Position numbers and translations under genes: made by a program. From NCBI RefSeq assembly GCF_000174415.1, contig NZ_ACJM01000006.1, positions 124,001 through 188,000 on the forward strand: a stretch of 64,000 bases of DNA, written 5' to 3'. Origin of the DNA: Dethiobacter alkaliphilus AHT 1. Lineage in GTDB: Bacteria; Bacillota; Dethiobacteria; Dethiobacterales; Dethiobacteraceae. The notes beneath the pieces were generated by a model. It was not told where the DNA came from and did no database searches. It saw only the letters and a list, made by a program, of their open reading frames with translations. Shown piece after piece: positions 1 through 64,000 of the stretch. Numbering within the stretch: the stretch's first letter is position 1; each line of letters opens with the position of its first letter.

Positions 1-60
1 CCAGAAAACGATACTCTTCTTTTTAGTTGTCTTTTCCTGTTCCACTACGTGTTCAGACAT
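1..60 (-). CDS. N-terminus of an unidentified protein, cut by the window edge
   Basis: Reading leftward from an ATG at 58-60, the first 20 codons are open to the window edge (MSEHVVEQEK then a Lys/Thr-rich stretch and IVFW). An AAAGGGG ribosome binding site lies about 6 bases upstream. The start is only 22 bases after the stop of the 12-heme cytochrome gene, so the two are probably co-transcribed. A charged, Lys-rich start leading into hydrophobic residues suggests a membrane or exported protein, perhaps another cytochrome-complex subunit. Too little is visible to name it. Confidence 0.6.
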   Translation of the reverse strand, partial: MSEHVVEQEKTTKKKSIVFW

Positions 61-82
61 TTTCTTGCCCCTTTCATGCCGG

Positions 83-1165
83 CTAATTTTCGCGATGACA
101 ACTTGTGCAGTTGTTCGCCGAATGGCACATATAACAAGATTGGGTCGGCCTGCTGGAGGCCGTTAAATCGGGATAATGTTTATTCTGAAAGCCCGGTGTG
201 TGCGGGCTGGGATGACATTGTCCGCAGCTGGACCGGGTCACTCTGATTTCTCCGGTATCGCGGTTATCGTGGCAGACCATACAGCCTTCCTGACCGCTGC
301 CACTGGTGGCGTAATCACCGTGGCGCACGGTCCAGCGTGTTTCGTGGCTGGGCGGGGTTTGGCGGTGACAGTCTACGCAGAAGGTGTTTTCCCGGGCGTA
401 GCGTTTGATGGAGGTATTTTCGTCCACCTCCATTAACCTTGTTCCGGCGTATCCATGGCAGATGTTGCAGCCTTCCAGGTCGTTTCTTACTGCGGCTCCG
501 TGGTTCCAGTTGAAGTCGGCAAACTGGTGGTAGCCGGGTAAGTTGAGGCCGGTGTGGCAGGCGGCGCACTCTACGGAGGCGCGGCGGCGGAAGTGGCACT
601 GCATGCAGTCGTCCATGGGTGCTGCTGTGTTTTCCCAGGCCATGGCGCGGGCGGCCCTTTCTTCGTCCCAGGTGCTGCCGGCGCGGGTTTCGCCGCGGCG
701 GGCGATGCCGCCGTGGGCCACCGACTTGTGGCAGGCTTCACAACTGACTCTGGAATCGTAGTGCAGTTGGTGGGGGATGTAGATATCTCCCATGGAGGAA
801 ACCTCGCGGTCGGTGTTGTGGCAGATAAGGCACTGGTCATCCTCTACCCTGGTGAAGAGGCGGATGGGATTCATGTAAGTATTGGTTGCCTCTCTGTAGG
901 CGTAGCGGGCCAGGTCTTGGAACAGTTCGATGGTGCCGTCCAGTCCCTCTTCCACGTGGCATTTGGCGCAGCCCGTGTTTTCGTGGGATGAGGCCTGCCA
1001 GGTGAGCTTCTGGGGCTGCATGGCGTGGCACTGGGTGCAGAAGGCGCCGGAGTTTTGATCGATATCTGTGTAGAAAACCAAGGTTGTGAGAAACAGCAGT
1101 AGAATGAAAGTGAAGAACTTGTATTTTCTTTTTCTTTTTACCCAGTAGGCGTTGTTATAGGACAT
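83..1165 (-). CDS. 12-heme c-type cytochrome with NapC/NrfH-like N-terminus
   Basis: The 360-residue product has a short basic N-terminus, one membrane segment (about residues 15-35) and twelve CXXCH motifs. The first two, FCTQCHAM and GCAKCHVEE with TWQASSH between them, match the start of the NapC/NrfH/NirT family, membrane-anchored cytochromes that oxidise menaquinol. The other ten hemes form a long extracytoplasmic domain. The ATG at 1163-1165 is chosen because GGGGAG lies 7 bases upstream; an in-frame ATG further upstream has no comparable site. It is a paralogue of the 3660-4775 product: same heme number, same order, similar spacing. I infer transfer of electrons from the quinone pool to further multiheme proteins; the quinol site cannot be proved from sequence. 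Confidence 0.9.
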   Translation of the reverse strand: MSYNNAYWVKRKRKYKFFTFILLLFLTTLVFYTDIDQNSGAFCTQCHAMQPQKLTWQASSHENTGCAKCHVEEGLDGTIELFQDLARYAYREATNTYMNPIRLFTRVEDDQCLICHNTDREVSSMGDIYIPHQLHYDSRVSCEACHKSVAHGGIARRGETRAGSTWDEERAARAMAWENTAAPMDDCMQCHFRRRASVECAACHTGLNLPGYHQFADFNWNHGAAVRNDLEGCNICHGYAGTRLMEVDENTSIKRYARENTFCVDCHRQTPPSHETRWTVRHGDYATSGSGQEGCMVCHDNRDTGEIRVTRSSCGQCHPSPHTPGFQNKHYPDLTASSRPTQSCYMCHSANNCTSCHREN

Positions 1166-1646
1166 ATGACATTCTCCCCTGATGAATGTACCACTTCTCC
1201 GTCTTGTCGAATATTCCTGCCACCTTGTACCCTTCTTCACAAAATTTTTATTGAGAGGATGCTATGTTTTAGAATTGGGGGTAAAAGCAACGCCGATAAA
1301 GAATGGTAATAATTTCAATTTCCATTATGAGACTTTGTCTAAATTGCGTCAAGAGGAAACGTGTCGATGAAGTATATTTAATTTTAATAACTAATATTAC
1401 TACTATTTTTAGGACCTCAGGACTAAGTTTCGACACATTTTGTAGGATATTTGTACTATTCGTGACAATTATAACTATTCGCCACTTGGGACAGAACTCC
1501 TGCTGAAAAGAAAGTATTTCTGAAATTTCATAATTGGCCAAAACCCTTTAGTTGCGGGGATTGTAGGCTCTTGGGACAATTGCCCTTTTTTGCAGGCTTG
1601 TACAATTGGTATGAGGTACATATGCCCTGGCACTGGTACATGTGTA
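1166..1646. other. 481-base A+T-rich intergenic region
   Basis: No credible gene is seen. The stretch separates the 17-heme gene from the second 12-heme gene and presumably holds the promoter of the latter. It contains the decamer TCGACACATT at 1430-1439, a near-match in inverted orientation at 1358-1367, and a near-palindrome GGGACAATTGCCC at 1573-1585. I could not pick a convincing sigma-A promoter or a rho-independent terminator. Confidence 0.5.
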
Positions 1647-2948
1647 CTATTGGATTCTGGTGTGACAGGCCATACACAGTTCGTTGGCAGGCATGATGCG
1701 CATGCGGGTGTACTCGGTGCCGTGGGGGCCGTGGCAGGAGCTGCAAAGTAAGGCGCGGCTGCGCAGATCGTCGGTGTAGATCTCCCCTACGGGGTGGTTG
1801 GAACCACTGTGCTCCAGGCCGGGGTGACACTGGGCGCATACTTCCAGCTCGGGACCTAAAAGGAGCGCGTCGTACATGGCGCCGTGGATTTCATGGCAAT
1901 CGCCGCAGCGCAGCAGGCCATGGCCTGAATCGAAGTAATATTGGCTGATGGGTCCGTGGCAGTACAGGCAGAGGTTCTCCTCCCCTTCCAGGGGAAAACG
2001 GCTGAGGAAGATTTCGTAGGAGGAATGATGTTCGTGGCAGGCGCCGCAGGATTTATCCTCATCTTCAAAAACTGTGGAGTGGGGTGAGTCGAACCAGCCT
2101 ATTTTTTTGATGCGGTCGTGACACATAAAGCAGAATTCCTCTTCCTGTTCGTGGGGTAGTAACATATCGCCTACGGAGCTGTGGGGCTCATGGCAGGCGG
2201 TGCATTGGCCTTCGCCGTAGGGGCCGTGGGTGATGGGTCGGTTTAGTTCGTTGGGGCGGTCAAAGTGGCAGGAATAGCAGAGACGGGTTTGGTCCTGGCG
2301 GATTAAGCCATCCCAGGCTGAGGCGTGGGGTAAGTGGCAGTCCATGCAGAGGTCCCTTTCGAAGGGCATGTGCTGGAATGCTCTGTTCCATTCGTCCTCC
2401 ATGCGGTGGCAAGAAGCGCAAAGCTTGGCTAAGGGTTGGCGCAGGAGGTCCGGTTCACGGGTCATGTGGGCTTCGTGGCAGGACAGGCACTGGTTGAGTT
2501 CGTAAGGCATGTGGCCTACCGGGTCTTCGAATTTAAGCATGTCGTCGCGGTGACAGGACAGGCATAGTTTGTCTAAGGGTACCGTTAGTTGGGATGCCTC
2601 GAAGAGTCGGTGGGGTTGGTGACAGGATGTGCATTGTTTTTTTTCGACGGGTTCGTGGACAAAGTAGCCCGGCTTAGCTCTGTATTCGTAGTGGCAGATG
2701 AGGCAGGAATCGATGCTGGGGAGATAGGGTTTGCCAAAATGGGTATGGGGGTTGTGGCACTGGAGGCAGGAATCGTCGGTGAAGTCGATGTCGGCGTGGG
2801 CGGGAATGTCCCGTTTGTCCCAGTGGCAGGTGACGCAGAGTCCCCGGGAGCCCTGGGGTGGCAGTTGGGGTAATAGCCTGAAGGGGAGTAGGATGAAAAG
2901 CAGTATGAGAATCAGTAAGGCCAGGCTTAGACTGATTAACTTGCTCAT
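1647..2948 (-). CDS. 17-heme c-type cytochrome (doubled-CXXCH type)
   Basis: The 433-residue protein has an uncleaved-looking signal anchor (about residues 4-27) followed by seventeen CXXCH motifs spread evenly to the C-terminus. Most motifs alternate in the doubled-CXXCH pattern, CLSCH ... CxxCHxxH, seen in DmsE/MtrA-like and other long multiheme conduits. There is no catalytic-looking domain between hemes, so the likely role is long-range electron conduction outside the membrane. The ATG is preceded by AAGGGGGG. It follows a TPR gene and the 12-heme gene in the same unit. A wall-spanning conduit is my inference from the elongated heme chain and single anchor. Confidence 0.9.
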   Translation of the reverse strand: MSKLISLSLALLILILLFILLPFRLLPQLPPQGSRGLCVTCHWDKRDIPAHADIDFTDDSCLQCHNPHTHFGKPYLPSIDSCLICHYEYRAKPGYFVHEPVEKKQCTSCHQPHRLFEASQLTVPLDKLCLSCHRDDMLKFEDPVGHMPYELNQCLSCHEAHMTREPDLLRQPLAKLCASCHRMEDEWNRAFQHMPFERDLCMDCHLPHASAWDGLIRQDQTRLCYSCHFDRPNELNRPITHGPYGEGQCTACHEPHSSVGDMLLPHEQEEEFCFMCHDRIKKIGWFDSPHSTVFEDEDKSCGACHEHHSSYEIFLSRFPLEGEENLCLYCHGPISQYYFDSGHGLLRCGDCHEIHGAMYDALLLGPELEVCAQCHPGLEHSGSNHPVGEIYTDDLRSRALLCSSCHGPHGTEYTRMRIMPANELCMACHTRIQ

Positions 2949-2972
2949 CCCTTTGCCCCCCTTGTTTGCTGT

Positions 2973-3635
2973 TTAGCGAAGGTTACTTAGTGCTTCCTGG
3001 GCTTCTTCGTTGGTGTGGTCCAGCTGTAGGATTTTTTGCCACTGTTCTCTGGCGTTTTGGGTTTCTTCCATGGCGGTGTAGGTACGGGCCAGGAAGGTGC
3101 GGGCCCGGATCTCCAGTGGCCTTTCCAGGTCGCGGTTGCGCAGGAGGCGCTGTAGTTCATCTACTGCTTCCTCGTACTTTTCCTGCTCATGGTAAATGCC
3201 GCCTAACATTAGGCGGGCGCCGTGAAAGTTTCTTTGTTGGCGCAGGGCCTCAATTAGTTGGGACTCTGCGGCGGGTAAGTCCTTGCGGCGGTTGTAGATG
3301 ACCGCCAGGTTGTAGTATGGTGCAGCTTTTGCTGGGTTTAGTTCGATGGTTTGTTGGTAGTGTTCCATGGCTTCATCTTCGCGGCCCATGGCTTCCAGGC
3401 TTTGGGCCAGCATGTAGTGGGTGGTGGCATCGTTGGGCCGGATTTCCGAGGCGTCCTGAAAGCGCAGGAAGGCTTGGTCGATTTGGCCTTCACTGTAGGC
3501 ACGGATGCCGTGCTGTAGAAGAGCGTCGAAATTGGCTAATGGGAGAAAGAGCCTGGAACCGATGTTCCAGGCGCTTCCCAGGAGTAAGACTATGAGGATT
3601 GGAATGATGATTTTAATCAGGGGCGGTTTGGCCAT
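2973..3635 (-). CDS. Membrane-anchored TPR protein
   Basis: The 220-residue protein has one N-terminal membrane helix (about residues 6-24) and then about four tetratricopeptide repeats, for example the stretch with AMEHYQQTIELNPAKAAPYY. TPR domains bind peptides or partner proteins. In cytochrome clusters similar anchored TPR proteins (CcmI/NrfG type) hold apocytochromes for heme attachment, and this is the best guess here. It sits between two multiheme genes with 24-base gaps. AAGGAG lies upstream of the ATG. A related TPR gene at 8142-8813 has the same position relative to the other cytochrome unit. Confidence 0.85.
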   Translation of the reverse strand: MAKPPLIKIIIPILIVLLLGSAWNIGSRLFLPLANFDALLQHGIRAYSEGQIDQAFLRFQDASEIRPNDATTHYMLAQSLEAMGREDEAMEHYQQTIELNPAKAAPYYNLAVIYNRRKDLPAAESQLIEALRQQRNFHGARLMLGGIYHEQEKYEEAVDELQRLLRNRDLERPLEIRARTFLARTYTAMEETQNAREQWQKILQLDHTNEEAQEALSNLR

Positions 3636-3659
3636 TTGCAGGCTCTCCTTCGCCTTAGT

Positions 3660-4775
3660 TTACCAACCTACGTTCTCTTCGGTGTGGCAGTCGAAGCAGG
3701 AAGTGGCGCCGTGGCAGTCAAAGCAGCCAAAGGAACCTTGCTCCCGGACTACGTCTAGGTGATCCCAGTACCAGCGGGGATCGTCGTGGCCGTCGGGTAC
3801 CATGTCGTGGCACTGGCCGCAGGTGATAACGTCGGCCTGGCGTACGCCTTCTTCTGGCTCGTTCCAGTCGTGGCAGACCATACAGCCGGACTGGTCTTCC
3901 AGGGCGGGAATCTTGTGGCCCACGGAGAAGTAGGCGTCGTGGGTAACGGGGCGCTGGCCTTCGTGGCAGTCCACACAGAACTTGGCGTTTCTGGTCATGG
4001 CGGCAATGTTGTGGCCGGGTACTTCCCGTACCTTGCCGAAGCCGGTATGGCAACGCATGCAATCGTCAATATCTTCACGGACTTCGTCGCCGTGGTTGTA
4101 GCCAAAGTCGGAACGATAGTGGTCGTCGGGGATGCCGATATCTGTATGGCAGATTTCACAGTTATAGGTGACCCGTTCGCCGTCGTGACATTCCAGACAG
4201 CTGGTCTTGGTCAAAGAGAAGTCGCGGTACTCTGTTTCCTGGAACTGAGCAATTACTTCTGTGGTGGGTTCAAAGGTTTCTTTAATGCTTAAGCCGGCGT
4301 GACCCACTTCATAGTGGCAGTCTACACAGCTGGTGCCGTAGCCCAAGTGCTCGGCATGCCAGTCGCCGCCGCGAAGATCAAGGCCCGGGGTGATCTGACG
4401 GTTAGTGGAGTGACAGGACAGGCAGGTTTCATCACTGATTTCGCGGTTGCCTTCGATGGGCAATGCTACATCGGAGGTACGGTAGGTAATCCATTCGCTG
4501 ATGCGCTGTGCCTGTACCTGGACAAAACCGGTGCCCGGCTCAACGTGACAGTTGTCGCAGCTGACGTTGGCGTGGGGTGAATTCTGCCAGGTGTAGTAAT
4601 AGGGTTCCATAACGTGGCAGCTGGCACAGGAATCCGGATTAGTGGAATCGGTGGCTGCAACGCCTAATAAGAAAACCAGAAGAACAATAATCAGGCCACC
4701 AAGAACGTAGAACATTTTCTTGTTACCGTGGGATTCGTCATGTGAATCGCCTTTACGGAAACTAAGCTTACCCAA
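3660..4775 (-). CDS. 12-heme c-type cytochrome, NapC/NrfH-like quinol dehydrogenase candidate
   Basis: The start is assigned to a TTG at 4773-4775 because GGGGGAGGT stands 7 bases upstream; no ATG nearby has such a site. The 371-residue product has a membrane helix (about residues 21-40) and twelve CXXCH motifs. The first pair (SCASCHVMEPYYYTW, then SCDNCHVEPG) is the NapC/NrfH signature, which suggests menaquinol oxidation at the membrane face. The last two hemes lie close together near the C-terminus (CFDCH repeated). It leads a unit with a TPR protein and a 17-heme cytochrome and has its own promoter at 4933-4961. It is a paralogue of the 83-1165 product. Confidence 0.9.
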   Translation of the reverse strand: MGKLSFRKGDSHDESHGNKKMFYVLGGLIIVLLVFLLGVAATDSTNPDSCASCHVMEPYYYTWQNSPHANVSCDNCHVEPGTGFVQVQAQRISEWITYRTSDVALPIEGNREISDETCLSCHSTNRQITPGLDLRGGDWHAEHLGYGTSCVDCHYEVGHAGLSIKETFEPTTEVIAQFQETEYRDFSLTKTSCLECHDGERVTYNCEICHTDIGIPDDHYRSDFGYNHGDEVREDIDDCMRCHTGFGKVREVPGHNIAAMTRNAKFCVDCHEGQRPVTHDAYFSVGHKIPALEDQSGCMVCHDWNEPEEGVRQADVITCGQCHDMVPDGHDDPRWYWDHLDVVREQGSFGCFDCHGATSCFDCHTEENVGW

Positions 4776-4932
4776 TGAAATGACCTCCCCCTGCCATGAT
4801 GTGAAATATGGCACTTTTCTAGTTAAAAAAATAATGCATAATTGCTCTGTGGGACTTTTGAAATCCCAATGCGGGACGTTTACACTAATTCTTATTCTGG
4901 TTAGTAATTAAAATTCCTGCTACGCCCGACAA

Positions 4933-4961
4933 ATTTTAGTCACAAAGTTGTAACAAATCAA
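4933..4961 (-). promoter_or_regulatory. Sigma-A-like promoter of the 12-heme/17-heme unit
   Basis: On the minus strand, TTGATT (4956-4961) and TAAAAT (4933-4938) are separated by exactly 17 bases. Transcripts would have a leader of about 150 bases before the TTG start at 4775. The spacer contains TTGTTACAA followed by TTTGTGAC, a possible regulator site overlapping the promoter. Confidence 0.6.
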
Positions 4962-5155
4962 GCCCAAAACAGACAATTTTTGCCCCTAATTAGGTCATAT
5001 GCACTAGACTGTTGCTGAAAATACAGGGGTTTTGCCGTTCTTTAATTTTTGTATCGACACATTCATACACGTTATAAGAATTAGAAAGTTAGAATTATAC
5101 CAGTTTATTGTTGTTGTCACTGGCATTCTCACAAATTAAGGACTCAATATAAAAT

Positions 5156-5190
5156 AAAGAAGCCGCCCTTTTTGCAAAGGCGGCTTCTTT
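5156..5190 (-). terminator. Rho-independent terminator after the monoheme gene
   Basis: A 12-bp perfect stem AAAGAAGCCGCC / GGCGGCTTCTTT closes an 11-base loop just downstream of the stop at 5204. The A/T-rich ends give T runs in both directions, so it could also work on the plus strand. Confidence 0.85.
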
Positions 5191-5203
5191 GTTTCACATA
5201 TGA

Positions 5204-5740
5204 TTACTCTTCTGTGCCGTTGTCGGGGTCGTCACCGTTGGCGGTATCTCCGTCGTCGGGTTCTTCACCGTTGGCGGTGTCTCCGTCGCCGGGTTCTTCA
5301 CCGTTGGCGGTGTCTCCGTCGCCGGGCTCTTCACCGTTGTCGGTGTCTCCGTCGTCGGGTTCTTCACCGTTGGCGGTGTCTCCGTCGCCGGGCTCTTCAC
5401 CGTTGGCGGTGTCTCCGTCGCCGGGCTCTTCACCGTTGGCGGTGTCTCCGTTGTCGGGTTCGTCAACGTTACTGGTGCTTACATCACCGTTATCGGCAGG
5501 TGGAACATATCCTTCTACATAGAGGTTCTCGGTTATACCCTGGTGGAAAGTGTGGCATTCGAAGCAGGTCAGGCCCAGAGCGTGCTCGGGATTTGTGGGA
5601 TCAAAATCCAGTAGGCTGCACTCTTTTGCCAAATCCTCATCTCCTTCAGCCATTACCACCGGGACGGCCACAACGATTAGCAAAATGACGGCTGTGAGTA
5701 AACAGATTAGATTGAACTTCTTTTTTGTTGTTTTTGGCAT
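5204..5740 (-). CDS. Secreted monoheme protein with acidic tandem-repeat tail
   Basis: The 178-residue precursor has a signal peptide (residues 1-31, cleavage after VMA) and a single heme motif, CFECHTFHQG at residues 59-68. From about residue 97 to the end it is low-complexity and very acidic, built of seven 11-residue units of the type DTANGEEPGDG. The heme motif with a histidine three residues after CXXCH closely resembles heme 1 of its upstream neighbour (CFRCHSTHQG). No family is recognised. AAAGGGGG precedes the ATG. It is the last gene of the propeller/21-heme/hexaheme unit. I infer a partner of the hexaheme protein, such as a filament cap or surface adaptor; this is a hypothesis. A further cysteine at residue 41 is not part of a heme motif. 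Confidence 0.85.
   Translation of the reverse strand: MPKTTKKKFNLICLLTAVILLIVVAVPVVMAEGDEDLAKECSLLDFDPTNPEHALGLTCFECHTFHQGITENLYVEGYVPPADNGDVSTSNVDEPDNGDTANGEEPGDGDTANGEEPGDGDTANGEEPDDGDTDNGEEPGDGDTANGEEPGDGDTANGEEPDDGDTANGDDPDNGTEE
5216..5446 (-). repeat. 33-bp coding tandem repeat, about 7 copies
   Basis: Seven in-frame 33-bp units encode DTANGEEPGDG with small changes (GDG, DDG or DNG endings; one DTDNG). The units differ by only a few bases, so copy number may vary between strains. The array encodes the acidic tail of the monoheme protein. Confidence 0.9.
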
Positions 5741-5777
5741 CTAAAGCCCCCTTTCAAGGGGTATACCCAAATTACTT

Positions 5778-7130
5778 TTAATAGAATCTCTGGTCATAGG
5801 GACGGAAGTCGCTGTCCCAAACGAACTCGTTGCCGTGGCTGCTGTAGTGGCAGGCAATGCAGACCGAACCACCGATATGGCGCTTGTTGGCAGGGGTTCT
5901 GTCGCTGAAGTTATCACCAACAATTTGCTTGTTGGAATCCATCATCAGGTCGCCTCGGGTACCATGAGCAAAGTGGCAGGACAGGCAGTTGCTGTTGCCG
6001 TCTTCGGAGTACGGTGTGGCGTAGCTGTTGCTCCAACGACGATAAACGTTATGGCCGTGGTATTCCTGGCCATCGATTTCGTAAGTGTCTTCGGTTCTGT
6101 TACTGATATCGTAGTAACCATGGCAGGAACCGCACCAGCGGTTAACGTTACTGGTGTACATTCTAACGTCTCTTGTTACTTCTGCACCGTCTTCGTCGTA
6201 GTAGGTACCTTCAAAGTCGCCGGTAACCTGTACGATGATGGGCAGGAAAACAGCTGCGTTAATGGTTTCGCCCAGGTCTTCAGCAATTCTGATTTCACCG
6301 TCAATGGCATTAACTTCAAAGTTGGTGCTCCAGGAATTACCGTCGATAACTCTCTGGAATAACCAACCGTCGTTTTGCTGGATGGCCACAGGGTACAGAG
6401 CGTAGCGGCGGAGTCTCTGGAAGTAAGCACGCAACCAGGGAGCCTCATCTGCTTCTGCTTTGTAGAGGTAGTTGCCTTCTGTTCCGGTTCTTGTTAATTC
6501 AACAAGGGTAACTTGGTCACCAGCTTCTAAGATGGCGTCCATTCTATCATCCCAGGACGGGTTATCCCCGCCTTCGGGATAGAACTTTCCATCGATGGTC
6601 TGGTTGGGGTTGAGGCGCATGTAAGCGTGTGCTCTGTTGCCGCTATCACTGCTGAAGGTGCCGTGGGGCTGGTGGCAGGATGCGCAGCTAAATTCTGGCT
6701 TGTGGGTTTCGCCGCCTTTGTTGCCGGGGGCGACGGCCACAGGGGTAATCAGATCTTCTGCAAGATCCACGGAGTGGGCTGAAAAGTTTGCCACATCTTG
6801 GCCATTAATCATGGCATCCAGGTCAAAAAGACCGCTGTGCATCATGTTGCTACCGCCTGTAACAGAGCGGGCGCCTGTACCGTCATGGCAGGCTACGCAG
6901 ACTGTACTTACGGAAATATAACCGTATCTGTCTTGGACATCTACAATACCTCTGCCAAAGGTAGCGGGGACGATTGAAGTCATCAAAACTTCGCCCACAC
7001 CCTGGTGAGTAGAGTGACAACGGAAGCAGGTGGTACCCTGCTCATCGGGATAGTGAAATGCTAGTGCTGAGCCTGCAAAGAGTACCAGCAATAGGGTGGC
7101 AAGAGCGCAAATTAAAAGCACTTTTCTCAT
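5778..7130 (-). CDS. OmcS-like secreted hexaheme c-type cytochrome
   Basis: The 450-residue precursor has a cleavable signal peptide (residues 1-24, cut before FHYP) and no anchor, so it is released outside the membrane. It has six CXXCH motifs: CFRCHSTHQG, CVACHDG, CASCHQPHG, CGSCHGYYD, CLSCHFAHG and CIACHYSSHG. Length, heme number, heme order, the mature FH start, CXXCHxxH at heme 1, CHxPHG at heme 3, WCxxCH at heme 4 and NCLSCHxAH at heme 5 all match my recollection of Geobacter OmcS, the subunit of micrometre-long cytochrome filaments. In OmcS the histidine three residues after the heme-1 motif ligates heme 5 of the next subunit; here His42 (mature His18) is in that place. AAAGGAGATGA precedes the ATG. 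Neighbours are an NHL propeller upstream and the monoheme protein downstream. Filament formation is inferred. Confidence 0.85.
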   Translation of the reverse strand: MRKVLLICALATLLLVLFAGSALAFHYPDEQGTTCFRCHSTHQGVGEVLMTSIVPATFGRGIVDVQDRYGYISVSTVCVACHDGTGARSVTGGSNMMHSGLFDLDAMINGQDVANFSAHSVDLAEDLITPVAVAPGNKGGETHKPEFSCASCHQPHGTFSSDSGNRAHAYMRLNPNQTIDGKFYPEGGDNPSWDDRMDAILEAGDQVTLVELTRTGTEGNYLYKAEADEAPWLRAYFQRLRRYALYPVAIQQNDGWLFQRVIDGNSWSTNFEVNAIDGEIRIAEDLGETINAAVFLPIIVQVTGDFEGTYYDEDGAEVTRDVRMYTSNVNRWCGSCHGYYDISNRTEDTYEIDGQEYHGHNVYRRWSNSYATPYSEDGNSNCLSCHFAHGTRGDLMMDSNKQIVGDNFSDRTPANKRHIGGSVCIACHYSSHGNEFVWDSDFRPYDQRFY

Positions 7131-7151
7131 TTAGGTTCTCATCTCCTTTAA

Positions 7152-8129
7152 CTAATCGAAGATTGATACAGACAAATAGTCTGTGACATACAGAAAGCCA
7201 TTGTCATCAAGGGCTATGCCGTTTGGTAATTCAAACAAGTCTTGTCCGAACCGTTCGGTTACTCTGCCTGTTTCGTCAAGTACGGTAATATCGTTGGTTA
7301 TTTTTGTTGCGACGTAGAGTTGTCCCCGGGGCCCAAAGATTATTCCCCTGGGACTAAAGAGAGGTTCGTTGTTTAAGGTTTCGATAAATTCACCGTTAAT
7401 GGTGTATACCTGGATACGATTATTGCCGGTATCACTAACATAGAGGTTGCCGTCGGGTCCGATTACGGCATCGTTGGGAAACATGAGCTGGCCTAAGCCG
7501 TCTCCCTCGGAGCCGATTTTACGGAGAAGTTCGCCGGTCTCCAGGTCAAAGACCAGAATCTGACCGGGATCGAGATTGCTTACGTAGAGGCTTGTCTCAT
7601 GTATAAACAATCCGGCGGGCTGGGTCAGCTCTTTTTCCTGTGGGGCAAAATAGCGCAAGAAGTTACCTCTGTCATCGAAGACGCTAATATTGCCGTTGTA
7701 TACGTCCGCCACGAAAATTTCTCCGTTGGAAGTCTTTTCGATACCGTAGGGAAAGCTGAATTCCCCAGGTTTGTTGCCACTTTCTCCGAAAGCAAATCGA
7801 GGATTACCGGATAGCGAAAAGACCTGTACGCGCTTGTTCATGGTGTCTGTTACATAAACCTGGCCGGATGAAACCAGCACACCCATTGGCTTATGCAGCA
7901 TGTTTTCACCCTCACCTAAAATTGCGTACTGGTAATTATGTTCTCCGGTTGCTTTGCCAGGTAGCCCGGCATTGGCGGCATTATGTTGCAGAAAAACTGC
8001 AAATGCCCAACCGATTACCAACAAGGAAAACACAACAGAGAGCGCTAGCAGCAAGTATACAGTTTTAACCTTACGCTGACCTAAAACGGCTATATTGTTT
8101 TTTACTTCCCGGAGGTCTACAACAGCCAT
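7152..8129 (-). CDS. Membrane-anchored NHL-repeat beta-propeller protein
   Basis: The 325-residue protein has a cytoplasmic N-terminus, one membrane helix (about residues 22-46) and about six NHL repeats forming a beta-propeller outside the cell. Typical repeat pieces are GKPGEFSFPYGI-like, LYVSDTGNNRIQVY and IFVADVYNGNISVF. NHL propellers act as protein-binding scaffolds. It is 22 bases upstream of the hexaheme gene, and a paralogue (10596-11585) opens the same unit. Propeller genes are known neighbours of filament-forming cytochromes, so an assembly or export role is plausible, but no enzymatic residues can be pointed to. Confidence 0.88.
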   Translation of the reverse strand: MAVVDLREVKNNIAVLGQRKVKTVYLLLALSVVFSLLVIGWAFAVFLQHNAANAGLPGKATGEHNYQYAILGEGENMLHKPMGVLVSSGQVYVTDTMNKRVQVFSLSGNPRFAFGESGNKPGEFSFPYGIEKTSNGEIFVADVYNGNISVFDDRGNFLRYFAPQEKELTQPAGLFIHETSLYVSNLDPGQILVFDLETGELLRKIGSEGDGLGQLMFPNDAVIGPDGNLYVSDTGNNRIQVYTINGEFIETLNNEPLFSPRGIIFGPRGQLYVATKITNDITVLDETGRVTERFGQDLFELPNGIALDDNGFLYVTDYLSVSIFD

Positions 8130-8141
8130 GGTTCCACATCC

Positions 8142-8813
8142 TTATTCAGTATCTGCAACTCGTTCCAATCCTTCCCGGGCAGCTAAAAGCTCAGGATTAT
8201 AGCTTAGAGCTTCCTGGTAAAACTCACGGGCTTCCTCCATATTATCCTGCTGCTCAAGCAGGTATCCCATATAGAAATGGGTGTCTGCGGAGTGCCGGTT
8301 AATTCCCAAGGCAGTATCCAGTGCGATTTCAGCCTGATCCCATTCTTCCAAACCCATCAAGGCTACACCTAAAACCAGATGTGCTTCCCAGTTTTCGGAG
8401 TTAATCTCGACAGCCTGGTTCAATGAATCAATGGCACTGGCGTGATCGGAAAGCTGCAGGTAAGTAAGGCCGGCGTTGTAGAGTGCTCCAAAGTGGTTCG
8501 GGTTAATTTCCAAAGCAGTCAGATGTTTATCCAGTGCTTCTTCAAACTCCCCCGCCTTGTAGTAGTGCCATCCCAGATCAACCCAGTGTTCAGGCTTGTC
8601 GGGTTCGCTCTCCACCAGAGCAAGGTAATAGTTTAGGCCTCTGTCCAGTGGATTTTGCGCCTGGGAAGGCTGCCAGAAATATTTCTGACCGACGGAATAT
8701 AAAATAGATACGGTCACAAGAATTACCACAAAGAAGATTGCTGCTGCCTTATAGAGGGATATTTCCTTGTTCAGGATACCGCCCTCGTTACTGTTGGCCC
8801 TTATTTCGGACAT
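8142..8813 (-). CDS. Membrane-anchored TPR protein
   Basis: The 223-residue protein has a membrane helix (about residues 22-44) and at least four TPR units, for example the piece containing ALEINPNHFGALYNAGLTYL. It lies between the 21-heme gene and the second NHL gene with gaps of 12-19 bases, so it is translated from the same mRNA. GAGGTGA precedes the ATG. Its likely job is binding apocytochromes or other partners during assembly, as inferred from context. It has the same design as the TPR protein at 2973-3635 but is clearly diverged from it. Confidence 0.85.
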   Translation of the reverse strand: MSEIRANSNEGGILNKEISLYKAAAIFFVVILVTVSILYSVGQKYFWQPSQAQNPLDRGLNYYLALVESEPDKPEHWVDLGWHYYKAGEFEEALDKHLTALEINPNHFGALYNAGLTYLQLSDHASAIDSLNQAVEINSENWEAHLVLGVALMGLEEWDQAEIALDTALGINRHSADTHFYMGYLLEQQDNMEEAREFYQEALSYNPELLAAREGLERVADTE

Positions 8814-8832
8814 ACCTAGAAGTCACCTCATT

Positions 8833-10485
8833 TTAATAAGCTGTCAAAGATTCTCTTGTGTGGCACCCCATGCACAATTGGTTGTTTAAAGGCTGCTTAA
8901 GTAAGTATTCATATGATGGGCCGTGGATACTGGTATGACAGGAGGAGCAGAAAACATCTGTGCCCAACTCCCGTGCAGTACCGATGGGGTGGTTGTTAAA
9001 GAGTGTACCACTTGCCATGTAACTGCCGGTTTTACCGTCGTGGCAGGCAGTACAGGTTGCAACCTCAGAACGCTGCAGCAGGGATGTGTAGGGGGAGCCG
9101 TGAGTCGTATGACAGTGGTAACAACTGTCCTGGCCGCCTACATTCCTATGAACGCTCTGGTTAAACTCTGTAACGGTGCCACCGTGACAAGTGCTGCACA
9201 GGTCATTACCTGTTGCCCGTAAAAGATTCACGTTTTGCCCCGCGTGCGCTTGGGTGTGACAACTGCTGCAGTTAAAAGCTCCGGCCCCTACAGGATGGCT
9301 GGAAGTCTGGTTAAACTCTGCAACTGTTTCTGTATGGCAGCTCTGACAAAATGCCGTCCTGTTTGCAGTAAACAGCAGATTGCGAGCCGGTGCGGCGTGG
9401 GCGGTGTGGCAAGATGCGCAGGAACCGTCCTCAAACGGTTTATGCTGTACGGAAAGGTTCTGTTGCGCTCTTACATCGCCATGGCATGAATAACATAGTG
9501 ATGTAGTGTCCTGAGTGAGGAGCGCCGAGCCCCGTACGGAACTGGTATGAGTTTCGTGACAGGATGCGCAGTTTCCATCACTGAAGGGTTTGTGCTTAAC
9601 TGCCTGATTTAGTTCTGCCCTTGTTGAGTTATGGCAGGTATAGCATAAATCAGGTGAATTTGCGACCAACAGCCCGCTAATGTCAGCGGCATGAGACTCG
9701 TGGCATGAGACACAGGATTGGTTAACCGGAGCGTGTGTCACAGGATTGCCCAGACCTACATCGCCGGAGTGACACTCCAGGCAGAGGCTGCGTTCTTGCT
9801 TTACCAGAAGCGCCGAATCCGCGATAGGACTGCTGTGGGCTTCGTGGCAACTGAGGCAGTCACCGGAAATAAACGGTTCGTGCTGCCAGGTTTTGTTCAG
9901 CTCATTTTCCTGCTCCGTGTGACAGCTGAGGCAGAGCTCGTCAGTTTGGGCTGTCAGCAATACTTCGAAGTCAGTAGCGTGAGCATCATGACAGTCTGAG
10001 CAGGATTCTTCGAAAGGTTTATGTAGGACCGGATTGTCTTCAATGTCTACACTATCGTGGCAATCCAGACACAGACTCCTTTCTTCCTGAACCAACATGC
10101 CCTGGAAGGGCGATTGGTGCGCATCATGACAGGAGAGACAGTCTCCTTCATCATAGGGTGCGTGAACAGACTGCATATTGGCGCTATCGTCGGAATGGCA
10201 GGTCAGGCATAACTCAGTAACCGTAGGTTGGGTAAAGCCGAACTCGTTCTCCTGCGTATGGTCAATATGACACATTGTGCAGGATTCGGATTGTACCGGT
10301 TGATGTACAACATAATCGGCTTTAGCCTCGTACTCACTATGGCACAGAAGGCAGCTTGCCTGCTCTCTTGGGGGAGCTGTGACAGGGTCTGTCCGACTAG
10401 TCAGAGCTTGGTAAAGCAAAGGGCCCAGCCCCCCGACTACAATGACAGTTAAGGCAACGTAAAACAGCTTTTGGCGTTCAGCCAA
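8833..10485 (-). CDS. 21-heme c-type cytochrome (doubled-CXXCH repeats)
   Basis: The start is a TTG at 10483-10485 with AAAGGAGGTG 10 bases upstream. The 550-residue product has an N-terminal membrane anchor (about residues 7-27) and twenty-one CXXCH motifs in regular tandem, in pairs of about 45 residues: a CLxCH followed by a histidine-containing linker and SCxxCHxxH. The regularity points to growth by internal duplication of a two-heme module. It resembles the 17-heme protein at 1647-2948 in design. The most likely role is an elongated electron conduit across the cell wall, from membrane to surface; the partners would be the NapC-like proteins and the hexaheme protein. Confidence 0.9.
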   Translation of the reverse strand: MAERQKLFYVALTVIVVGGLGPLLYQALTSRTDPVTAPPREQASCLLCHSEYEAKADYVVHQPVQSESCTMCHIDHTQENEFGFTQPTVTELCLTCHSDDSANMQSVHAPYDEGDCLSCHDAHQSPFQGMLVQEERSLCLDCHDSVDIEDNPVLHKPFEESCSDCHDAHATDFEVLLTAQTDELCLSCHTEQENELNKTWQHEPFISGDCLSCHEAHSSPIADSALLVKQERSLCLECHSGDVGLGNPVTHAPVNQSCVSCHESHAADISGLLVANSPDLCYTCHNSTRAELNQAVKHKPFSDGNCASCHETHTSSVRGSALLTQDTTSLCYSCHGDVRAQQNLSVQHKPFEDGSCASCHTAHAAPARNLLFTANRTAFCQSCHTETVAEFNQTSSHPVGAGAFNCSSCHTQAHAGQNVNLLRATGNDLCSTCHGGTVTEFNQSVHRNVGGQDSCYHCHTTHGSPYTSLLQRSEVATCTACHDGKTGSYMASGTLFNNHPIGTARELGTDVFCSSCHTSIHGPSYEYLLKQPLNNQLCMGCHTRESLTAY

Positions 10486-10595
10486 GGGAACAAAACACCT
10501 CCTTTCTAACTCCTGGCAAGATCTTTAAAACCGCTGTCGATAGACACCACTCCTTTCGGTAATTAAGAAGTTATATTACCACAACACAAAGGCTT

Positions 10596-11585
10596 TTACT
10601 GAAAAACCAGTGTTGAAATGTGGTCGGTAACATAAACACGTCTTGTTCTTTGATCCATGGCAATGCCGTTTGGCATATTAAAAACGGTGTCTCCAACATC
10701 GCCAACCTTCTTCCAGTTGCTGTCGAAAATCGCAATCTGATTATTCATTTTACTTACCACATGGAGACGCCCGTGGGAGTCAAAACCCACTCCTCTGGGG
10801 CTGTAAATATCACCGCCGTCTATGGGCAATGTTTTAATAAATGAACCCTGAGGGTCATACACCTGAATGCGGTTATTGCCGGTATCGCTCACGTAGAGAT
10901 TCCCGTCGGGGCCAAATGTCAGGTCATTGGGAAACATCAGTTCTCCCTCTCCCGTACCTTCAGAGCCGATGGTGTTAATGAGCTCCTCACTGTTAATATC
11001 AAAGACCAGGACAGAGCCGGGGTTTAGGTTGCAAACATACAAAAGACCGTCTTTAATAAGTAGTCCGCCAGGATCAACAACGGCATCTTCAGCTGCGGCA
11101 AAGTAATTGAGAAACCTGCCATAATCATCGAAAATGCTGATATTCCCGTTATACATGTCGGCAACAAAGATGTTTCCATTAGGAGCCACATCTATGCCAT
11201 ATGGGAAACTAAACTTGCCCGGCTCCCTGCCGCTGCCGCCAAAAGACAACACCGGCTCTCCGGTGGGTTTAAATACTTGCACCTGAGAATTTAACGTATC
11301 GGTTATATAGATACGGTCATCCACAACTGCCACATCCATGGGTTTCAGTAAGGCCTGGTCTCCTTCCCCTAAAATAGAGTATTGATATTGGGGAAGCGCC
11401 GGACTAAATACGGGCAATAAATAGCCTATATAAGGTGTTGTCCCGGTCACATAGAAAAACATAAAAATACCGGCGGAAAGTAAGATGGCAAAGGAAAGTA
11501 ACAACATCAGGTAGATAATTTTGATCTTTTTCTTTCCCAGCCTGAGCAAGCCACTTGTCATTTCCTGCACTTCTGCCACAGCCAT
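10596..11585 (-). CDS. Membrane-anchored NHL-repeat beta-propeller protein (first gene of the unit)
   Basis: The 329-residue protein is a paralogue of the 7152-8129 product: N-terminal MAVAEV, a membrane helix (about residues 21-46) and about six NHL blades, including GREPGKFSFPYGI-like and ELMFPNDLTFGPDGNLYVSD pieces. AAGGATG precedes the ATG. It opens the unit that also encodes the 21-heme, TPR, hexaheme and monoheme proteins. Two propellers in one unit suggest two distinct binding tasks or a heterodimer. Function is inferred from context only. Confidence 0.88.
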   Translation of the reverse strand: MAVAEVQEMTSGLLRLGKKKIKIIYLMLLLSFAILLSAGIFMFFYVTGTTPYIGYLLPVFSPALPQYQYSILGEGDQALLKPMDVAVVDDRIYITDTLNSQVQVFKPTGEPVLSFGGSGREPGKFSFPYGIDVAPNGNIFVADMYNGNISIFDDYGRFLNYFAAAEDAVVDPGGLLIKDGLLYVCNLNPGSVLVFDINSEELINTIGSEGTGEGELMFPNDLTFGPDGNLYVSDTGNNRIQVYDPQGSFIKTLPIDGGDIYSPRGVGFDSHGRLHVVSKMNNQIAIFDSNWKKVGDVGDTVFNMPNGIAMDQRTRRVYVTDHISTLVFQ

Positions 11586-11677
11586 TTTTACACATCCTTA
11601 GTCGTTGTCTGTATATCTCGGTGAACGTCAGGTGATGCTGGAAGCTTGTACACTTCTTCACGACGCAAAACCCAACA

Positions 11678-11694
11678 TTGTAAAAATTTTACAA
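11678..11694. promoter_or_regulatory. 17-bp perfect palindrome upstream of the propeller/21-heme unit
   Basis: TTGTAAAAATTTTACAA has two perfect 8-base arms around a single A. It lies about 90 bases upstream of the NHL start and beside the terminator of the tetraheme gene, in the place where a promoter is expected. It resembles a repressor operator, but has neither the length nor the spacing of the usual Rex or FNR sites. Confidence 0.5.
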
Positions 11695-11707
11695 ATTTCA
11701 CAAAAAA

Positions 11708-11737
11708 GGGCCCAGAGATGGTTAAATCTCCGGGCCC
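11708..11737 (-). terminator. Rho-independent terminator after the tetraheme gene
   Basis: GGGCCC-A-GAGAT pairs with ATCTC-C-GGGCCC around a 6-base loop. On the minus strand the stem is followed by TTTTTTG. It ends the transcript of the 11784-12173 gene. Confidence 0.85.
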
Positions 11738-11783
11738 ATCTCAGATGACAAAAATTTAGAGTTAGAGTTAATGTAGTAATCTT

Positions 11784-12173
11784 TTATTCGCTGGGAATAT
11801 GACAAATCAGGCAGTCTTCATAGGAGCGGCCTGGGAATGGGAACATCTCGTCGTGACTGGCGGTAATCCCTCCGTGACAGCTGAGGCAGTCGGCAAACTG
11901 ACCTTCAATATCATGGGGAGTTTGCGCTGCACCACCGTGGCAATCCAGACAACTGTCGTTTTCAAAAGTGCCAAAATAACTTAAGTGCAATTCCTCCACA
12001 CCTTGATGGCAGGCGATGCAGTTACCTTCATAGTTGCCATCTGCGGCATGGGAGGTGAGGATTGGTCCTCCTACCGGTGGTTGGGGTGCGAGAAGATGGG
12101 CACGAACCCCATAGCCAAAAACTATCATTACAATCAGTGAGAACATGAAAAAAAACCTTGTTTCCTTGTACAT
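11784..12173 (-). CDS. Small tetraheme c-type cytochrome
   Basis: The start is the ATG at 12171-12173, where AAGGAGGT lies 7 bases upstream; a longer open frame upstream lacks such a site. The 129-residue product has an N-terminal membrane or signal segment (about residues 8-27) and four CXXCH motifs (CIACHQG, CLDCHGG, CLSCHGG, CLICHIP). Small tetraheme cytochromes usually shuttle electrons between larger partners. It is a single-gene unit with its own promoter (12257-12285) and terminator (11708-11737), so it can be made independently of the conduit operons. Confidence 0.88.
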   Translation of the reverse strand: MYKETRFFFMFSLIVMIVFGYGVRAHLLAPQPPVGGPILTSHAADGNYEGNCIACHQGVEELHLSYFGTFENDSCLDCHGGAAQTPHDIEGQFADCLSCHGGITASHDEMFPFPGRSYEDCLICHIPSE

Positions 12174-12256
12174 GCAGTAAACCTCCTTATGTAGACAAAA
12201 ATCATCATGCTGTCGGTATATTTGCCACACGCCATCCGGGGCAATTGACTTCTCGT

Positions 12257-12285
12257 AATCTAGTACATTCGACATGAATTGCCAA
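12257..12285 (-). promoter_or_regulatory. Sigma-A-like promoter of the tetraheme gene
   Basis: TTGGCA (12280-12285) and TAGATT (12257-12262) on the minus strand are spaced by 17 bases. A TTGTTACAA-like stretch just upstream recalls the one in the 4933-4961 promoter spacer. Confidence 0.5.
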
Positions 12286-12338
12286 TTACCTGCATCTTCG
12301 TTAACATTTTTGTAACAATCTATCCAAAAAACACTAAA

Positions 12339-12371
12339 AAAGTTGGCCCGTGAAATTCGCGGGCCAACTTT
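12339..12371 (-). terminator. Rho-independent terminator after the nonaheme lipoprotein gene
   Basis: A 12-bp stem AAAGTTGGCCCG / CGGGCCAACTTT with a 9-base loop directly follows the stop codon and leads into a T run on the minus strand. Confidence 0.88.
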
Positions 12372-12373
12372 GG

Positions 12374-13444
12374 CTAGTTCTTATCATATTGTGTTTCCAC
12401 AGCTTCCAATGCATCCTGCAATAACTGCAGGGCATAGTCGGGATTGTGGACACCCAGAGATTTGTCGCGGTCGATTAGCTGGTAGTTTTCGTAGGCTTTT
12501 TCCAGGATCAGGTCCGGGTCGTTATCAAAGGGTAAGGTGCCGCCGCGGTGGCACTGGTTGCAGGAACCCGGTTCGTTGCCGGGAAGCTCTCCGCTGTTGC
12601 GCTCTTTTAAGGCGCTGCGCAGGTCGTTTAGCGTTTCCTCTACTTCGGTTTGCTTGCCGCCGATGTTATAGGTGTCCGGGTTATCGTGGCAGGCGGCGCA
12701 GGCCCGGAGGTTTAGCTTGCCGTCTTCGGCGGGGCGCATGGTGAAGGTGTGGCCGCCCACGTTATCTGCTCCCGGGGTTGTGGCCATATGGCAAAGGGCG
12801 CAGCCCTCCTCGGTGTTATGGGGATGGTGGGCAAAGGCGGAATAGTCTTGAGTTGGTTCGGGGTGGGTGCCGGTTAAGACCAGGTTCTGCCACTTGGTGT
12901 CGTGGCAGGTGGCGCAAAGCTCACCTTTGGAGAGACGCAGCATCTTGTCGTCCCGGGGGTTATGGGGGCTGTGGCAGGCCATGCAGGTTACCGGCTCCGG
13001 CTCAGATGTGGGCATGGGGCCCCAGGCGGATTTAAAGTCTTCGCCGCTTTCAATGACGGCGGCAAAGCCGCTGGCCTGGTGGCACTTCATGCACTCCATT
13101 ACCCGGGGGTCGTCGGGGAACTCGTCTAAGGGGATCTGGGCGTGGGGTGAAGATTCCCACTGGGTATATTCTTCACCGTGACAGGTAGCGCAGGTTTGGC
13201 CTCGGACTTCTATTTGTGGTAGGTTGGAAGCGTTTTGGAGGTGGGCTTCGATGTTATCATGGCAGTCTGCACAGGTCACATCGGCCTGGGCGTGGACTGT
13301 GGCTTGGAAGCCGGTCACCAGTTCATTGTGGCAGGAAGCGCAGCTTTCTTCTCCCTGTGCTGATGGTGTGGCGTTATTTTGTGAACAACCGGCGAGTAAA
13401 AAAAGCGTAAGTATAAGTGCGGGAATCTGAATAAGCTTTGGCAA
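12374..13444 (-). CDS. Nonaheme c-type cytochrome lipoprotein
   Basis: The signal peptide ends in the lipobox LAGC, so the mature protein is probably lipid-anchored on the outer face of the membrane. Nine CXXCH motifs follow. The C-terminal piece with LGVHNPDYALQLLQDALE resembles the helix of NrfA/HAO-type multiheme enzymes that contains an HNP motif, but there is no CXXCK or CWSCK active-site heme, so a nitrite reductase is not supported. I place the start at TTG 13442-13444 (AGGGGTG 6 bases upstream); a GTG three codons earlier is possible. It is a single-gene unit with a Crp/Fnr-type site upstream (13522-13539), implying control by redox or a small-molecule signal. Confidence 0.87.
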   Translation of the reverse strand: MPKLIQIPALILTLFLLAGCSQNNATPSAQGEESCASCHNELVTGFQATVHAQADVTCADCHDNIEAHLQNASNLPQIEVRGQTCATCHGEEYTQWESSPHAQIPLDEFPDDPRVMECMKCHQASGFAAVIESGEDFKSAWGPMPTSEPEPVTCMACHSPHNPRDDKMLRLSKGELCATCHDTKWQNLVLTGTHPEPTQDYSAFAHHPHNTEEGCALCHMATTPGADNVGGHTFTMRPAEDGKLNLRACAACHDNPDTYNIGGKQTEVEETLNDLRSALKERNSGELPGNEPGSCNQCHRGGTLPFDNDPDLILEKAYENYQLIDRDKSLGVHNPDYALQLLQDALEAVETQYDKN

Positions 13445-13495
13445 ATGATTCACCCCTATGTTATGTGGCTACACTTTGACAAATATGTCTGTTTC

Positions 13496-13539
13496 ATCAT
13501 AGCGGATGGAGAATAATAATACTGTGACGCAGGTCACAG
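13496..13539 (-). promoter_or_regulatory. Crp/Fnr-family operator and promoter of the nonaheme gene
   Basis: CTGTGACGCAGGTCACAG (13522-13539) has perfect 7-base arms and fits the Crp/Fnr consensus TGTGA-N6-TCACA. On the minus strand a TATGAT -10 element lies at 13496-13501 with no good -35. With +1 near 13489, the operator centre falls at -41.5, the class II activator position. The regulator gene itself is not in this window. Confidence 0.75.
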
Positions 13540-13555
13540 ACAAATGAAAAAAGAT

Positions 13556-13579
13556 TATCCCGGGCCTTGGCCCGGGATA
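13556..13579 (-). terminator. Rho-independent terminator after hemL
   Basis: A perfect 11-bp stem TATCCCGGGCC / GGCCCGGGATA with a 2-base spacer lies 6 bases past the hemL stop, with A/T runs on both sides, so it may act in both directions. Confidence 0.88.
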
Positions 13580-13585
13580 TTTTTA

Positions 13586-14881
13586 TTAGCAGGTTACTTC
13601 TTTGGCGGCGGCAAATGCTTTGTCTGCGGCGTGGATGGTTTTTTCCACTTCGGCTAAAGTGTGGGCCAGGGAGACAAAGCCTGCTTCGAACTGGGACGGG
13701 GCGATGTAGACGCCGTTTTCCAGGAGGGTCTTAAAGTACATGCGGAAACGGGGGATATTGGAGGTGGCGGCTGTTGGGAAGTCAAAGACATCCTGGTCTG
13801 TGAAGTACACGCAGCTCATGGAGCCCACACGCTTGAAGGTCACTTCAATATCGTGTTTTTGTGCCACTTCTTTTAGGCCGCCGGCCAAAAGGGCCGAGGT
13901 TTTCTCCAGCTTTTCGTAGGTACGGTTTTCCTTAAGGGCCAAGAGCATTTCCCGTCCGGCAGCCATGGCCAGGGGGTTGCCGGAGAGGGTACCGGCCTGG
14001 TAGATGGGACCGGCGGGAGCTACATGCTCCATAATGTCTTTGCGGCCGCCAAAGGCGCCTACCGGCAGGCCGCCGCCGATGACCTTACCTAAGGTGGTGA
14101 GGTCCGGGGTGACGTTGTAGAGTTCCTGGGCGCCGCCGTAGGCTACCCGGAAACCGGTCATTACTTCGTCAAAAATTAACAGGGCGCCGTGTTCTTGGGT
14201 AACTTCCCGCAGGCCTTCCAAAAAGCCTTCGTTGGGAATGGCCAGGCCCATGTTGCCGGCGATGGGTTCTATGATGACGGCGGCGATTTCTTCGCCGATC
14301 TGGTTAAAGACTTCTTTTACCGCTTCTAAGTCGTTAAAGTTAACGGTGATGGTGTCCTGGGCTACCCCTTCTGTGACACCGGGGCTGTCGGGCAGGCCTA
14401 AGGTGGTAACACCGGAGCCGGCTTTAATGAGCAGGCTGTCGCCGTGGCCGTGGTAGCCGCCGGCAAACTTGACGATTTTGTTGCGGCCGGTGAAGCCGCG
14501 GGCCACGCGCAGGGCGCTGATTACCGCTTCGGTGCCGGAGTTTACCATGCGTACCATCTCAATGGAGGGTACGGCGTCGATGACCAGTTGGGCCATTTCC
14601 GTTTCGATTTCGGTGGGGGCACCAAAGCTTGTCCCCTTCTCCGCTGCTTTCTGTACGGCGGAGACAATGCGGGGATGGGCATGACCTAAGATCATGGGGC
14701 CCCAGGAAGCAACATAGTCCACATATTGGTTGCCGTCGGCGTCATAGACGTAGGCTCCCTTGGCTTTGGTTAAAAAGATGGGGTCCATGCCGATGGATTT
14801 AAAAGCGCGTACCGGGCTGTTGACACCGCCGGGCATCACTTCCTTGGCTTCGGCAAATAGTTTTTGGGATTTTTCGTACAT
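13586..14881 (-). CDS. hemL: Glutamate-1-semialdehyde 2,1-aminomutase
   Basis: The 431-residue product is a full-length PLP-dependent aminomutase that turns glutamate-1-semialdehyde into 5-aminolevulinate, the second step of the C5 tetrapyrrole route. Visible family features are the N-terminal [22 protein letters not shown] before the cofactor site, and the PLP-lysine region [18 protein letters not shown]. It pairs functionally with hemA at 23754-25106. A good promoter at 15027-15055 and a terminator on each side show it is a separate transcription unit at the end of the heme cluster. Confidence 0.97.
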
Positions 14882-15026
14882 GTACTCTCCTCCTGTATGT
14901 AGAAATTTTATTCAGAGTTCCCGGCATGGTTAGAAACCGGGCAAACTTGTCCATACTTCCTGGGCAATGTGCCAGGCATTTAGTGGAGCAGCAAAGAGTG
15001 CTTCTGCCCATATTCTGGTTGTAATT

Positions 15027-15055
15027 ATTGTATCTTGTCCGGGGGGATAATGCAA
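15027..15055 (-). promoter_or_regulatory. Sigma-A-like promoter of hemL
   Basis: TTGCAT (15050-15055) and TACAAT (15027-15032) are 17 bases apart on the minus strand. The leader of about 140 bases contains two small G+C-rich hairpins (CCTGG/CCAGG and CCCGG/CCGGG types), which could be regulatory. Confidence 0.65.
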
Positions 15056-15122
15056 TGTACGGTTATTGGCTGACACTCATCTTGAGCTTATTCTTTATTT
15101 GAGTAATTATATCAGGTTATGC

Positions 15123-15148
15123 AAAGGCCAGACGGATGTCTGGCCTTT
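15123..15148 (-). terminator. Rho-independent terminator after ahbB
   Basis: A perfect 11-bp stem AAAGGCCAGAC / GTCTGGCCTTT with a 4-base loop lies just after the ahbB stop. The T-rich part is mostly in the stem. It closes the long heme operon. Confidence 0.78.
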
Positions 15149-15152
15149 TGTG

Positions 15153-15620
15153 TTAGAAGTATTTCATGCTGGTTTTTTTGTATTCTTTGGTGCTGTAGAG
15201 CAGTTTGTAGTCGGTGATGCCCGTTTCTTTGGAGATCTGGGCGGCCACCTCTTCTAAGTCTTCCTTGGATTTGCCGTGGAGCATGGTAAAGAGGTTGTAG
15301 GGCCAGTCGGGATAGGTGGGACGGTGGTAAACGTGGGATGCTTCTTTAAACTGGGCCATGATGGGTCCTACCTCCTCCACCTTCTCGGCCGGAACGTTCC
15401 AGCCGCACATGGCGTTGGCGTTAAAGCCGGCCTTGTGGTGGCGCAGGATGGTACCCATGCGGCGCAGAATGCCGCTTTTTAAATAGGCGTTGATTTTTTG
15501 CAGCAGTTCCTCTTCTGTGATGCCCACTTCCTCTGCCACGGCGGCATAGGGGTTAGGCTGCAGGGGCAGATCCCCCTGCAGGCGGGAGATGATTTTTTTA
15601 TCCAAGTCGGTTATTTGCAT
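15153..15620 (-). CDS. ahbB: Siroheme decarboxylase subunit, AhbB type
   Basis: The 155-residue product has the Lrp/AsnC fold: an N-terminal helix-turn-helix-like part and a C-terminal RAM-like domain. The heme-pathway version is recognised by the substrate-site piece ASHVYHRPTYPDWPYNLF. With AhbA it removes two carboxyl groups from siroheme to give 12,18-didecarboxysiroheme. It lies 3 bases after ahbA and ends the operon. GGAGG precedes the ATG. A transcription-regulator annotation for such genes would be misleading, given the neighbours ahbA, ahbC and ahbD. Confidence 0.92.
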   Translation of the reverse strand: MQITDLDKKIISRLQGDLPLQPNPYAAVAEEVGITEEELLQKINAYLKSGILRRMGTILRHHKAGFNANAMCGWNVPAEKVEEVGPIMAQFKEASHVYHRPTYPDWPYNLFTMLHGKSKEDLEEVAAQISKETGITDYKLLYSTKEYKKTSMKYF

Positions 15621-15623
15621 ATT

Positions 15624-16100
15624 TTAAGCCTCCGACATGTCGAAATTAACACCGATTTTAAACAGGTTCAAGGCAGGCAGGTTGCGCAGCTTCACTACAC
15701 CGTCTAAGTCCATGATTTCGTTAAGTGTTTTTTGTAGTTCTTCTTCAGACCGGGTAACCAGGGTGAACCAGACGTTAAACTCATGGGCCCGCTGGTAGTT
15801 ATGGGTAACGCCGGGGTAGGCGCTTACCGCCTGGGCTACGGCGTCTGTTTTGTCCTCCTGGACTTTGAGGGCTACCAAAGTGGAGGAAAAGCCCATCTTC
15901 TGGGAGTCGAAGATGCCGCCGATGCGGCGTACCAGGCCGGACTCCTTGAGGGTGGCGACGCGCTTCATCACTTCCTCTTCTGTGAGGCCCACTTCCTGGG
16001 CGATGGCCGCATAGGGGCGGGACACCAAAGGATAGCGGGACTGGAGAATGTTTAGGATTTCACGGTCGAACCCTGAGAGGTTAGCTGCACTTTGCTTCAT
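15624..16100 (-). CDS. ahbA: Siroheme decarboxylase subunit, AhbA type
   Basis: This 158-residue Lrp/AsnC-like protein carries the piece VTHNYQRAHEFNVWFTL typical of AhbA (NirD/G-like) and partners AhbB in decarboxylating siroheme. Its start overlaps the end of ahbD by 20 bases, which suggests coupled translation. GGAGGGG precedes the ATG. The A/B assignment rests on the two substrate-site pieces and is slightly less certain than the family assignment. Confidence 0.92.
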   Translation of the reverse strand: MKQSAANLSGFDREILNILQSRYPLVSRPYAAIAQEVGLTEEEVMKRVATLKESGLVRRIGGIFDSQKMGFSSTLVALKVQEDKTDAVAQAVSAYPGVTHNYQRAHEFNVWFTLVTRSEEELQKTLNEIMDLDGVVKLRNLPALNLFKIGVNFDMSEA

Positions 16101-17091
16101 GGTCTTTTCCCCTCCGGTACAGGCACCACGGATCTTCGGCCATTACATCGCCGTCGGTGTAGTAGTAGGCGCGGGCACGGCAACCGCTGCAGACGTCTTT
16201 ATGGTTACAGGTGCCGCACTTGCCGCCGAACTCATCGCTTCTAAACTGCTGGAACATTTCCGCGGTGCGCCAGATTTCATCAAAGGGCATCTCCCGGACG
16301 TTGCCCACTTTCTTGGGCAGGTACGGGCAGGGGTGCACTTCACCGTTGGGCAGGATGCAGCAGTAGCCGGTACCGGCCAGGCAGCCGCGGCTAAAGCGCA
16401 TGTCCATCTTCATCTGGCGGGCAATACGCATAAACTGCGGAGCGCAGGTGGGCTTAAGCTCGATGTCCACCTCTTTTTGCTTGCGCATAATGCGGTGGAG
16501 TAATTGTTCATACTGCTTTTCGCGCAGCGCTTCCTCTTCCATGTCCAGGGCGCGGCCGGTGGGTACTAAAAAGAAGACGTGGTGTGCCTGGGCGCCTTTT
16601 TCTACCGCCAGGTCGGTGATGGCTTCGAATTCATGGTAGTTTTGCTCCACCACGGTGGTGTGGATCTGGAAAGGCAGGCCCACATCCTTGCAGTTTTTCA
16701 TGCCGTCGATGGCGCCCTGCCAGGAGCCGGGAACCTGACGGAACTCGTCGTGGATTTCCGCACCGGCGCTGTCTAAGGAAATCCCGATGCACATGGCGCC
16801 AGAATCCTTTAGCTTCTGGGCGATTTCCGGGGTAATGGTGGTGCCGGTGGTGCCAAATACCGGGCGCAGGCCCACCGATTTGGCATAGGCCGTTAATTCA
16901 TAGATATCTTCTCTTAAAAGCGGCTCACCGCCGGAGAGGATCAGGATCTTAAAGCCGGCTTTGGCGATTTCATCGATGAGCTTTTTACCCTCTTCGGTGC
17001 TAAGCTCCTCGGATCTTTTGGCACCGGCGTCGCGGTAGCAGTGTTTACATTTCAGGTGGCATTCCCAGGTTGTGTTCCAGGAAATAATCAT
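16081..17091 (-). CDS. ahbD: AhbD-type heme synthase (radical SAM)
   Basis: The 336-residue radical SAM protein has the cluster motif CHLKCKHC near residue 11, the GGEPLL SAM-binding piece, and a C-terminal cysteine-rich SPASM-like region (CLAGTGYCC, CPYL, CGTC, CSGC) for extra Fe-S clusters. AhbD enzymes oxidatively decarboxylate two propionates of Fe-coproporphyrin III to vinyl groups, giving heme. Such genes are often labelled NirJ2. It starts 1 base after the hemB stop and overlaps ahbA, so it is within the operon. ATG chosen because GGAGG lies 9 bases upstream. Confidence 0.9.
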   Translation of the reverse strand: MIISWNTTWECHLKCKHCYRDAGAKRSEELSTEEGKKLIDEIAKAGFKILILSGGEPLLREDIYELTAYAKSVGLRPVFGTTGTTITPEIAQKLKDSGAMCIGISLDSAGAEIHDEFRQVPGSWQGAIDGMKNCKDVGLPFQIHTTVVEQNYHEFEAITDLAVEKGAQAHHVFFLVPTGRALDMEEEALREKQYEQLLHRIMRKQKEVDIELKPTCAPQFMRIARQMKMDMRFSRGCLAGTGYCCILPNGEVHPCPYLPKKVGNVREMPFDEIWRTAEMFQQFRSDEFGGKCGTCNHKDVCSGCRARAYYYTDGDVMAEDPWCLYRRGKDHEAKCS

Positions 17092-17092
17092 A

Positions 17093-18073
17093 CTACATAT
17101 CCTCCTTCAGCCAGGCGGCTGCGTCTTTGGCAAAGTAGGTGAGAATCATATCGGCACCGGCGCGCTTCATGCTGAGAAGCATCTCCAGGGTCACCCTTTT
17201 TTCGTCTACCCAGTCATTTTGGGCGGCGGCTTTAATCATGGAATATTCGCCGGAGACGTTATAGGCGGCCACCGGGACGTTGGTTACCTCTTTTACGGCA
17301 CGGATAACGTCCATGTACGACAGGGCGGGCTTCACCATTAACATGTCGGCACCTTCGGCCAAGTCCTGCTCAATTTCTTTTAAGGCTTCACGGACATTGC
17401 CCGGGTCCATCTGGTAGGAGCGGCGGTCGCCAAACTGGGGCGTGGAACCGGCGGCGTCGCGAAAAGGCCCGTAGAAGGCGGAAGCGTACTTAACCGCATA
17501 GGACATTACCGGGATTTTTTCAAAGCCGTGGCCGTCAAGGGCACTGCGGATGGCCCCAACGCGGCCGTCCATCATGTCTGAGGGGGCCACGATGTCTGCG
17601 CCGGCTCGGGCGTGAGAGAGCGCCGTCCGAGCCAGCAAATCCAGGGTGGGGTCATTTAAGACGTCACCGTCTTCAATGAGGCCGCAATGACCGTGGCTTG
17701 TGTATTCACACAGACAGACATCGGTTATCACAATTAATGTGGGGAATTCTTTTTTCAGGGCGGCACAAGCTTTCTGCACCGCTTCATCGGGATCATAACC
17801 GGAAGAGCCCTTCTCATCCTTGTAGGCGGGGATGCCAAAAAGAATCACACCGGGGATACCCAGCTTCAGGCACTCTTCCCCTTCTTTTAAAACATTGTCC
17901 ACCGACATCTGATAAACGCCGGGCATGGAAGCAATGGGCTTCTTCACGTTCTTACCGTTGGTCACAAACAAAGGATAAATCAAATCGCGGGGCAACAAAT
18001 CTGTTTCCCGCACCAAACGCCGCATAGCATCACTTACCCGCAACCTACGCGGCCGAACAATGGGAAATTCCAA
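17093..18073 (-). CDS. hemB: Porphobilinogen synthase (5-aminolevulinate dehydratase)
   Basis: The product joins two 5-aminolevulinates into porphobilinogen. Family marks are the N-terminal RPRRLR, a metal-site region with [12 protein letters not shown] (cysteine-rich, zinc type), the Schiff-base lysine in [19 protein letters not shown] and the second lysine in [11 protein letters not shown] prefer the TTG at 18071-18073 as start because AGAGGTG is 6 bases upstream; the in-frame GTG at 18082 falls inside that ribosome binding site. This gives 326 residues, the usual size. Confidence 0.96.
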
Positions 18074-18100
18074 AACAAACACCTCTTTTCCCGAAGTCTA

Positions 18101-18230
18101 CAAAAAGGGGACGGACCTTTTTTCGCACAAACCATGCAAAATCCTGCACAAAACGCAAACAGCTAAGTCCCCTTTTGGGGAAAAACCAGACAAAGGAACC
18201 GTCCCCATGCCTGGTTTTGAAAAACTGTAC
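18101..18230. repeat. REP-like GGGGACGG motifs between hemB and ahbC
   Basis: The gap holds AAAAAGGGGACGGACC (18102-18117), an inverted AGTCCCCTTTTGGGG (18166-18180) and, on the minus strand, GGGGACGGTTCCTTTGTCT (18188-18206). GGGGACGGTTC motifs in clostridial genomes belong to REP-type palindromes linked to Y1/RAYT transposases; none is encoded here. Confidence 0.6.
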
Positions 18231-18280
18231 ACTCTTCCCGGATCTCGACTCAACATTCTTCCATCCCGGCCGGGCCGGTT

Positions 18281-18390
18281 GTTCAGAAGCAAGCAGGTCG
18301 CGAAGCAAGGGGTTCAGGCACCGGAGGCGTATTGATAATACGCTGAGGATGCCGGGTTCCCGCGGCGACAAAGAGATGCGCCGCTTATGG
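18281..18390 (+). repeat. 110-bp inverted repeat, copy A, downstream of ahbC
   Basis: This sequence recurs in opposite orientation at 19620-19729 on the other side of ahbC. By eye about 99 of 110 positions agree. It contains several hairpins, including GCGTATT-GAT-AATACGC; the loop differs between copies while the stem is kept, which points to selection for structure or recent common origin. Confidence 0.85.
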
Positions 18391-18410
18391 GCAACCGGCC
18401 CTACGACCTC

Positions 18411-18450
18411 GTTACTTAAGCGATGCCGATCTCGGCATCGGTTAAGTAAC
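18411..18450. repeat. 40-bp near-perfect palindrome over the ahbC stop codon
   Basis: Two 19-base arms with one mismatched pair surround a 2-base centre. The arms encode the last residues of AhbC (YLTDAEIGIA) and its stop. In mRNA it forms a long hairpin at the very end of the gene, without a T run, so it may protect or process the transcript rather than end it. Confidence 0.8.
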
Positions 18451-19591
18451 ATGCGGGGTCTGATTCCCAAAAGTCGCCGGTGGCGGCTTCGGCCCGGGCG
18501 CGGAAGTTGCCGTTGCAGATCTGGAGCCATTTGCACTGGGCGCAGCGGCCTTTTAAGAGAGGCTTGCGGTCCTTTAGGCCACCCAGGATAGGGTTTGAAG
18601 TGTCGGTCCAGATGTCGCCGAACTTGCGCTCGCGTACGTTGCCGAAGGTGTGGTTCTGGGTGAACTGGTCGGCGTGGACATTGCCCAGGTTATCCACCTG
18701 GCCGATGGCGATACCGGTGCGGTTACCACCGTTGTTCTGCAACAGCTCCCAAACCTTTTCGGCGCGCTTGGGATCTTCTTTTTTCATGCGCAGGTAGGTG
18801 TAGACACCGTCGGCGTGGTTATCCACGGTGAGGATTTCTTTGTCCAGGCCTTTTTTCTCGAAGTAGAGTACTTTATCAATGATAAGGTCCATGGCCTGGC
18901 GGCTTTCTTCGCGGGTTACGTCTTCTTTCATCATCTCAGAGCCGCGGCCGGAGTAAACCAGATGGTAGAAGCAGACCCGGGGGATATTTTCTTCTTCAAT
19001 GACTCTGAAGATATCTTCCATTTGGTCAAAGTTGTGGCGGTTGATGGTAAAACGCAGACCCACCCGCTGGTCGATTTCCAGGCAGTTGCGAATACCGGCC
19101 AAAGCCTTATCGTAGGCGCCATCCTGTTTGCGGAAGTCATCGTTTTTGGCGCCCACACCGTCTAAGCTGATGCCTACATACCCTACGCCCAGGTCCTTGA
19201 TCTTGCGGGCGGTGGGCTTGTCGATAAGGGTACCGTTGGTGGAGATGGTGACACGGATGCCGCGGGAGGTGGCGTATTCAGCCAGCTCAAAGAAGTCGGG
19301 ACGGATCAGCGGCTCGCCGCCGGAGAAAAGGATTACCGGGCTTTTGAATTCCGCCAGGTCGTCGATGAACTTCTTGCCTTCTTCGGTGGACATTTCATTT
19401 TCATACTTTATGTTTTCGGATCCCATATAGCAATGGATACATTTTAAGTTACAGGTCCGGGTACAGTTCCAGACCACCACAGGGCCGGCACCATGGGTTG
19501 TGCCGTGCATGGCACCGCGGGAGCAGTTGCTGTAGCGCAGCTGGTCACCATAATGTTCAGCACCGCAGAGAAGCTTAGTAACACCAATCAT
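18416..19591 (-). CDS. ahbC: AhbC-type 12,18-didecarboxysiroheme deacetylase (radical SAM)
   Basis: The 391-residue radical SAM protein has the motif CNLKCIHC, preceded by the family-specific N-terminus (GVTKLLCGAEHYGD, then CSRGAMHGTTHGAGP). GGEPLIRP binds SAM, and the C-terminal CAQC/CNGNFRARAEA region holds an auxiliary cluster. AhbC removes the two acetate side chains of didecarboxysiroheme, giving Fe-coproporphyrin III. It is often labelled NirJ1. GGGGGA precedes the ATG. Unlike its operon neighbours it is isolated by 180-340-base gaps that carry an inverted repeat pair, so it sits in a cassette-like position. Confidence 0.93.
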   Translation of the reverse strand: MIGVTKLLCGAEHYGDQLRYSNCSRGAMHGTTHGAGPVVVWNCTRTCNLKCIHCYMGSENIKYENEMSTEEGKKFIDDLAEFKSPVILFSGGEPLIRPDFFELAEYATSRGIRVTISTNGTLIDKPTARKIKDLGVGYVGISLDGVGAKNDDFRKQDGAYDKALAGIRNCLEIDQRVGLRFTINRHNFDQMEDIFRVIEEENIPRVCFYHLVYSGRGSEMMKEDVTREESRQAMDLIIDKVLYFEKKGLDKEILTVDNHADGVYTYLRMKKEDPKRAEKVWELLQNNGGNRTGIAIGQVDNLGNVHADQFTQNHTFGNVRERKFGDIWTDTSNPILGGLKDRKPLLKGRCAQCKWLQICNGNFRARAEAATGDFWESDPACYLTDAEIGIA

Positions 19592-19619
19592 ACTTCGTTT
19601 TCCCCCTTCCCCAGAGTGT

Positions 19620-19729
19620 CCATAAGCGGCGCAGCTCTTTGTCGCTGCGGGAACCCGGCATCCTCGGCGTATGTACGATACGCCTGCGGTGCCGGAACCC
19701 CTTGCTTCGCGATCTGCTTGCTTCTGAAC
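19620..19729 (-). repeat. 110-bp inverted repeat, copy B, upstream of ahbC
   Basis: This is the reverse-complement partner of 18281-18390. It lies between the cobA-hemD stop and the ahbC ribosome binding site. It contains GCGTAT-CGTAC-ATACGC and a GCAGC...GCTGC stem. No transposase or recombinase gene lies between the copies. Confidence 0.85.
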
Positions 19730-19775
19730 ACTCTGGGATGAATGTTTTTGTAAGATTTTTATGAAAGCCGTAAAT

Positions 19776-21296
19776 TTATACTTTTTTTAGCGCTTCCACC
19801 AAACCATCTATTGTGTATTCGTCGGCTTCGATATCTATTTTGAGGCCTAAGTCCTTGGCGGACTGGGAAGTGATGGGGCCGATGCTTACCAGTTTCACGT
19901 CTTTTAAGAGGTCGTGGAGGTTATCGGCGTTTAGGATTTCCACAAAGTTTTTAACGGTGGAAGAGCTGGTGAAGGTTACGTAGTGGATCATTTTCTCTTC
20001 CAGGAGCTCTTTTAGAAGGGTGGCATCGCCGCCGCCGCGGACGGTGCGGTAGGCTACCACGTTTGTTACGTCGGCCTGCATTTCGTCGCGGAGAGTGTCG
20101 GGGAGGATTGCCCGGGCAATGTCGGCGCGGGGCATCAGTACTTTGTCGCCGGGGAGGAGTTTGCCGCGCAGCACGTCGATTACTGCTTCGGCTACGTACT
20201 CGGAGGGGACAAAGTCCACATTTAAGCACATGTCTTCTAAGCGCTCTTTAGTTTTGGGGCCGATGGCACATATTTTGGCGCCTTTTAGGTCGCGGATGTC
20301 GCGTTCGTGATGGCGCAGGCGGTTGAAGAAGTCGACGCCGTTGACGCTGGTGAAGATCAGCCAGTTATAGGTGTCTAGTTGGTTGATGGCCTCATCCATG
20401 GGGCCGTAATCTTCCGGATGGTCGATTTCAATGGCGGGGAATTCCCAGGCTTCGCCGCCCATTTCTTCAATGCGGCGGGAAAGGTCGCTGGCCTGTTCGC
20501 GGGAACGGGTTACCACCACCCGCTTGCCAAAGAAAGGCTTTTGTTCAAACCAGGTAAGGGTATCGCGCAGTTTTACCACTTCGCCCACGATGATGATGGC
20601 CGGGGAGGTGAAACCGGCGTCCTTTACTTTCTGGACGATGTCAAAGAGGGTACCGGTGAGGACGCGCTGCTCCGGGCGGGTACCCCAGCGAATCAGGGCC
20701 ACCGGTGTGTCGGCGGAGCGGCCGTTTTCCATCAGGTTCTGGGTGATGGAGGGCAGGTTGCCCACGCCCATGAGAAAAACCAGGGTGCCAATGCCGGTGG
20801 AGATTTTATCCCAATGGATGGAGGATTCGGTTTTTGTGGGATCCTCGTGTCCGGTGATGACGGCAAAGCTGGATGTACAGTCGCGGTGGGTCACCGGAAT
20901 GCCGGCATAGGCCGGAACTGCAATGGCGGAGGTGATGCCGGGTACCACTTCAAAGGGAACATTGTTTTCGCGCAGCAGCTCCCCTTCTTCGCCGCCGCGG
21001 CCGTAGACGTAGGGGTCGCCGCCTTTTAAGCGGGTCACCACTTTGCCTTCCAGGCCTTTATCCACCAGCAGCTGGTTGATTTCTTCCTGCTGGAGAGTGT
21101 GGCGGTCGGGCAGCTTACCCACGTAAATCATTTCACAGTCTTTGGGGGCGTAGCTGAGGAGGCGTTTGCTGGCCAGACGGTCATAGACCAGTACTTCGGC
21201 CTTTTTAATGCACTCCAGTCCTTTGACAGTAATCAGTCCGGGGTCGCCGGGGCCGGCGCCCACCAAATAAACTATTCCTACTTTAGGCATTGGCAT
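19776..21296 (-). CDS. cobA-hemD: Fused uroporphyrinogen-III C-methyltransferase / uroporphyrinogen-III synthase
   Basis: The 506-residue protein has two domains. Residues 1-245 are SUMT (CobA), recognised by YLVGAGPGDPGLIT, GGDPYVYGRGGEE and the VPGITSAIAVPAYAGIP region; it methylates uroporphyrinogen III to precorrin-2. Residues about 250-506 are HemD, which cyclises hydroxymethylbilane to uroporphyrinogen III. The fusion commits the pathway to siroheme, as needed for the Ahb route. The start overlaps the hemC end; ATG at 21296 is taken, with a second ATG at 21290 possible (AGGAG upstream). Fusions like this are common in Clostridia. Confidence 0.95.
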   Translation of the reverse strand: MPMPKVGIVYLVGAGPGDPGLITVKGLECIKKAEVLVYDRLASKRLLSYAPKDCEMIYVGKLPDRHTLQQEEINQLLVDKGLEGKVVTRLKGGDPYVYGRGGEEGELLRENNVPFEVVPGITSAIAVPAYAGIPVTHRDCTSSFAVITGHEDPTKTESSIHWDKISTGIGTLVFLMGVGNLPSITQNLMENGRSADTPVALIRWGTRPEQRVLTGTLFDIVQKVKDAGFTSPAIIIVGEVVKLRDTLTWFEQKPFFGKRVVVTRSREQASDLSRRIEEMGGEAWEFPAIEIDHPEDYGPMDEAINQLDTYNWLIFTSVNGVDFFNRLRHHERDIRDLKGAKICAIGPKTKERLEDMCLNVDFVPSEYVAEAVIDVLRGKLLPGDKVLMPRADIARAILPDTLRDEMQADVTNVVAYRTVRGGGDATLLKELLEEKMIHYVTFTSSSTVKNFVEILNADNLHDLLKDVKLVSIGPITSQSAKDLGLKIDIEADEYTIDGLVEALKKV

Positions 21297-22227
21297 CAAA
21301 CTCCTGTCTCACTTGTTTTAGTATCTCATCAGCTCCGCGCTCCACCATCTTTTGGGCCAGTTTTTTGCCCAGTGCATCCGACTCATCTGCAGAGCCGCGG
21401 ACCTGATCACGTAATACTGTGGAGCCGTCCAGGCCGGCAACAACGCCGTCTAAGACCAGCTCTTCGGCTTCCAGGCGGCCGTACGCGCCGATGGGAACCT
21501 GGCAGCCGCCTTCCAGTTGGCGCAAAAAGGCGCGCTCGGCAAGAATGGCGGATGCGGTGGTGTCATGATTTAAGGCTGAGACTATGTTGATGGTAAAGTC
21601 ATCGTCGCTGCGGGTTTCGATACCCAGGGCACCTTGACCCACGGCGGGGAGTGACTTTTCGAAGTCGATGATTTCGGTGATTTTATCGGCCCAGCCCAGG
21701 CGATAGACGCCGGCGTAGGCCAGGATGATACCGTGCATGTCCTGCTCGGAGAGCTTGCGGAAACGGGTGTTTAAGTTGCCGCGGATGGGCACGATTTCAA
21801 AGTCGGAGCGTTGATGTAGAAGCTGTGCGCTGCGGCGCAGGCTGGAGGTACCGATTACTGCTCCCTGGGGTGTGTCAAACAGGCGGGTTTTGCCGTCTTT
21901 GGCGATGTAGCAGTCACGGGGGTCTTCCCGTTCGGTGATGGTTGTAATCTGCAGGCCGTCGGGAACGGCGGTGGGTACATCCTTCATGCTGTGGACGGCA
22001 AAATCGATTTCCTTGGACAAAAGGGCGTTTTCGATTTCTTTGACGAAAAGTCCTTTGTCGCCGATTTTAGACAGTGCCACATCGAGAATTTTGTCCCCTT
22101 CGGTCTTGATGTGCTTGACGGTGAAGTCAACGTCGGGGAAATGTTTTTGTAGTTCGCCGATGACAAAGTGAGTCTGGGTCAGCGCCAGTTCCGAATCCCG
22201 GCTGCCGACAACGATGGTTTTTTTCAC
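21283..22227 (-). CDS. hemC: Hydroxymethylbilane synthase (porphobilinogen deaminase)
   Basis: The 314-residue product polymerises four porphobilinogens. It has VGSRDSELALTQ at the N-terminus, the active-site piece FAVHSMKDVPT, RRSAQLLHQR and the dipyrromethane-cofactor cysteine in LEGGCQVPIGAY. The start is GTG (22225-22227) with GGGAGGT 6 bases upstream. Its end overlaps cobA-hemD by 14 bases, so the two are translationally coupled. Confidence 0.97.
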   Translation of the reverse strand: MKKTIVVGSRDSELALTQTHFVIGELQKHFPDVDFTVKHIKTEGDKILDVALSKIGDKGLFVKEIENALLSKEIDFAVHSMKDVPTAVPDGLQITTITEREDPRDCYIAKDGKTRLFDTPQGAVIGTSSLRRSAQLLHQRSDFEIVPIRGNLNTRFRKLSEQDMHGIILAYAGVYRLGWADKITEIIDFEKSLPAVGQGALGIETRSDDDFTINIVSALNHDTTASAILAERAFLRQLEGGCQVPIGAYGRLEAEELVLDGVVAGLDGSTVLRDQVRGSADESDALGKKLAQKMVERGADEILKQVRQEFDANA

Positions 22228-22254
22228 GCGTGTACCTCCCAGCTTGTAATAAAA

Positions 22255-22896
22255 TCATTTTGTATGTTGGATAATTTCTGCTATCCGTCTATCCAAAGCG
22301 GCGCGGCCGCCCTGGTGGATGGTTGAGAGTAAATCTTCTGCGGCCAGAGCGGTAAAGATGCGTTTGCGCCGGGCCGAATCCGGTATTTGGTCCAGGACCT
22401 GGGTGCGGGCCTGGCCTAAGGCGGTGAGCAGCTCACCGTAGGCTTCGTCGAAATCGTTTTCCAGTTGGCGGCGGATTTTTTTGGCCATGGCCGGCAGGGT
22501 GCCGCCGGTGGAAACGGCGATGGTTAGCGGTCCGCGCCGGATGGTGGCGGGGACGATGAAGTCGCACAAATGTGGAGCGTCTGCTACGTTTACGGGGATA
22601 CCATCTTCATGGCAGTGCTCTGCCACCAGTTGGTTTACCTGGTGATTGTTTGTGGCGGCAATCACAATAAAGGCGTCGGCCAGAGACTCCCTGGTGTAGG
22701 GACGGCATATGGCTTCAATGCGGTTTGTATCGGCCAGTGTCTGCAGTTCGGGAACAATTTCCGGACTGATTACACGGACCACGGCATCGCAAGCCAGAAG
22801 CGCCGCCACTTTTCGTGCTGCCACGTCTCCTCCGCCAACGACCACACACTGCTTGTTTTTCAGTTGTAGGAATACGGGATAATAGTTTTTTTCCAT
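22255..22896 (-). CDS. Precorrin-2 dehydrogenase / probable sirohydrochlorin ferrochelatase (CysG N-terminal type)
   Basis: The 213-residue protein has the NAD-binding VVVGGGDVAARK near its N-terminus and STGGTLPAMAKKIRRQLE in its second domain, as in Met8p/CysG-N/SirC. It oxidises precorrin-2 to sirohydrochlorin. No separate sirohydrochlorin ferrochelatase is seen in the window, so it may also insert iron, as Met8p and CysG do. It sits between hemX and hemC, the usual place in siroheme-using heme clusters. The ATG at 22896 follows an AAGGTGA site at short distance. Confidence 0.92.
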   Translation of the reverse strand: MEKNYYPVFLQLKNKQCVVVGGGDVAARKVAALLACDAVVRVISPEIVPELQTLADTNRIEAICRPYTRESLADAFIVIAATNNHQVNQLVAEHCHEDGIPVNVADAPHLCDFIVPATIRRGPLTIAVSTGGTLPAMAKKIRRQLENDFDEAYGELLTALGQARTQVLDQIPDSARRKRIFTALAAEDLLSTIHQGGRAALDRRIAEIIQHTK

Positions 22897-22920
22897 AATC
22901 ACCTTGTAACAGCATTAATT

Positions 22921-23754
22921 TTAATAAAAGGGATACTGGTGCATGCCTGAGGCAAAGATGAAGCGCACCACCACGTAATTAAAGAGGACGGTGGCAAAAC
23001 CGAAAGAATTGAGCATGGCCACTTTGCGACCCTGCCAGCCGGAGGCCAGGCGGGTGTGCAGGTAGGCAGCATAAATGATCCAGGTGACAAGGGACCAGAT
23101 TTCTTTGGGTTCCCAGCGCCAGTACGCTCCCCAGACATTTTGCGCCCAGATGGCGCCCAGGATGATGCTGATGGTCAGCAGGAAGAATCCCACTGAGACC
23201 AGTTTGTGGATGTAGAGATCCAGCGCATCCAGGCTGGGCAGTTTTTGTGTGATGGTGGAGAACTTTTTCTTTTTTAGCTGGTTATCTACCAAAAGATACA
23301 TTAAGGAAGTGACAAAGGCCATGGCAAAGGTGCCATAGGCGATGATTACGGTGACAATATGGGTAAAGAGCCAAAAGCTTTTGATTCCCGGCAGCAGTTC
23401 CACCCTTTCAGGAGAAACGAAGAAGGCAAAAAAGAGGATGAGAAATAAAAGTGGTGCACTGAAATGGTATATGGAGCGGAAACTGTAGGTGCGGTCCAGG
23501 AAGATGGGAACCAGGGCCGCGGTCCAGGTGAGAATCAGAAGCGTTTCGTGGAAAGTGTACAGCGGTGCGTAGCCGTAGGTGATGCCGCGGCCGATAATGA
23601 GGATGGTAAGTGCGGCAAAACCGGCGATTAGTAGTTTACGGGCTATATTGAAAAGATCTTTCTCAGCGGAATTGAGGTCGATAAGAAACATTACCGCCGA
23701 GGCAAAGAAAAAGCAAATTGTTAACGTATAAAATGCTAAACCGATGTTTTCCAC
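22921..23754 (-). CDS. hemX: HemX-like membrane protein of the CcsA/cytochrome c assembly family
   Basis: The 277-residue protein has about eight membrane helices and the tryptophan-rich WGAYWRWEPKEIWSLVTW motif shared by CcsA, CcmC and CcmF, which handle heme at the outer membrane face. In Bacilli the gene directly after hemA is hemX, which controls HemA level; this gene has the same place. Its GTG start overlaps the hemA stop by one base (TAGTG). It may be a HemA regulator or a second CcsA-type heme handler; sequence alone cannot decide. Confidence 0.85.
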   Translation of the reverse strand: MENIGLAFYTLTICFFFASAVMFLIDLNSAEKDLFNIARKLLIAGFAALTILIIGRGITYGYAPLYTFHETLLILTWTAALVPIFLDRTYSFRSIYHFSAPLLFLILFFAFFVSPERVELLPGIKSFWLFTHIVTVIIAYGTFAMAFVTSLMYLLVDNQLKKKKFSTITQKLPSLDALDLYIHKLVSVGFFLLTISIILGAIWAQNVWGAYWRWEPKEIWSLVTWIIYAAYLHTRLASGWQGRKVAMLNSFGFATVLFNYVVVRFIFASGMHQYPFY

Positions 23755-25106
23755 TAGTGATGCGCCCCCTCTGCCTTACTGCCCGCTGCCTCTTCCTGTT
23801 CTTGCGGCAGGCGGGGCTGAAGTTCGCCGTTTGGACCTTCTTCCAGGTCAAACAGCTGGCAAAGCGATGCTACGTAGAGGTCGCTGTTTTCGTCTAAGGC
23901 AAATTCTTTGATGCGCAGCACCGGTTCGCGTAAAATCCTGTTGACAATGGCTTTGGTGAGGTTTTCCACATGCTTCTTCTCTTTGTCGCTTAAATTGGCC
24001 AGGCGTTTGCCCAGGGAAACTTCCAGTTCCGTTTTGCGGATGGATTCCGCTTTGCGCCGCAGGGCGGCAATCAGCGGGGTTACTTCCTGGGTCTTAAACC
24101 AGATCTGGAACTCGGAGATTTCTTCTTTCATAATCAGGCGGGCTTTGACCGCTTCATGTTCCCGGTCCTTTAGGTTGGAAGCCACCACCGCCTGCAAATC
24201 GTCGATGTCGTAGAGGTAGATGTTTTCCAGATCGTTAATCTTGGGGTCGATGTCGCGGGGAACGGCGATGTCGATGAGAAAGATGGGTTTGCCACGCCGG
24301 GCCCGCATGACGGAAGCCATTTCTTCTTTATCCAACACAAAATGCGGCGCACCTGTGGAAGATATCACAATATCAGCCTGAATTAAACAGTCGCGTCGCT
24401 TTTCATAGTATTCTGATACGCCGCCGAAGCAGGCGGCCAGTTTGTCGGCCCGCTCCTTGGTGCGGTTGACAACGATTACTTTTTTAACGCCCTGGTCATA
24501 GAGATGACGCAGGGTCAGCTCACTCATCTTGCCGGCACCGAGAATCAGGGCGGTGCGGTTATCCAGGCGGCCAAAGATTTTTTTGGCCAGCTCCACGGCG
24601 GCATAGGAAACGGAGGCGGCGTTTTGGTTAATGGCCGTCTCGGTCTGCACCCGCTTGGCGGCGGTAACTGATTGCCGGAAGAGAGCATGGAAGGTTGAGC
24701 CTACCGTGCCGGCCTCGGTGGCCTTGGCGTAGGCGTCTTTAACCTGGCCCAAAATCTGTGTTTCCCCCAGAACCATGGAATCCAGGCCGGCGGTAACGGT
24801 AAAGAGATGTTCCACCGCTTTTTCCTGGGCGTGGATATAAAGGTTGGGCCGCACTTCATCGGTGTCGATACCCTTAACCTCGGAGAGCATCTGCATAATC
24901 AGCTGGGTGATGGTTTGCTGATCTGCGCCGGTGGCGTAGATTTCCGTGCGGTTGCAGGTGGTAAGAATGGCACACTCGGAAATACCGCTATTTTCCCGGC
25001 AAAAAGCCAGGGAGCGCTCCAACTGGCTCTCAGAGAAGGCAAGCTTTTCACGTGTTTCCACGTGAGCTGTTTTATGATTGATACCAATAATAACGATTTC
25101 TGTCAC
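23754..25106 (-). CDS. hemA: Glutamyl-tRNA reductase
   Basis: The 450-residue product reduces glutamyl-tRNA(Glu) to glutamate-1-semialdehyde, the committed step. It has the catalytic cysteine in AILTTCNRTEIYA, the GINHKTAHVETREK N-terminus, AVEHLFTVTAGLDSMVLGE, the NADPH-binding ALILGAGKMSEL and a C-terminal dimerisation domain. The GTG at 25104-25106 is chosen as start since GGGGTG lies 6 bases upstream and homology begins there. A G+C-rich hairpin at 25169-25196 precedes it. It opens the tetrapyrrole part of the cluster, directly after the cytochrome assembly genes. Confidence 0.96.
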   Translation of the reverse strand: MTEIVIIGINHKTAHVETREKLAFSESQLERSLAFCRENSGISECAILTTCNRTEIYATGADQQTITQLIMQMLSEVKGIDTDEVRPNLYIHAQEKAVEHLFTVTAGLDSMVLGETQILGQVKDAYAKATEAGTVGSTFHALFRQSVTAAKRVQTETAINQNAASVSYAAVELAKKIFGRLDNRTALILGAGKMSELTLRHLYDQGVKKVIVVNRTKERADKLAACFGGVSEYYEKRRDCLIQADIVISSTGAPHFVLDKEEMASVMRARRGKPIFLIDIAVPRDIDPKINDLENIYLYDIDDLQAVVASNLKDREHEAVKARLIMKEEISEFQIWFKTQEVTPLIAALRRKAESIRKTELEVSLGKRLANLSDKEKKHVENLTKAIVNRILREPVLRIKEFALDENSDLYVASLCQLFDLEEGPNGELQPRLPQEQEEAAGSKAEGAHH

Positions 25107-25168
25107 CTGTAACACCCCAAAATCCTGTATTCGCCAGGCGGCGTGTTGCTTAATCAAGGTAAGGTTAC

Positions 25169-25196
25169 GGCGCGGCAGGCATATCCTGCCGGCGCC
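25169..25196 (-). other. G+C-rich hairpin in the ccsB-hemA gap
   Basis: GGCGCGGCAGG pairs with CCTGCCGGCGCC (one bulge) around a CATAT loop, 60 bases upstream of the hemA start. There is no T run. It may set relative expression of the assembly and heme genes. Confidence 0.6.
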
Positions 25197-25231
25197 GCTT
25201 CCCTGTTAACTTTAGTGCGCTTTTTTATGGC

Positions 25232-26107
25232 TTAACCGAAGGAATGGATACCGCTAAGCAGCCAGGCTACGCCTACCCAGGTAAAGACCATGCAGACCCA
25301 GCCCACCACAACCAGTGTCACGGTGCGGAAACCGGTCCAGCCGCGGGTAAAGCGGGCGTGGAGATAGACGGCAAAAACAAACCAGGTAATGAGGGACCAC
25401 ATTTCTTTGGGGTCCCAGGCCCAGTAGCGGCCCCAGGAGGTATCGGCCCAGATGGCTCCGGTGATGATCATGATGGTCTGGAACAGAAAGCCAAATACTG
25501 CACCGCGGTACATATATTCTTCCAACACTTTTGGCTTGGGCAGTGACCGGCCCAGGCCCGAACCCTCACCCAGATAGGTTTTAACCAGCCACATGATGGC
25601 GGCGGCAAAAGCCAGGGTGAAACCGGCGTAACCCAAAACGGAGGTGGTAACGTGATAGGTGAGCCAGGGAGACTGGAGCACCGGACGTAGCGCAGTGTGG
25701 GTACGGTTGATGGTAACGGCGGGAATAATGTTGGGGATTACGGTGAGATAAGCTACATAGATCATAATCAGGGGAGTCATAAAGGCGCCCACCGAATAAT
25801 ATTTTTCTTTCAGACGCCACTCGGTCCAGACGTAAATCAGGGCGCTGCCCCAGATAAACAGGTTGCCGAATTCATAGTGGCCCACAAAGGGAACACGCTG
25901 CACGTTAATGCCGCGGGTAATAATAAAGGCGGTATGAATCAACAGTGTTACACGCAGGATGATGGAAGCAAAGGGGCCCCACTCCGTCTTACCAAACAGA
26001 TTGGCCAGGTAACCGATGGTGGCCAACAAATAACCGACTGCCGCCAGGGTGAATAACGTATTCTCCAGCTGTACGGCCTGCTGGGATACTTCTATCAGAC
26101 CAGTCAT
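25232..26107 (-). CDS. ccsB: Cytochrome c assembly protein CcsB/ResC (CcsA family)
   Basis: The 291-residue integral membrane protein has about eight helices and the WWD-type motif WGRYWAWDPKEMWSLITW, with histidines on both sides for heme binding. With ResB it forms the System II synthase that exports heme and attaches it to CXXCH motifs. The naming is confusing: this is ResC of Bacillus, CcsA of chloroplasts. It lies 2 bases after resB. The 88 heme sites encoded within 35 kb show the demand for it. Confidence 0.93.
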   Translation of the reverse strand: MTGLIEVSQQAVQLENTLFTLAAVGYLLATIGYLANLFGKTEWGPFASIILRVTLLIHTAFIITRGINVQRVPFVGHYEFGNLFIWGSALIYVWTEWRLKEKYYSVGAFMTPLIMIYVAYLTVIPNIIPAVTINRTHTALRPVLQSPWLTYHVTTSVLGYAGFTLAFAAAIMWLVKTYLGEGSGLGRSLPKPKVLEEYMYRGAVFGFLFQTIMIITGAIWADTSWGRYWAWDPKEMWSLITWFVFAVYLHARFTRGWTGFRTVTLVVVGWVCMVFTWVGVAWLLSGIHSFG

Positions 26108-26109
26108 TA

Positions 26110-27438
26110 TTACTCTTCCTCTCTGTCTTGAATTTCTGTCTCGATGCGTTCCATGACCTGCTCAATGCCCAGGCGGTTACGATAGCCGCGCCCACCAATA
26201 AGAAGTTGGGACTTTTTCTCGTCGTAGACGGCATAGAACCGGCGCGGGAAGAGGAAAAAGCTCATATACAGGCCCACTACCATTAACACAGAACCGATAA
26301 ACAACCAGGGACGGCCCAGGTTCTTGGCAATGGAGAATACGGCAGCCACATCGAAGTCGGTCATCATTACTTCAATTTCGCCGGCAGCGGTTTCAATGAT
26401 TTCCGGCTCATTTATCTGCATAAACACCGAGCCACTGCGCTGTCCGTTTTCCACCAGAATACCGGCGGTTACCGGACGCTGCGGATCGTAGTTTACGTTA
26501 ACAGGAGTGCCGTCGGGGCGCATGGAGAAGTTGGGGAAAAACTGCATGATTTGAATATAATTTCCCTGATCATCAATGGTCACGCGGTCGCCTTCAAAGT
26601 AAAGGTCGGTCCGCTCTTCACCTGTTTCCAGATCCCGTACCGTGATGATGGGTAGGTACATGAAAGTGGAGTGGTAGATGGTGGTTCCTTCAAAACGAGC
26701 CGGTTCGTTAATGGCCACGGTGCCTTCATAAATAGGACTTCCAGCGCGGGAAACCGTCATGTCGGTGTAGACCCGGGGACGGACTGTGGGGTCGTCTTCC
26801 TGAACCATGGTCACATCATGAATGTCCACGCGGAAGTTGCCCTCCTGGACAAAAAAGTTACCGCCGGCCCAGCCGCCGTTTCTGGCTTCAAAACCGGTGA
26901 GGCCGCCGTACATGGCACCAAGGAGGATTAACAGCAGGCTCAAATGAGTTACAATGGAGCCAAAGTAGCCGTATTTTCCTCTTTCCCCGAAAATAGCGGT
27001 GCCTTCAGGCCCTTCTTCCACGGAGACTTTTAGTCCGTTGGCATTAAATGCGCTGGCGGCAATATCCAGCGGATCATACTCGGCATCTTTGTCATGCTTC
27101 ATGTTGAAAGCACGGCTTACCTGCATTTTTCTGATGGTATCTGCTTTCATAACCCGGTTGGGGTTTAGCGCCTGCCGCTTCAGCGGACCAATGCGCTCCA
27201 CGGTGCAGAGCAGCAGGTTCAGTGAGGCAAAGCCCATGATGCCCAAAAACCACCAGGTATGGTAGACGTTATCAATAACCGTTTCATATGGCGTCAAGGT
27301 AGCATAAATTGATACCACAGCCAAAATCAGCAATAGAATTATACCAAGCTGCATGGAGCCTAGAAAATCAACGATCTGTCTTACTGGGTTATCCGGAGTT
27401 TGTTGTTGTTCCGGTGTGCCCGGTGTTTCCTTAGCCAA
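26110..27438 (-). CDS. resB: Cytochrome c biogenesis protein ResB
   Basis: The 442-residue protein has the ResB-family layout: three N-terminal membrane helices (FLGSMQLGIILLLILAVVS start; YHTWWFLGIMGFASLNLLLC), a large extracytoplasmic domain, and a final helix near residues 385-405. It binds apocytochrome and works with CcsB/ResC. Its stop is 2 bases from the next start. No CcmF/H is found in this cluster, so ResBC presumably does the ligation step. Confidence 0.93.
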   Translation of the reverse strand: MAKETPGTPEQQQTPDNPVRQIVDFLGSMQLGIILLLILAVVSIYATLTPYETVIDNVYHTWWFLGIMGFASLNLLLCTVERIGPLKRQALNPNRVMKADTIRKMQVSRAFNMKHDKDAEYDPLDIAASAFNANGLKVSVEEGPEGTAIFGERGKYGYFGSIVTHLSLLLILLGAMYGGLTGFEARNGGWAGGNFFVQEGNFRVDIHDVTMVQEDDPTVRPRVYTDMTVSRAGSPIYEGTVAINEPARFEGTTIYHSTFMYLPIITVRDLETGEERTDLYFEGDRVTIDDQGNYIQIMQFFPNFSMRPDGTPVNVNYDPQRPVTAGILVENGQRSGSVFMQINEPEIIETAAGEIEVMMTDFDVAAVFSIAKNLGRPWLFIGSVLMVVGLYMSFFLFPRRFYAVYDEKKSQLLIGGRGYRNRLGIEQVMERIETEIQDREEE

Positions 27439-27473
27439 GGTTATCCCTCCAAAGATAGTTTGTTAGCTGGAGA

Positions 27474-27842
27474 TTATTCTTCTTCCGGTGCGTATTTGGA
27501 CGGGCACTTAACCAGGATTTGGCTGGCCACAAAGTCGTTGTCGTCAAATTGGCCAACAACCACCACATTGTCCGCCTCAAAAAGGTTGGGAGGCATATTG
27601 CCCTGATGGGTTACACGCTGTGTTTCCCCGGCCAAATCCTCCAGTTCAAAAGACCATGTTTCCAAATCATGTTCAATCACAGTACCTTCAAGAGCCACGC
27701 CTTTTACCTGGACGTTACGGGTAGCTTCCCGGGCTTCTGCAAAGGTAATATAGGACTCAAATGCCGATCTGGCGGTAAAACCGATGCCTACGGCAAAGAC
27801 CAGCAACAGCACTACCAAAATGATCTTATCATACTTCTTCAC
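27474..27842 (-). CDS. ccmE: Heme chaperone CcmE, CXXXY variant
   Basis: The 122-residue protein has one N-terminal helix and an OB-fold domain. Classical CcmE binds heme covalently via His in HXXXY; here the piece is KCPSKY, the CXXXY type known from Desulfovibrio and archaea. In these the cysteine binds heme. The start is GTG (27840-27842) with GGGAGG upstream, and it overlaps ccmD by 14 bases. It takes heme from CcmC and passes it to a synthase, here presumably ResBC. Confidence 0.93.
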   Translation of the reverse strand: MKKYDKIILVVLLLVFAVGIGFTARSAFESYITFAEAREATRNVQVKGVALEGTVIEHDLETWSFELEDLAGETQRVTHQGNMPPNLFEADNVVVVGQFDDNDFVASQILVKCPSKYAPEEE

Positions 27843-27945
27843 GGCGCTCAGCCTCCCGGACTTTAAGATCTACACGCAACAGATACAGGAACAATCCAAC
27901 CCAGGTAATAACGGTAGCAGCTAAAACATACCCCATTTCACCCAT
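27829..27945 (-). CDS. ccmD: Small membrane protein CcmD
   Basis: A 38-residue open frame between ccmC and ccmE starts at ATG 27943-27945, with AGGGGGG upstream inside the end of ccmC. It has one helix (about residues 5-23, GYVLAATVITWVGLFLYLL) followed by a charged tail with RVDLKVREAERR, matching the CcmD pattern. CcmD helps release holo-CcmE from the CcmABC complex. It lies 3 bases after ccmC and overlaps ccmE. Confidence 0.85.
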   Translation of the reverse strand: MGEMGYVLAATVITWVGLFLYLLRVDLKVREAERREEV

Positions 27946-27948
27946 ACT

Positions 27949-28614
27949 TTAGGCCCCCCTTTTCATAGCTTGCTTATAGAGCAGATTTTCCAAACGAACC
28001 TGCACTTTATACATCCAGGCATAAAGCGCAGTGAAACCGGCAAGCGATGCTAAAAACACCACCAGCACTTCACCACTCATAACAGATACGCCTTCGCCTG
28101 CCCCAATCAGGTCCGGATGTAGTGAATAGTAGATACGCGGTACGATGAAAACAAGAAAAGGTACGGTAATAAATGCCAGGATGGAATATACCGCCGACAG
28201 GCGGGCCCGTCTGTCCGAATCAGGGATAGCGCTGCGCAGCACGAAATATGCGGCATAAATCATTAAAAGTACTGCAATGGATGTCTGCCGGGGATCCCAG
28301 TTCCAGTACACACCCCAGGCGGCATGACTCCAGATTGCCCCGGTAACTGTGGCCAATACACAAAAGATGGTGCCCAGTTCGGCGTTAACCTGTGCTTTGC
28401 GGTCCAGGGCGATGTCACCTTTTTTCAGGTAGCCGATGGAATTCACCATGGCCATCAGATAGGCCAGGACGGCAACCCAGGCAGCGGGGACATGGTAGAT
28501 GATAATGCGGGCAGTCTCACCGGTGGCACCAAAGCCGGGAATGGCAGGTACATACACAAATGAGGCAATAACCACCGCTGTCATCCACAGGCCCAAAATT
28601 ACTTGCCAGATCAC
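27949..28614 (-). CDS. ccmC: Heme-handling membrane protein CcmC
   Basis: The 221-residue protein has six predicted helices and the tryptophan-rich WGVYWNWDPRQTSIAVL motif of CcmC, which loads heme onto CcmE. CcmC differs from CcsA-type proteins in the DPRQT form of the motif. It starts at a GTG (28612-28614) after GAGGGG. It completes the CcmABCD complex with its neighbours. Confidence 0.94.
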   Translation of the reverse strand: MIWQVILGLWMTAVVIASFVYVPAIPGFGATGETARIIIYHVPAAWVAVLAYLMAMVNSIGYLKKGDIALDRKAQVNAELGTIFCVLATVTGAIWSHAAWGVYWNWDPRQTSIAVLLMIYAAYFVLRSAIPDSDRRARLSAVYSILAFITVPFLVFIVPRIYYSLHPDLIGAGEGVSVMSGEVLVVFLASLAGFTALYAWMYKVQVRLENLLYKQAMKRGA

Positions 28615-28680
28615 TCTTTCTTCCCCTCACTTTCTGTAGATGTTTAGATTCATTTTCTCAGGTGCTATATCGGATGTTGT

Positions 28681-29370
28681 CTATTCGTTCCAGACATACT
28701 CAAATAATAATAGCGAAGCCACAATAGCCACACCGTTGTAGAAGAACAGCATCCACAAATCGGGCACTATGGCTGCCGGTGCATCTCCTCCCAGCGCCAC
28801 CCGTGTGGCGTTAATTGCGCTAAACAACAGCGGCAGCAAAATGGGAAAAGCCAAAACAGTCATCAGCGATCCTTTGGCGCCGGCTTTGGAGACGATGGCG
28901 GCCAAAATGGTGCTGGCGCCGGCCAGCCCCACACTGCCCAGAAACACGGTGGCCAAAAGGCCAAGAGGCAATGGAACTGAAATATTTAGCATTACCAGAT
29001 AAAGCGGCAGAATTAACACCGTCAGACTAAGCAGTAAAAAAACGTTAAACAGATATTTGCCCAGCAAAACCGGTTCCGGTTCCGCCGCCATTTTCAGGGC
29101 AATCACCGTTCCCGATTCTTCCTCCTGCACAAAGGTGCGGGACAAGCCGGCCATGGCGGAGAAGAACAGGATAATCCAGAGTAGTGCGGCAGTAATATTG
29201 ATGGCGTCATCTCCAACCAGAAAGCCTCCCACGGAGAAACTCACGGTCACCAGGGTGGTGACGGCAAACATCACCAGAGCGCTATAGGCATAACGGGTGC
29301 GAAACTCCACCCGCAAATCTTTTTTCAAAACAGCTATGCCATGCTTAAGCCAGGGAAAGAGTCTGATCAC
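28681..29370 (-). CDS. ccmB: Heme exporter subunit CcmB
   Basis: The 229-residue product has six predicted helices and the CcmB pattern (KDLRVEFRTRYAYSALVMF start; ETGTVIALK-like loop as EESGTVIALKMAAEP). It is the membrane part of the CcmAB ABC transporter that powers release of heme-loaded CcmE. The GTG at 29368-29370 is chosen because AGGAGGTG lies 7 bases upstream, inside ccmA; the two genes overlap by 26 bases. Confidence 0.92.
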   Translation of the reverse strand: MIRLFPWLKHGIAVLKKDLRVEFRTRYAYSALVMFAVTTLVTVSFSVGGFLVGDDAINITAALLWIILFFSAMAGLSRTFVQEEESGTVIALKMAAEPEPVLLGKYLFNVFLLLSLTVLILPLYLVMLNISVPLPLGLLATVFLGSVGLAGASTILAAIVSKAGAKGSLMTVLAFPILLPLLFSAINATRVALGGDAPAAIVPDLWMLFFYNGVAIVASLLLFEYVWNE

Positions 29371-30007
29371 CGTAGGACACCTCCTCTGGCTCATTGGTGG
29401 CCATTATAACTATTCCTTTTTCCTTTTGGCGCTTAATAATGCGGTCCACCAGCGCCACGCCTACCTCGTCCAGGTTGGAAGTGGGTTCGTCTAAAACCAG
29501 AATGTGCGGCTCATGCAAAAGAGCGTAGGCATACTTCATGCGCTGCTTCATACCGGAAGAATAGGTGCCCACAAAATCGTGGCCGCGTCCTTTTAACCCC
29601 ACAAACTCCATCATTTCCCGGGCTCTGTCAATTGTAAAGGGCAAGCCCCGTACTTCGGAGAAAAACTCCAGGTTCTCCACCGCGGTCAGATCATCATAGA
29701 GCTGCAGATCCGGTGAAACCAGACCCAGCTGAGCACGCTTTTCTGCCGGGGTCAGGACTTGACCGTCTATGATATAGTCCACTTGTCCGGATGTGGCAGG
29801 AATCAGTCCGCACATAATGCGCAAAAAAGTGGTTTTGCCGGCACCGTTGTGGCCCAGCACCACAAAAACGGAACGGTCGGGTATTGTAACTGTGACATCT
29901 GTGAACAATTTGCGAATGTGGTAAGCTTTGCTCAGATTTTTGATTTCAACCCTTGTCTGCAACCCGTCACCGCCATTCTTGTGATTGTTAGCACTATTTA
30001 CTACCAT
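29345..30007 (-). CDS. ccmA: Heme exporter ATPase CcmA
   Basis: The 220-residue ABC ATPase has Walker A GHNGAGKT, signature YSSGMKQR, Walker B ILVLDEPTSNLD and a final switch region ending near MATNEPEEV. With CcmB and C it drives heme transfer to CcmE. It is the first gene of the maturation/heme cluster. The ATG at 30007 has GGGTGG upstream; a TATAAT overlaps this region, so a later start near residue 16 is possible. Confidence 0.93.
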   Translation of the reverse strand: MVVNSANNHKNGGDGLQTRVEIKNLSKAYHIRKLFTDVTVTIPDRSVFVVLGHNGAGKTTFLRIMCGLIPATSGQVDYIIDGQVLTPAEKRAQLGLVSPDLQLYDDLTAVENLEFFSEVRGLPFTIDRAREMMEFVGLKGRGHDFVGTYSSGMKQRMKYAYALLHEPHILVLDEPTSNLDEVGVALVDRIIKRQKEKGIVIMATNEPEEVSYGDQTLSLA

Positions 30008-30100
30008 AGATTATACCACCCGCCCCTACTGCAAACGTGATAAATCTGTGTCCAATATCGTAATTTTTTCAAACTGTTTGTACCAAATGGCACAAAAGAA

Positions 30101-30121
30101 AAAAGCGCATTCAGCGCCTTT
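30101..30121 (-). terminator. Rho-independent terminator after asnB
   Basis: A short GCGC-ATTCA-GCGC hairpin with flanking A/T pairs lies about 65 bases beyond the asnB stop and leads into TTTTTTCTTTT on the minus strand. Confidence 0.65.
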
Positions 30122-30185
30122 TTTTAGTTTCGAGATTGATTGCTATTTTCCTTTAAAAATTTAAGAGAATTTTAATATTGACAAT

Positions 30186-32009
30186 TTAATCTAAGAATTT
30201 TAACCGCCAGAGAGCAAAAATGACAAGAGTCCATAATTTTCGGCTGTTATCGGCCCTTCCGGCCTTGTGGTCTTCGAGTAATTTTTTGATGTAATCCAGG
30301 TCAAAATACTGCCCCAAGGCAGGATCGGAAAGCAGGCTGGCCACATCTTTGGCCAGCGGGCCGCGCAGCCAGACCCGGGTGGGCACCGGAAAGCCACGCT
30401 TGGGCCGATTCACCGCCGAGGGCGGCACCAAATCGGCAAAGGCCTGACGCAGGGTGATTTTTGTCATCTGGTCTTTAATCTTGTATTTGGTGGGAATGGT
30501 GGAAGCAAATTCGAAGACATGGTGGTCCAGATAGGGAACCCGCAGCTCCAGGGAATTGGCCATGGTCATCTTATCGGCCTTTACCAGAATATCGCCGGTC
30601 ATCCAGGTATGGATATCGATATACTGCATTTTCTGCACATCATCATAGTCCGCTGCTTCTTTATAATACGGAGCGGTAATAACAGTGGCCGGCGGGAAAT
30701 TCTTCTGTTTGAGCAGTTGCGCTTTTTCAACTTCATTAAAGATATAAGCATTGCCGAAATAACGCTCTTCTATGGGGGTTGCCGCGCGGCGCACATAGTT
30801 TTTTCCGGGCAAAAACCCGGGCATTAAGCTATGCGCCGCTTTCAGCAGCGGACGCGGTAAACCGGAAAGCGGGCGCAAAGCCTGGGATTCGCGATAAATG
30901 CCGTAGCCGCCAAACACTTCATCGGCTCCTTCACCGGACAGGGTTACAGTAATATTTTTGCTGGCCATCTTCGCCACAAAGAATAAAGAAATAGCCGCAG
31001 GATCTGCCACCGGATCGTCAAAGTGCCAGACCAACTGGGGCAGGTAGTTCCAAAACTCACCGGGGGGAATGCGGTATTCATGGTGGTCTGTTTCCAGGTA
31101 AGTGGCCGACTCCCGGGCTTCATTTAATTCGCTGTAATTTTCATCTTCATAACCCACACTGAAAGTGGAGACCGGTCCCAGCTCCCGCAACAGACCCACA
31201 ATCACCGTGGAGTCGATGCCGCCGGAAAGAAAGGCACCTAAAGGAACATCGGCCTGGGTATGCAGCTTCACCGATTCCCGCATAATCTCTCTGGTGCCTT
31301 CCAAAAACTCTTCAAAGGGCACATCTTCTTTTGGATTAAAGGTGGGCTGCCAGTACCTGGAGAGGCTTAGCTTGCCGTTTTGCCAGATAAAGGTATGGGC
31401 CGGAGGAATCTTATAAACACCGGCAAACATGGTTTCCGGTTCGGGAACGTACTGAAAGGTTAAGTAATGGGGCAGCGCCGCTTCATTTACTCTGGCAGTA
31501 AAATCAGGCAGATTGAGGAATGCCTTGGATTCGGAGGCCAGCGCAAAAGTGCTGTCCGTTTCCGTATAAAACAGCGGCTTGATACCGAAACGGTCCCGGG
31601 CGCCAAAAAACAGATCCTTCTTTTTATCATAGATGCAGAAAGCAAACATGCCCCGCAGCTTTTTGACGCAATCCATTCCTTCTTCTTCATATAAATGCAG
31701 CACCACTTCACTGTCGGCATCACTGCGGAAATCATGCCCCTTTTCTATTAACTCCTGGCGCAGTGGCTTATAGTTATAAATTTCCCCGTTAAATACCATG
31801 GCAAGAGTAGCATCTTCATTAAACATGGGCTGCCTGCCCCGCGGCGATAAATCAATAATCTTCAGGCGCCGAAAGCCAAGTGCCACATGGCCAATTTCTG
31901 CAACATCCGCATCGTCGGGTCCGCGGTGGCAAAAAGTACTCGTCATGGCCTCCAAATCCCTGGATACAGGTTGGCCCGATTTATTCCAAATCCCTACAAA
32001 TCCACACAT
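30186..32009 (-). CDS. asnB: Asparagine synthetase (glutamine-hydrolysing)
   Basis: The 607-residue protein has the N-terminal nucleophile Cys2 (MCGFVGIW) of class II glutaminase domains and a synthetase domain with the pyrophosphatase loop FLSGGIDSTV and a LSGEGADEVFGGY piece. It makes asparagine from aspartate, glutamine and ATP, in the cytoplasm. GGAGGAG precedes the ATG. It stands alone with its own terminator. AsnB paralogues may also amidate cell-wall peptides; sequence does not point that way. Confidence 0.95.
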   Translation of the reverse strand: MCGFVGIWNKSGQPVSRDLEAMTSTFCHRGPDDADVAEIGHVALGFRRLKIIDLSPRGRQPMFNEDATLAMVFNGEIYNYKPLRQELIEKGHDFRSDADSEVVLHLYEEEGMDCVKKLRGMFAFCIYDKKKDLFFGARDRFGIKPLFYTETDSTFALASESKAFLNLPDFTARVNEAALPHYLTFQYVPEPETMFAGVYKIPPAHTFIWQNGKLSLSRYWQPTFNPKEDVPFEEFLEGTREIMRESVKLHTQADVPLGAFLSGGIDSTVIVGLLRELGPVSTFSVGYEDENYSELNEARESATYLETDHHEYRIPPGEFWNYLPQLVWHFDDPVADPAAISLFFVAKMASKNITVTLSGEGADEVFGGYGIYRESQALRPLSGLPRPLLKAAHSLMPGFLPGKNYVRRAATPIEERYFGNAYIFNEVEKAQLLKQKNFPPATVITAPYYKEAADYDDVQKMQYIDIHTWMTGDILVKADKMTMANSLELRVPYLDHHVFEFASTIPTKYKIKDQMTKITLRQAFADLVPPSAVNRPKRGFPVPTRVWLRGPLAKDVASLLSDPALGQYFDLDYIKKLLEDHKAGRADNSRKLWTLVIFALWRLKFLD

Positions 32010-32196
32010 AAGAAGCTCCTCCTGTCTGAAACTATGCTAAAAAAAATGGCCCGTTTTTATGATATGCCAAATCATCCCTTACGGGACTAACTTTTCATTG
32101 ATTCTCCATTTTGGGAACAAATCCTTTAATATTCCCGTATAACAAAAAGGATTCCACAAAAAATAAAATATAAACGTTAAGGAGGTGGCTTAAACT

Positions 32197-32352
32197 TTGC
32201 ATCATACCAAAGACCATGCCCAATTTGCCAGCCTGTCGGACAAAGATCTGAACAAAATCCGCGAGGCAGAAAAGTTTCTTAACTCCCAACCGGACCACAG
32301 CAGTGAAGAAATTATCCTGCTGGCCTACAAACAACCACAACCCCACAGATGA
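32197..32352 (+). CDS. Small hypothetical protein (51 residues)
   Basis: This is the only convincing plus-strand gene. It starts at TTG 32197-32199, with a near-ideal AAGGAGGTGG 7 bases upstream. The product is soluble and rich in charged residues (LHHTKDHAQF start, then SLSDKDLNKIREAEKFLN). No membrane segment or cysteine is present. A hairpin and a strong terminator follow. It is divergent from asnB. No family is recognised; a small helical DNA-, RNA- or protein-binding role is possible but not shown. Confidence 0.7.
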   Translation: MHHTKDHAQFASLSDKDLNKIREAEKFLNSQPDHSSEEIILLAYKQPQPHR

Positions 32353-32363
32353 TAAAATAAACA

Positions 32364-32382
32364 GGGTTTGCGTCGCAAACCC
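32364..32382. repeat. Perfect 9-bp-arm inverted repeat
   Basis: GGGTTTGCG-T-CGCAAACCC lies just after the stop of the plus-strand small gene and before its terminator. Confidence 0.6.
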
Positions 32383-32388
32383 CAACAA

Positions 32389-32424
32389 AAAAGCTGCCGG
32401 TGCATTAACGCACCGGCAGCTTTT
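32389..32424 (+). terminator. Strong terminator after the plus-strand small gene
   Basis: A perfect 15-bp stem AAAAGCTGCCGGTGC / GCACCGGCAGCTTTT with a 6-base loop. A and T runs on either side make it potentially bidirectional. Confidence 0.9.
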
Positions 32425-32428
32425 CCTC

Positions 32429-32571
32429 GTGGACAGAGGGACAGGTTTATTTGTCCACACCTGAGACAAAGGGGACCCTCTGCGAGGACAGGCAGGTGTT
32501 TTTGTCTCACTTGTCCATTTGGCCCCGGTCCACACCTATCTGTGGACGGGGGGACAGGTTTAACTGTCCAC
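32429..32571 (+). repeat. REP-like hairpin modules (X1, Y1, X2)
   Basis: Module X (30 bp, ends GTGGAC/GTCCAC, core GGGACAGGTTTA) occurs at 32429-32458 and, with four changes, at 32542-32571. Module Y (46 bp, ends GAGACAAA/TTTGTCTC, core ACCCTCTGCGAGGACAGG) is at 32463-32508. A third hairpin, GTCCACA-CCTATC-TGTGGAC, lies at 32528-32547. The same X and Y recur at 37010-37087. X2 abuts the stop of the CGGC gene. This fits a REP/RAYT-type family. Confidence 0.8.
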
Positions 32572-32904
32572 CTAGTGATGTGTACCCTCTACGATTTTTA
32601 CACCCAGTTTATCGATGGTGTTTTTGATTCCATCTATGTGCGGACATTTTGGATAGTCTTTGTCCAAAAGCATACAGGAACTGAGATGTACGGTGGTAAG
32701 CCCGCTTTTAAGTAGTGACTTTATCAGCCTGGATACCCGCCGGCCTGAACACCCGCCACAGGTAATAAAGCCGATTAACTCCGCATCCTGGGGTGTGTCT
32801 TCAAAATGCACCCGCCGAGCATTCAGTGCTTTTAGGCAGCCCGCTCCCGGACATACTTCCGAGACAATCTCACAGCGCAGCACAGCTATTTTTTCTTTCT
32901 CCAT
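32572..32904 (-). CDS. CGGC-domain protein
   Basis: The 110-residue cytoplasmic protein has the CGGC motif in FITCGGCSGRR and further cysteines (CEIVSEVCPGAGC near the N-terminus, SSCMLL, KCPHI), a pattern of the CGGC domain family, thought to bind metal or Fe-S. It is a single-gene unit with a Crp/Fnr-type site upstream (32957-32972), like the nonaheme lipoprotein. Cysteine pattern and control both hint at a redox or metal role; the reaction is unknown. Confidence 0.85.
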   Translation of the reverse strand: MEKEKIAVLRCEIVSEVCPGAGCLKALNARRVHFEDTPQDAELIGFITCGGCSGRRVSRLIKSLLKSGLTTVHLSSCMLLDKDYPKCPHIDGIKNTIDKLGVKIVEGTHH

Positions 32905-32928
32905 AATTCTCCCCCCTTACTCTAGTCT

Positions 32929-32972
32929 ATTGTAGCGTGTAGGGAACGATAATTACCGTGATACATATCACG
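32929..32972 (-). promoter_or_regulatory. Crp/Fnr-family operator and promoter of the CGGC gene
   Basis: CGTGATACATATCACG (32957-32972) has perfect 7-base arms and fits nGTGA-N6-TCACn. A TACAAT -10 element lies at 32929-32934 on the minus strand, with no good -35. With +1 near 32922 the centre falls at about -42, again the class II activator position. Confidence 0.7.
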
Positions 32973-32987
32973 CGTTTAAGAGAAAAA

Positions 32988-33002
32988 ACGGCAAGATGCC
33001 GT
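32988..33002 (-). terminator. Terminator after the MazEF-like pair
   Basis: ACGGCA-AGA-TGCCGT followed on the minus strand by TTTTTTC, 6 bases after the toxin stop. Confidence 0.75.
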
Positions 33003-33008
33003 AAACGT

Positions 33009-33353
33009 TCAGGGGATGAATTTGGCAAGCGCTTCTCTGATTGCTACCTGCAATTTTGCAGAAGCAACCTTTCCACATTGTTCTCCCAGGCGATTTTTAG
33101 CAATAGTGCGTATTTGATGTGCCATAACAACAGAGTCTTTGGGCAATCCCGTAACTTCTTTGGCAAGGAAAACTTCTGTGGGATATACTTTACCTGAAGA
33201 CCGCAGCGAAGTGAGGGGTAAAACGGCAACCACCGGCAACCTCTGATTTACTGTCTCCGAAGAAACTACTATTACCGGCCGCATTCCTGCTTGCTCTGAA
33301 CCCACCACAGGGTCAAGGTTCGCCCAAAAGATACTCCAACGGTACTCTACCAT
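33009..33353 (-). CDS. MazF/PemK-type endoribonuclease toxin
   Basis: The 114-residue protein has the MazF fold signatures: the N-terminal WANLDPVVGSEQAGMRPVIVVS, VVAVLPLTS and a C-terminal MAHQIRTIAK. Such toxins cut mRNA at short sites when the antitoxin is degraded. CAGGAGAA precedes the ATG, which lies inside the end of the antitoxin gene (7-base overlap), the standard coupled layout. Confidence 0.9.
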   Translation of the reverse strand: MVEYRWSIFWANLDPVVGSEQAGMRPVIVVSSETVNQRLPVVAVLPLTSLRSSGKVYPTEVFLAKEVTGLPKDSVVMAHQIRTIAKNRLGEQCGKVASAKLQVAIREALAKFIP

Positions 33354-33619
33354 TTTGGCATTCTCCTGGACATCTCCGCATCAGCATAGGCAAAATCTTT
33401 TTCTGCCTCTTCTATGTCTTTGATAAATTCCGGATCATTGGCTGCTTTATCCATCTCCCGGGCAAACTCCTCTTCCTCAAGCGCAGTTATATATTGTTCT
33501 ATTGCTTCACGGACAGCTGCGTTAGCAGAGGGGATTTTTTCTTCGTCCGCATAAATCCGAAGTTTATTCAACAGCGATTCGGGTAAAGTGAAAGTTGCTT
33601 TTTTTTGCTTTTCCTTCAC
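33347..33619 (-). CDS. Ribbon-helix-helix antitoxin (MazE/CopG-like)
   Basis: The start is the GTG at 33617-33619, with GGGAGGTG 5 bases upstream. The 90-residue product has an N-terminal ribbon-helix-helix (KKATFTLPESLLNKLRIYAD) for DNA binding and an acidic C-terminal tail rich in Glu and Asp, suited to wrap and block the toxin. It is expected to repress its own operon. Confidence 0.85.
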   Translation of the reverse strand: MKEKQKKATFTLPESLLNKLRIYADEEKIPSANAAVREAIEQYITALEEEEFAREMDKAANDPEFIKDIEEAEKDFAYADAEMSRRMPKW

Positions 33620-33743
33620 TATAACACCTCCCATGGCTACATTATAAATAATACTTGTAATTTTAACAATATATTTTTACAAGTAACATGCATTGCCCTA
33701 ATGCAACGGCTGCATGTACTTTATAACTTCCGGTATAAATTGA

Positions 33744-33770
33744 ACAACCGCCTCATGTGGAGGCGGTTGT
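33744..33770 (-). terminator. Terminator after the c554-like cytochrome gene
   Basis: A perfect 11-bp stem ACAACCGCCTC / GAGGCGGTTGT with a 5-base loop lies 9 bases past the stop; the following T content is modest. Confidence 0.75.
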
Positions 33771-33779
33771 GGTTTTCAG

Positions 33780-34991
33780 CTAGTCGATATCAGATGGAGG
33801 GACGGCCATGGGGATAACGTCATCATTGGGATTACCCACGCCACCGGGAAAGAAGGTATGGGTTCTGATATCAGGAGTGTTACTGCTCATGGCCCTTAGG
33901 GGCATTATCTCGTCAATATCAAAGGTCTCGTCGTGGCATTGGGCACACAGTTCATCAAAGCTGTCGGCCGTGAGGCTGTTTTCACTGTGCGGGTTATGAC
34001 AGTCGATGCAGCTCATGGCTGCAAACTTTTCGTTATTCTGCTCCAGGTCATTATAGGCCATACGGTGTGAACGGGCAGCACCGTCGGCAAAGAAACGCAT
34101 ACTGCCTTCTTCTTCCCTGTCGTAATACCCTTCCGTTTCATCATCGATTACCATCCGCCAGACGTTTTCACCGGTGGCCAAACTCAGAGGCCGGGTTACA
34201 TCCCTCAGATCACCACCAACTTGGTAACCCACCGGATCTTCCCTGCCTTCTAGCTCCACATGTCCGTTGTTTCTGGCATGACAGAAGCCGCAAAAATCAT
34301 TCTGCGCCTGGGTGCTGTGGTCACGCGGATTCTGAATGTTATCAGCGGCAGGGCTGCCTGCGTGAATAGATCCGGGCCCGTGGCAAGCTTCACATCCCAC
34401 ACCAAGCTCGGCGGTGACCGATTCCAGACGGTAGTCATCAGCGGTTCTGTCTAAATTGTTGGCAGCTTCCAAATCAAAGCCGGTGGCATGACAGGCCAAG
34501 CAACGGTCTTCATAAATCCTTCCCGCACCATATACATAGAGTCCGGGACCGTCTGCTCCCAGCGGATAGTACTGACTTTGCAGAAAGGCAAACCCTTCTT
34601 CTGTTTTCACCACAAAACGTTGTTTCCAGCGCTGGCCCACCACATACTGGATTTCATCCAAAGATTCAATGCGGCCATGGCCACGGCCTATTTCCACAAA
34701 CTCACTCTCAGGATCAGCCAAAGCCTCTTCTAAGGCTGCTGCGGCTTCCGGCCAGATTTCATCTGCTTCCTGAATCATATAAGGGTGTTCTGTCTGCAAC
34801 CAACCGGCATATGCTTCACTGTGACAGCCCTGACAGGAGTCACTGCCCACATATTCGGCCTGTGCCACCTGTTCGCCATTTCCATTCTCCGGCGGAACTT
34901 CCGGGTCCGCCTCTCCATTGGGCAGGACGAAAACAGCAACCAAAACAAGCACCCCAATTAAGACTGCTCCAATAATAACGCTTTTAGTCAA
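33780..34991 (-). CDS. Hexaheme c-type cytochrome, cytochrome c554-like
   Basis: I set the start at TTG 34989-34991 (GGGGTGG 6 bases upstream), giving 403 residues. One membrane anchor (about residues 5-25) is followed by a negatively charged linker and six CXXCH motifs: CQGCH, CLACH, CEACH, CGFCH, CIDCH and CAQCH. The first motif with SEAYAGWLQTEHPYM is typical of the cytochrome C554 family. A large heme-free segment (about residues 65-165) distinguishes it from the conduit cytochromes and may bind substrate. Substrate unknown; it is a single-gene unit away from the main cytochrome island. Confidence 0.87.
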   Translation of the reverse strand: MTKSVIIGAVLIGVLVLVAVFVLPNGEADPEVPPENGNGEQVAQAEYVGSDSCQGCHSEAYAGWLQTEHPYMIQEADEIWPEAAAALEEALADPESEFVEIGRGHGRIESLDEIQYVVGQRWKQRFVVKTEEGFAFLQSQYYPLGADGPGLYVYGAGRIYEDRCLACHATGFDLEAANNLDRTADDYRLESVTAELGVGCEACHGPGSIHAGSPAADNIQNPRDHSTQAQNDFCGFCHARNNGHVELEGREDPVGYQVGGDLRDVTRPLSLATGENVWRMVIDDETEGYYDREEEGSMRFFADGAARSHRMAYNDLEQNNEKFAAMSCIDCHNPHSENSLTADSFDELCAQCHDETFDIDEIMPLRAMSSNTPDIRTHTFFPGGVGNPNDDVIPMAVPPSDID

Positions 34992-35064
34992 ATTCAACCA
35001 CCCCAGTCATAATATTCTTTCCCAGTAGTATTTACCCGACACACTAAATCTAAACAATAAAAAA

Positions 35065-35081
35065 CCCGGACAATGTCCGGG
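35065..35081 (-). terminator. Terminator after the NYN-domain gene
   Basis: CCCGGACA-A-TGTCCGGG followed on the minus strand by TTTTTTATTG, 11 bases after the stop. Confidence 0.88.
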
Positions 35082-35091
35082 CAAATTGTGG

Positions 35092-35832
35092 CTATGCTTT
35101 ATTTTTAATAAAGTAATGGGTGATATGCGGGTTACTGGTTCTGCGGGGCTGGATCTCAAACTGCTTTAAAGATGAGATAAGCGGAGTCAGCTTAGAATGC
35201 CCATAGTTTCTGGTATCAAAATCGGGGTAGCGCATGTTTAGCTTTTTGCCCACTTCTCCAAGAAAGGCCCAGCCGTCTTCGTCGGAGCTTTCTGTGACGA
35301 TGATTTTTATGGATTCAATTAAATCATCAATATCTGCCAAGCCATCTTTTTGGGTTTCCGGCTTTTTTCCTTTAGGTTCGTCGGAAGCTGCGGGAATTGC
35401 AGCCAGAACTTCCAGGTACTTAAATTTCTCACAGGCAGCGATAAATGGCGTGGGTGTCTTTTTTTCACCCATACCGATCACATACATCCCCGCTTCTCTT
35501 AAACGGGCTGCCAGCTTAGTGAAATCACTGTCACTGGAAACAATACAAAACCCGTCCACATTCTCTGAATAGAGAATATCCATGGCATCAATAATTAATG
35601 CTGCATCTGTGGCATTTTTACCCGTTGTGTAACTGTACTGCTGAATGGGGGTAATAGAATAGTTAAGTAAGACATTTTTCCAGGGCGTAAGCTGGGGTTT
35701 TGTCCAATCCCCGTAAATTCGCTTATACGTGGGTGTGCCGTGATTAGATATTTCATCAAAAATATACTTTATGTATTTTTCCGAAACATTATCGGCATCA
35801 ATTAAAACTGCTATTTTCCTGTCATTTTCCAT
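35092..35832 (-). CDS. NYN-domain (LabA/DUF88) nuclease-like protein with OST-HTH
   Basis: The 246-residue product starts at ATG 35830-35832 (GAGGAGG upstream). Residues about 5-145 form a PIN-like NYN domain with the acidic pieces VLIDADNV, DAALIIDAMD and SSDSDFT, which would bind metal in an RNase site. The C-terminal 80 residues resemble an OST-HTH/LOTUS RNA-binding domain. The likely role is RNA cleavage or binding in the cytoplasm. Monocistronic. Confidence 0.9.
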   Translation of the reverse strand: MENDRKIAVLIDADNVSEKYIKYIFDEISNHGTPTYKRIYGDWTKPQLTPWKNVLLNYSITPIQQYSYTTGKNATDAALIIDAMDILYSENVDGFCIVSSDSDFTKLAARLREAGMYVIGMGEKKTPTPFIAACEKFKYLEVLAAIPAASDEPKGKKPETQKDGLADIDDLIESIKIIVTESSDEDGWAFLGEVGKKLNMRYPDFDTRNYGHSKLTPLISSLKQFEIQPRRTSNPHITHYFIKNKA

Positions 35833-35987
35833 AAGTTCCTCCTCATTTAGGCCTCCTGATATAGTCAAAATCAAATACTGGATTGTCCTTCCTTATTTAC
35901 TGCCAATTATTAGTATAATCGTTATCACACTATTTTACAATGTTTAAAGGCTTTTGAGCAAAAGGATGTCGGGCCTGACCCAAAAAA

Positions 35988-36011
35988 AGAGACGCGCAAT
36001 TACGCGTCTCT
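35988..36011 (-). terminator. Terminator after the 57-residue gene
   Basis: AGAGACGCG-CAATTA-CGCGTCTCT, followed on the minus strand by a T run (TTTTTTT). Confidence 0.88.
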
Positions 36012-36028
36012 TGGTTAGTGGGGGCTTT

Positions 36029-36202
36029 TTACTGTTGGGTCTCTTCGATGTCAATCAGGCCTTCTTCGTGCAAAGCCATGATCACATCTTTGACATCCGC
36101 TTTTTGATCCGGGGGGAGAGTTTGGACAAAAGCGTCAATCTGGTCTTGTTCTACTTTCTTTGTTACCTTTAAGTTCCCAACCATGAATGTATTTCCAGCC
36201 AA
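36029..36202 (-). CDS. Small hypothetical protein (57 residues)
   Basis: Starts at TTG 36200-36202, with GAGGAGG 8 bases upstream; an ATG six codons later is an alternative. The product is soluble and mostly charged (KVTKKVEQDQIDAFVQTLP near residues 12-30; acidic C-terminus DIEETQQ). A terminator follows directly, and codon use looks like the neighbours. It has no recognised family. Confidence 0.7.
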   Translation of the reverse strand: MAGNTFMVGNLKVTKKVEQDQIDAFVQTLPPDQKADVKDVIMALHEEGLIDIEETQQ

Positions 36203-36277
36203 AAGTCAGCCCTCCTCATACTTTTGTATGTTTATTTTTTACCTTGAGGAGGATAATATACAGTTGAATTTTTTTCT

Positions 36278-36499
36278 CTATTTTGACTTTAACAGATTCT
36301 TTTTCCTGCGCAGGTATTCTTCATCATCTATTTCACCTTTACTGTAGCGCTCATCCAATATTTCCAGTGATTTATCCGAGCGCTTGTCATTACCACTCAG
36401 CGCTTTAACCACAAAATAAACAATGGCTGCAATCAATACTATCCAAAACAGCATCATCAGAATTCCTCCAAACCACATCCCGTGACCGTACCACATCAT
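36278..36499 (-). CDS. SHOCT-domain membrane protein
   Basis: The 73-residue protein has one or two short membrane stretches (residues about 8-32) and a C-terminal SHOCT motif, SLEILDERYSKGEIDDEEYL. SHOCT domains are short oligomerisation segments of unknown exact role. AAAGGAGG precedes the ATG. A close paralogue lies just upstream at 36626-36856. Confidence 0.88.
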   Translation of the reverse strand: MMWYGHGMWFGGILMMLFWIVLIAAIVYFVVKALSGNDKRSDKSLEILDERYSKGEIDDEEYLRRKKNLLKSK

Positions 36500-36595
36500 G
36501 GATAAACCTCCTTTTGTCTTGTTACAGCGATTGTATCATAGTTATATGTAGATTCTATGGAGACAAGTCATCATTAATTTTTTGTATATAATTAA

Positions 36596-36625
36596 CCTAA
36601 AACACCGCAGTTGCGGTGTTTTAGG
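36596..36625 (-). terminator. Perfect 14-bp-arm hairpin after the second SHOCT gene
   Basis: CCTAAAACACCGCA-GT-TGCGGTGTTTTAGG adjoins the stop of the 36626-36856 gene. The stem is perfect, and the A/T part supplies a weak T run, so it probably ends transcription. Confidence 0.75.
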
Positions 36626-36856
36626 TTATTCCAGCAGATTCTTTTTTTTGCGCAGGTACTCCTCATCGTCAATTTCACCTTTGCTGTAGCGCTCATCCAG
36701 GATTTGCAGAGATTTTTCCGTCAGTTTATTTTCCGTGCGTTGCTTTGTGCTATTTCGGTCCAGTGCTCTCACCAGCAGGTAAACCACAAATACCAGTACT
36801 ACCAGACCAAACAAATTCATAAGTATTGCTCCAAACCACATGCCATAGGACATCAT
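36626..36856 (-). CDS. SHOCT-domain membrane protein (paralogue)
   Basis: The 76-residue protein has a membrane helix (about residues 9-30) and the C-terminal SHOCT piece LQILDERYSKGEIDDEEYL, nearly identical to the neighbour's. The two arose by duplication. They are separated by a hairpin and are probably transcribed separately. Function unknown. Confidence 0.87.
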   Translation of the reverse strand: MMSYGMWFGAILMNLFGLVVLVFVVYLLVRALDRNSTKQRTENKLTEKSLQILDERYSKGEIDDEEYLRKKKNLLE

Positions 36857-37009
36857 AAAAAGCCCTCCTTATAGCCTGTATATCCCTTTATAAAGATATA
36901 TGCGGTACAGCTGGAGGGCAGTATTATTTTCGGCATTTCTAAGAATTTATTAATGGCGGCACTATTAAAGCAGATATCCTGAGGAAGGCACCGTGTCGCA
37001 TGGAGAAAA

Positions 37010-37087
37010 GTGGACAAATAAACCTGTCCCTCTGTCCACGTGAGACAAAATCACCTGCCTGTCCTCGCAGAGGGTCCTCTTTGTCTT
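37010..37087 (-). repeat. REP-like hairpin modules (X3, Y2)
   Basis: Read on the minus strand this is module Y (37042-37087, three changes from Y1) followed by module X (37010-37039), the latter identical over 30 bases to 32429-32458. The stretch lies in the 278-base gap between the second SHOCT gene and azlD. Confidence 0.8.
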
Positions 37088-37112
37088 AAAATGATTAATA
37101 ACATTAAACCTG

Positions 37113-37132
37113 ACCCCCAGGGAAGTGGGGGT
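37113..37132 (-). terminator. Possible weak terminator after azlD
   Basis: ACCCCC-AGGGAAGT-GGGGGT lies right behind the azlD stop. There is only a short T run on the minus strand (AGGTTTAAT). Confidence 0.45.
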
Positions 37133-37134
37133 GC

Positions 37135-37449
37135 TTAGAGGTGTTGGAGGATGAGGACTACGGCCATGCCGATGGTGACGGTGAACATCATGTTTTTGGA
37201 GCGCCAGGCTACAAGGAAGGCGGGGATGCTGGCCAGGAGGTAGGCGTTGTTTAGGGTGAGGTGGATTTGGCGGTCGGCGGTGAGGATGCCGGGGACGATG
37301 AGGGCGGCCAGGACCGCCACCGGGATGTAGCGCAGCCAGTCGATGACGATTTGCGGGATTTCCAGGCGGGTCAGCACATACATGGGTAAGAAGCGGGGCA
37401 GGTAGGTTACCACCGCCATCCCTAAGATAATCAGCATTATCCTTTCCAT
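37135..37449 (-). CDS. azlD: Branched-chain amino acid exporter small subunit AzlD
   Basis: The 104-residue membrane protein has about four helices and the family pieces VVTYLPRFLPM and LRYIPVAVLAALIVP. With AzlC it exports branched-chain or related amino acids. Its start overlaps the azlC end by 13 bases. Confidence 0.92.
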   Translation of the reverse strand: MERIMLIILGMAVVTYLPRFLPMYVLTRLEIPQIVIDWLRYIPVAVLAALIVPGILTADRQIHLTLNNAYLLASIPAFLVAWRSKNMMFTVTIGMAVVLILQHL

Positions 37450-38120
37450 TTTTCCACCATCACCCCTAACGTTGCCGTTGTCATTGTGGCCAGCATGATG
37501 TACCAGGTGCCGGGAATATAGAGGTAAAATAAGAGCGAAAGGGCACCGGAGACTAACGCGGCCATTAGCAGTTTCTTCTCGGTAAGCTGTATGACTAGTA
37601 AGAAGATAAACATGGCATAAAGGGCATATTCCATGGTCAAAACTGCGTTGGTGCTGGTGAAGAAACCGCCAAATATTCCGCCTAAGGCGCTGCCGCTGAC
37701 CCAGCCGGCGTACGCTGTGCCAAAGAGGCCCAGCATATAAAGGTGGCTTTTTTCCCCTTCATTTAGTTCACAGCAGCCCACCGCATAGCTTTCGTCGGTG
37801 AGCCAAAAGGAGAGCAAGGGCAGAGATTTCCGGGGAAATTTCTGCAGGTAGGTGGAGATGGAGGCGCTCATTAAAAGATGGCGCAGGTTCACCAAAAACA
37901 CGGTGGCCACAATGGAGGCGGCGCCGGCGCCGGCGGCCAGCATGCTCACCGAGATAAACTGGGCGCTGCCGGCAAAGACCACCACCGACATCATAACGAT
38001 GAAGGGCAGGCTGATGCCGGCCAGGCTGGCCAGCGCTCCGTAGGCAAAGCCTAAAGGTAAATAGCCCAGCACGATGGGTATGGCTTTTTTTGCTCCCGCT
38101 GTCAGCTGTTGTGTACTCAT
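37437..38120 (-). CDS. azlC: Branched-chain amino acid exporter large subunit AzlC
   Basis: The 227-residue membrane protein has the AzlC marks GYLPLGFAYGALA, VFAGSAQF and NLRHLLMSAS. The start is ATG 38118-38120, with GGAGGAA upstream; a longer frame reading further upstream would run into the rpsI terminator. It forms a two-gene operon with azlD. Confidence 0.93.
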   Translation of the reverse strand: MSTQQLTAGAKKAIPIVLGYLPLGFAYGALASLAGISLPFIVMMSVVVFAGSAQFISVSMLAAGAGAASIVATVFLVNLRHLLMSASISTYLQKFPRKSLPLLSFWLTDESYAVGCCELNEGEKSHLYMLGLFGTAYAGWVSGSALGGIFGGFFTSTNAVLTMEYALYAMFIFLLVIQLTEKKLLMAALVSGALSLLFYLYIPGTWYIMLATMTTATLGVMVEKWKG

Positions 38121-38147
38121 AGAGTTCCTCCGCAGTGAATACAAAAA

Positions 38148-38176
38148 CACCAGTCCATGCTTGCACAGAACTGGTG
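38148..38176 (-). terminator. Rho-independent terminator after rpsI
   Basis: A CACCAGT / ACTGGTG stem followed on the minus strand by GTTTTTGT, 34 bases after the rpsI stop. It ends the rplM-rpsI transcript. Confidence 0.78.
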
Positions 38177-38209
38177 ATTTTTGTTTTAGAAAATTTATCA
38201 AACACCCTA

Positions 38210-38602
38210 TTATCTCTTGGAGAACTGGGGTGCGCGTCTTGCTTTCTTCAGACCGTACTTCTTCCGTTCCGTCATACGCGGGTCACGGGTCAGGAAACCG
38301 GCGCTTTTCAAAGCGGGACGGTAACCTCCTTCGGTCTTTAAGAGAGCACGGGCGATACCGTGACGGATTGCACCGGCCTGGCCGGTGGTGCCGCCGCCCT
38401 CTACTCTTGCAATTACGTTGAATTTTTCACCGGTTTCTGTCAGTTTCAGCGGCTGACGAACGATCAGCTTCAGCGTCTCCAGACCGAAATAGGTGTCAAT
38501 GTCTCTGTCGTTAATAGTAATTTGTCCGTTACCGGGAACCAGACGAACGCGGGCTACAGCGTTCTTTCTGCGGCCGGTACCGTAATATTGGGCTTGTGCC
38601 AC
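38210..38602 (-). CDS. rpsI: 30S ribosomal protein S9
   Basis: The 130-residue protein begins [16 protein letters not shown]-like and ends with the basic [14 protein letters not shown] tail that reaches the tRNA P site. It lies 21 bases after rplM, its usual partner. Confidence 0.98.
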
Positions 38603-38623
38603 TCAAGTTTCCTCCCTTCTACC

Positions 38624-39055
38624 CTAAAATTCCCATACTTCGGGTTGCTGGGCTTCGTGCGGATGCTCGCTTCCACCGTAGATACGGACCTTTTTCAGCA
38701 TTGCCCGGCCCAAGCGATTATGGGGGAGCATTCCTTTTACCGCCAGCATTACAGCCCGATCGGGCTTGGTGGCCAGCAGTGTGCCGTAAGAAACCTTTTT
38801 AATCCCACCGGCATAACCGGAGTGACGGTAATGAAATTTCTGTTCGGCTTTCTTACCGGTCAGTACAACATCAGAAGCGTTAATGACGATGACGTGATCA
38901 CCGGTATCAACGCTGGGTGTGTAAATGGGTTTATGTTTGCCGCGTAAAATGCGGGCAACTTCAGTAGCCAGTCTACCCAACGGCTTACCGGCTGCGTCAA
39001 CGATATACCATTTGCGTTCGATTTCGCCGGCTTTGGGCATATAAGTGGTACGCAT
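38624..39055 (-). CDS. rplM: 50S ribosomal protein L13
   Basis: The 143-residue protein has the family pieces [25 protein letters not shown] and [10 protein letters not shown]. An early-assembly 23S rRNA binder. Co-transcribed with rpsI; truA lies upstream across a 126-base gap in which I see no gene. Confidence 0.98.
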
Positions 39056-39181
39056 GTTTTCCCTCCTTGCTCAAAAAGCTCTGGGCAAAGCGCCGTTAAC
39101 GGGGCAGGAAACGACGATTTGACACAAAGATATTTTATAACAAACTGTCGGTCACTGTCAAGCAAAACTAGTAGACAACCG

Positions 39182-39922
39182 TTATTTCTTGTTGTATTCT
39201 ACCTCACGCAGCACCAGGCCATGCGCCGGGACGGTCCAGCCGGCCCGATGGCGGTTTTTGGCGTCAATTACCGGGCCCAGATTGTGGTCACGTTTGCCGC
39301 GGCCCACTTCTATCAACGTGCCGGCAATAATGCGCACCATGTTATAGAGAAACCCGTCGGCGGCTGCGGTGATGGTAATGTAGGGCCAATTAATTTCCAC
39401 ATCCAGGCGGTACAGATTACGGACCGTGGTTTTTACCGAACTGCCGCTGGCCATAAAGGAAGTAAAATCATGTTTGCCCTGCAGCGTGGCCGCCGCCTGT
39501 TTCATCAGGTTAGCATCCAAAGGAAAGCGGACATGATAAGCATGATGGCGCGAAAGGACCTGCGGGTGTGCTCCGTTATCGATGGTGTAGGTGTATGTTT
39601 TGCCCACCGCATCAAAGCGGGCATGAAAAGAGTCGGAAACAATTTCTGCTGCATAGATAACAATGTCTCGGGGCAGCACCGCATTTAAGGCATGGGGAAT
39701 TCTTTGGGGCGGAATCCCGGTTTGGGCAAAGAAGTTAATCACCTGTCCTGTGGCATGAACGCCGGTGTCGGTGCGGCCGGAGGCGGTGATGCGCACTTTT
39801 TGACCCATTACCTTTTCAATGGCTTCTTCCAGTTTTTGCTGAACGGTGACGGCGTTTTTTTGCAGCTGAAAACCGTGATAGCCGGTGCCGTCGTATCCCA
39901 GGGTCAGTTTAATATTTGGCAA
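39182..39922 (-). CDS. truA: tRNA pseudouridine(38-40) synthase
   Basis: The start is TTG 39920-39922, with AAAGGGGGG upstream; this gives 246 residues beginning at the conserved IKLTLGYDGTGYHGFQ. The catalytic aspartate lies in SGRTDTGVHA. It modifies anticodon-arm uridines. It overlaps nothing and follows ecfT by 22 bases, the common ecfA1-ecfA2-ecfT-truA order of Firmicutes. Confidence 0.96.
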   Translation of the reverse strand: MPNIKLTLGYDGTGYHGFQLQKNAVTVQQKLEEAIEKVMGQKVRITASGRTDTGVHATGQVINFFAQTGIPPQRIPHALNAVLPRDIVIYAAEIVSDSFHARFDAVGKTYTYTIDNGAHPQVLSRHHAYHVRFPLDANLMKQAAATLQGKHDFTSFMASGSSVKTTVRNLYRLDVEINWPYITITAAADGFLYNMVRIIAGTLIEVGRGKRDHNLGPVIDAKNRHRAGWTVPAHGLVLREVEYNKK

Positions 39923-39944
39923 AAGAGTACCCCCCTTTGCACAC

Positions 39945-40748
39945 TTAGATTCCAAGCAAAATCAGTCCCACAAGAATTACCGTGCTTGTAGCAATGGCGG
40001 CGTAGTCCCGTGGCGCCGCCACCAACTCCCGCAGGCGCGTGCGCCCTTCACCGCCGCGGTAGCAGCGCGCTTCCATGGCCACCGCCAAATCGTCGGCCCG
40101 GCGAAAAGCGGAGACAAAGAGGGGCACCAAAAGCGGCACCAGGTTCTTGGCCCGTTTAAAAACACTGCCGCTGGTAAAGTCAGCACCGCGGGCCATCTGC
40201 GCTTTCATAATCTTTTCGCTTTCTTCCATCAGGGTGGGGATAAAGCGCAACGCAATGGTCATCATCATGGCAATTTCATGGGACGGCACACCGATTTTAG
40301 TTAAGGGTTTCATCAGGTATTCCAGCCCGTCTGTTAAAGCAATGGGTGAGGTGGTAAGGGTCAGAAGTGATGTGGATACCACCAGAAAGATAATGCGAAA
40401 AACCATGAAGAAGCCCAGATATACGCCTTGAGATTCTATGGATAGGGGTCCGATCTGCAAAAGCACTTCCCCGCCCCGGGTCATGAAAAAGTGGACCAAC
40501 AGGGTAAAAAGGGTGATGAAATACACCGGCCGCAGGCCGCGAAAGAAGTAGGGCAGCGGCAGCTCTGAAGTTAAGAGCAGGGCAAAAAGGATTCCTGCCA
40601 GGGCCAGATAGCCCAGAAAGCTCTGTACCGCAAATATGCTGACGATAAAGATGATAAGAGCAATAAACTTGGCTCGGGGATCAAGACGGTGCAAAACTGA
40701 ATTGCCGGGGATAAACTGACCGATGGTGATACTTTTGAACATACTCAT
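39945..40748 (-). CDS. ecfT: ECF transporter transmembrane subunit EcfT
   Basis: The 267-residue protein has about six helices and the two Ala-Arg-Gly-type coupling motifs (QMARGADF near residue 190 and MEARCYRGGEGR near 225) that contact the ATPases. It energises vitamin-uptake S components, none of which is here. A second ATG two codons later is possible. It overlaps ecfA2 by 4 bases. Confidence 0.95.
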   Translation of the reverse strand: MSMFKSITIGQFIPGNSVLHRLDPRAKFIALIIFIVSIFAVQSFLGYLALAGILFALLLTSELPLPYFFRGLRPVYFITLFTLLVHFFMTRGGEVLLQIGPLSIESQGVYLGFFMVFRIIFLVVSTSLLTLTTSPIALTDGLEYLMKPLTKIGVPSHEIAMMMTIALRFIPTLMEESEKIMKAQMARGADFTSGSVFKRAKNLVPLLVPLFVSAFRRADDLAVAMEARCYRGGEGRTRLRELVAAPRDYAAIATSTVILVGLILLGI

Positions 40749-41602
40749 TTTCTGTTTCCTCCCAGCATGGCCAGGATGGCTTCTTTGGCTGCGGGGACGG
40801 TAAAGATATCGGTGGGCACATCTTTGCCCGCCTGGCGCAGCCTGTGCATCAGGATGGCCATCTGCGGCAGAGCCAGCCCCATATTCTCCAGGGTAAGAGC
40901 ATCGGCAAAAACTTCCGCCGGAGTGCCGGAGGTTTTAATTTCGCCGTCGGCCAGAACCACCAGGCGGCCTGCCCGGCTGGCCACATCCTCCATGCTGTGT
41001 GACACCAGCACAACGGTGAGGCCGTGCTGGGTGTGGAGCTTATCAACCTGGTCAAAGATCTCCCCTTTGCCGCGGGGATCCAATCCTGCTGCCGGTTCAT
41101 CCAGGATAATGACATCCGGTTCCATGGCTAAGACGCCGGCCATGGCCACCCGGCGCATCTGACCGCCGGAGAGGGAAAAGGGTGAACGCCGGGCAATCTC
41201 CCGGGAGTCAAGGCCCACCAGAGTCAGTGCTTTCTCCACCCGCTCTTTTACCTCTTCTTCTGTCAGGCCCAGGTTTTTGGGGCCAAAGGCCACATCGGCA
41301 TAGACCGTCTCTTCAAAGAGCTGATGTTCGGGAAACTGAAACAAAAGCCCTACCCTGCGCCGCAGAGCGGCCAGTTCGCCTTTTTCCGTCACATCCCTGC
41401 CCTCCAGCAGTACGCGGCCCGTGGTGGGGCGCAAAAGCCCGTTTAGGTGCTGGACCAGGGTAGACTTACCGGAGCCGGTCTCACCGATTACAGCCAGATA
41501 TTCGCCCTGCTCCACTTCCAGGTTAGCATTTTTTAGGGCCGCCGTTTCAAACGGGGTGCCGGGCATATAGGTGTAATTGACATTTTCCAGTTTTAAGAGC
41601 AT
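40745..41602 (-). CDS. ecfA2: ECF transporter ATPase EcfA2
   Basis: The 285-residue ABC ATPase has Walker A GETGSGKST, the Q-loop region LLFQFPEHQLFEETV, signature LSGGQMRR and Walker B VIILDEPAAGLD. It pairs with EcfA1 and EcfT. Overlaps both neighbours by a few bases, so the three are translationally coupled. Confidence 0.95.
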   Translation of the reverse strand: MLLKLENVNYTYMPGTPFETAALKNANLEVEQGEYLAVIGETGSGKSTLVQHLNGLLRPTTGRVLLEGRDVTEKGELAALRRRVGLLFQFPEHQLFEETVYADVAFGPKNLGLTEEEVKERVEKALTLVGLDSREIARRSPFSLSGGQMRRVAMAGVLAMEPDVIILDEPAAGLDPRGKGEIFDQVDKLHTQHGLTVVLVSHSMEDVASRAGRLVVLADGEIKTSGTPAEVFADALTLENMGLALPQMAILMHRLRQAGKDVPTDIFTVPAAKEAILAMLGGNRK

Positions 41603-42423
41603 AACCTCTCCACCAGTTCATCCACCGTCATCACATCCGAGGGAATATCAATTCCGGCCTGCTGCAAATCCTGCACCAATTCCGCCACCGGCGGTACATC
41701 CAGGCCAATGGCGCGCAGTTTATCCGTTTGTTGGAAGATTTCGCGCGGTTTGGCATCTAAGACAATGCTGCCTTGCTCCATAATTACCACCCGGTCTGCA
41801 GCCACAGCTTCTTCCATAAAGTGTGTGATATAGATAACGGTAATGCCTTCCTCTTTGTTTAACCGTTGTACAGTTTCCAGTACTTCCCGCCGGCCGCGGG
41901 GGTCCAGCATGGCGGTGGGTTCATCCAGTATCAGGCAGCGGGGACGCATGGCAATAACACCGGCAATGGCCACCCGCTGTTTCTGTCCGCCGGAGAGCAG
42001 ATGCGGTGCATGGCGGGAAAAGGCGGTCATGCCCACCGCCTGTAGCGCTTCATCCACCCGACCGCGAATCTCCGCCGAGGGTATTCCCAGGTTTTCCGGG
42101 CCAAAGGCCACATCTTCTTCCACGGTGGTGGCTACTATCTGATTATCCGGGTTCTGAAAAACCATGCCGGCACGTTGGCGAATCTGCCAGTGATCAGCTG
42201 CGTTGGCGGTGGATTGGCCCATTACCTGCACCTCTCCTTCGGAGGGTAACAGCAGGGCGTTAAAGTGTTTGGCCAGAGTAGATTTTCCTGAGCCGTTGGG
42301 GCCCAGAATCATCACAAACTCACCTTCTTGTATGCTGAGGTCTACGCCGCGAAGAGCCCACGCGTCTCCGTTTTCATCATTTTCATAGCAATACCCCAAA
42401 TTTGTTGTGCGGATAATTTCCAT
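41593..42423 (-). CDS. ecfA1: ECF transporter ATPase EcfA1
   Basis: The 276-residue ABC ATPase has Walker A GPNGSGKST, the Q-loop VFQNPDNQIVATTVEEDVAFG, signature LSGGQKQR and Walker B LILDEPTAMLD. The order after rplQ is typical for Clostridia. Confidence 0.95.
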   Translation of the reverse strand: MEIIRTTNLGYCYENDENGDAWALRGVDLSIQEGEFVMILGPNGSGKSTLAKHFNALLLPSEGEVQVMGQSTANAADHWQIRQRAGMVFQNPDNQIVATTVEEDVAFGPENLGIPSAEIRGRVDEALQAVGMTAFSRHAPHLLSGGQKQRVAIAGVIAMRPRCLILDEPTAMLDPRGRREVLETVQRLNKEEGITVIYITHFMEEAVAADRVVIMEQGSIVLDAKPREIFQQTDKLRAIGLDVPPVAELVQDLQQAGIDIPSDVMTVDELVERLCS

Positions 42424-42471
42424 CGACTCAACTCCCCACTTACCGCAGATGCCGAAAAAGGTTTAAGTACA

Positions 42472-42503
42472 AAGAAAATCGACGATTTAATGTCGATTTT
42501 CTT
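42472..42503 (-). terminator. Terminator after rplQ
   Basis: A perfect 12-bp A/T-rich stem AAGAAAATCGAC / GTCGATTTTCTT with an 8-base loop lies 18 bases after the rplQ stop, separating the alpha operon from the ecf genes. Confidence 0.75.
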
Positions 42504-42521
42504 CTGATCTTTGTTTATTTC

Positions 42522-42860
42522 TTATACCAATTCCAGGATAGCCATCGGCGCTGCATCACCACGGCGGGGTCCAAGCTTCAGGATGCGGGTGTACCCGCCC
42601 TGACGCTCTTCATAACGCGGGGCGATTTCATCAAAGAGCTTCTTTACTGCTGTTTCATCCAGCATGTAGCTCATTGCCTGACGCTTTGCATGCAGGTCGC
42701 CGCGCTTGCCGAGAGTAATCATCTTTTCGGTAATGCTACGGATTTGTTTGGCTTTGGCTTCCGTGGTTTCAATTTTTTCGGCGAGAATCATGGATGTGAC
42801 CAGGTTGCGCAGCATGGCGCGGCGATGGTCGCTGCGACGGCCGAATTTGCGTAAAACCAT
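42522..42860 (-). CDS. rplQ: 50S ribosomal protein L17
   Basis: The 112-residue protein has the N-terminal [18 protein letters not shown] and ends in the [19 protein letters not shown] type tail. Last gene of the alpha operon, 14 bases after rpoA. Confidence 0.98.
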
Positions 42861-42874
42861 GGCTTCTCCCTCCT

Positions 42875-43819
42875 TTACTCGTTGTCGCGCAGGTTCAGTT
42901 GTAATTCTTCCAGCTTATGCTGAACTTCCTCGAGAGATTTCTTACCAAGGTTGCGAACTTTCATCATTTCGTCCTCACTCTTGTTCACCAATTCCTGCAC
43001 GGTATTGATTCCTGCCCGCTTCAGGCAGTTGTAAGAGCGAACAGACAAATCCAGTTCTTCAATGGTCATTTCCATTACCTTGGTCTTGTCGTCCTCGTCC
43101 TTCTCATCCAGGATTTCCACTTCATCAACCTTTTCTGTAAGGTTAACAAAGAGGCCCAGATGCTTGGAAAGGATTTTGGCTCCCAGGCTGATGGCTTCGT
43201 CGGGACGGATGCTGCCGTCGGTCCAGACATCCATGGTCAGCTTATCATAGTCGGTATGCTGCCCTACGCGGGTGTTTTCCACCTTATAGTTTACTCGCTG
43301 GATAGGCGCAAAGAGTGAATCCACAGCAATGACACCGATGGGCTGGCCCGGTTCCTTGTTACGTTCTGCGGGAACATAACCGCGGCCGTTGACGGCGGTG
43401 AGCTCCATATAGAGCCGTCCGCCTTCTTCCAGCGTGGCGATGTGCATATCCGGATTCAGGACTTCCACATCGGCGGGAAGCTTGATATCGCCTGCGGTTA
43501 CCACGCCCTGGCCTGCAGCCACAACCACCAGGGTCTGCGGCTCGTCACTGTGAATTTTCATCGCCAGTTGCTTCAGGTTTAGGATAATTTCAGTGGTATC
43601 TTCCAGAACGCCGGGGATGGTGGAAAACTCATGGAGCACATTTTCAATTTTCACATTGGTTACAGCGGCTCCGGGCAGTGAAGACAGCAAAATCCGGCGT
43701 AATGCATTGCCGAGAGTTATGCCGTAGCCACGCTCCAGAGGCTCAATTACAAACGTACCATGAGTATTGTCTTCATTGCTGTCGACACGCTCAATTCTGG
43801 GCTTCTCGATTTCAATCAA
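42875..43819 (-). CDS. rpoA: RNA polymerase alpha subunit
   Basis: The 314-residue protein has an N-terminal assembly domain ([22 protein letters not shown]) and the C-terminal domain with [16 protein letters not shown] and [10 protein letters not shown] for UP-element and activator contact. The C-terminal contact surface is what a class II Crp/Fnr activator would use. Confidence 0.98.
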
Positions 43820-43883
43820 GGTTCTAAACCCTCCTTCTCGATTCCATTACCAAACGCGAGGGTACTTCGTTTTTCCTCAGGGA

Positions 43884-44513
43884 TTAACGGGAATAAAGCT
43901 CGACGATGAGGTGCTCAGCAATGGGGATATCGATTTCTTCGCGGGTCGGCAGGCGTAATACTTTGCCGGCAAGATTTTCCCGATCCACATTTACCCATTC
44001 CATGGTGCCCTGAGTCCGCATTAACTCGGCCAGGTCCTTAAAGCGACCCTTGTCACGGCTTGCTTCCCGGACAGCCACCACATCGTCGGGACGAACCTGG
44101 TAAGACGGAATGTCTACCTTGCGGCCGTTTACGGTAAAGTGACCATGCTTCACAAGCTGGCGGGCCTCCGGACGGGAAAGGGCAAAGCCCATGCGGTAAA
44201 CCACATTGTCCAGGCGGGACTCCAGAATTTGCAGCAGGTTCTCACCGGTGATGCCTTTGCGGCGATCTGCCTCTTTGAAATATTTGTGGAACTGACTTTC
44301 CAGCACACCGTAGGTACGGCGGGCCTTCTGTTTTTCACGGAGCTGTAGGCCGTATTCAGATACTTTGCCGCGACGACGCTGGCCGTGCTGGCCAGGGGCA
44401 TACGCTCTGCGATCCACAGCACATTTTTCGGTATAGCAGCGCTCGCCTTTTAAATAAAGCTTTAAGCCTTCACGGCGGCACTGCCTACAGACTGATCCTG
44501 TGTAACGTGCCAA
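43884..44513 (-). CDS. rpsD: 30S ribosomal protein S4 (zinc form)
   Basis: The start is TTG 44511-44513 with AAGGAGGTG upstream, giving 209 residues that begin [15 protein letters not shown]. Four cysteines near the N-terminus (CRQC, ERC, EKC) mark the zinc-binding C+ form. The S4 domain is in the middle ([19 protein letters not shown]). Confidence 0.97.
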
Positions 44514-44532
44514 AAAACTGCACCTCCTTAGG

Positions 44533-44928
44533 TTAAACTCTGCGCCGTTTTGGTGGACGGCAGCCATTATGCGGGATAGGTGTAACATCTTTAATCAGGT
44601 TAACTTCCAGACCGGCGGCCTGCAGGGAACGAATCGCTGCTTCACGGCCGGAACCGGGACCTTTAACGAAAACTTCTACTTCTTTCAAACCATGTTCCAT
44701 AGCGGCTTTGGCGGCATTATCCGCTGCCATCTGAGCCGCAAACGGTGTGGACTTCCTGGAGCCTTTGAAACCGACGGCGCCGGCACTGGCCCAGGAAATG
44801 GTGTTGCCCTGCAAATCAGAAATGGTGATGTGAGTATTATTGAATGTGGAGAAGATATGGGCCACACCATGTTGAATATTCTTACGCTCACGCCTTCTGG
44901 GGCGTGCTGCTTTTTTGCGTGCTACCAA
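44533..44928 (-). CDS. rpsK: 30S ribosomal protein S11
   Basis: The 131-residue protein has [18 protein letters not shown] and the C-terminal [15 protein letters not shown]. Part of the alpha operon between rpsM and rpsD. Confidence 0.98.
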
Positions 44929-44950
44929 GGAATTTCCCCCCTAACTTAGC

Positions 44951-45322
44951 TTACTTTTTGCGCCTTACACCAACGGTGCGCTTCGGGCCTTTACGGGTGC
45001 GGGCATTATTCTTGGTAGTCTGCCCACGCACCGGCAATCCTCTGCGGTGGCGAATGCCGCGGTAGCTGCCAATCTCCATCAAACGCTTGATGTTCATGGC
45101 CACTTCACGGCGCAGGTCGCCTTCCACCTTGTAATTCTTGTCAATATATTCGCGCAGCCTGTTAACTTCATCCTCCGTTAAGTCACGGACACGGGTGTCC
45201 ATATTCACGGCGGACTGTGACAGGATGTCTTGTGACGTCTTGCGGCCGATCCCATAAATATAGGTAAGCGCAATTTCCACGCGCTTTTCGCGCGGCAGAT
45301 CGACTCCGGCAATCCTTGCCAT
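44951..45322 (-). CDS. rpsM: 30S ribosomal protein S13
   Basis: The 123-residue protein starts at ATG 45320-45322 (GCGAGGTG upstream) with [13 protein letters not shown], includes the helix-hairpin-helix [15 protein letters not shown], and has the C-terminal [19 protein letters not shown]. Confidence 0.98.
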
Positions 45323-45389
45323 AGGATGTGCACCTCGCTTTCTTTTCACAAACAGATATTATTTCCAAAATTTAGCCTTTTATGCAAAG

Positions 45390-45721
<332 letters not shown>

Positions 45722-45747
<26 letters not shown>

Positions 45748-46051
45748 CAGGTTCATTTCCCTCCCTTTCTCCCCGAAAATGGCTGTTTCCAGTCATTTCA
45801 CGAATCGCCCCGGCAATCTCCTCATCGCGCGCCTTGCGCCGCTGTATTTTCTTAGCCAATACATCCGGGCTTTGTTGGCGTGCCTGCAGATGACGGAGAT
45901 TTTTCTTCTTCGGGCTTTTCAGGGGTCGATTTAAACCATTGGCAACCAGGACATGATTGGGTTCCAGGATGCCGACTACCAGGTAATGTTCCCCGGCATC
46001 ACGGCCTGCAAGCGAATGGACCAGTGTTCCCAGTTTAAGGGGTTGAGCCAT
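45722..46051 (-). CDS. KOW-domain RNA-binding protein (L14e-like)
   Basis: The 109-residue protein starts with a KOW-type segment ([23 protein letters not shown]) and continues with a basic tail ([14 protein letters not shown]). This uncharacterised family is found between map and infA in many Firmicutes. Possible ribosome-associated RNA binder. Confidence 0.85.
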
Positions 46052-46097
46052 TCTTCCAACCTCCCCAATTACTTGTCAGGATTCTCCCGGTAAACAT

Positions 46098-46850
46098 TTA
46101 AGAGTCTCCCAGAGCGGTAAGGATTTCCGGAACTTTACCGATGGCCACCGTATGCTCAAAATGGGCGGACCATTTACGGTCCAGGGTGACAACCGTCCAG
46201 TTATCCTGCAGTGTTTCCACCTGCCAGGTTCCGGTATTTACCATGGGCTCGATGGCCAAGGCCATACCGGCCTGCAGCCGCGGGCCACGACCCGGCTTAC
46301 CGAAATTGGGGACCTGGGGCTCTTCATGCATCTGGTTACCGATGCCGTGTCCCACGTAATTGCGAACAACGGCAAAGCCGTTTTCCTCCACATACGTTTG
46401 CACAGCGTGGGAAATGTCCGTGAGGTGGTTCCCTTCCACGGCCTGAGCTATGCCCAGACGAAGCGACTCCTTGGTGACCCGAATCAGGTCAAGTGCTTCC
46501 GGGGCCACATCTCCCACTGGAAATGTGGCGGCAGCGTCACCGTAATAGCCCTGATAAACAGTGCCCACATCGATGCTGATGATGTCACCGTCTTTTAGCC
46601 TGCGCAGGCTGGGGATTCCGTGCACCACTTCCTCGTTGACCGAGGCACAAATGGAGGCGGGGAATCCGTGGTAGCCTTTGAAAGCAGGGGTGCAGTTGGC
46701 TCTACGAATATGGCGCTCGGCGATTCTGTCCAGCTCAAGAGTGGTAATCCCGGGGCGAACAGCCTTTTCCATCTCCCGCAGTACTTCTGCCACCACGCGG
46801 CCTGCGCGGCGCATTAGCTCCAGCTCCCGTTCTGACTTAATGGTGATCAT
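46098..46850 (-). CDS. map: Methionine aminopeptidase, type I
   Basis: The 250-residue enzyme removes N-terminal methionine. Metal ligands are visible: two aspartates in IDVGTVYQGYYGDAA, His in NYVGHGIGNQMHE, Glu in ALAIEPMV and Glu near SAHFEHTVAI. It directly follows secY, without adk between them. Confidence 0.97.
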   Translation of the reverse strand: MITIKSERELELMRRAGRVVAEVLREMEKAVRPGITTLELDRIAERHIRRANCTPAFKGYHGFPASICASVNEEVVHGIPSLRRLKDGDIISIDVGTVYQGYYGDAAATFPVGDVAPEALDLIRVTKESLRLGIAQAVEGNHLTDISHAVQTYVEENGFAVVRNYVGHGIGNQMHEEPQVPNFGKPGRGPRLQAGMALAIEPMVNTGTWQVETLQDNWTVVTLDRKWSAHFEHTVAIGKVPEILTALGDS

Positions 46851-46861
46851 GCCGACCTCCG

Positions 46862-48118
46862 TTATTTCATAAAGCCTTGATAATTTCTCATCATCATCTG
46901 ACTTTCGATTTGTTTCATTGTCTCCAGGACCACACCCACCACGATGATCATGCCTACACCGCCAAAGATAACGTTGATGTTAAAGACGATTTGCAGGATG
47001 ACGGGGACGGTGGCAATAAACGCCAAAGCGATGGCACCGGCCAGAGTCAGGCGGGTGGAAACACGGGCCAAAAATTCGGCCGTGGGGCGACCGGGACGTA
47101 ACCCCGGTATAAAGCCGCCGTTTTTCTTCATGTCGTTGGAAATCTTCATGGGGTCAAACTGAATCGCCGTGTAAAAGTAGGCGAAGAAAAGAATCAACAG
47201 AACGTACAAAATGGTATGCAACCACGCACCCGGTGCAAACGCTGCGGCAACGCCCCTAAAGAACGGGGTATCGATAAACTGGGCCACCGTAGCGGGAAAC
47301 ATCAGCAGAGCTGAGGCAAAAATCACGGGAATAACACCGGACTGGTTGACTTTCATGGGGATATGGGTGGACTGGCCACCGTACATTTTACGGCCCACAA
47401 CCCGCTTGGCATACTGCACCGGGATGCGGCGCTGGCCTTCTTCCAGGGCGATGATGCCCACAATCAGAGCCAGAATAATCAGGATGGTGGCAATCACCGT
47501 AAAGATGTTTATCTCCCCGATTTGCAGGAATGTAACTAACTCAGTAAGGCCGGGGCCAAACTGAGAAACGATACCGGCAAAAATGATAATGGAGATACCA
47601 TTGCCGATTCCCCGTTCATTAATCAGCTCACCCAGCCACATCAGAAATGCGGTTCCTGCAGTTAAGGTGATAATAATGGTGAGGTAGGTAAACCAGTTGG
47701 GATCCACCACCGCACCGCGGAAAATTCCTACAGTCATACCGGTTGCCTGGATAAATGCCAGACCGATGGTGCCGAAGCGGACATACTGTTGCATAACCTT
47801 CTGGCCTTCCGGACCTTCCTTGGCCAGCTGCTCCAGCTTAGGGATAACCACGGTCAAAAGCTGCATTATGATTGAGGCGTTAATGTAGGGCATGATGCCC
47901 ATGGCAAATACCGTAAACTGCTCCAAAGCACCCCCGGCAAACACATTGAACAGACCGAACAGGTTATCCCCCTGGAACATATCTGCAATCAATGTGGGAT
48001 CCACACCGGGAACCGGGATGTGCGCGCCGAGTCGGTAAACCACCAGCATTAACAGAACGAAGATAATTCGCTGCCGCAGCTCTTTGATTTTCCAGGCACT
48101 GCGCATTGTCTCAAGCAT
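46862..48118 (-). CDS. secY: Protein translocase subunit SecY
   Basis: The 418-residue membrane protein has ten helices and family pieces such as RLGAHIPVPGVD, the second-helix plug region, GGQSTHIPMKVNQSGVIPVIFA and the C-terminal MRNYQGFMK. It is the channel for all the secreted cytochromes encoded at the left of the window. It starts directly after rplO. Confidence 0.98.
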   Translation of the reverse strand: MLETMRSAWKIKELRQRIIFVLLMLVVYRLGAHIPVPGVDPTLIADMFQGDNLFGLFNVFAGGALEQFTVFAMGIMPYINASIIMQLLTVVIPKLEQLAKEGPEGQKVMQQYVRFGTIGLAFIQATGMTVGIFRGAVVDPNWFTYLTIIITLTAGTAFLMWLGELINERGIGNGISIIIFAGIVSQFGPGLTELVTFLQIGEINIFTVIATILIILALIVGIIALEEGQRRIPVQYAKRVVGRKMYGGQSTHIPMKVNQSGVIPVIFASALLMFPATVAQFIDTPFFRGVAAAFAPGAWLHTILYVLLILFFAYFYTAIQFDPMKISNDMKKNGGFIPGLRPGRPTAEFLARVSTRLTLAGAIALAFIATVPVILQIVFNINVIFGGVGMIIVVGVVLETMKQIESQMMMRNYQGFMK

Positions 48119-48559
48119 TTAGATCACCTCAACTTTGCCGCCGGCTGCCTGAATCTTGTCCGCAGCAGTTTTGGAAAAACCTTGGGCTTTCACAGTAAGA
48201 GAACGTTCCAGTTCACCGTTACCTAAAATCCGTACCCCGTCTTTCAGGGATTTAATCAGGCCTTCCTGTTTCAAGAGTTCAGGAGTAACTTCTGCTCCGT
48301 CGGCAAAGATGTTGAGACGGGAAACATTGATTTCGTTATAGTTTTTCTTGAAGATACTGGTAAAGCCCCGCTTGGGCAAAGCACGCTGCAGTGGCATCTG
48401 GCCGCCTTCGAAGCCGGGACGTACACCGCCGCCGGAACGAGAGTTCTGGCCGTCCTGGCCACGGGCGGAAGTTTTACCCAGCCCGCTACCGATGCCGCGG
48501 CCCAGCCGTTTCTTGGCTTTCCGCGCCCCTTTTGGGCTCTTGAGTTCATGCAATCGCAT
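48119..48559 (-). CDS. rplO: 50S ribosomal protein L15
   Basis: The 146-residue protein begins [20 protein letters not shown] with [17 protein letters not shown] and a [18 protein letters not shown] core. No gap to secY. Confidence 0.98.
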
Positions 48560-48573
48560 ATCACTACACCTCC

Positions 48574-48756
48574 TTAGGCTTCTTCTACTTTGACGAGGTG
48601 GGAAACCTTGTTAATCATACCCCTAATTTGAGGTGTATCGCCATGTTCAACGACCTGGTTCAGCTTTTTCAAGCCTAAAGCCTTTACCGTTGCTTTCTGG
48701 TCTTCAGGGCGCCCAATGGGGCTGTTGATCAACGTAATTCGTACCTGTTTAGCCAT
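48574..48756 (-). CDS. rpmD: 50S ribosomal protein L30
   Basis: The 60-residue protein has [20 protein letters not shown] and [18 protein letters not shown], the L30 pattern. Between rpsE and rplO. Confidence 0.97.
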
Positions 48757-48767
48757 ATTTGTTCCTC

Positions 48768-49268
48768 CTACCCTAGTAACTCTTCCACCGTTTTGCCCCG
48801 CAGCTTTGCTACCTCTTCAGCTCTTTTCAGGCTGGTGAGGCCTTCCATGGTAGCGTTGACCACGTTAATGGCATTGGCAGAACCGAGTGATTTGGTGAGG
48901 ATGTCGCGCACACCGGCTAATTCCAATACTGCGCGAACCGGTCCGCCTGCGATAACACCGGTACCTTCGGAAGCCGGTTTTAACAGTACGCGGCCTGCTC
49001 CGTAGACACCTGTCACCGTATGGGGAATGGTGGTACCCACAAGTGGGACTTCGATCATATTCTTTTTCGCATCTTCGATGGCTTTACGAATCGCTTCGGG
49101 AACTTCACCTGCTTTACCCATGCCTGTTCCGACATGGCCGTTACCGTCACCTACGGCAACCAGGGCAGAGAAGCTAAAGCGACGGCCGCCTTTAACAACT
49201 TTGGCAACCCGGTTTATCTTCACGACTTTCTCAGTCAATTCCACCTTGTTGGGATCAAATTTATCCAC
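48768..49268 (-). CDS. rpsE: 30S ribosomal protein S5
   Basis: The 166-residue protein has [20 protein letters not shown] and [18 protein letters not shown]. The start is GTG 49266-49268 with GGAGGG upstream. Confidence 0.98.
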
Positions 49269-49290
49269 GCGTTATTTTCCCTCCTTTACG

Positions 49291-49659
49291 CTAAAACTCC
49301 AGCCCTGCTTCGCGGGCTCCTTCGGCCAGCTCTTTAACACGTCCGTGATAAAGATAGCCGCCTCTGTCAAACACAACTTCTTTGATGCCTTTTTCCTGTG
49401 CCTTCTTGGCTACCAGAGCGCCTACCTGACGGGCGGCTTCTTTGGTGGCACCGGTGCTTTTTCCTTCCCGGACGGACGGATCAAGGCTGGAGGCGGAAAG
49501 AAGCGTGATGCCGCCTTCATCGTCAATCAGTTGTGCGTAAATGTGTTTCTGAGAACGAAACACGTTGAGACGCGGAATAGCAGGGGTTCCGAAAATTTTC
49601 TTACGGACTCGGAAATGTCTGCGCTTCCGGGCAACGTTTTTATCCTGACGGGTAATCAT
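49291..49659 (-). CDS. rplR: 50S ribosomal protein L18
   Basis: The 122-residue protein has [20 protein letters not shown] and the C-terminal [20 protein letters not shown]. It binds 5S rRNA. Confidence 0.98.
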
Positions 49660-49685
49660 ACCTTATCCCTCCCTTTCCTGCAAAA

Positions 49686-50222
49686 TTACTTACCAGTTTT
49701 ACCCACTTTGCGGCGAATGCGCTCGTTTTCGTACTTGATCCCTTTACCCTTATAAGGTTCGGGCTCACGGTAAGCACGAATGTTGGCGGCAAGGCTGCCG
49801 ACGGCTTCCTTGTCAATCCCCTTCACAATAATCTTTGTGGGAGCGGGGACTTCAATCTGGACGCCAGCGGGCGGTGTAACGTTAACAGGGTGGGAGTACC
49901 CTACAGAGAGTACCAAAGTGTCGCCTTGCTTGTTGGCACGGTATCCAACGCCCACCAATTCCAGTGTTTTGGAGAAACCTTGGGTAACTCCCTCCACCAT
50001 GTTGGCCACCAGAGTCCGTGTCAGACCATGCATGGAGCGCTCTACTTTGCTGTCTGAGTTGCGGCTAACAATAATCTGGTTATCTTCCACATCAATGTTG
50101 ACTATGCCGGGCACTTCTCGCTGCAGTTGTCCCAGCGGCCCTTTAACAGTCACCACGTTATCTTTTTTACTGAATTCAACGCCCTCAGGCAGTTGAATCG
50201 GTTTACGACCGGTGCGGCTCAT
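49686..50222 (-). CDS. rplF: 50S ribosomal protein L6
   Basis: The 178-residue protein begins [15 protein letters not shown] and ends with [19 protein letters not shown]. Two similar domains are recognisable. Confidence 0.98.
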
Positions 50223-50235
50223 GTCTTTCCCTCCC

Positions 50236-50634
50236 TTACCAGATGTAGCAGAGAACTTCGCCGCCGACGCCGTTTTTACGTGCGGTCTTGTCGGTCATAA
50301 TCCCCTGTGAGGTGGAAATGACGGCGACGCCGAGACCACCCAGTACTTTGGGCAGTTCGTCTTTCTGTGCGTAGACACGCAGCCCCGGCTTGCTGATTCT
50401 CTTTAAACCGGAAATGACCTTTTCGCGGTTAGATCCGTATTTGAGGTAAACCTTAATGGTTCCCTGCTTATCATCTTTTTTGAATTCATAATCTTTAATA
50501 AAACCTTCTTGCTTAAGAATTTCGGCAATGGCAACCTTGATTTTGGAACCGGGAATGGTTACCGTATCATGCTGCACCATATTTGCATTGCGAATTCTAG
50601 TTAGCATATCGGCAATTGGGTCCGTCATGGTCAT
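50236..50634 (-). CDS. rpsH: 30S ribosomal protein S8
   Basis: The 132-residue protein has [14 protein letters not shown] and the C-terminal [19 protein letters not shown] lies 9 bases upstream of the first ATG; a second ATG follows two codons later. Confidence 0.98.
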
Positions 50635-50667
50635 TGCAATCGAACCTCCTTTCTCTCCAATCCCCGT

Positions 50668-50853
50668 TTACCAGCTGGCTTTTTTCACGCCGGGGATTTT
50701 CCCTTCATGGGCAAGCTTACGGAAACAAAGGCGACACATACCGAATTTGCGCAGGTACGCGCGGGGACGGCCGCACAATTTGCAACGGTTATAGCCTTGC
50801 ACTTCAAATTTGGGGGTCCTGTTTGCCTTGGCAATCATAGATTTCTTGGCCAC
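50668..50853 (-). CDS. rpsN: 30S ribosomal protein S14, type Z
   Basis: The 61-residue protein is the short zinc form with CKLC and CRLC pairs ([20 protein letters not shown]). Typical of Firmicutes. Confidence 0.98.
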
Positions 50854-50877
50854 TTTTTCCCCTCCTTTATTGTTTAG

Positions 50878-51420
50878 TTATGCAGTTCTAAACGGCATGC
50901 CTAACTCCCGCAATAATTCCCGTGCTTCTTCATCGGTATTTGCGGTGGTCACGATAATGATGTCCATGCCGCGTACTTTTTCCACCTGATCATAGTTAAT
51001 TTCCGGGAAGATTAGCTGCTCACGGAGTCCCAGGGAGTAATTCCCGCGACCGTCGAAAGACTTGGGGGAAACACCACGGAAGTCACGTACACGGGGCAGT
51101 GCCACGTTTAACAGTTTATCCAGGAATTCATACATTCTTTGGCCGCGAAGGGTCACCTTGCAACCAATGGACATGCCTTCACGGATTTTAAAGCTGGCCA
51201 CCGATTTTCTCGCCTTGGTAATAACGGGGCGCTGGCCTGCGATGAGTGTCATGTCATTTACGGCTGCGTCCAAAGCCTTGGGATTATCCTTGGCTTCACC
51301 CACACCCATATTGATAACAACCTTATCCAGGCGGGCGGCCTCCAGAACGTTCTTGTATTGAAAACGATCCATTAAAGCTGGCCGTACTTCGTTTAGATAT
51401 TTATCTTTTAAGCGAGCCAT
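50878..51420 (-). CDS. rplE: 50S ribosomal protein L5
   Basis: The 180-residue protein starts at ATG 51418-51420 (AAAGGAGG upstream) with [16 protein letters not shown] and includes [20 protein letters not shown]. Upstream in-frame codons belong to the rplX region and are not translated from this start. Confidence 0.98.
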
Positions 51421-51442
51421 AACACTGTTACCTCCTTTCCGG

Positions 51443-51763
51443 CTACTTGTCGAGGGATTCGCCGCACTTCCTGCAAGCCCGGTTGCGGGAGCCGTCTGCT
51501 GCGACGTTCTTCTTAATCCGCGAGGCTTTTTTGCAGCTGGGGCAAACCACCATGACTTTATCGCTGTAAATTGGCGCTTCCTGTTCATGGATGCCGGCCT
51601 GCACACGCTGCTGTGCACGAGTGTGCTTCTTGACAATATTTACGCCTTCGACAATCACTTTGCCCTCTGCAGGCAGAGCGCTAATGACTTTACCTTCTTT
51701 GCCCTTGTCCTTGCCGGACAGGACCAGAACCTTATCTCCTTTTTTAACATGGAGCTTAGCCAC
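51443..51763 (-). CDS. rplX: 50S ribosomal protein L24
   Basis: The 106-residue protein has a KOW motif ([20 protein letters not shown]) and a C-terminal segment with CPSC and CRKC pairs that could bind zinc. Confidence 0.98.
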
Positions 51764-51787
51764 TTCGATGATGCACCTCCTTGGCGC

Positions 51788-52156
51788 TTAGATCACTTCC
51801 GGTGCCAGTGATACAATTTTCATATAATCCTTGTCACGCAGTTCCCTGGCCACCGGTCCGAAAATCCGGGTACCGCGCGGGTTCTTCTGCTCATTAATCA
51901 AAACGGCAGCGTTTTCATCGAATTTGATATAAGAGCCGTCGCCTCGCCGCAATCCTTTACGGGTACGGACGATGACAGCTTTAATCACTTCACCTTTTTT
52001 GACAACTCCGCCGGGCGTTGCTTCTTTAACAGAAGCCACAATTACGTCACCGATGTTGCCGGACTTCCGGGTTGAACCGCCGAGAACTTTAATGCACATA
52101 ATCTTCTTGGCGCCGGAGTTGTCGGCTACAGCCAGGTAAGTTTGGGGCTGAATCAT
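51788..52156 (-). CDS. rplN: 50S ribosomal protein L14
   Basis: The 122-residue protein begins [20 protein letters not shown]; the ATG at 52154-52156 has GGAGGT 6 bases upstream. Contains [20 protein letters not shown]. Confidence 0.98.
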
Positions 52157-52165
52157 CGTCAAACC

Positions 52166-52276
52166 TCCTTTAAACCAGATGTCGGGTGCCGGATGTCGGA
52201 TGTCGGGCTCTCCTGCTATAAATTAAAGCAGTTTTATTATGCTCTCATCCGAGCTCTGACCTCTGACTTCTGACCT
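52166..52276 (-). repeat. Short-motif repeat element between rpsQ and rplN
   Basis: The gap contains runs of GATGTCGG and, on the minus strand, AGAGGTCAGAAGTCAGAGGT followed by CAGAGCTCGGATGAGAGC. A similar stretch lies at 56321-56361. The gap is unusually long for this operon. Confidence 0.6.
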
Positions 52277-52534
52277 CTATAATTGTGATCTTTCCAGAAC
52301 CTCGACCAAGCGCCATCTTTTATCTTTGCTAAGAGGTCTGGTTTCCATAATGCGGACCTTATCGCCGATTCCGCAGGAATTCTCCGGGTCATGCACTTTA
52401 TATTTAGTGGATGTACGGACAATTTTTCCATACAGAGGATGGCGAGTGGTTCGTTCGACGGAGACGACGGCCGTCTTTTCCATCTTATCGCTGACAACAC
52501 GACCGATACGAGTCTTACGATTGTTTCGCTCCAA
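52277..52534 (-). CDS. rpsQ: 30S ribosomal protein S17
   Basis: The 85-residue protein has [20 protein letters not shown] and [20 protein letters not shown], the S17 OB fold. Confidence 0.98.
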
Positions 52535-52579
52535 GAGCTTTGCCTCCTTTCGGATACACTTGCAATAAAGCGTTGTAGC

Positions 52580-52777
52580 TTAATTTACATTCAGTTCGCG
52601 TTCACGTTGAACGGTCTTAACCCGCGCAATATTCTTGCGGACTTCCCGGATACGCATTGGGTTTTCCAATTGTCCGGTGGCCATTTGAAAGCGCAGATTA
52701 AAAAGCTCTTCTTTTAACTCGGCAAGTTTGCCCACCAGTTCCACGTCGCTGAATTCCTTCAACTCATTAGCTTTCAT
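52580..52777 (-). CDS. rpmC: 50S ribosomal protein L29
   Basis: The 65-residue protein starts at ATG 52775-52777: [20 protein letters not shown], two helices, with [18 protein letters not shown]. It overlaps the end of rplP by 11 bases. Confidence 0.97.
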
Positions 52778-53201
52778 GACCTTCACCACCAGTCTCAGCA
52801 CGCATAACGAACTTCGTTTTAATGGGAAGTTTGTGCGCAGCAAGGCGCATGGCTTCCCGGGCAGTTTCTTCCGGTACGCCGGCCAATTCAAAGAGAATCC
52901 GACCCGGCTTAACTACGGCCACCCAAAATTCGGGGGAACCTTTACCGCTACCCATGCGGGTTTCAGCGGGCTTTGCCGTTACCGGCTTATCGGGAAAAAT
53001 CTTAATCCAAACTTTACCGCCCCGCTTGATGTAACGGGTCATGGCAATACGGGCGGACTCAATCTGCTGATTGGTAATCCAGGCGGGCTCCAGAGCCTGC
53101 AGACCATATTCACCGAAAGCGATGGTGTTACCGGCCTGAGCCTTACCTTTCATGCGTCCGCGATGCTGCCTGCGGTACTTAACTCTTTTTGGTATCAGCA
53201 T
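52767..53201 (-). CDS. rplP: 50S ribosomal protein L16
   Basis: The 144-residue protein begins [20 protein letters not shown] and has the [20 protein letters not shown] loop. It overlaps rpsC by 23 bases. Confidence 0.98.
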
Positions 53202-53859
53202 TCTGGTTCCCTCCTTCCTGTTTTTGCTTGGTCGGAAGGACCTCCCCTTTATAAATCCAGACTTTTACGCCTATTTTACCATAGGTTGTATCAGCTTCAA
53301 CAAAGCCGTAATCGATATCGGCACGTAAGGTCTGCAGGGGAACGGTTCCCTCGTGATTTGATTCAGTACGGGCAATTTCTGCACCGCCCAGGCGGCCGCT
53401 GATCATCACTTTGATGCCTTTGGCGCCGGCGCGCATGGTACGGAAAATGGATTGCTTCATGGCACGGCGGAATGCAATCCGCTTAGTTAGCTGGTTGGCA
53501 ATGCTTTCTGCCACCAGAGTAGCATCCAACTCCGGTCTCTTAATCTCCACAATGTTAATGTGCACCTGTTTTTTATCGGTGAGCTTTTCCAACTTCTTGC
53601 GCAGCTCTTCCACACCGGAGCCACCTTTACCGATTACGATACCGGGCTTGGCTGTATGAATAGAAATACGAATACGGTTGGCAGCACGCTCAATTTCAAC
53701 TTTGGAAACACCGGCGTTGTTCAAGTGCTTGACAATGGCTTTACGGATCTTCATATCCTCATGCAGGAGATCCGTATAGTTTTTATCGGCATACCATTTG
53801 GCTTCCCAGTCGCGGATAACGCCAATTCGAAAGCCGACAGGACTAACCTTTTGACCCAC
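53179..53859 (-). CDS. rpsC: 30S ribosomal protein S3
   Basis: The 226-residue protein has [20 protein letters not shown], the KH-domain piece [18 protein letters not shown] and the C-terminal [11 protein letters not shown] Gln- and Asn-rich tail follows. Confidence 0.98.
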
Positions 53860-53863
53860 GGAC

Positions 53864-54205
53864 TTATCCCTCCTTATTTTCCCTGAGGACGATTGTGATG
53901 TGGCTGGTTGGCTTGCGGATCCGGCTGGCCATGCCGCGTGCCCGCGGACGGAAACGCTTCAGGACCGGGCCCTGATCAACAAAGGCCTGCGCCACATAGA
54001 GATTATCTTTGTTCATTTCATAGTTATGCTCCGCATTAGCCACGGCAGAGTGCAGTACTTTGTAGATGGGTTCTGCCGGCTTGTTGGGAGTCATCTTCAG
54101 GATCGCCATTGCTTCCTGGGCGTTCCTGCCGCGTATCTGGTCCACCACCAGGCGGGCCTTCCGCGGGGACATTCTAATATACTTAGCAACAGCTTTTGCT
54201 TCCAC
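53864..54205 (-). CDS. rplV: 50S ribosomal protein L22
   Basis: The 113-residue protein has [19 protein letters not shown] and the tunnel hairpin [19 protein letters not shown]. Confidence 0.98.
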
Positions 54206-54217
54206 GGGAATCCCTCC

Positions 54218-54502
54218 TTATTTAAGCGATGTGGACCGTTCGGTATGGCCACCATGGCCACGATACGTCCGGGTTGGGGCAAATTCACCAAGCTTATGAC
54301 CGACCATATCCTCAGTTATATAGACGGGCACATGCTTTCTGCCGTCATGGACCGCCAGTGTGTGTCCGACCATTTCCGGAAAAATGGTGGAACGACGGGA
54401 CCATGTCTTAATTACTTTCTTCTCGTTCTTCTCATTCATCTGCTGGATTTTGGCCAGCAGCTTCTCTTCAATATAGGGGCCTTTTTTCAGAGACCTGGAC
54501 AA
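54218..54502 (-). CDS. rpsS: 30S ribosomal protein S19
   Basis: The 94-residue protein has [15 protein letters not shown] and [20 protein letters not shown]. The start is TTG 54500-54502 with GGAGGT upstream. Confidence 0.98.
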
Positions 54503-54528
54503 GTCTTTGCGACCTCCTTTCGGAACAT

Positions 54529-55359
54529 CTACTTAGTCCGACGCCTTACAATGTACTGATCGGACTTTTTGTTCTTCTGGCGTGTTTTATAACCTAAGGT
54601 TGGTTTACCCCAAGGGGTAACCGGGCTCTTACGACCAATGGGAGCCTTACCCTCACCACCACCGTGGGGGTGATCGTTGGGGTTCATCACAACACCGCGA
54701 ACGGTGGGACGCTTACCCAACCAGCGGGAACGGCCCGCTTTACCAATGGTAATGTTTTCGTGTTCAAGGTTTCCTACCTGGCCGATGGTGGCTCTGCACT
54801 CCTGGGAAATCAGGCGAACTTCGCCGGACGGCAGGCGTACGTGGGCATACTTACCTTCTTTGGCCATCAGCTGGGCTGCAGCTCCGGCGGAACGAACTAA
54901 CTGGCCGCCTTTGCCTACCTTCAGCTCGATGTTATGAATCAAAGTACCCACGGGAATTGCCTTTAAGGGCATGGCGTTTCCGGGCTTAATGTCGGCGCTT
55001 TCACCGGAGAGGATCGGTGTCCCTACGGTTACGCCCACGGGGGCCAGGATGTAGCGTTTTTCGCCGTCTGCATAGTGGAGAAGAGCAATGTTTGCAGAAC
55101 GGTTGGGATCGTACTCAATGGTTGCGACCTTGGCGGGAATGCCCTCTTTGTCGCGTTTAAAATCGATAATCCGGTACTTACGTTTATGGCCGCCACCCTG
55201 ATGCCGGACCATAATCCGGCCTGTTGCATTGCGGCCCGCTTTCTTTTTCAGCGGTGCCAGCAAGGATTTTTCAGGCTGATCCGTGGTGATTTTCTCGAAA
55301 GTATTTACGGTCATAAAACGGCGTCCCGGAGAGGTGGGAACAAACTTCTTCACTGCCAT
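54529..55359 (-). CDS. rplB: 50S ribosomal protein L2
   Basis: The 276-residue protein has [20 protein letters not shown] and the catalytic-centre region [20 protein letters not shown]. Confidence 0.98.
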
Positions 55360-55382
55360 GGGTTTTCTCCCTCCTTCCTGGA

Positions 55383-55673
55383 TTACAGGCCTTCAAAGAT
55401 TTCGATCGGTTTGCTGCCCTCTTCCAGGGTAACTACAGCTTTTTTCCAGTTGGGGCGCCGACCGGTATGCATGCCCATCCGCTTCATCTTACCTTGCATA
55501 CGAATGGTGTTTACGTCTTTAACCTTAACTTTAAAGAGTTCCTCAATGGCTTTTTTAATTTCCACTTTGTTTGCACCGGGGTCCACCTGGAAAGCATACT
55601 TCATTTCTTCCATCATCATGGTGGACTTTTCGGAAATCAGTGGCTTTTTGATAATATCTCTGGCGTCTCGCAT
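55383..55673 (-). CDS. rplW: 50S ribosomal protein L23
   Basis: The 96-residue protein has [18 protein letters not shown] and [19 protein letters not shown]23 forms the exit-tunnel docking site. It overlaps rplD by one base (TGATG). Confidence 0.98.
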
Positions 55674-56299
55674 CAGGCGAATACCTCCTCCACCTGGACC
55701 ACGGCATCCCGTGTAATCACCAGGTTGTCGGTGTTCAGGATGTCATAGACGTTCAGCTGGTTGGTGCTGGTGGTCTTAACTCCCGGAATGTTGCGTGCAG
55801 ACTTAATCACGTTCTCCTGTGGGGTATCGGTGATGATCAGCACTTTGCGACCGGTGTTGAGATTGTTCAGCACCTGCACCATTTCCTTGGTCTTTGGAGC
55901 ATCCATGGCCAACTGATCCAAAACGATCAGTGAACCGGTGTTAACTTTGCTGGTCAGAGCTGACTTAAGTGCCAGTCTTCTGATTTTCTTGGGCAGAGAC
56001 TGCTTATAGTTGCGTCGTCCGTCGGGGCCAAAGGTAATTCCGCCGCCGCGCCAAATGGGTGAGCGGATGGAACCGTGCCGGGCCCGGCCGGTGCCTTTCT
56101 GGCGCCAGGGCTTGCGGCCGCCGCCTCTGACTTCGGTGCGGTCTTTTGTCTTTGCTGTGCCCAGCCGCTGGTTAGCCAGATAAGCAAGCACAGCCTGGTG
56201 CATGGCGGCTTCATTTACTTTGCTGGCAAAAACTGCCTCGGAAAGTTCAATCTCGCCCTGCTGTTCGCCCGCTGTGTTATATAAAGCTACTTTCGGCAT
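55673..56299 (-). CDS. rplD: 50S ribosomal protein L4
   Basis: The 208-residue protein has [19 protein letters not shown] and [20 protein letters not shown]. The ATG at 56297-56299 has GGGAGG 7 bases upstream. Confidence 0.98.
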
Positions 56300-56320
56300 C
56301 ACAAATCCTCCCTTCTAAGA

Positions 56321-56361
56321 CAGAGGTCGGAGATCGGAGATCAGATATCGGATGAAAGCTA
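56321..56361 (+). repeat. Short-motif repeat element between rplD and rplC
   Basis: AGACAGAGGTCGGAGATCGG then AGATCAGATATCGGATGAAAGC, made of repeated (G)AG-A/G-TC units. It matches the minus strand of 52240-52276 in the rpsQ-rplN gap. Confidence 0.6.
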
Positions 56362-56409
56362 ACCAAGCTGTCAAACTTCATCTTTTTGCGACCTCTGCTT
56401 ACGTCTTTG

Positions 56410-57051
56410 TTACTTTGCTTCTTTTACGTTCTTAACGGTGTTTTTCAGTGTCACCAGACCGCCACGGGGGCCGGGAACGGCACCGTGGATCAAAAGCAGG
56501 TTACGGTCGGTGTCCACTTTAACCACCTTTAATTTCTGGACAGTTACTTTTACGCCGCCCATACGCCCGGGCAGTTTACGTCCCTTGAAAACACGGGCTG
56601 CATCCACCGCACCCAGAGAACCGGGGCCGCGGTGATAATGGGAACCGTGAGTTGTGGGTCCGCGTCCGAAACCGTGGCGCTTGATGGCACCGGCAAAGCC
56701 CTTACCGCGGGTAACACCGCTGATGTCTACCCAGTCACCTTCGGCAAATACATCTGCTTTTACTTCCTGGCCCACTTCATAAGAAGCGGTGTCTTCCAGG
56801 CGCATTTCGCGGATATATTTTTTAGGTTCCTGCTCGGCTTTTTTAAAGTGTCCAGCCAGGGGCTTGGTAACATGTTTTTCTTTGATAGCGCCATAGCCAA
56901 ACTGAACTGCATCGTAGCCGTCGACTTCTTTTGTTTTCTTCTGTACCACAACACAAGGACCCGCCTCAATTACAGTTACGGGGATAACCTTGCCTTCTTC
57001 GGTAAAAACCTGGGTCATGCCGACTTTTTTGCCTAAAATTGCTTTTTGCAC
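56410..57051 (-). CDS. rplC: 50S ribosomal protein L3
   Basis: The 213-residue protein begins [15 protein letters not shown]; the GTG at 57049-57051 has AAGGAGGTG 7 bases upstream. Contains [19 protein letters not shown]. Confidence 0.98.
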
Positions 57052-57085
57052 GACTTGCACCTCCTTAAATGCCTATTATCCCAGA

Positions 57086-57394
57086 TTAGAGTTTGATTTC
57101 GATATCCACACCAGCCGGTAAATCCAGCCTCATCAGCGAGTCGATGGTCTTGGGTGTTGGCTCAAGAATATCAATTAGCCGCTTATGTGTGCGCATTTCA
57201 AACTGTTCACGGGAGTCCTTGTACTTATGAGGTGCCCGGATAACGGTATAAATGCTCTTTTCCGTCGGCAGCGGGATGGGCCCGGAAACGTTAGCACCGG
57301 TCCTTTTTGCCGTCTCCACAATTTTGCTGGAAGACTGATCCAGAATTTGATGATCAAACGCCTTAAGGCGGATACGGATTTTTTGTTTCGCCAT
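57086..57394 (-). CDS. rpsJ: 30S ribosomal protein S10
   Basis: The 102-residue protein has [18 protein letters not shown] and [19 protein letters not shown]. First gene of the S10 operon, 156 bases after tuf. Confidence 0.98.
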
Positions 57395-57445
57395 TTTGTT
57401 CCCTCCTTCATTCGCCTGATTTTCAGACTACTCCGCAAAAATTCC

Positions 57446-57524
57446 CGGGCCACAAAGGCCCGCAACCTTTTGCTTCATTGTTATCATCCGGGCTGCATTA
57501 AAATCAGCTTCTAAAGCAGCCCGG
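57446..57524 (-). other. Two hairpins in the tuf-rpsJ gap
   Basis: CCGGGCTGC / GCAGCCCGG (57488-57524, 19-base loop, no T run) and CGGGCC-ACAAA-GGCCCG (57446-57462), the latter followed on the minus strand by GGAATTTTTGC. They may separate tuf and S10 transcripts by attenuation or processing. Confidence 0.6.
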
Positions 57525-57550
57525 AAAAAGCATATATTAAAGTGTGTGAC

Positions 57551-58753
<1,203 letters not shown>

Positions 58754-58789
58754 GTTGGGAGAACCTCCTTTGTTTTAAACGAAACTGTT

Positions 58790-60868
58790 TTATCCTTGTT
58801 GTTTCTCAATAATCTCTTGTGCCATGTTTTTCGGCATTTCTTCGTAGCTGTCGAATTCCATGGAGTATGTGCCGCGGCCCTGGGTTTTGGAACGCAAATC
58901 GGTGGCGTAACCAAACATTTCCGACAGGGGCACCTTGGCGCGGATTACCTGCGAACCCATGCGGGGCTCCATACCTTCCACGCGTCCGCGACGGCTGTTA
59001 ATGTCGCCCATCACATCACCCATGTATTCTTCGGGAACCGTTACTTCCACTTTCATCATGGGCTCCAGAATGGCAGGATCTGCTTTGTTTACACCGTTTT
59101 TGAAGGCCATGGAACCGGCTACTTTAAAGGCCATTTCCGAGGAGTCCACATCGTGGTAGGAACCGTCCACAACGGTTACCTTCACATCAATTAACGGGAA
59201 ACCGGCAACCACACCGGTGTTCATGGCTTCCTGAATGCCATTGTCGATGGGAGCGATATATTCCTTGGGAATTACGCCGCCCACGATTTTGCTCTCAAAG
59301 ATATAACCTTCACCGCCGGGCTCCAGAGGCTCCAGCTCGATGACACAGTGGCCGTACTGGCCACGGCCGCCGGACTGGCGGACGAACTTGCCTTCGGCCT
59401 TGGTGGCCTTGCGGATGGTTTCTTTATAGGCAACCTGGGGCTTACCTACGTTGGCGCCTACCTTAAACTCTCTTAGCAGACGGTCAATGATGATTTCCAG
59501 GTGCAGCTCACCCATACCGGAGATAATGGTCTGGCCGGTCTCTTCGTCGGTTCTGGCCCGGAAGGTGGGATCTTCCTCCGAAAGCTTTGCCAGAGAGATG
59601 GACATCTTCTCCTGGTCGGCTTTGGTTTTGGGCTCAATGGCCACGTCAATTACCGGCTCAGGGAAGCTGATGGTCTCCAAAAGTACCTGAGACTGCTCAT
59701 CACAGAGGGTGTCACCGGTGGTGGTGTTTTTCAGGCCCACAATGGCCACAATGTCACCGGCGGTAACATCCTTAATTTCTTCCCGGTGGTTAGCGTGCAT
59801 GCGCAGTACCCGGCCGATTCTTTCCCGCTTTCCTTTGGAGGAGTTGTAGACATAGGAACCACTCTCCATCACACCGGAATAAACACGGGCGTAGGTCAGT
59901 TTACCCACATAGGGGTCGGACATAATCTTAAAGGCCAGGGCGGCAAACGGCTCCGCATCATCAGCCTTTCTGACCACCTCTTCCTCGGTACCCGGCACAA
60001 CACCGCTTACCGGCGGAACATCATGAGGCGAGGGCATATACTGAATAACTGCGTCCAACATGGGCTGAACACCTTTATTCTTGTAGGAAGAACCGCAGAG
60101 AACCGGGACTATTTCCACAGCAATGGTTCCCTTGCGCAGGGCGGCCTTGATCTGGTCCTCACTGATTTCTTCACCTTCAAGATACATCATCATCAGTTCT
60201 TCATCGAATTCTGCAGCGGCTTCCAGCAACTTTTCCCGGTATTCCTGGGCCAATTCCAACAGGTCGTCGGGAATCTCCGTTTCATCACTGCGGGTTCCCA
60301 GGTCATCGGTGTAGATAATGGATTTCATGCGAATCAAGTCAATGATTCCCTGGAAATTATCTTCCGCACCGATGGGGAGCTGGATGGGGACCGCGTTTAC
60401 GTTCAGACGATTCTTCATGGATTCCAGTACATAAAAGAAATCTGCGCCTGTAATGTCCATTTTGTTAACATAGGCCATACGCGGAACACGGTACTTGTCG
60501 GCCTGGCGCCAAACCGTTTCTGACTGCGGCTCAACGCCGCCCTTGGCACAAAATACGCCAACGGCACCGTCCAAAATTCTTAAGCTGCGTTCAACCTCTA
60601 CAGTAAAATCAACGTGTCCGGGTGTGTCAATGATGTTAATGGTATGATCCTGCCACATGGCGGTGGTAGCGGCGGACGTAATGGTGATACCCCGTTCCTG
60701 CTCCTGGGCCATCCAGTCCATGGTGGCCGCACCGTCATGCACCTCACCCAGCTTGTGAACGCGCCCTGTGTAAAACAGAATCCGCTCTGTAGTTGTAGTC
60801 TTGCCGGCGTCAATATGCGCCATGATGCCAATGTTTCTTGTTTTTTCCAAGGGGGTAGTTCTTGGCAT
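58790..60868 (-). CDS. fusA: Elongation factor G
   Basis: The 692-residue GTPase has [36 protein letters not shown] and [12 protein letters not shown]. It drives translocation. Followed by tuf 36 bases later, in the classic str operon order. Confidence 0.98.
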
Positions 60869-60943
60869 TTAAGGTCCCCTCCTTTCCTTCATAGCATGTA
60901 ATTATAAAAGTTATTTTAGTCAAAAGAAATGTGTACGTACTGC

Positions 60944-61414
60944 TTACCAGCGGTAATGGGCAAAAGCTTTGTTGGCTTCGGCCATACGATGGGTATCTTC
61001 TTTCTTCTTGAAGGCACCACCGGTATTGTTTACCGCATCCATCAGCTCAGCAGCCAATCGTTCCGCCATGGTCTTCTCTCCACGCTCCCGGGCGTATCTT
61101 GTTAGCCAACGAAGAGCAAGGATATTACGACGATGGGCAGAAACTTCCACAGGCACCTGATAGTTGGCACCACCAACACGGCGTGCTTTAACTTCCAGGA
61201 CAGGGGAAACGTTCTTTACTGCGTTATCAAAAACTTCCTTGGGATCCTGGCCTGTTTTCTCCCGGATAATCTCCATGGCATCATAAAAGATGGACTGGGC
61301 CACCCCTTTTTTGCCATCCAGCATCAAAGAGTTAACAAACTTGGTGATCATTTTGGAATTATAAATCGGATCAGGTAACACATCCCTCTTGGGGACCGGA
61401 CCTTTACGGGGCAT
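60944..61414 (-). CDS. rpsG: 30S ribosomal protein S7
   Basis: The 156-residue protein begins [20 protein letters not shown] and ends with [15 protein letters not shown]. It lies after a 190-base gap from rpsL that carries an inserted palindromic element. Confidence 0.98.
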
Positions 61415-61433
61415 ACTCTACTCCTCCTTCCTT

Positions 61434-61559
61434 TTTGCGAGGCAATAACCTGCGCAAATGCTGCGTTCTCGGTCGTCTTGGCTCGTGCGACGAACCAATT
61501 GTTCGCCTTACTCGCCGCGCTCCCTGCGGCCTTGCCTTGCTTGGTTCTTGCCTCGCAAA
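61434..61559. mobile_element. 126-bp MITE-like palindromic element between rpsL and rpsG
   Basis: Perfect 12-bp terminal inverted repeats TTTGCGAGGCAA / TTGCCTCGCAAA (17 bp with one mismatch if extended inward) bound the element. The interior has a CGAAC-CAATT-GTTCG hairpin and a G+C-rich stretch with CGTCTTGGCTCGTGCGACG. No coding capacity. It is placed between the stop of rpsL and the ribosome binding site of rpsG, so it is transcribed. Confidence 0.7.
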
Positions 61560-61604
61560 GCAGCCACAGTTTAAAGCCGAGATTATTGGTGAAATGTTAA
61601 AAAT

Positions 61605-61979
61605 TTACTTCTTTTTGCGCTTAGCGCCGTATTTGGAACGCGCTTGATTGCGGTTTTCTACGCCTGCGGTGTCCAATGCGCCGCGCACTAAGTGATAACG
61701 TACGCCGGGAAGGTCTTTTACACGACCGCCACGGACAAGCACCACAGAGTGCTCCTGGAGATTATGACCGATACCGGGAATATAGGTTGTCACCTCAATC
61801 CCGTTTGTCAGACGAACACGGGCGATTTTACGCAGTGCTGAGTTCGGCTTTTTGGGTGTGGTTGTTGAAACACGAGTACATACGCCGCGCTTTTGTGGAG
61901 AACTGTCCAAAGCGGGGGACGTTGACTTCTTTTTGATTTCTACTCTTCCCTGGCGGACCAATTGGTTCAGGGTCGGCAT
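61605..61979 (-). CDS. rpsL: 30S ribosomal protein S12
   Basis: The 124-residue protein starts at ATG 61977-61979 with [18 protein letters not shown] and has the decoding-site loop [16 protein letters not shown] and the [18 protein letters not shown] piece. Confidence 0.98.
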
Positions 61980-62051
61980 CCCACTCCACCTCCTTCCTGA
62001 AATGTGCAAGTGTAAATCCTCCGCCCGCCGTTGGGCGGGCGAAGGCAAAGG

Positions 62052-62306
62052 TTAATCTTCCAGCAAAATGGCAGCGGTAGCTGCGCTTACCTTAATGTTG
62101 CAGGCCTTGCCCAGTTCATCCATGGTTTCCACCACGGTGACCGGAATGTCTTTTTGCCCGCACGCTTGTGCAATGGGCCGGGTCACCCGCTCATCCGCAT
62201 CCCTGGCGATAAAAACATGCCGGGCTTTGCCGCATTCCACGGCTTTTTGCGTCTGCTTGGTCCCCGTCACCGTTTGGCGTGCCTGCTTCAGGTTTTCCAG
62301 ATCCAT
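62052..62306 (-). CDS. L7Ae-family ribosomal protein (YbxF-like)
   Basis: The 84-residue protein starts at ATG 62304-62306 (GGGAGG upstream) and has the L7Ae fold pattern: TQKAVECGKARHVFIARDAD and IKVSAATAAILLED. It binds kink-turn RNA. Located between rpoC and rpsL as in Bacillus. Confidence 0.93.
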   Translation of the reverse strand: MDLENLKQARQTVTGTKQTQKAVECGKARHVFIARDADERVTRPIAQACGQKDIPVTVVETMDELGKACNIKVSAATAAILLED

Positions 62307-62379
62307 AAGCATCCTCCCAGAATTATGGGTAAAAGGCACACTTAGATATTTTACCACCATCGGTTTTGCTTGTCAATTA

Positions 62380-64000
62380 TTATTCTTCGTCCTGGACCAC
62401 CGGTTGTTCTTCCTGGGTGAAGTCTGCATCGTCGGCCAGGATATCATCAAAGATGGAGTCATCCATATCGCAACCGGGAACTTCCACCAGCGGCTTGATC
62501 TGAATGTTGCGGTAGCGGTTCATGCCGGTTCCCGCAGGAACCAGTTTGCCGATAATAACGTTTTCTTTGAGTCCCAAAAGCGGATCGTTCTTGCCTTTGA
62601 TGGCTGCCTCGGTGAGAACGCGGGTGGTTTCCTGGAATGAGGCGGCGGAGAGGAAGGAATCGGTGGCCAGAGAGGCCTTGGTGATACCCAACAACAGTGG
62701 ACGGGCCTCAGCTGGCTCGCCACCGTTGGCCACAACCCCTTCGTTTACTTCATCAAAGATGAAGCTGTCAACCAGGCCGCCGGGCAAGAGGTCGGTGTCT
62801 CCCGCTTCTTCCACCTTGATTTTCTTCAGCATCTGGCGGATCATTACTTCAATGTGTTTATCGTTAATGTCAACACCCTGCAGCCGGTATACCCGCTGCA
62901 CCTCCTGCAGAAGGTAGACCTGCACTCCGCGGGGCCCTTTGACTTTTAGGAGGTCGTGGGGGTTTACCGAACCTTCGGTGAGCTCCTGACCCGCCTCCAC
63001 ATGGTCGCCGTTTTTAACCTTCAGGCGTGAACCGTAGGGAATGGGGTAAGTTTTGGTCTCACCGTGCTCCGGTGTGACCTGAACTTCCCGGCGCTGGCGC
63101 GCCTCGGTAATTTCCACTGAACCGTCCACTTCGGTGATAACGGCCAACCCTTTGGGCTTTCTGGCTTCGAAAAGTTCCTCAATCCGGGGAAGACCCTGGG
63201 TAATGTCGTCACCGGCCACACCACCGGTATGGAACGTCCGCATGGTGAGCTGTGTTCCCGGCTCCCCAATGGACTGGGCGGCGATAATGCCCACCGCCTC
63301 ACCCACATCCACAATACGTCCGGTGGCCAGGTTACGGCCGTAGCATCTGACGCAGACTCCGTGGCGGGTTTTACAGGTAAGCACTGAACGAATGTGAATC
63401 TCCTCAATGCCTTTGGCCAGAATTTCATCGGCTTTATCTTCATCGATGAATTCGTTTTTGGCCACCAGGAGCGTTCCTTCTTCCGGATCAAAGAGATCGG
63501 CCATGGCGTAGCGACCGTTGATGCGGTCGTGTAAATCTTCAATTACCTCGCTGCCGTCCCGGATTTCGGAAACGGTAATACCCTGTTGGGTACCGCAGTC
63601 GATTTCGCGAACGATGACATCCTGGGCCACATCCACCAGTCGGCGGGTGAGGTAACCGGAGTCGGCGGTCTTAAGCGCCGTATCCGCCAAACCTTTCCGG
63701 GCACCGTGGGTGGAAATAAAGTATTCCAAAACGGTGAGACCTTCACGGAAATTGGCCTTAATGGGTAAGTCGATGATGCGGCCGGTGGGGTCGGCCATCA
63801 GACCGCGCATCCCGGCAAGCTGGGTAATCTGTGAGATGTTACCACGGGCACCGGAGTGGGCCATCATAAAGATGGGGTTAAAGGGATCAAGGGTACCCAT
63901 CAGCTCTTTGGTTACATCATCCTTGGCTTTGGTCCAGATTTCGATGACGTGGTCGTAGCGTTCTTCATCGGTAATCAGACCGCGGCGGAACTGCTTTTCA
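62380..64000 (-). CDS. rpoC: RNA polymerase beta-prime subunit, C-terminal part (cut by the window edge)
   Basis: The open frame continues beyond 64000, so only about 540 C-terminal residues are present. Visible are the piece [18 protein letters not shown] next to the bridge helix, the trigger-loop region [20 protein letters not shown], and the zinc site with CGTQQG and [16 protein letters not shown]. The N-terminal part with the NADFDGDQM catalytic site lies outside the window. Confidence 0.98.

Follow-up and report, generated by a model that had tools for sequence, protein, structure and literature searches.

The closest described counterpart of the cytochrome reported here is OmcS of Geobacter sulfurreducens (PDB 6EF8, 6NEF), a secreted filament subunit with six hemes. 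Eleven of its 12 axial heme ligands are internal and one is supplied by the neighbouring subunit (PMC6584659), the heme ligated in this way being heme 5 (PMC12203936). OmcE of Geobacter (PDB 7TFS), which has four hemes instead of six, also has one heme ligated across the subunit interface (PMC12203936). Even for Geobacter, the anchoring and termination of cytochrome nanowires and the supply of electrons to them are said to be unresolved (PMC12307469). For Gram-positive bacteria, two sources (PMC7911101, PMC12203936) report an OmcS-like cytochrome of Thermincola with a proposed wall-crossing polymer. This protein, CwcA (Tfer_0075) of Thermincola ferriacetica, is a hexaheme cytochrome for which an OmcS-based model places a ligand from the adjacent subunit on heme 5, and for which a wall-spanning stack has been proposed; it is likened to our protein through its published description, which in its accessible part mentions no one-heme partner (PMC7911101). 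A Gram-positive OmcS-like case as such has therefore already been proposed, and the hexaheme described below is one of at least four OmcS-type proteins in its genome and a member of a broad Bacillota family. The more novel feature of the locus is its one-heme neighbour.

We analysed a window of 64,000 nucleotides (the whole stretch of DNA under study) from Dethiobacter alkaliphilus AHT1, a soda-lake bacterium of a species described as Gram-positive, with 34 contigs and 3.12 Mb (PMC5609068). The assembly used comprises 3,112,004 bases in 34 contigs and is 99.5% complete; Omp85 was not matched in it, and seven of 14 control genomes do match. Both the missing Omp85 match and the published description support the expectation that no outer membrane is present, so that the host, like that of CwcA-type cell-wall cytochromes, is a Gram-positive bacterium without an outer membrane.

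The initial annotation had proposed a secreted, unanchored six-heme protein of 450 residues resembling OmcS, and the features of the gene and its product agree with this. The open reading frame has an ATG start with an RBS-like AAAGGAGATGAG 5' of it, and the signal peptide, judged by eye, ends at SALA/FHYP. Inspection by eye of the whole 450-aa product revealed neither a second hydrophobic segment nor an LPXTG sorting motif. The six CXXCH motifs have their first cysteines at positions 35, 78, 149, 333, 382 and 424 of the precursor and follow the order found in OmcS; hemes 1, 3 and 5 show the extended form CxxCHxxH. All the heme motifs noted earlier were recovered, namely CFRCHSTH at heme 1, CASCHQPHG at heme 3, WCGSCH at heme 4 and NCLSCHFAHG at heme 5. 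The gene lies in a co-directional run that encodes, in order, a cytochrome with 21 CXXCH motifs, a TPR protein, an NHL protein, the hexaheme and a one-heme protein (Table 1). Successive genes of the run are separated by 19, 12, 21 and 37 bp.

Table 1. Coordinates of the features discussed in the text (positions in the window)
Feature	Position	Strand	Remarks
Hexaheme cytochrome assigned to the OmcS family	5778..7130	-	450-aa precursor; predicted mature start F25-H26
Heme 1 motif C35FRCH39	7014..7028	-	Reads CFRCHSTH with His42; invariant in 21 relatives
His42	7005..7007	-	Aligned with OmcS His16; proposed donor to neighbour's heme 5; invariant in 21/21
Heme 2 motif C78VACH82	6885..6899	-	
Heme 3 motif C149ASCH153	6672..6686	-	PHG directly after (CASCHQPHG)
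Heme 4 motif C333GSCH337	6120..6134	-	Context WCGSCH
Heme 5 motif C382LSCH386	5973..5987	-	NCLSCHFAHG; aligns with the OmcS heme ligated by neighbour's histidine
Heme 6 motif C424IACH428	5847..5861	-	
Beta-rich insert, hemes 3-4	6240..6560	-	Precursor residues ~191-297; sole confidently folded part of AlphaFold model
Cytochrome, 21 CXXCH motifs	8833..10485	-	First gene of tight run
TPR protein, N-terminal membrane anchor	8142..8813	-	
NHL beta-propeller, N-terminal membrane anchor	7152..8129	-	NHL gene beside most relatives
12-heme NapC/NrfH-type cytochrome	3660..4814	-	
Cytochrome, 17 CXXCH motifs	1647..2948	-	
Secreted one-heme protein, 178 aa	5204..5740	-	Last gene of operon; proposed filament cap or tether
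Sole heme site of one-heme protein, CFECHTFH, residues 59-66	5543..5566	-	Resembles hexaheme heme 1
33-bp tandem repeat, 7.7 copies	5217..5470	-	Encodes acidic GDGDTANGEEP tail of one-heme protein
Terminator-like hairpin, 15 pairs	5156..5190	-	Just 3' of one-heme gene; overall count of such sites about that expected by chance

A PDB search with the hexaheme as a single sequence did not find OmcS, whereas profiles did. With a profile of five close sequences (A1), OmcS already ranked first (E = 1.1e-4). With a second profile (A2), made from an alignment of 21 Bacillota relatives over 384 positions and searched against all PDB chains, OmcS was the top match (E = 5.6e-19, 72 bits), and profile positions 14-127 and 237-370 were covered in order. 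OmcE (E = 8.9e-7) and 9yuq followed at 32 bits, which leaves OmcS 40 bits ahead of OmcE, and the other multiheme proteins in the PDB reached at most 32 bits. In the profile alignment, 58 of 216 aligned residues (~27%) of the hexaheme are identical to OmcS.

It is very improbable that the hexaheme resembles OmcS through common heme motifs only and belongs with the generic paired-CXXCH cytochromes. Its Pfam and NCBIfam matches, which are to generic heme domains only, would fit such a protein. However, when OmcS residues 8-151 and 216-406 were shuffled 400 times with the heme motifs kept, and in half of the cases also the +3 histidines, no shuffle exceeded 26.3 bits on rescoring, as compared with 70.2 bits for OmcS itself. 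Moreover, OmcS and the hexaheme family share APGG before heme 3 and, in many relatives, CHTD at heme 4. The resemblance to OmcS thus reflects real homology. A better match to a soluble enzyme family was looked for and none was found: the multiheme enzymes NrfA, Otr, SirA and OcwA/OmhA were rejected, the best match being a nitrite reductase at E = 0.036. Membership of the hexaheme in the OmcS family is well supported by these comparisons.

In the alignment of 21 relatives, the motif Cys and His residues for hemes 1-5 are invariant, as are His42, His119, His156, His360 and His389 (window numbering), and the heme-6 histidine is present in 20 of the 21. Four orthologues from the same class (45-52% identity) also keep the heme motifs, except that one lacks heme 6. 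Their conservation, together with that of the heme motifs and of a second invariant histidine set in the 21 relatives, argues that the motifs of the hexaheme are not due to chance. In the orthologue without a heme-6 site (L028:9087-10505 / L034:7989-9407), an apparent in-frame loss of ~17 residues is seen, which could be an assembly error or a real loss. OmcS His16, His110, His147 and His335 align with invariant histidines of the hexaheme family; over OmcS fragments 8-151 and 216-406, four of the six candidate distal histidines align with those of OmcS, and His360 has no OmcS histidine opposite it. With six heme histidines and about six further conserved histidines as distal candidates, the hexaheme is compatible with bis-His ligation.

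We take His16 of OmcS to be the residue that is donated to the neighbour's heme 5. The suggestion that this histidine is kept as His42 was borne out by the alignment and by the invariance of His42. It should be noted that the invariance of His42 fits a ligand of the same chain equally well and cannot distinguish ligation by a neighbour from intrachain ligation. A filament of the hexaheme is nevertheless plausible, and we lean slightly towards an OmcS-type polymer. For such a polymer, the signal peptide would direct export of the hexaheme, six c-type hemes would be attached, and the subunits would stack head to tail, with His42 of each subunit serving as the axial ligand that heme 5 of the following one lacks. 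The resulting wire of hemes would run through the cell wall or extend beyond it.

Several differences from OmcS have to be considered. The hexaheme has ~27% identity to OmcS, its host is a monoderm, its operon includes NHL, TPR, 21-CXXCH and one-heme genes, and a beta-rich insert separates its hemes 3 and 4, which are 184 residues apart as compared with ~95 in OmcS. An AlphaFold model of the hexaheme, calculated without heme from a 20-row alignment, had a pLDDT of 44 and was confident in the insert only; fold-search matches to this poor model (tailspikes and similar) were set aside. The insert could hinder stacking, which would favour an OmcS-fold cytochrome that is located in the wall as a monomer or a short oligomer, ligates each of its six hemes from within its own chain, and serves soluble acceptors (thiosulfate or polysulfide, for example) as a relay or a reductase. 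We regard this alternative as possible, though rather unlikely. A second histidine candidate is conserved at every heme, leaving no obvious open catalytic site, and the best homologue is a filament subunit.

Expression data bear on the same alternative. By gene order, we infer that the hexaheme is DealDRAFT_1451 and that its paralogues P0001 and P0002, which are 66% identical to each other, are DealDRAFT_1443 and DealDRAFT_1435, respectively. The order fits the locus tags at the ETF genes (1432-1433), the Ig-like domains (1439), the NapC-type cytochrome (1449), the 21-heme cytochrome (1454) and the DmsE-like 9-heme cytochrome (1457). According to a published study, DealDRAFT_1435 is up on ferrihydrite, DealDRAFT_1443 and DealDRAFT_1451 are up on thiosulfate, and the authors compare DealDRAFT_1451 with the secreted multiheme cytochromes SmhB/SmhC (PMC10376724). 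The SmhB of Carboxydothermus has been described as rather specific for soluble ferric citrate. Induction of the presumed hexaheme gene on soluble thiosulfate, and not on ferrihydrite, counts against a polymer and, like the comparison with SmhB, is in favour of a relay for soluble acceptors; however, OmcS filaments have been obtained from fumarate-grown cells too (PMC12307469). These expression patterns suggest an acceptor-dependent switching between OmcS-type subunits. Should the mapping by gene order hold, a single cell would switch such subunits according to its electron acceptor.

At least four OmcS-type genes of D. alkaliphilus are matched by profile A2. Besides the window gene, these include L082:13815-15731(-), L029:7535-9244(-) and L031:7389-10061(-), which encode proteins with 6, 6 and 12 hemes, respectively; two of these three are, by gene order, DealDRAFT_1435 and DealDRAFT_1443. 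The same profile matched 27 of 398 sampled Bacillota genomes, and a scan of the genome collection found hexahemes in Dethiobacter MAGs, in Neobacillus, which is a cultured group, and in other Bacillota. The usual setting among the relatives consists of a 12-heme NapC-type cytochrome, an NHL gene and the hexaheme. In cultured Neobacillus genomes (L036, L045, L048), a compact module encodes a 10-heme and a 12-heme cytochrome, two membrane-anchored proteins in TPR-like and NHL-like position, one or two hexahemes and a 7-8-heme protein, the first heme of which best matches hexaheme heme 1. The hexaheme of a Bacillus MAG (L041:7626-9258) is split over two frames by a frameshift or a sequencing error, and in several Bacillota (L085, L086, L088, L089) hexaheme cores lie inside proteins of 858-1000 aa with 11-12 hemes. 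Hexahemes of various Firmicutes, with no function assigned, have also been placed in a cluster II.B in a paper that does not mention OmcS (PMC7829351); likened by description, they probably include part of the wider Bacillota OmcS-like family.

The gene that closes the hexaheme operon encodes a secreted protein with a single heme site, GLTCFECHTFHQG, in which the sequence CFECHTFHQG includes a donor-type +3 histidine (His66). It adjoins the hexaheme gene in four of five orthologues, and the +3 histidine and HQG are invariant across all four copies. When the one-heme sites were compared with 160 CXXCH sites of the examined genome stretches, hexaheme heme 1 was the best match, with a mean score of 26.75 and the next at 9.75. 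The pattern CxxCHxxHxG occurs at one of 160 other heme sites, and this site is hexaheme heme 1. Apart from the one-heme gene itself, a profile of the four one-heme sequences likewise matched nothing in the genome but heme 1 (E = 7.9e-5), a result that is not fully independent since the profile includes the window sequence. A weak match of this profile in G090 (E = 8e-4) was dropped, given its internal stop.

In c-type cytochromes, a histidine at +3 lies on the proximal side. In a protein with a single heme it could therefore hardly ligate that heme, which makes a ligand role in another chain attractive. The one-heme protein could thus be a mimic of the heme-1 docking site that, with its donor histidine, would occupy the heme 5 left vacant at one end of the chain and so terminate it, as a dedicated end protein that caps or tethers the wire; its acidic tail would face the wall or a mineral. 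We did not find the idea of an end protein for such filaments in the open-access papers searched, which is weak evidence of novelty. The proposal is tentative and rather unlikely. In L033 and L034, the likeness of the one-heme site to heme 1 of its own hexaheme does not go beyond the motif (scores 6 and 2), and a site of a 21- or 20-heme cytochrome scores higher (14 and 8), which counts against a cap. At six other Bacillota loci (L036, L038, L041, L045, L048, L099), a larger cytochrome is encoded just downstream of the hexaheme, and the best match of its first heme is heme 1 of the hexaheme (scores 19-41); those inspected share hemes 2 and 3 too, so that common descent explains the likeness as well as docking does. 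In other Bacillota, the downstream 7-12-heme proteins with a heme-1-like first heme could play the same end role. A universal heme-1-like partner was rejected, because many relatives are without a downstream cytochrome and L096 and L100 have one whose first heme is not heme-1-like. The absence of a one-heme gene beside one orthologue (L025/L032) also counts against a cap. The position of the acidic stretch differs: it lies before the heme site in L033-L035 and after it in the window protein.

There is about an even chance that the neighbour has instead nothing to do with filament ends and is a self-pairing cytochrome or an ordinary electron shuttle. Its small size, its secretion and its c-type heme would fit this, its likeness to heme 1 is only motif-deep outside the window, and histidines upstream or downstream of the motif could provide its own second ligand. 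However, the position of the gene at the close of the hexaheme operon, the invariance of the +3 histidine and HQG, and the near-exclusive sharing of CxxCHxxHxG with heme 1 are not what a shuttle would lead one to expect. In this locus, the gene of a candidate filament subunit lies next to that of a candidate end protein, and the organism is a cultured spore-former that has no outer membrane. In such a host the problem of crossing an outer membrane is removed, and the question of nanowire anchoring is made testable.

Other proteins of the locus may serve such a wire. Electrons would pass from menaquinol to the NapC/NrfH-type 12-heme protein, probably the quinol oxidase feeding the chain, and to the 17- and 21-CXXCH cytochromes, and from there to the wire. 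The NHL and TPR proteins, both anchored in the membrane, would aid in assembling it, the NHL beta-propeller possibly as an assembly or docking factor.

Beside the cytochrome cluster, at 13586-27438, the window carries genes for heme synthesis (hemL, two Lrp-like siroheme decarboxylase-type genes, two radical SAM genes, hemB, a cobA-hemD fusion, hemC and hemA) and for c-type cytochrome assembly (two CcsA-type genes and ResB). The sole Rfam match of the window at gathering score is an S10-Clostridia ribosomal protein leader at 57412-57486(-).
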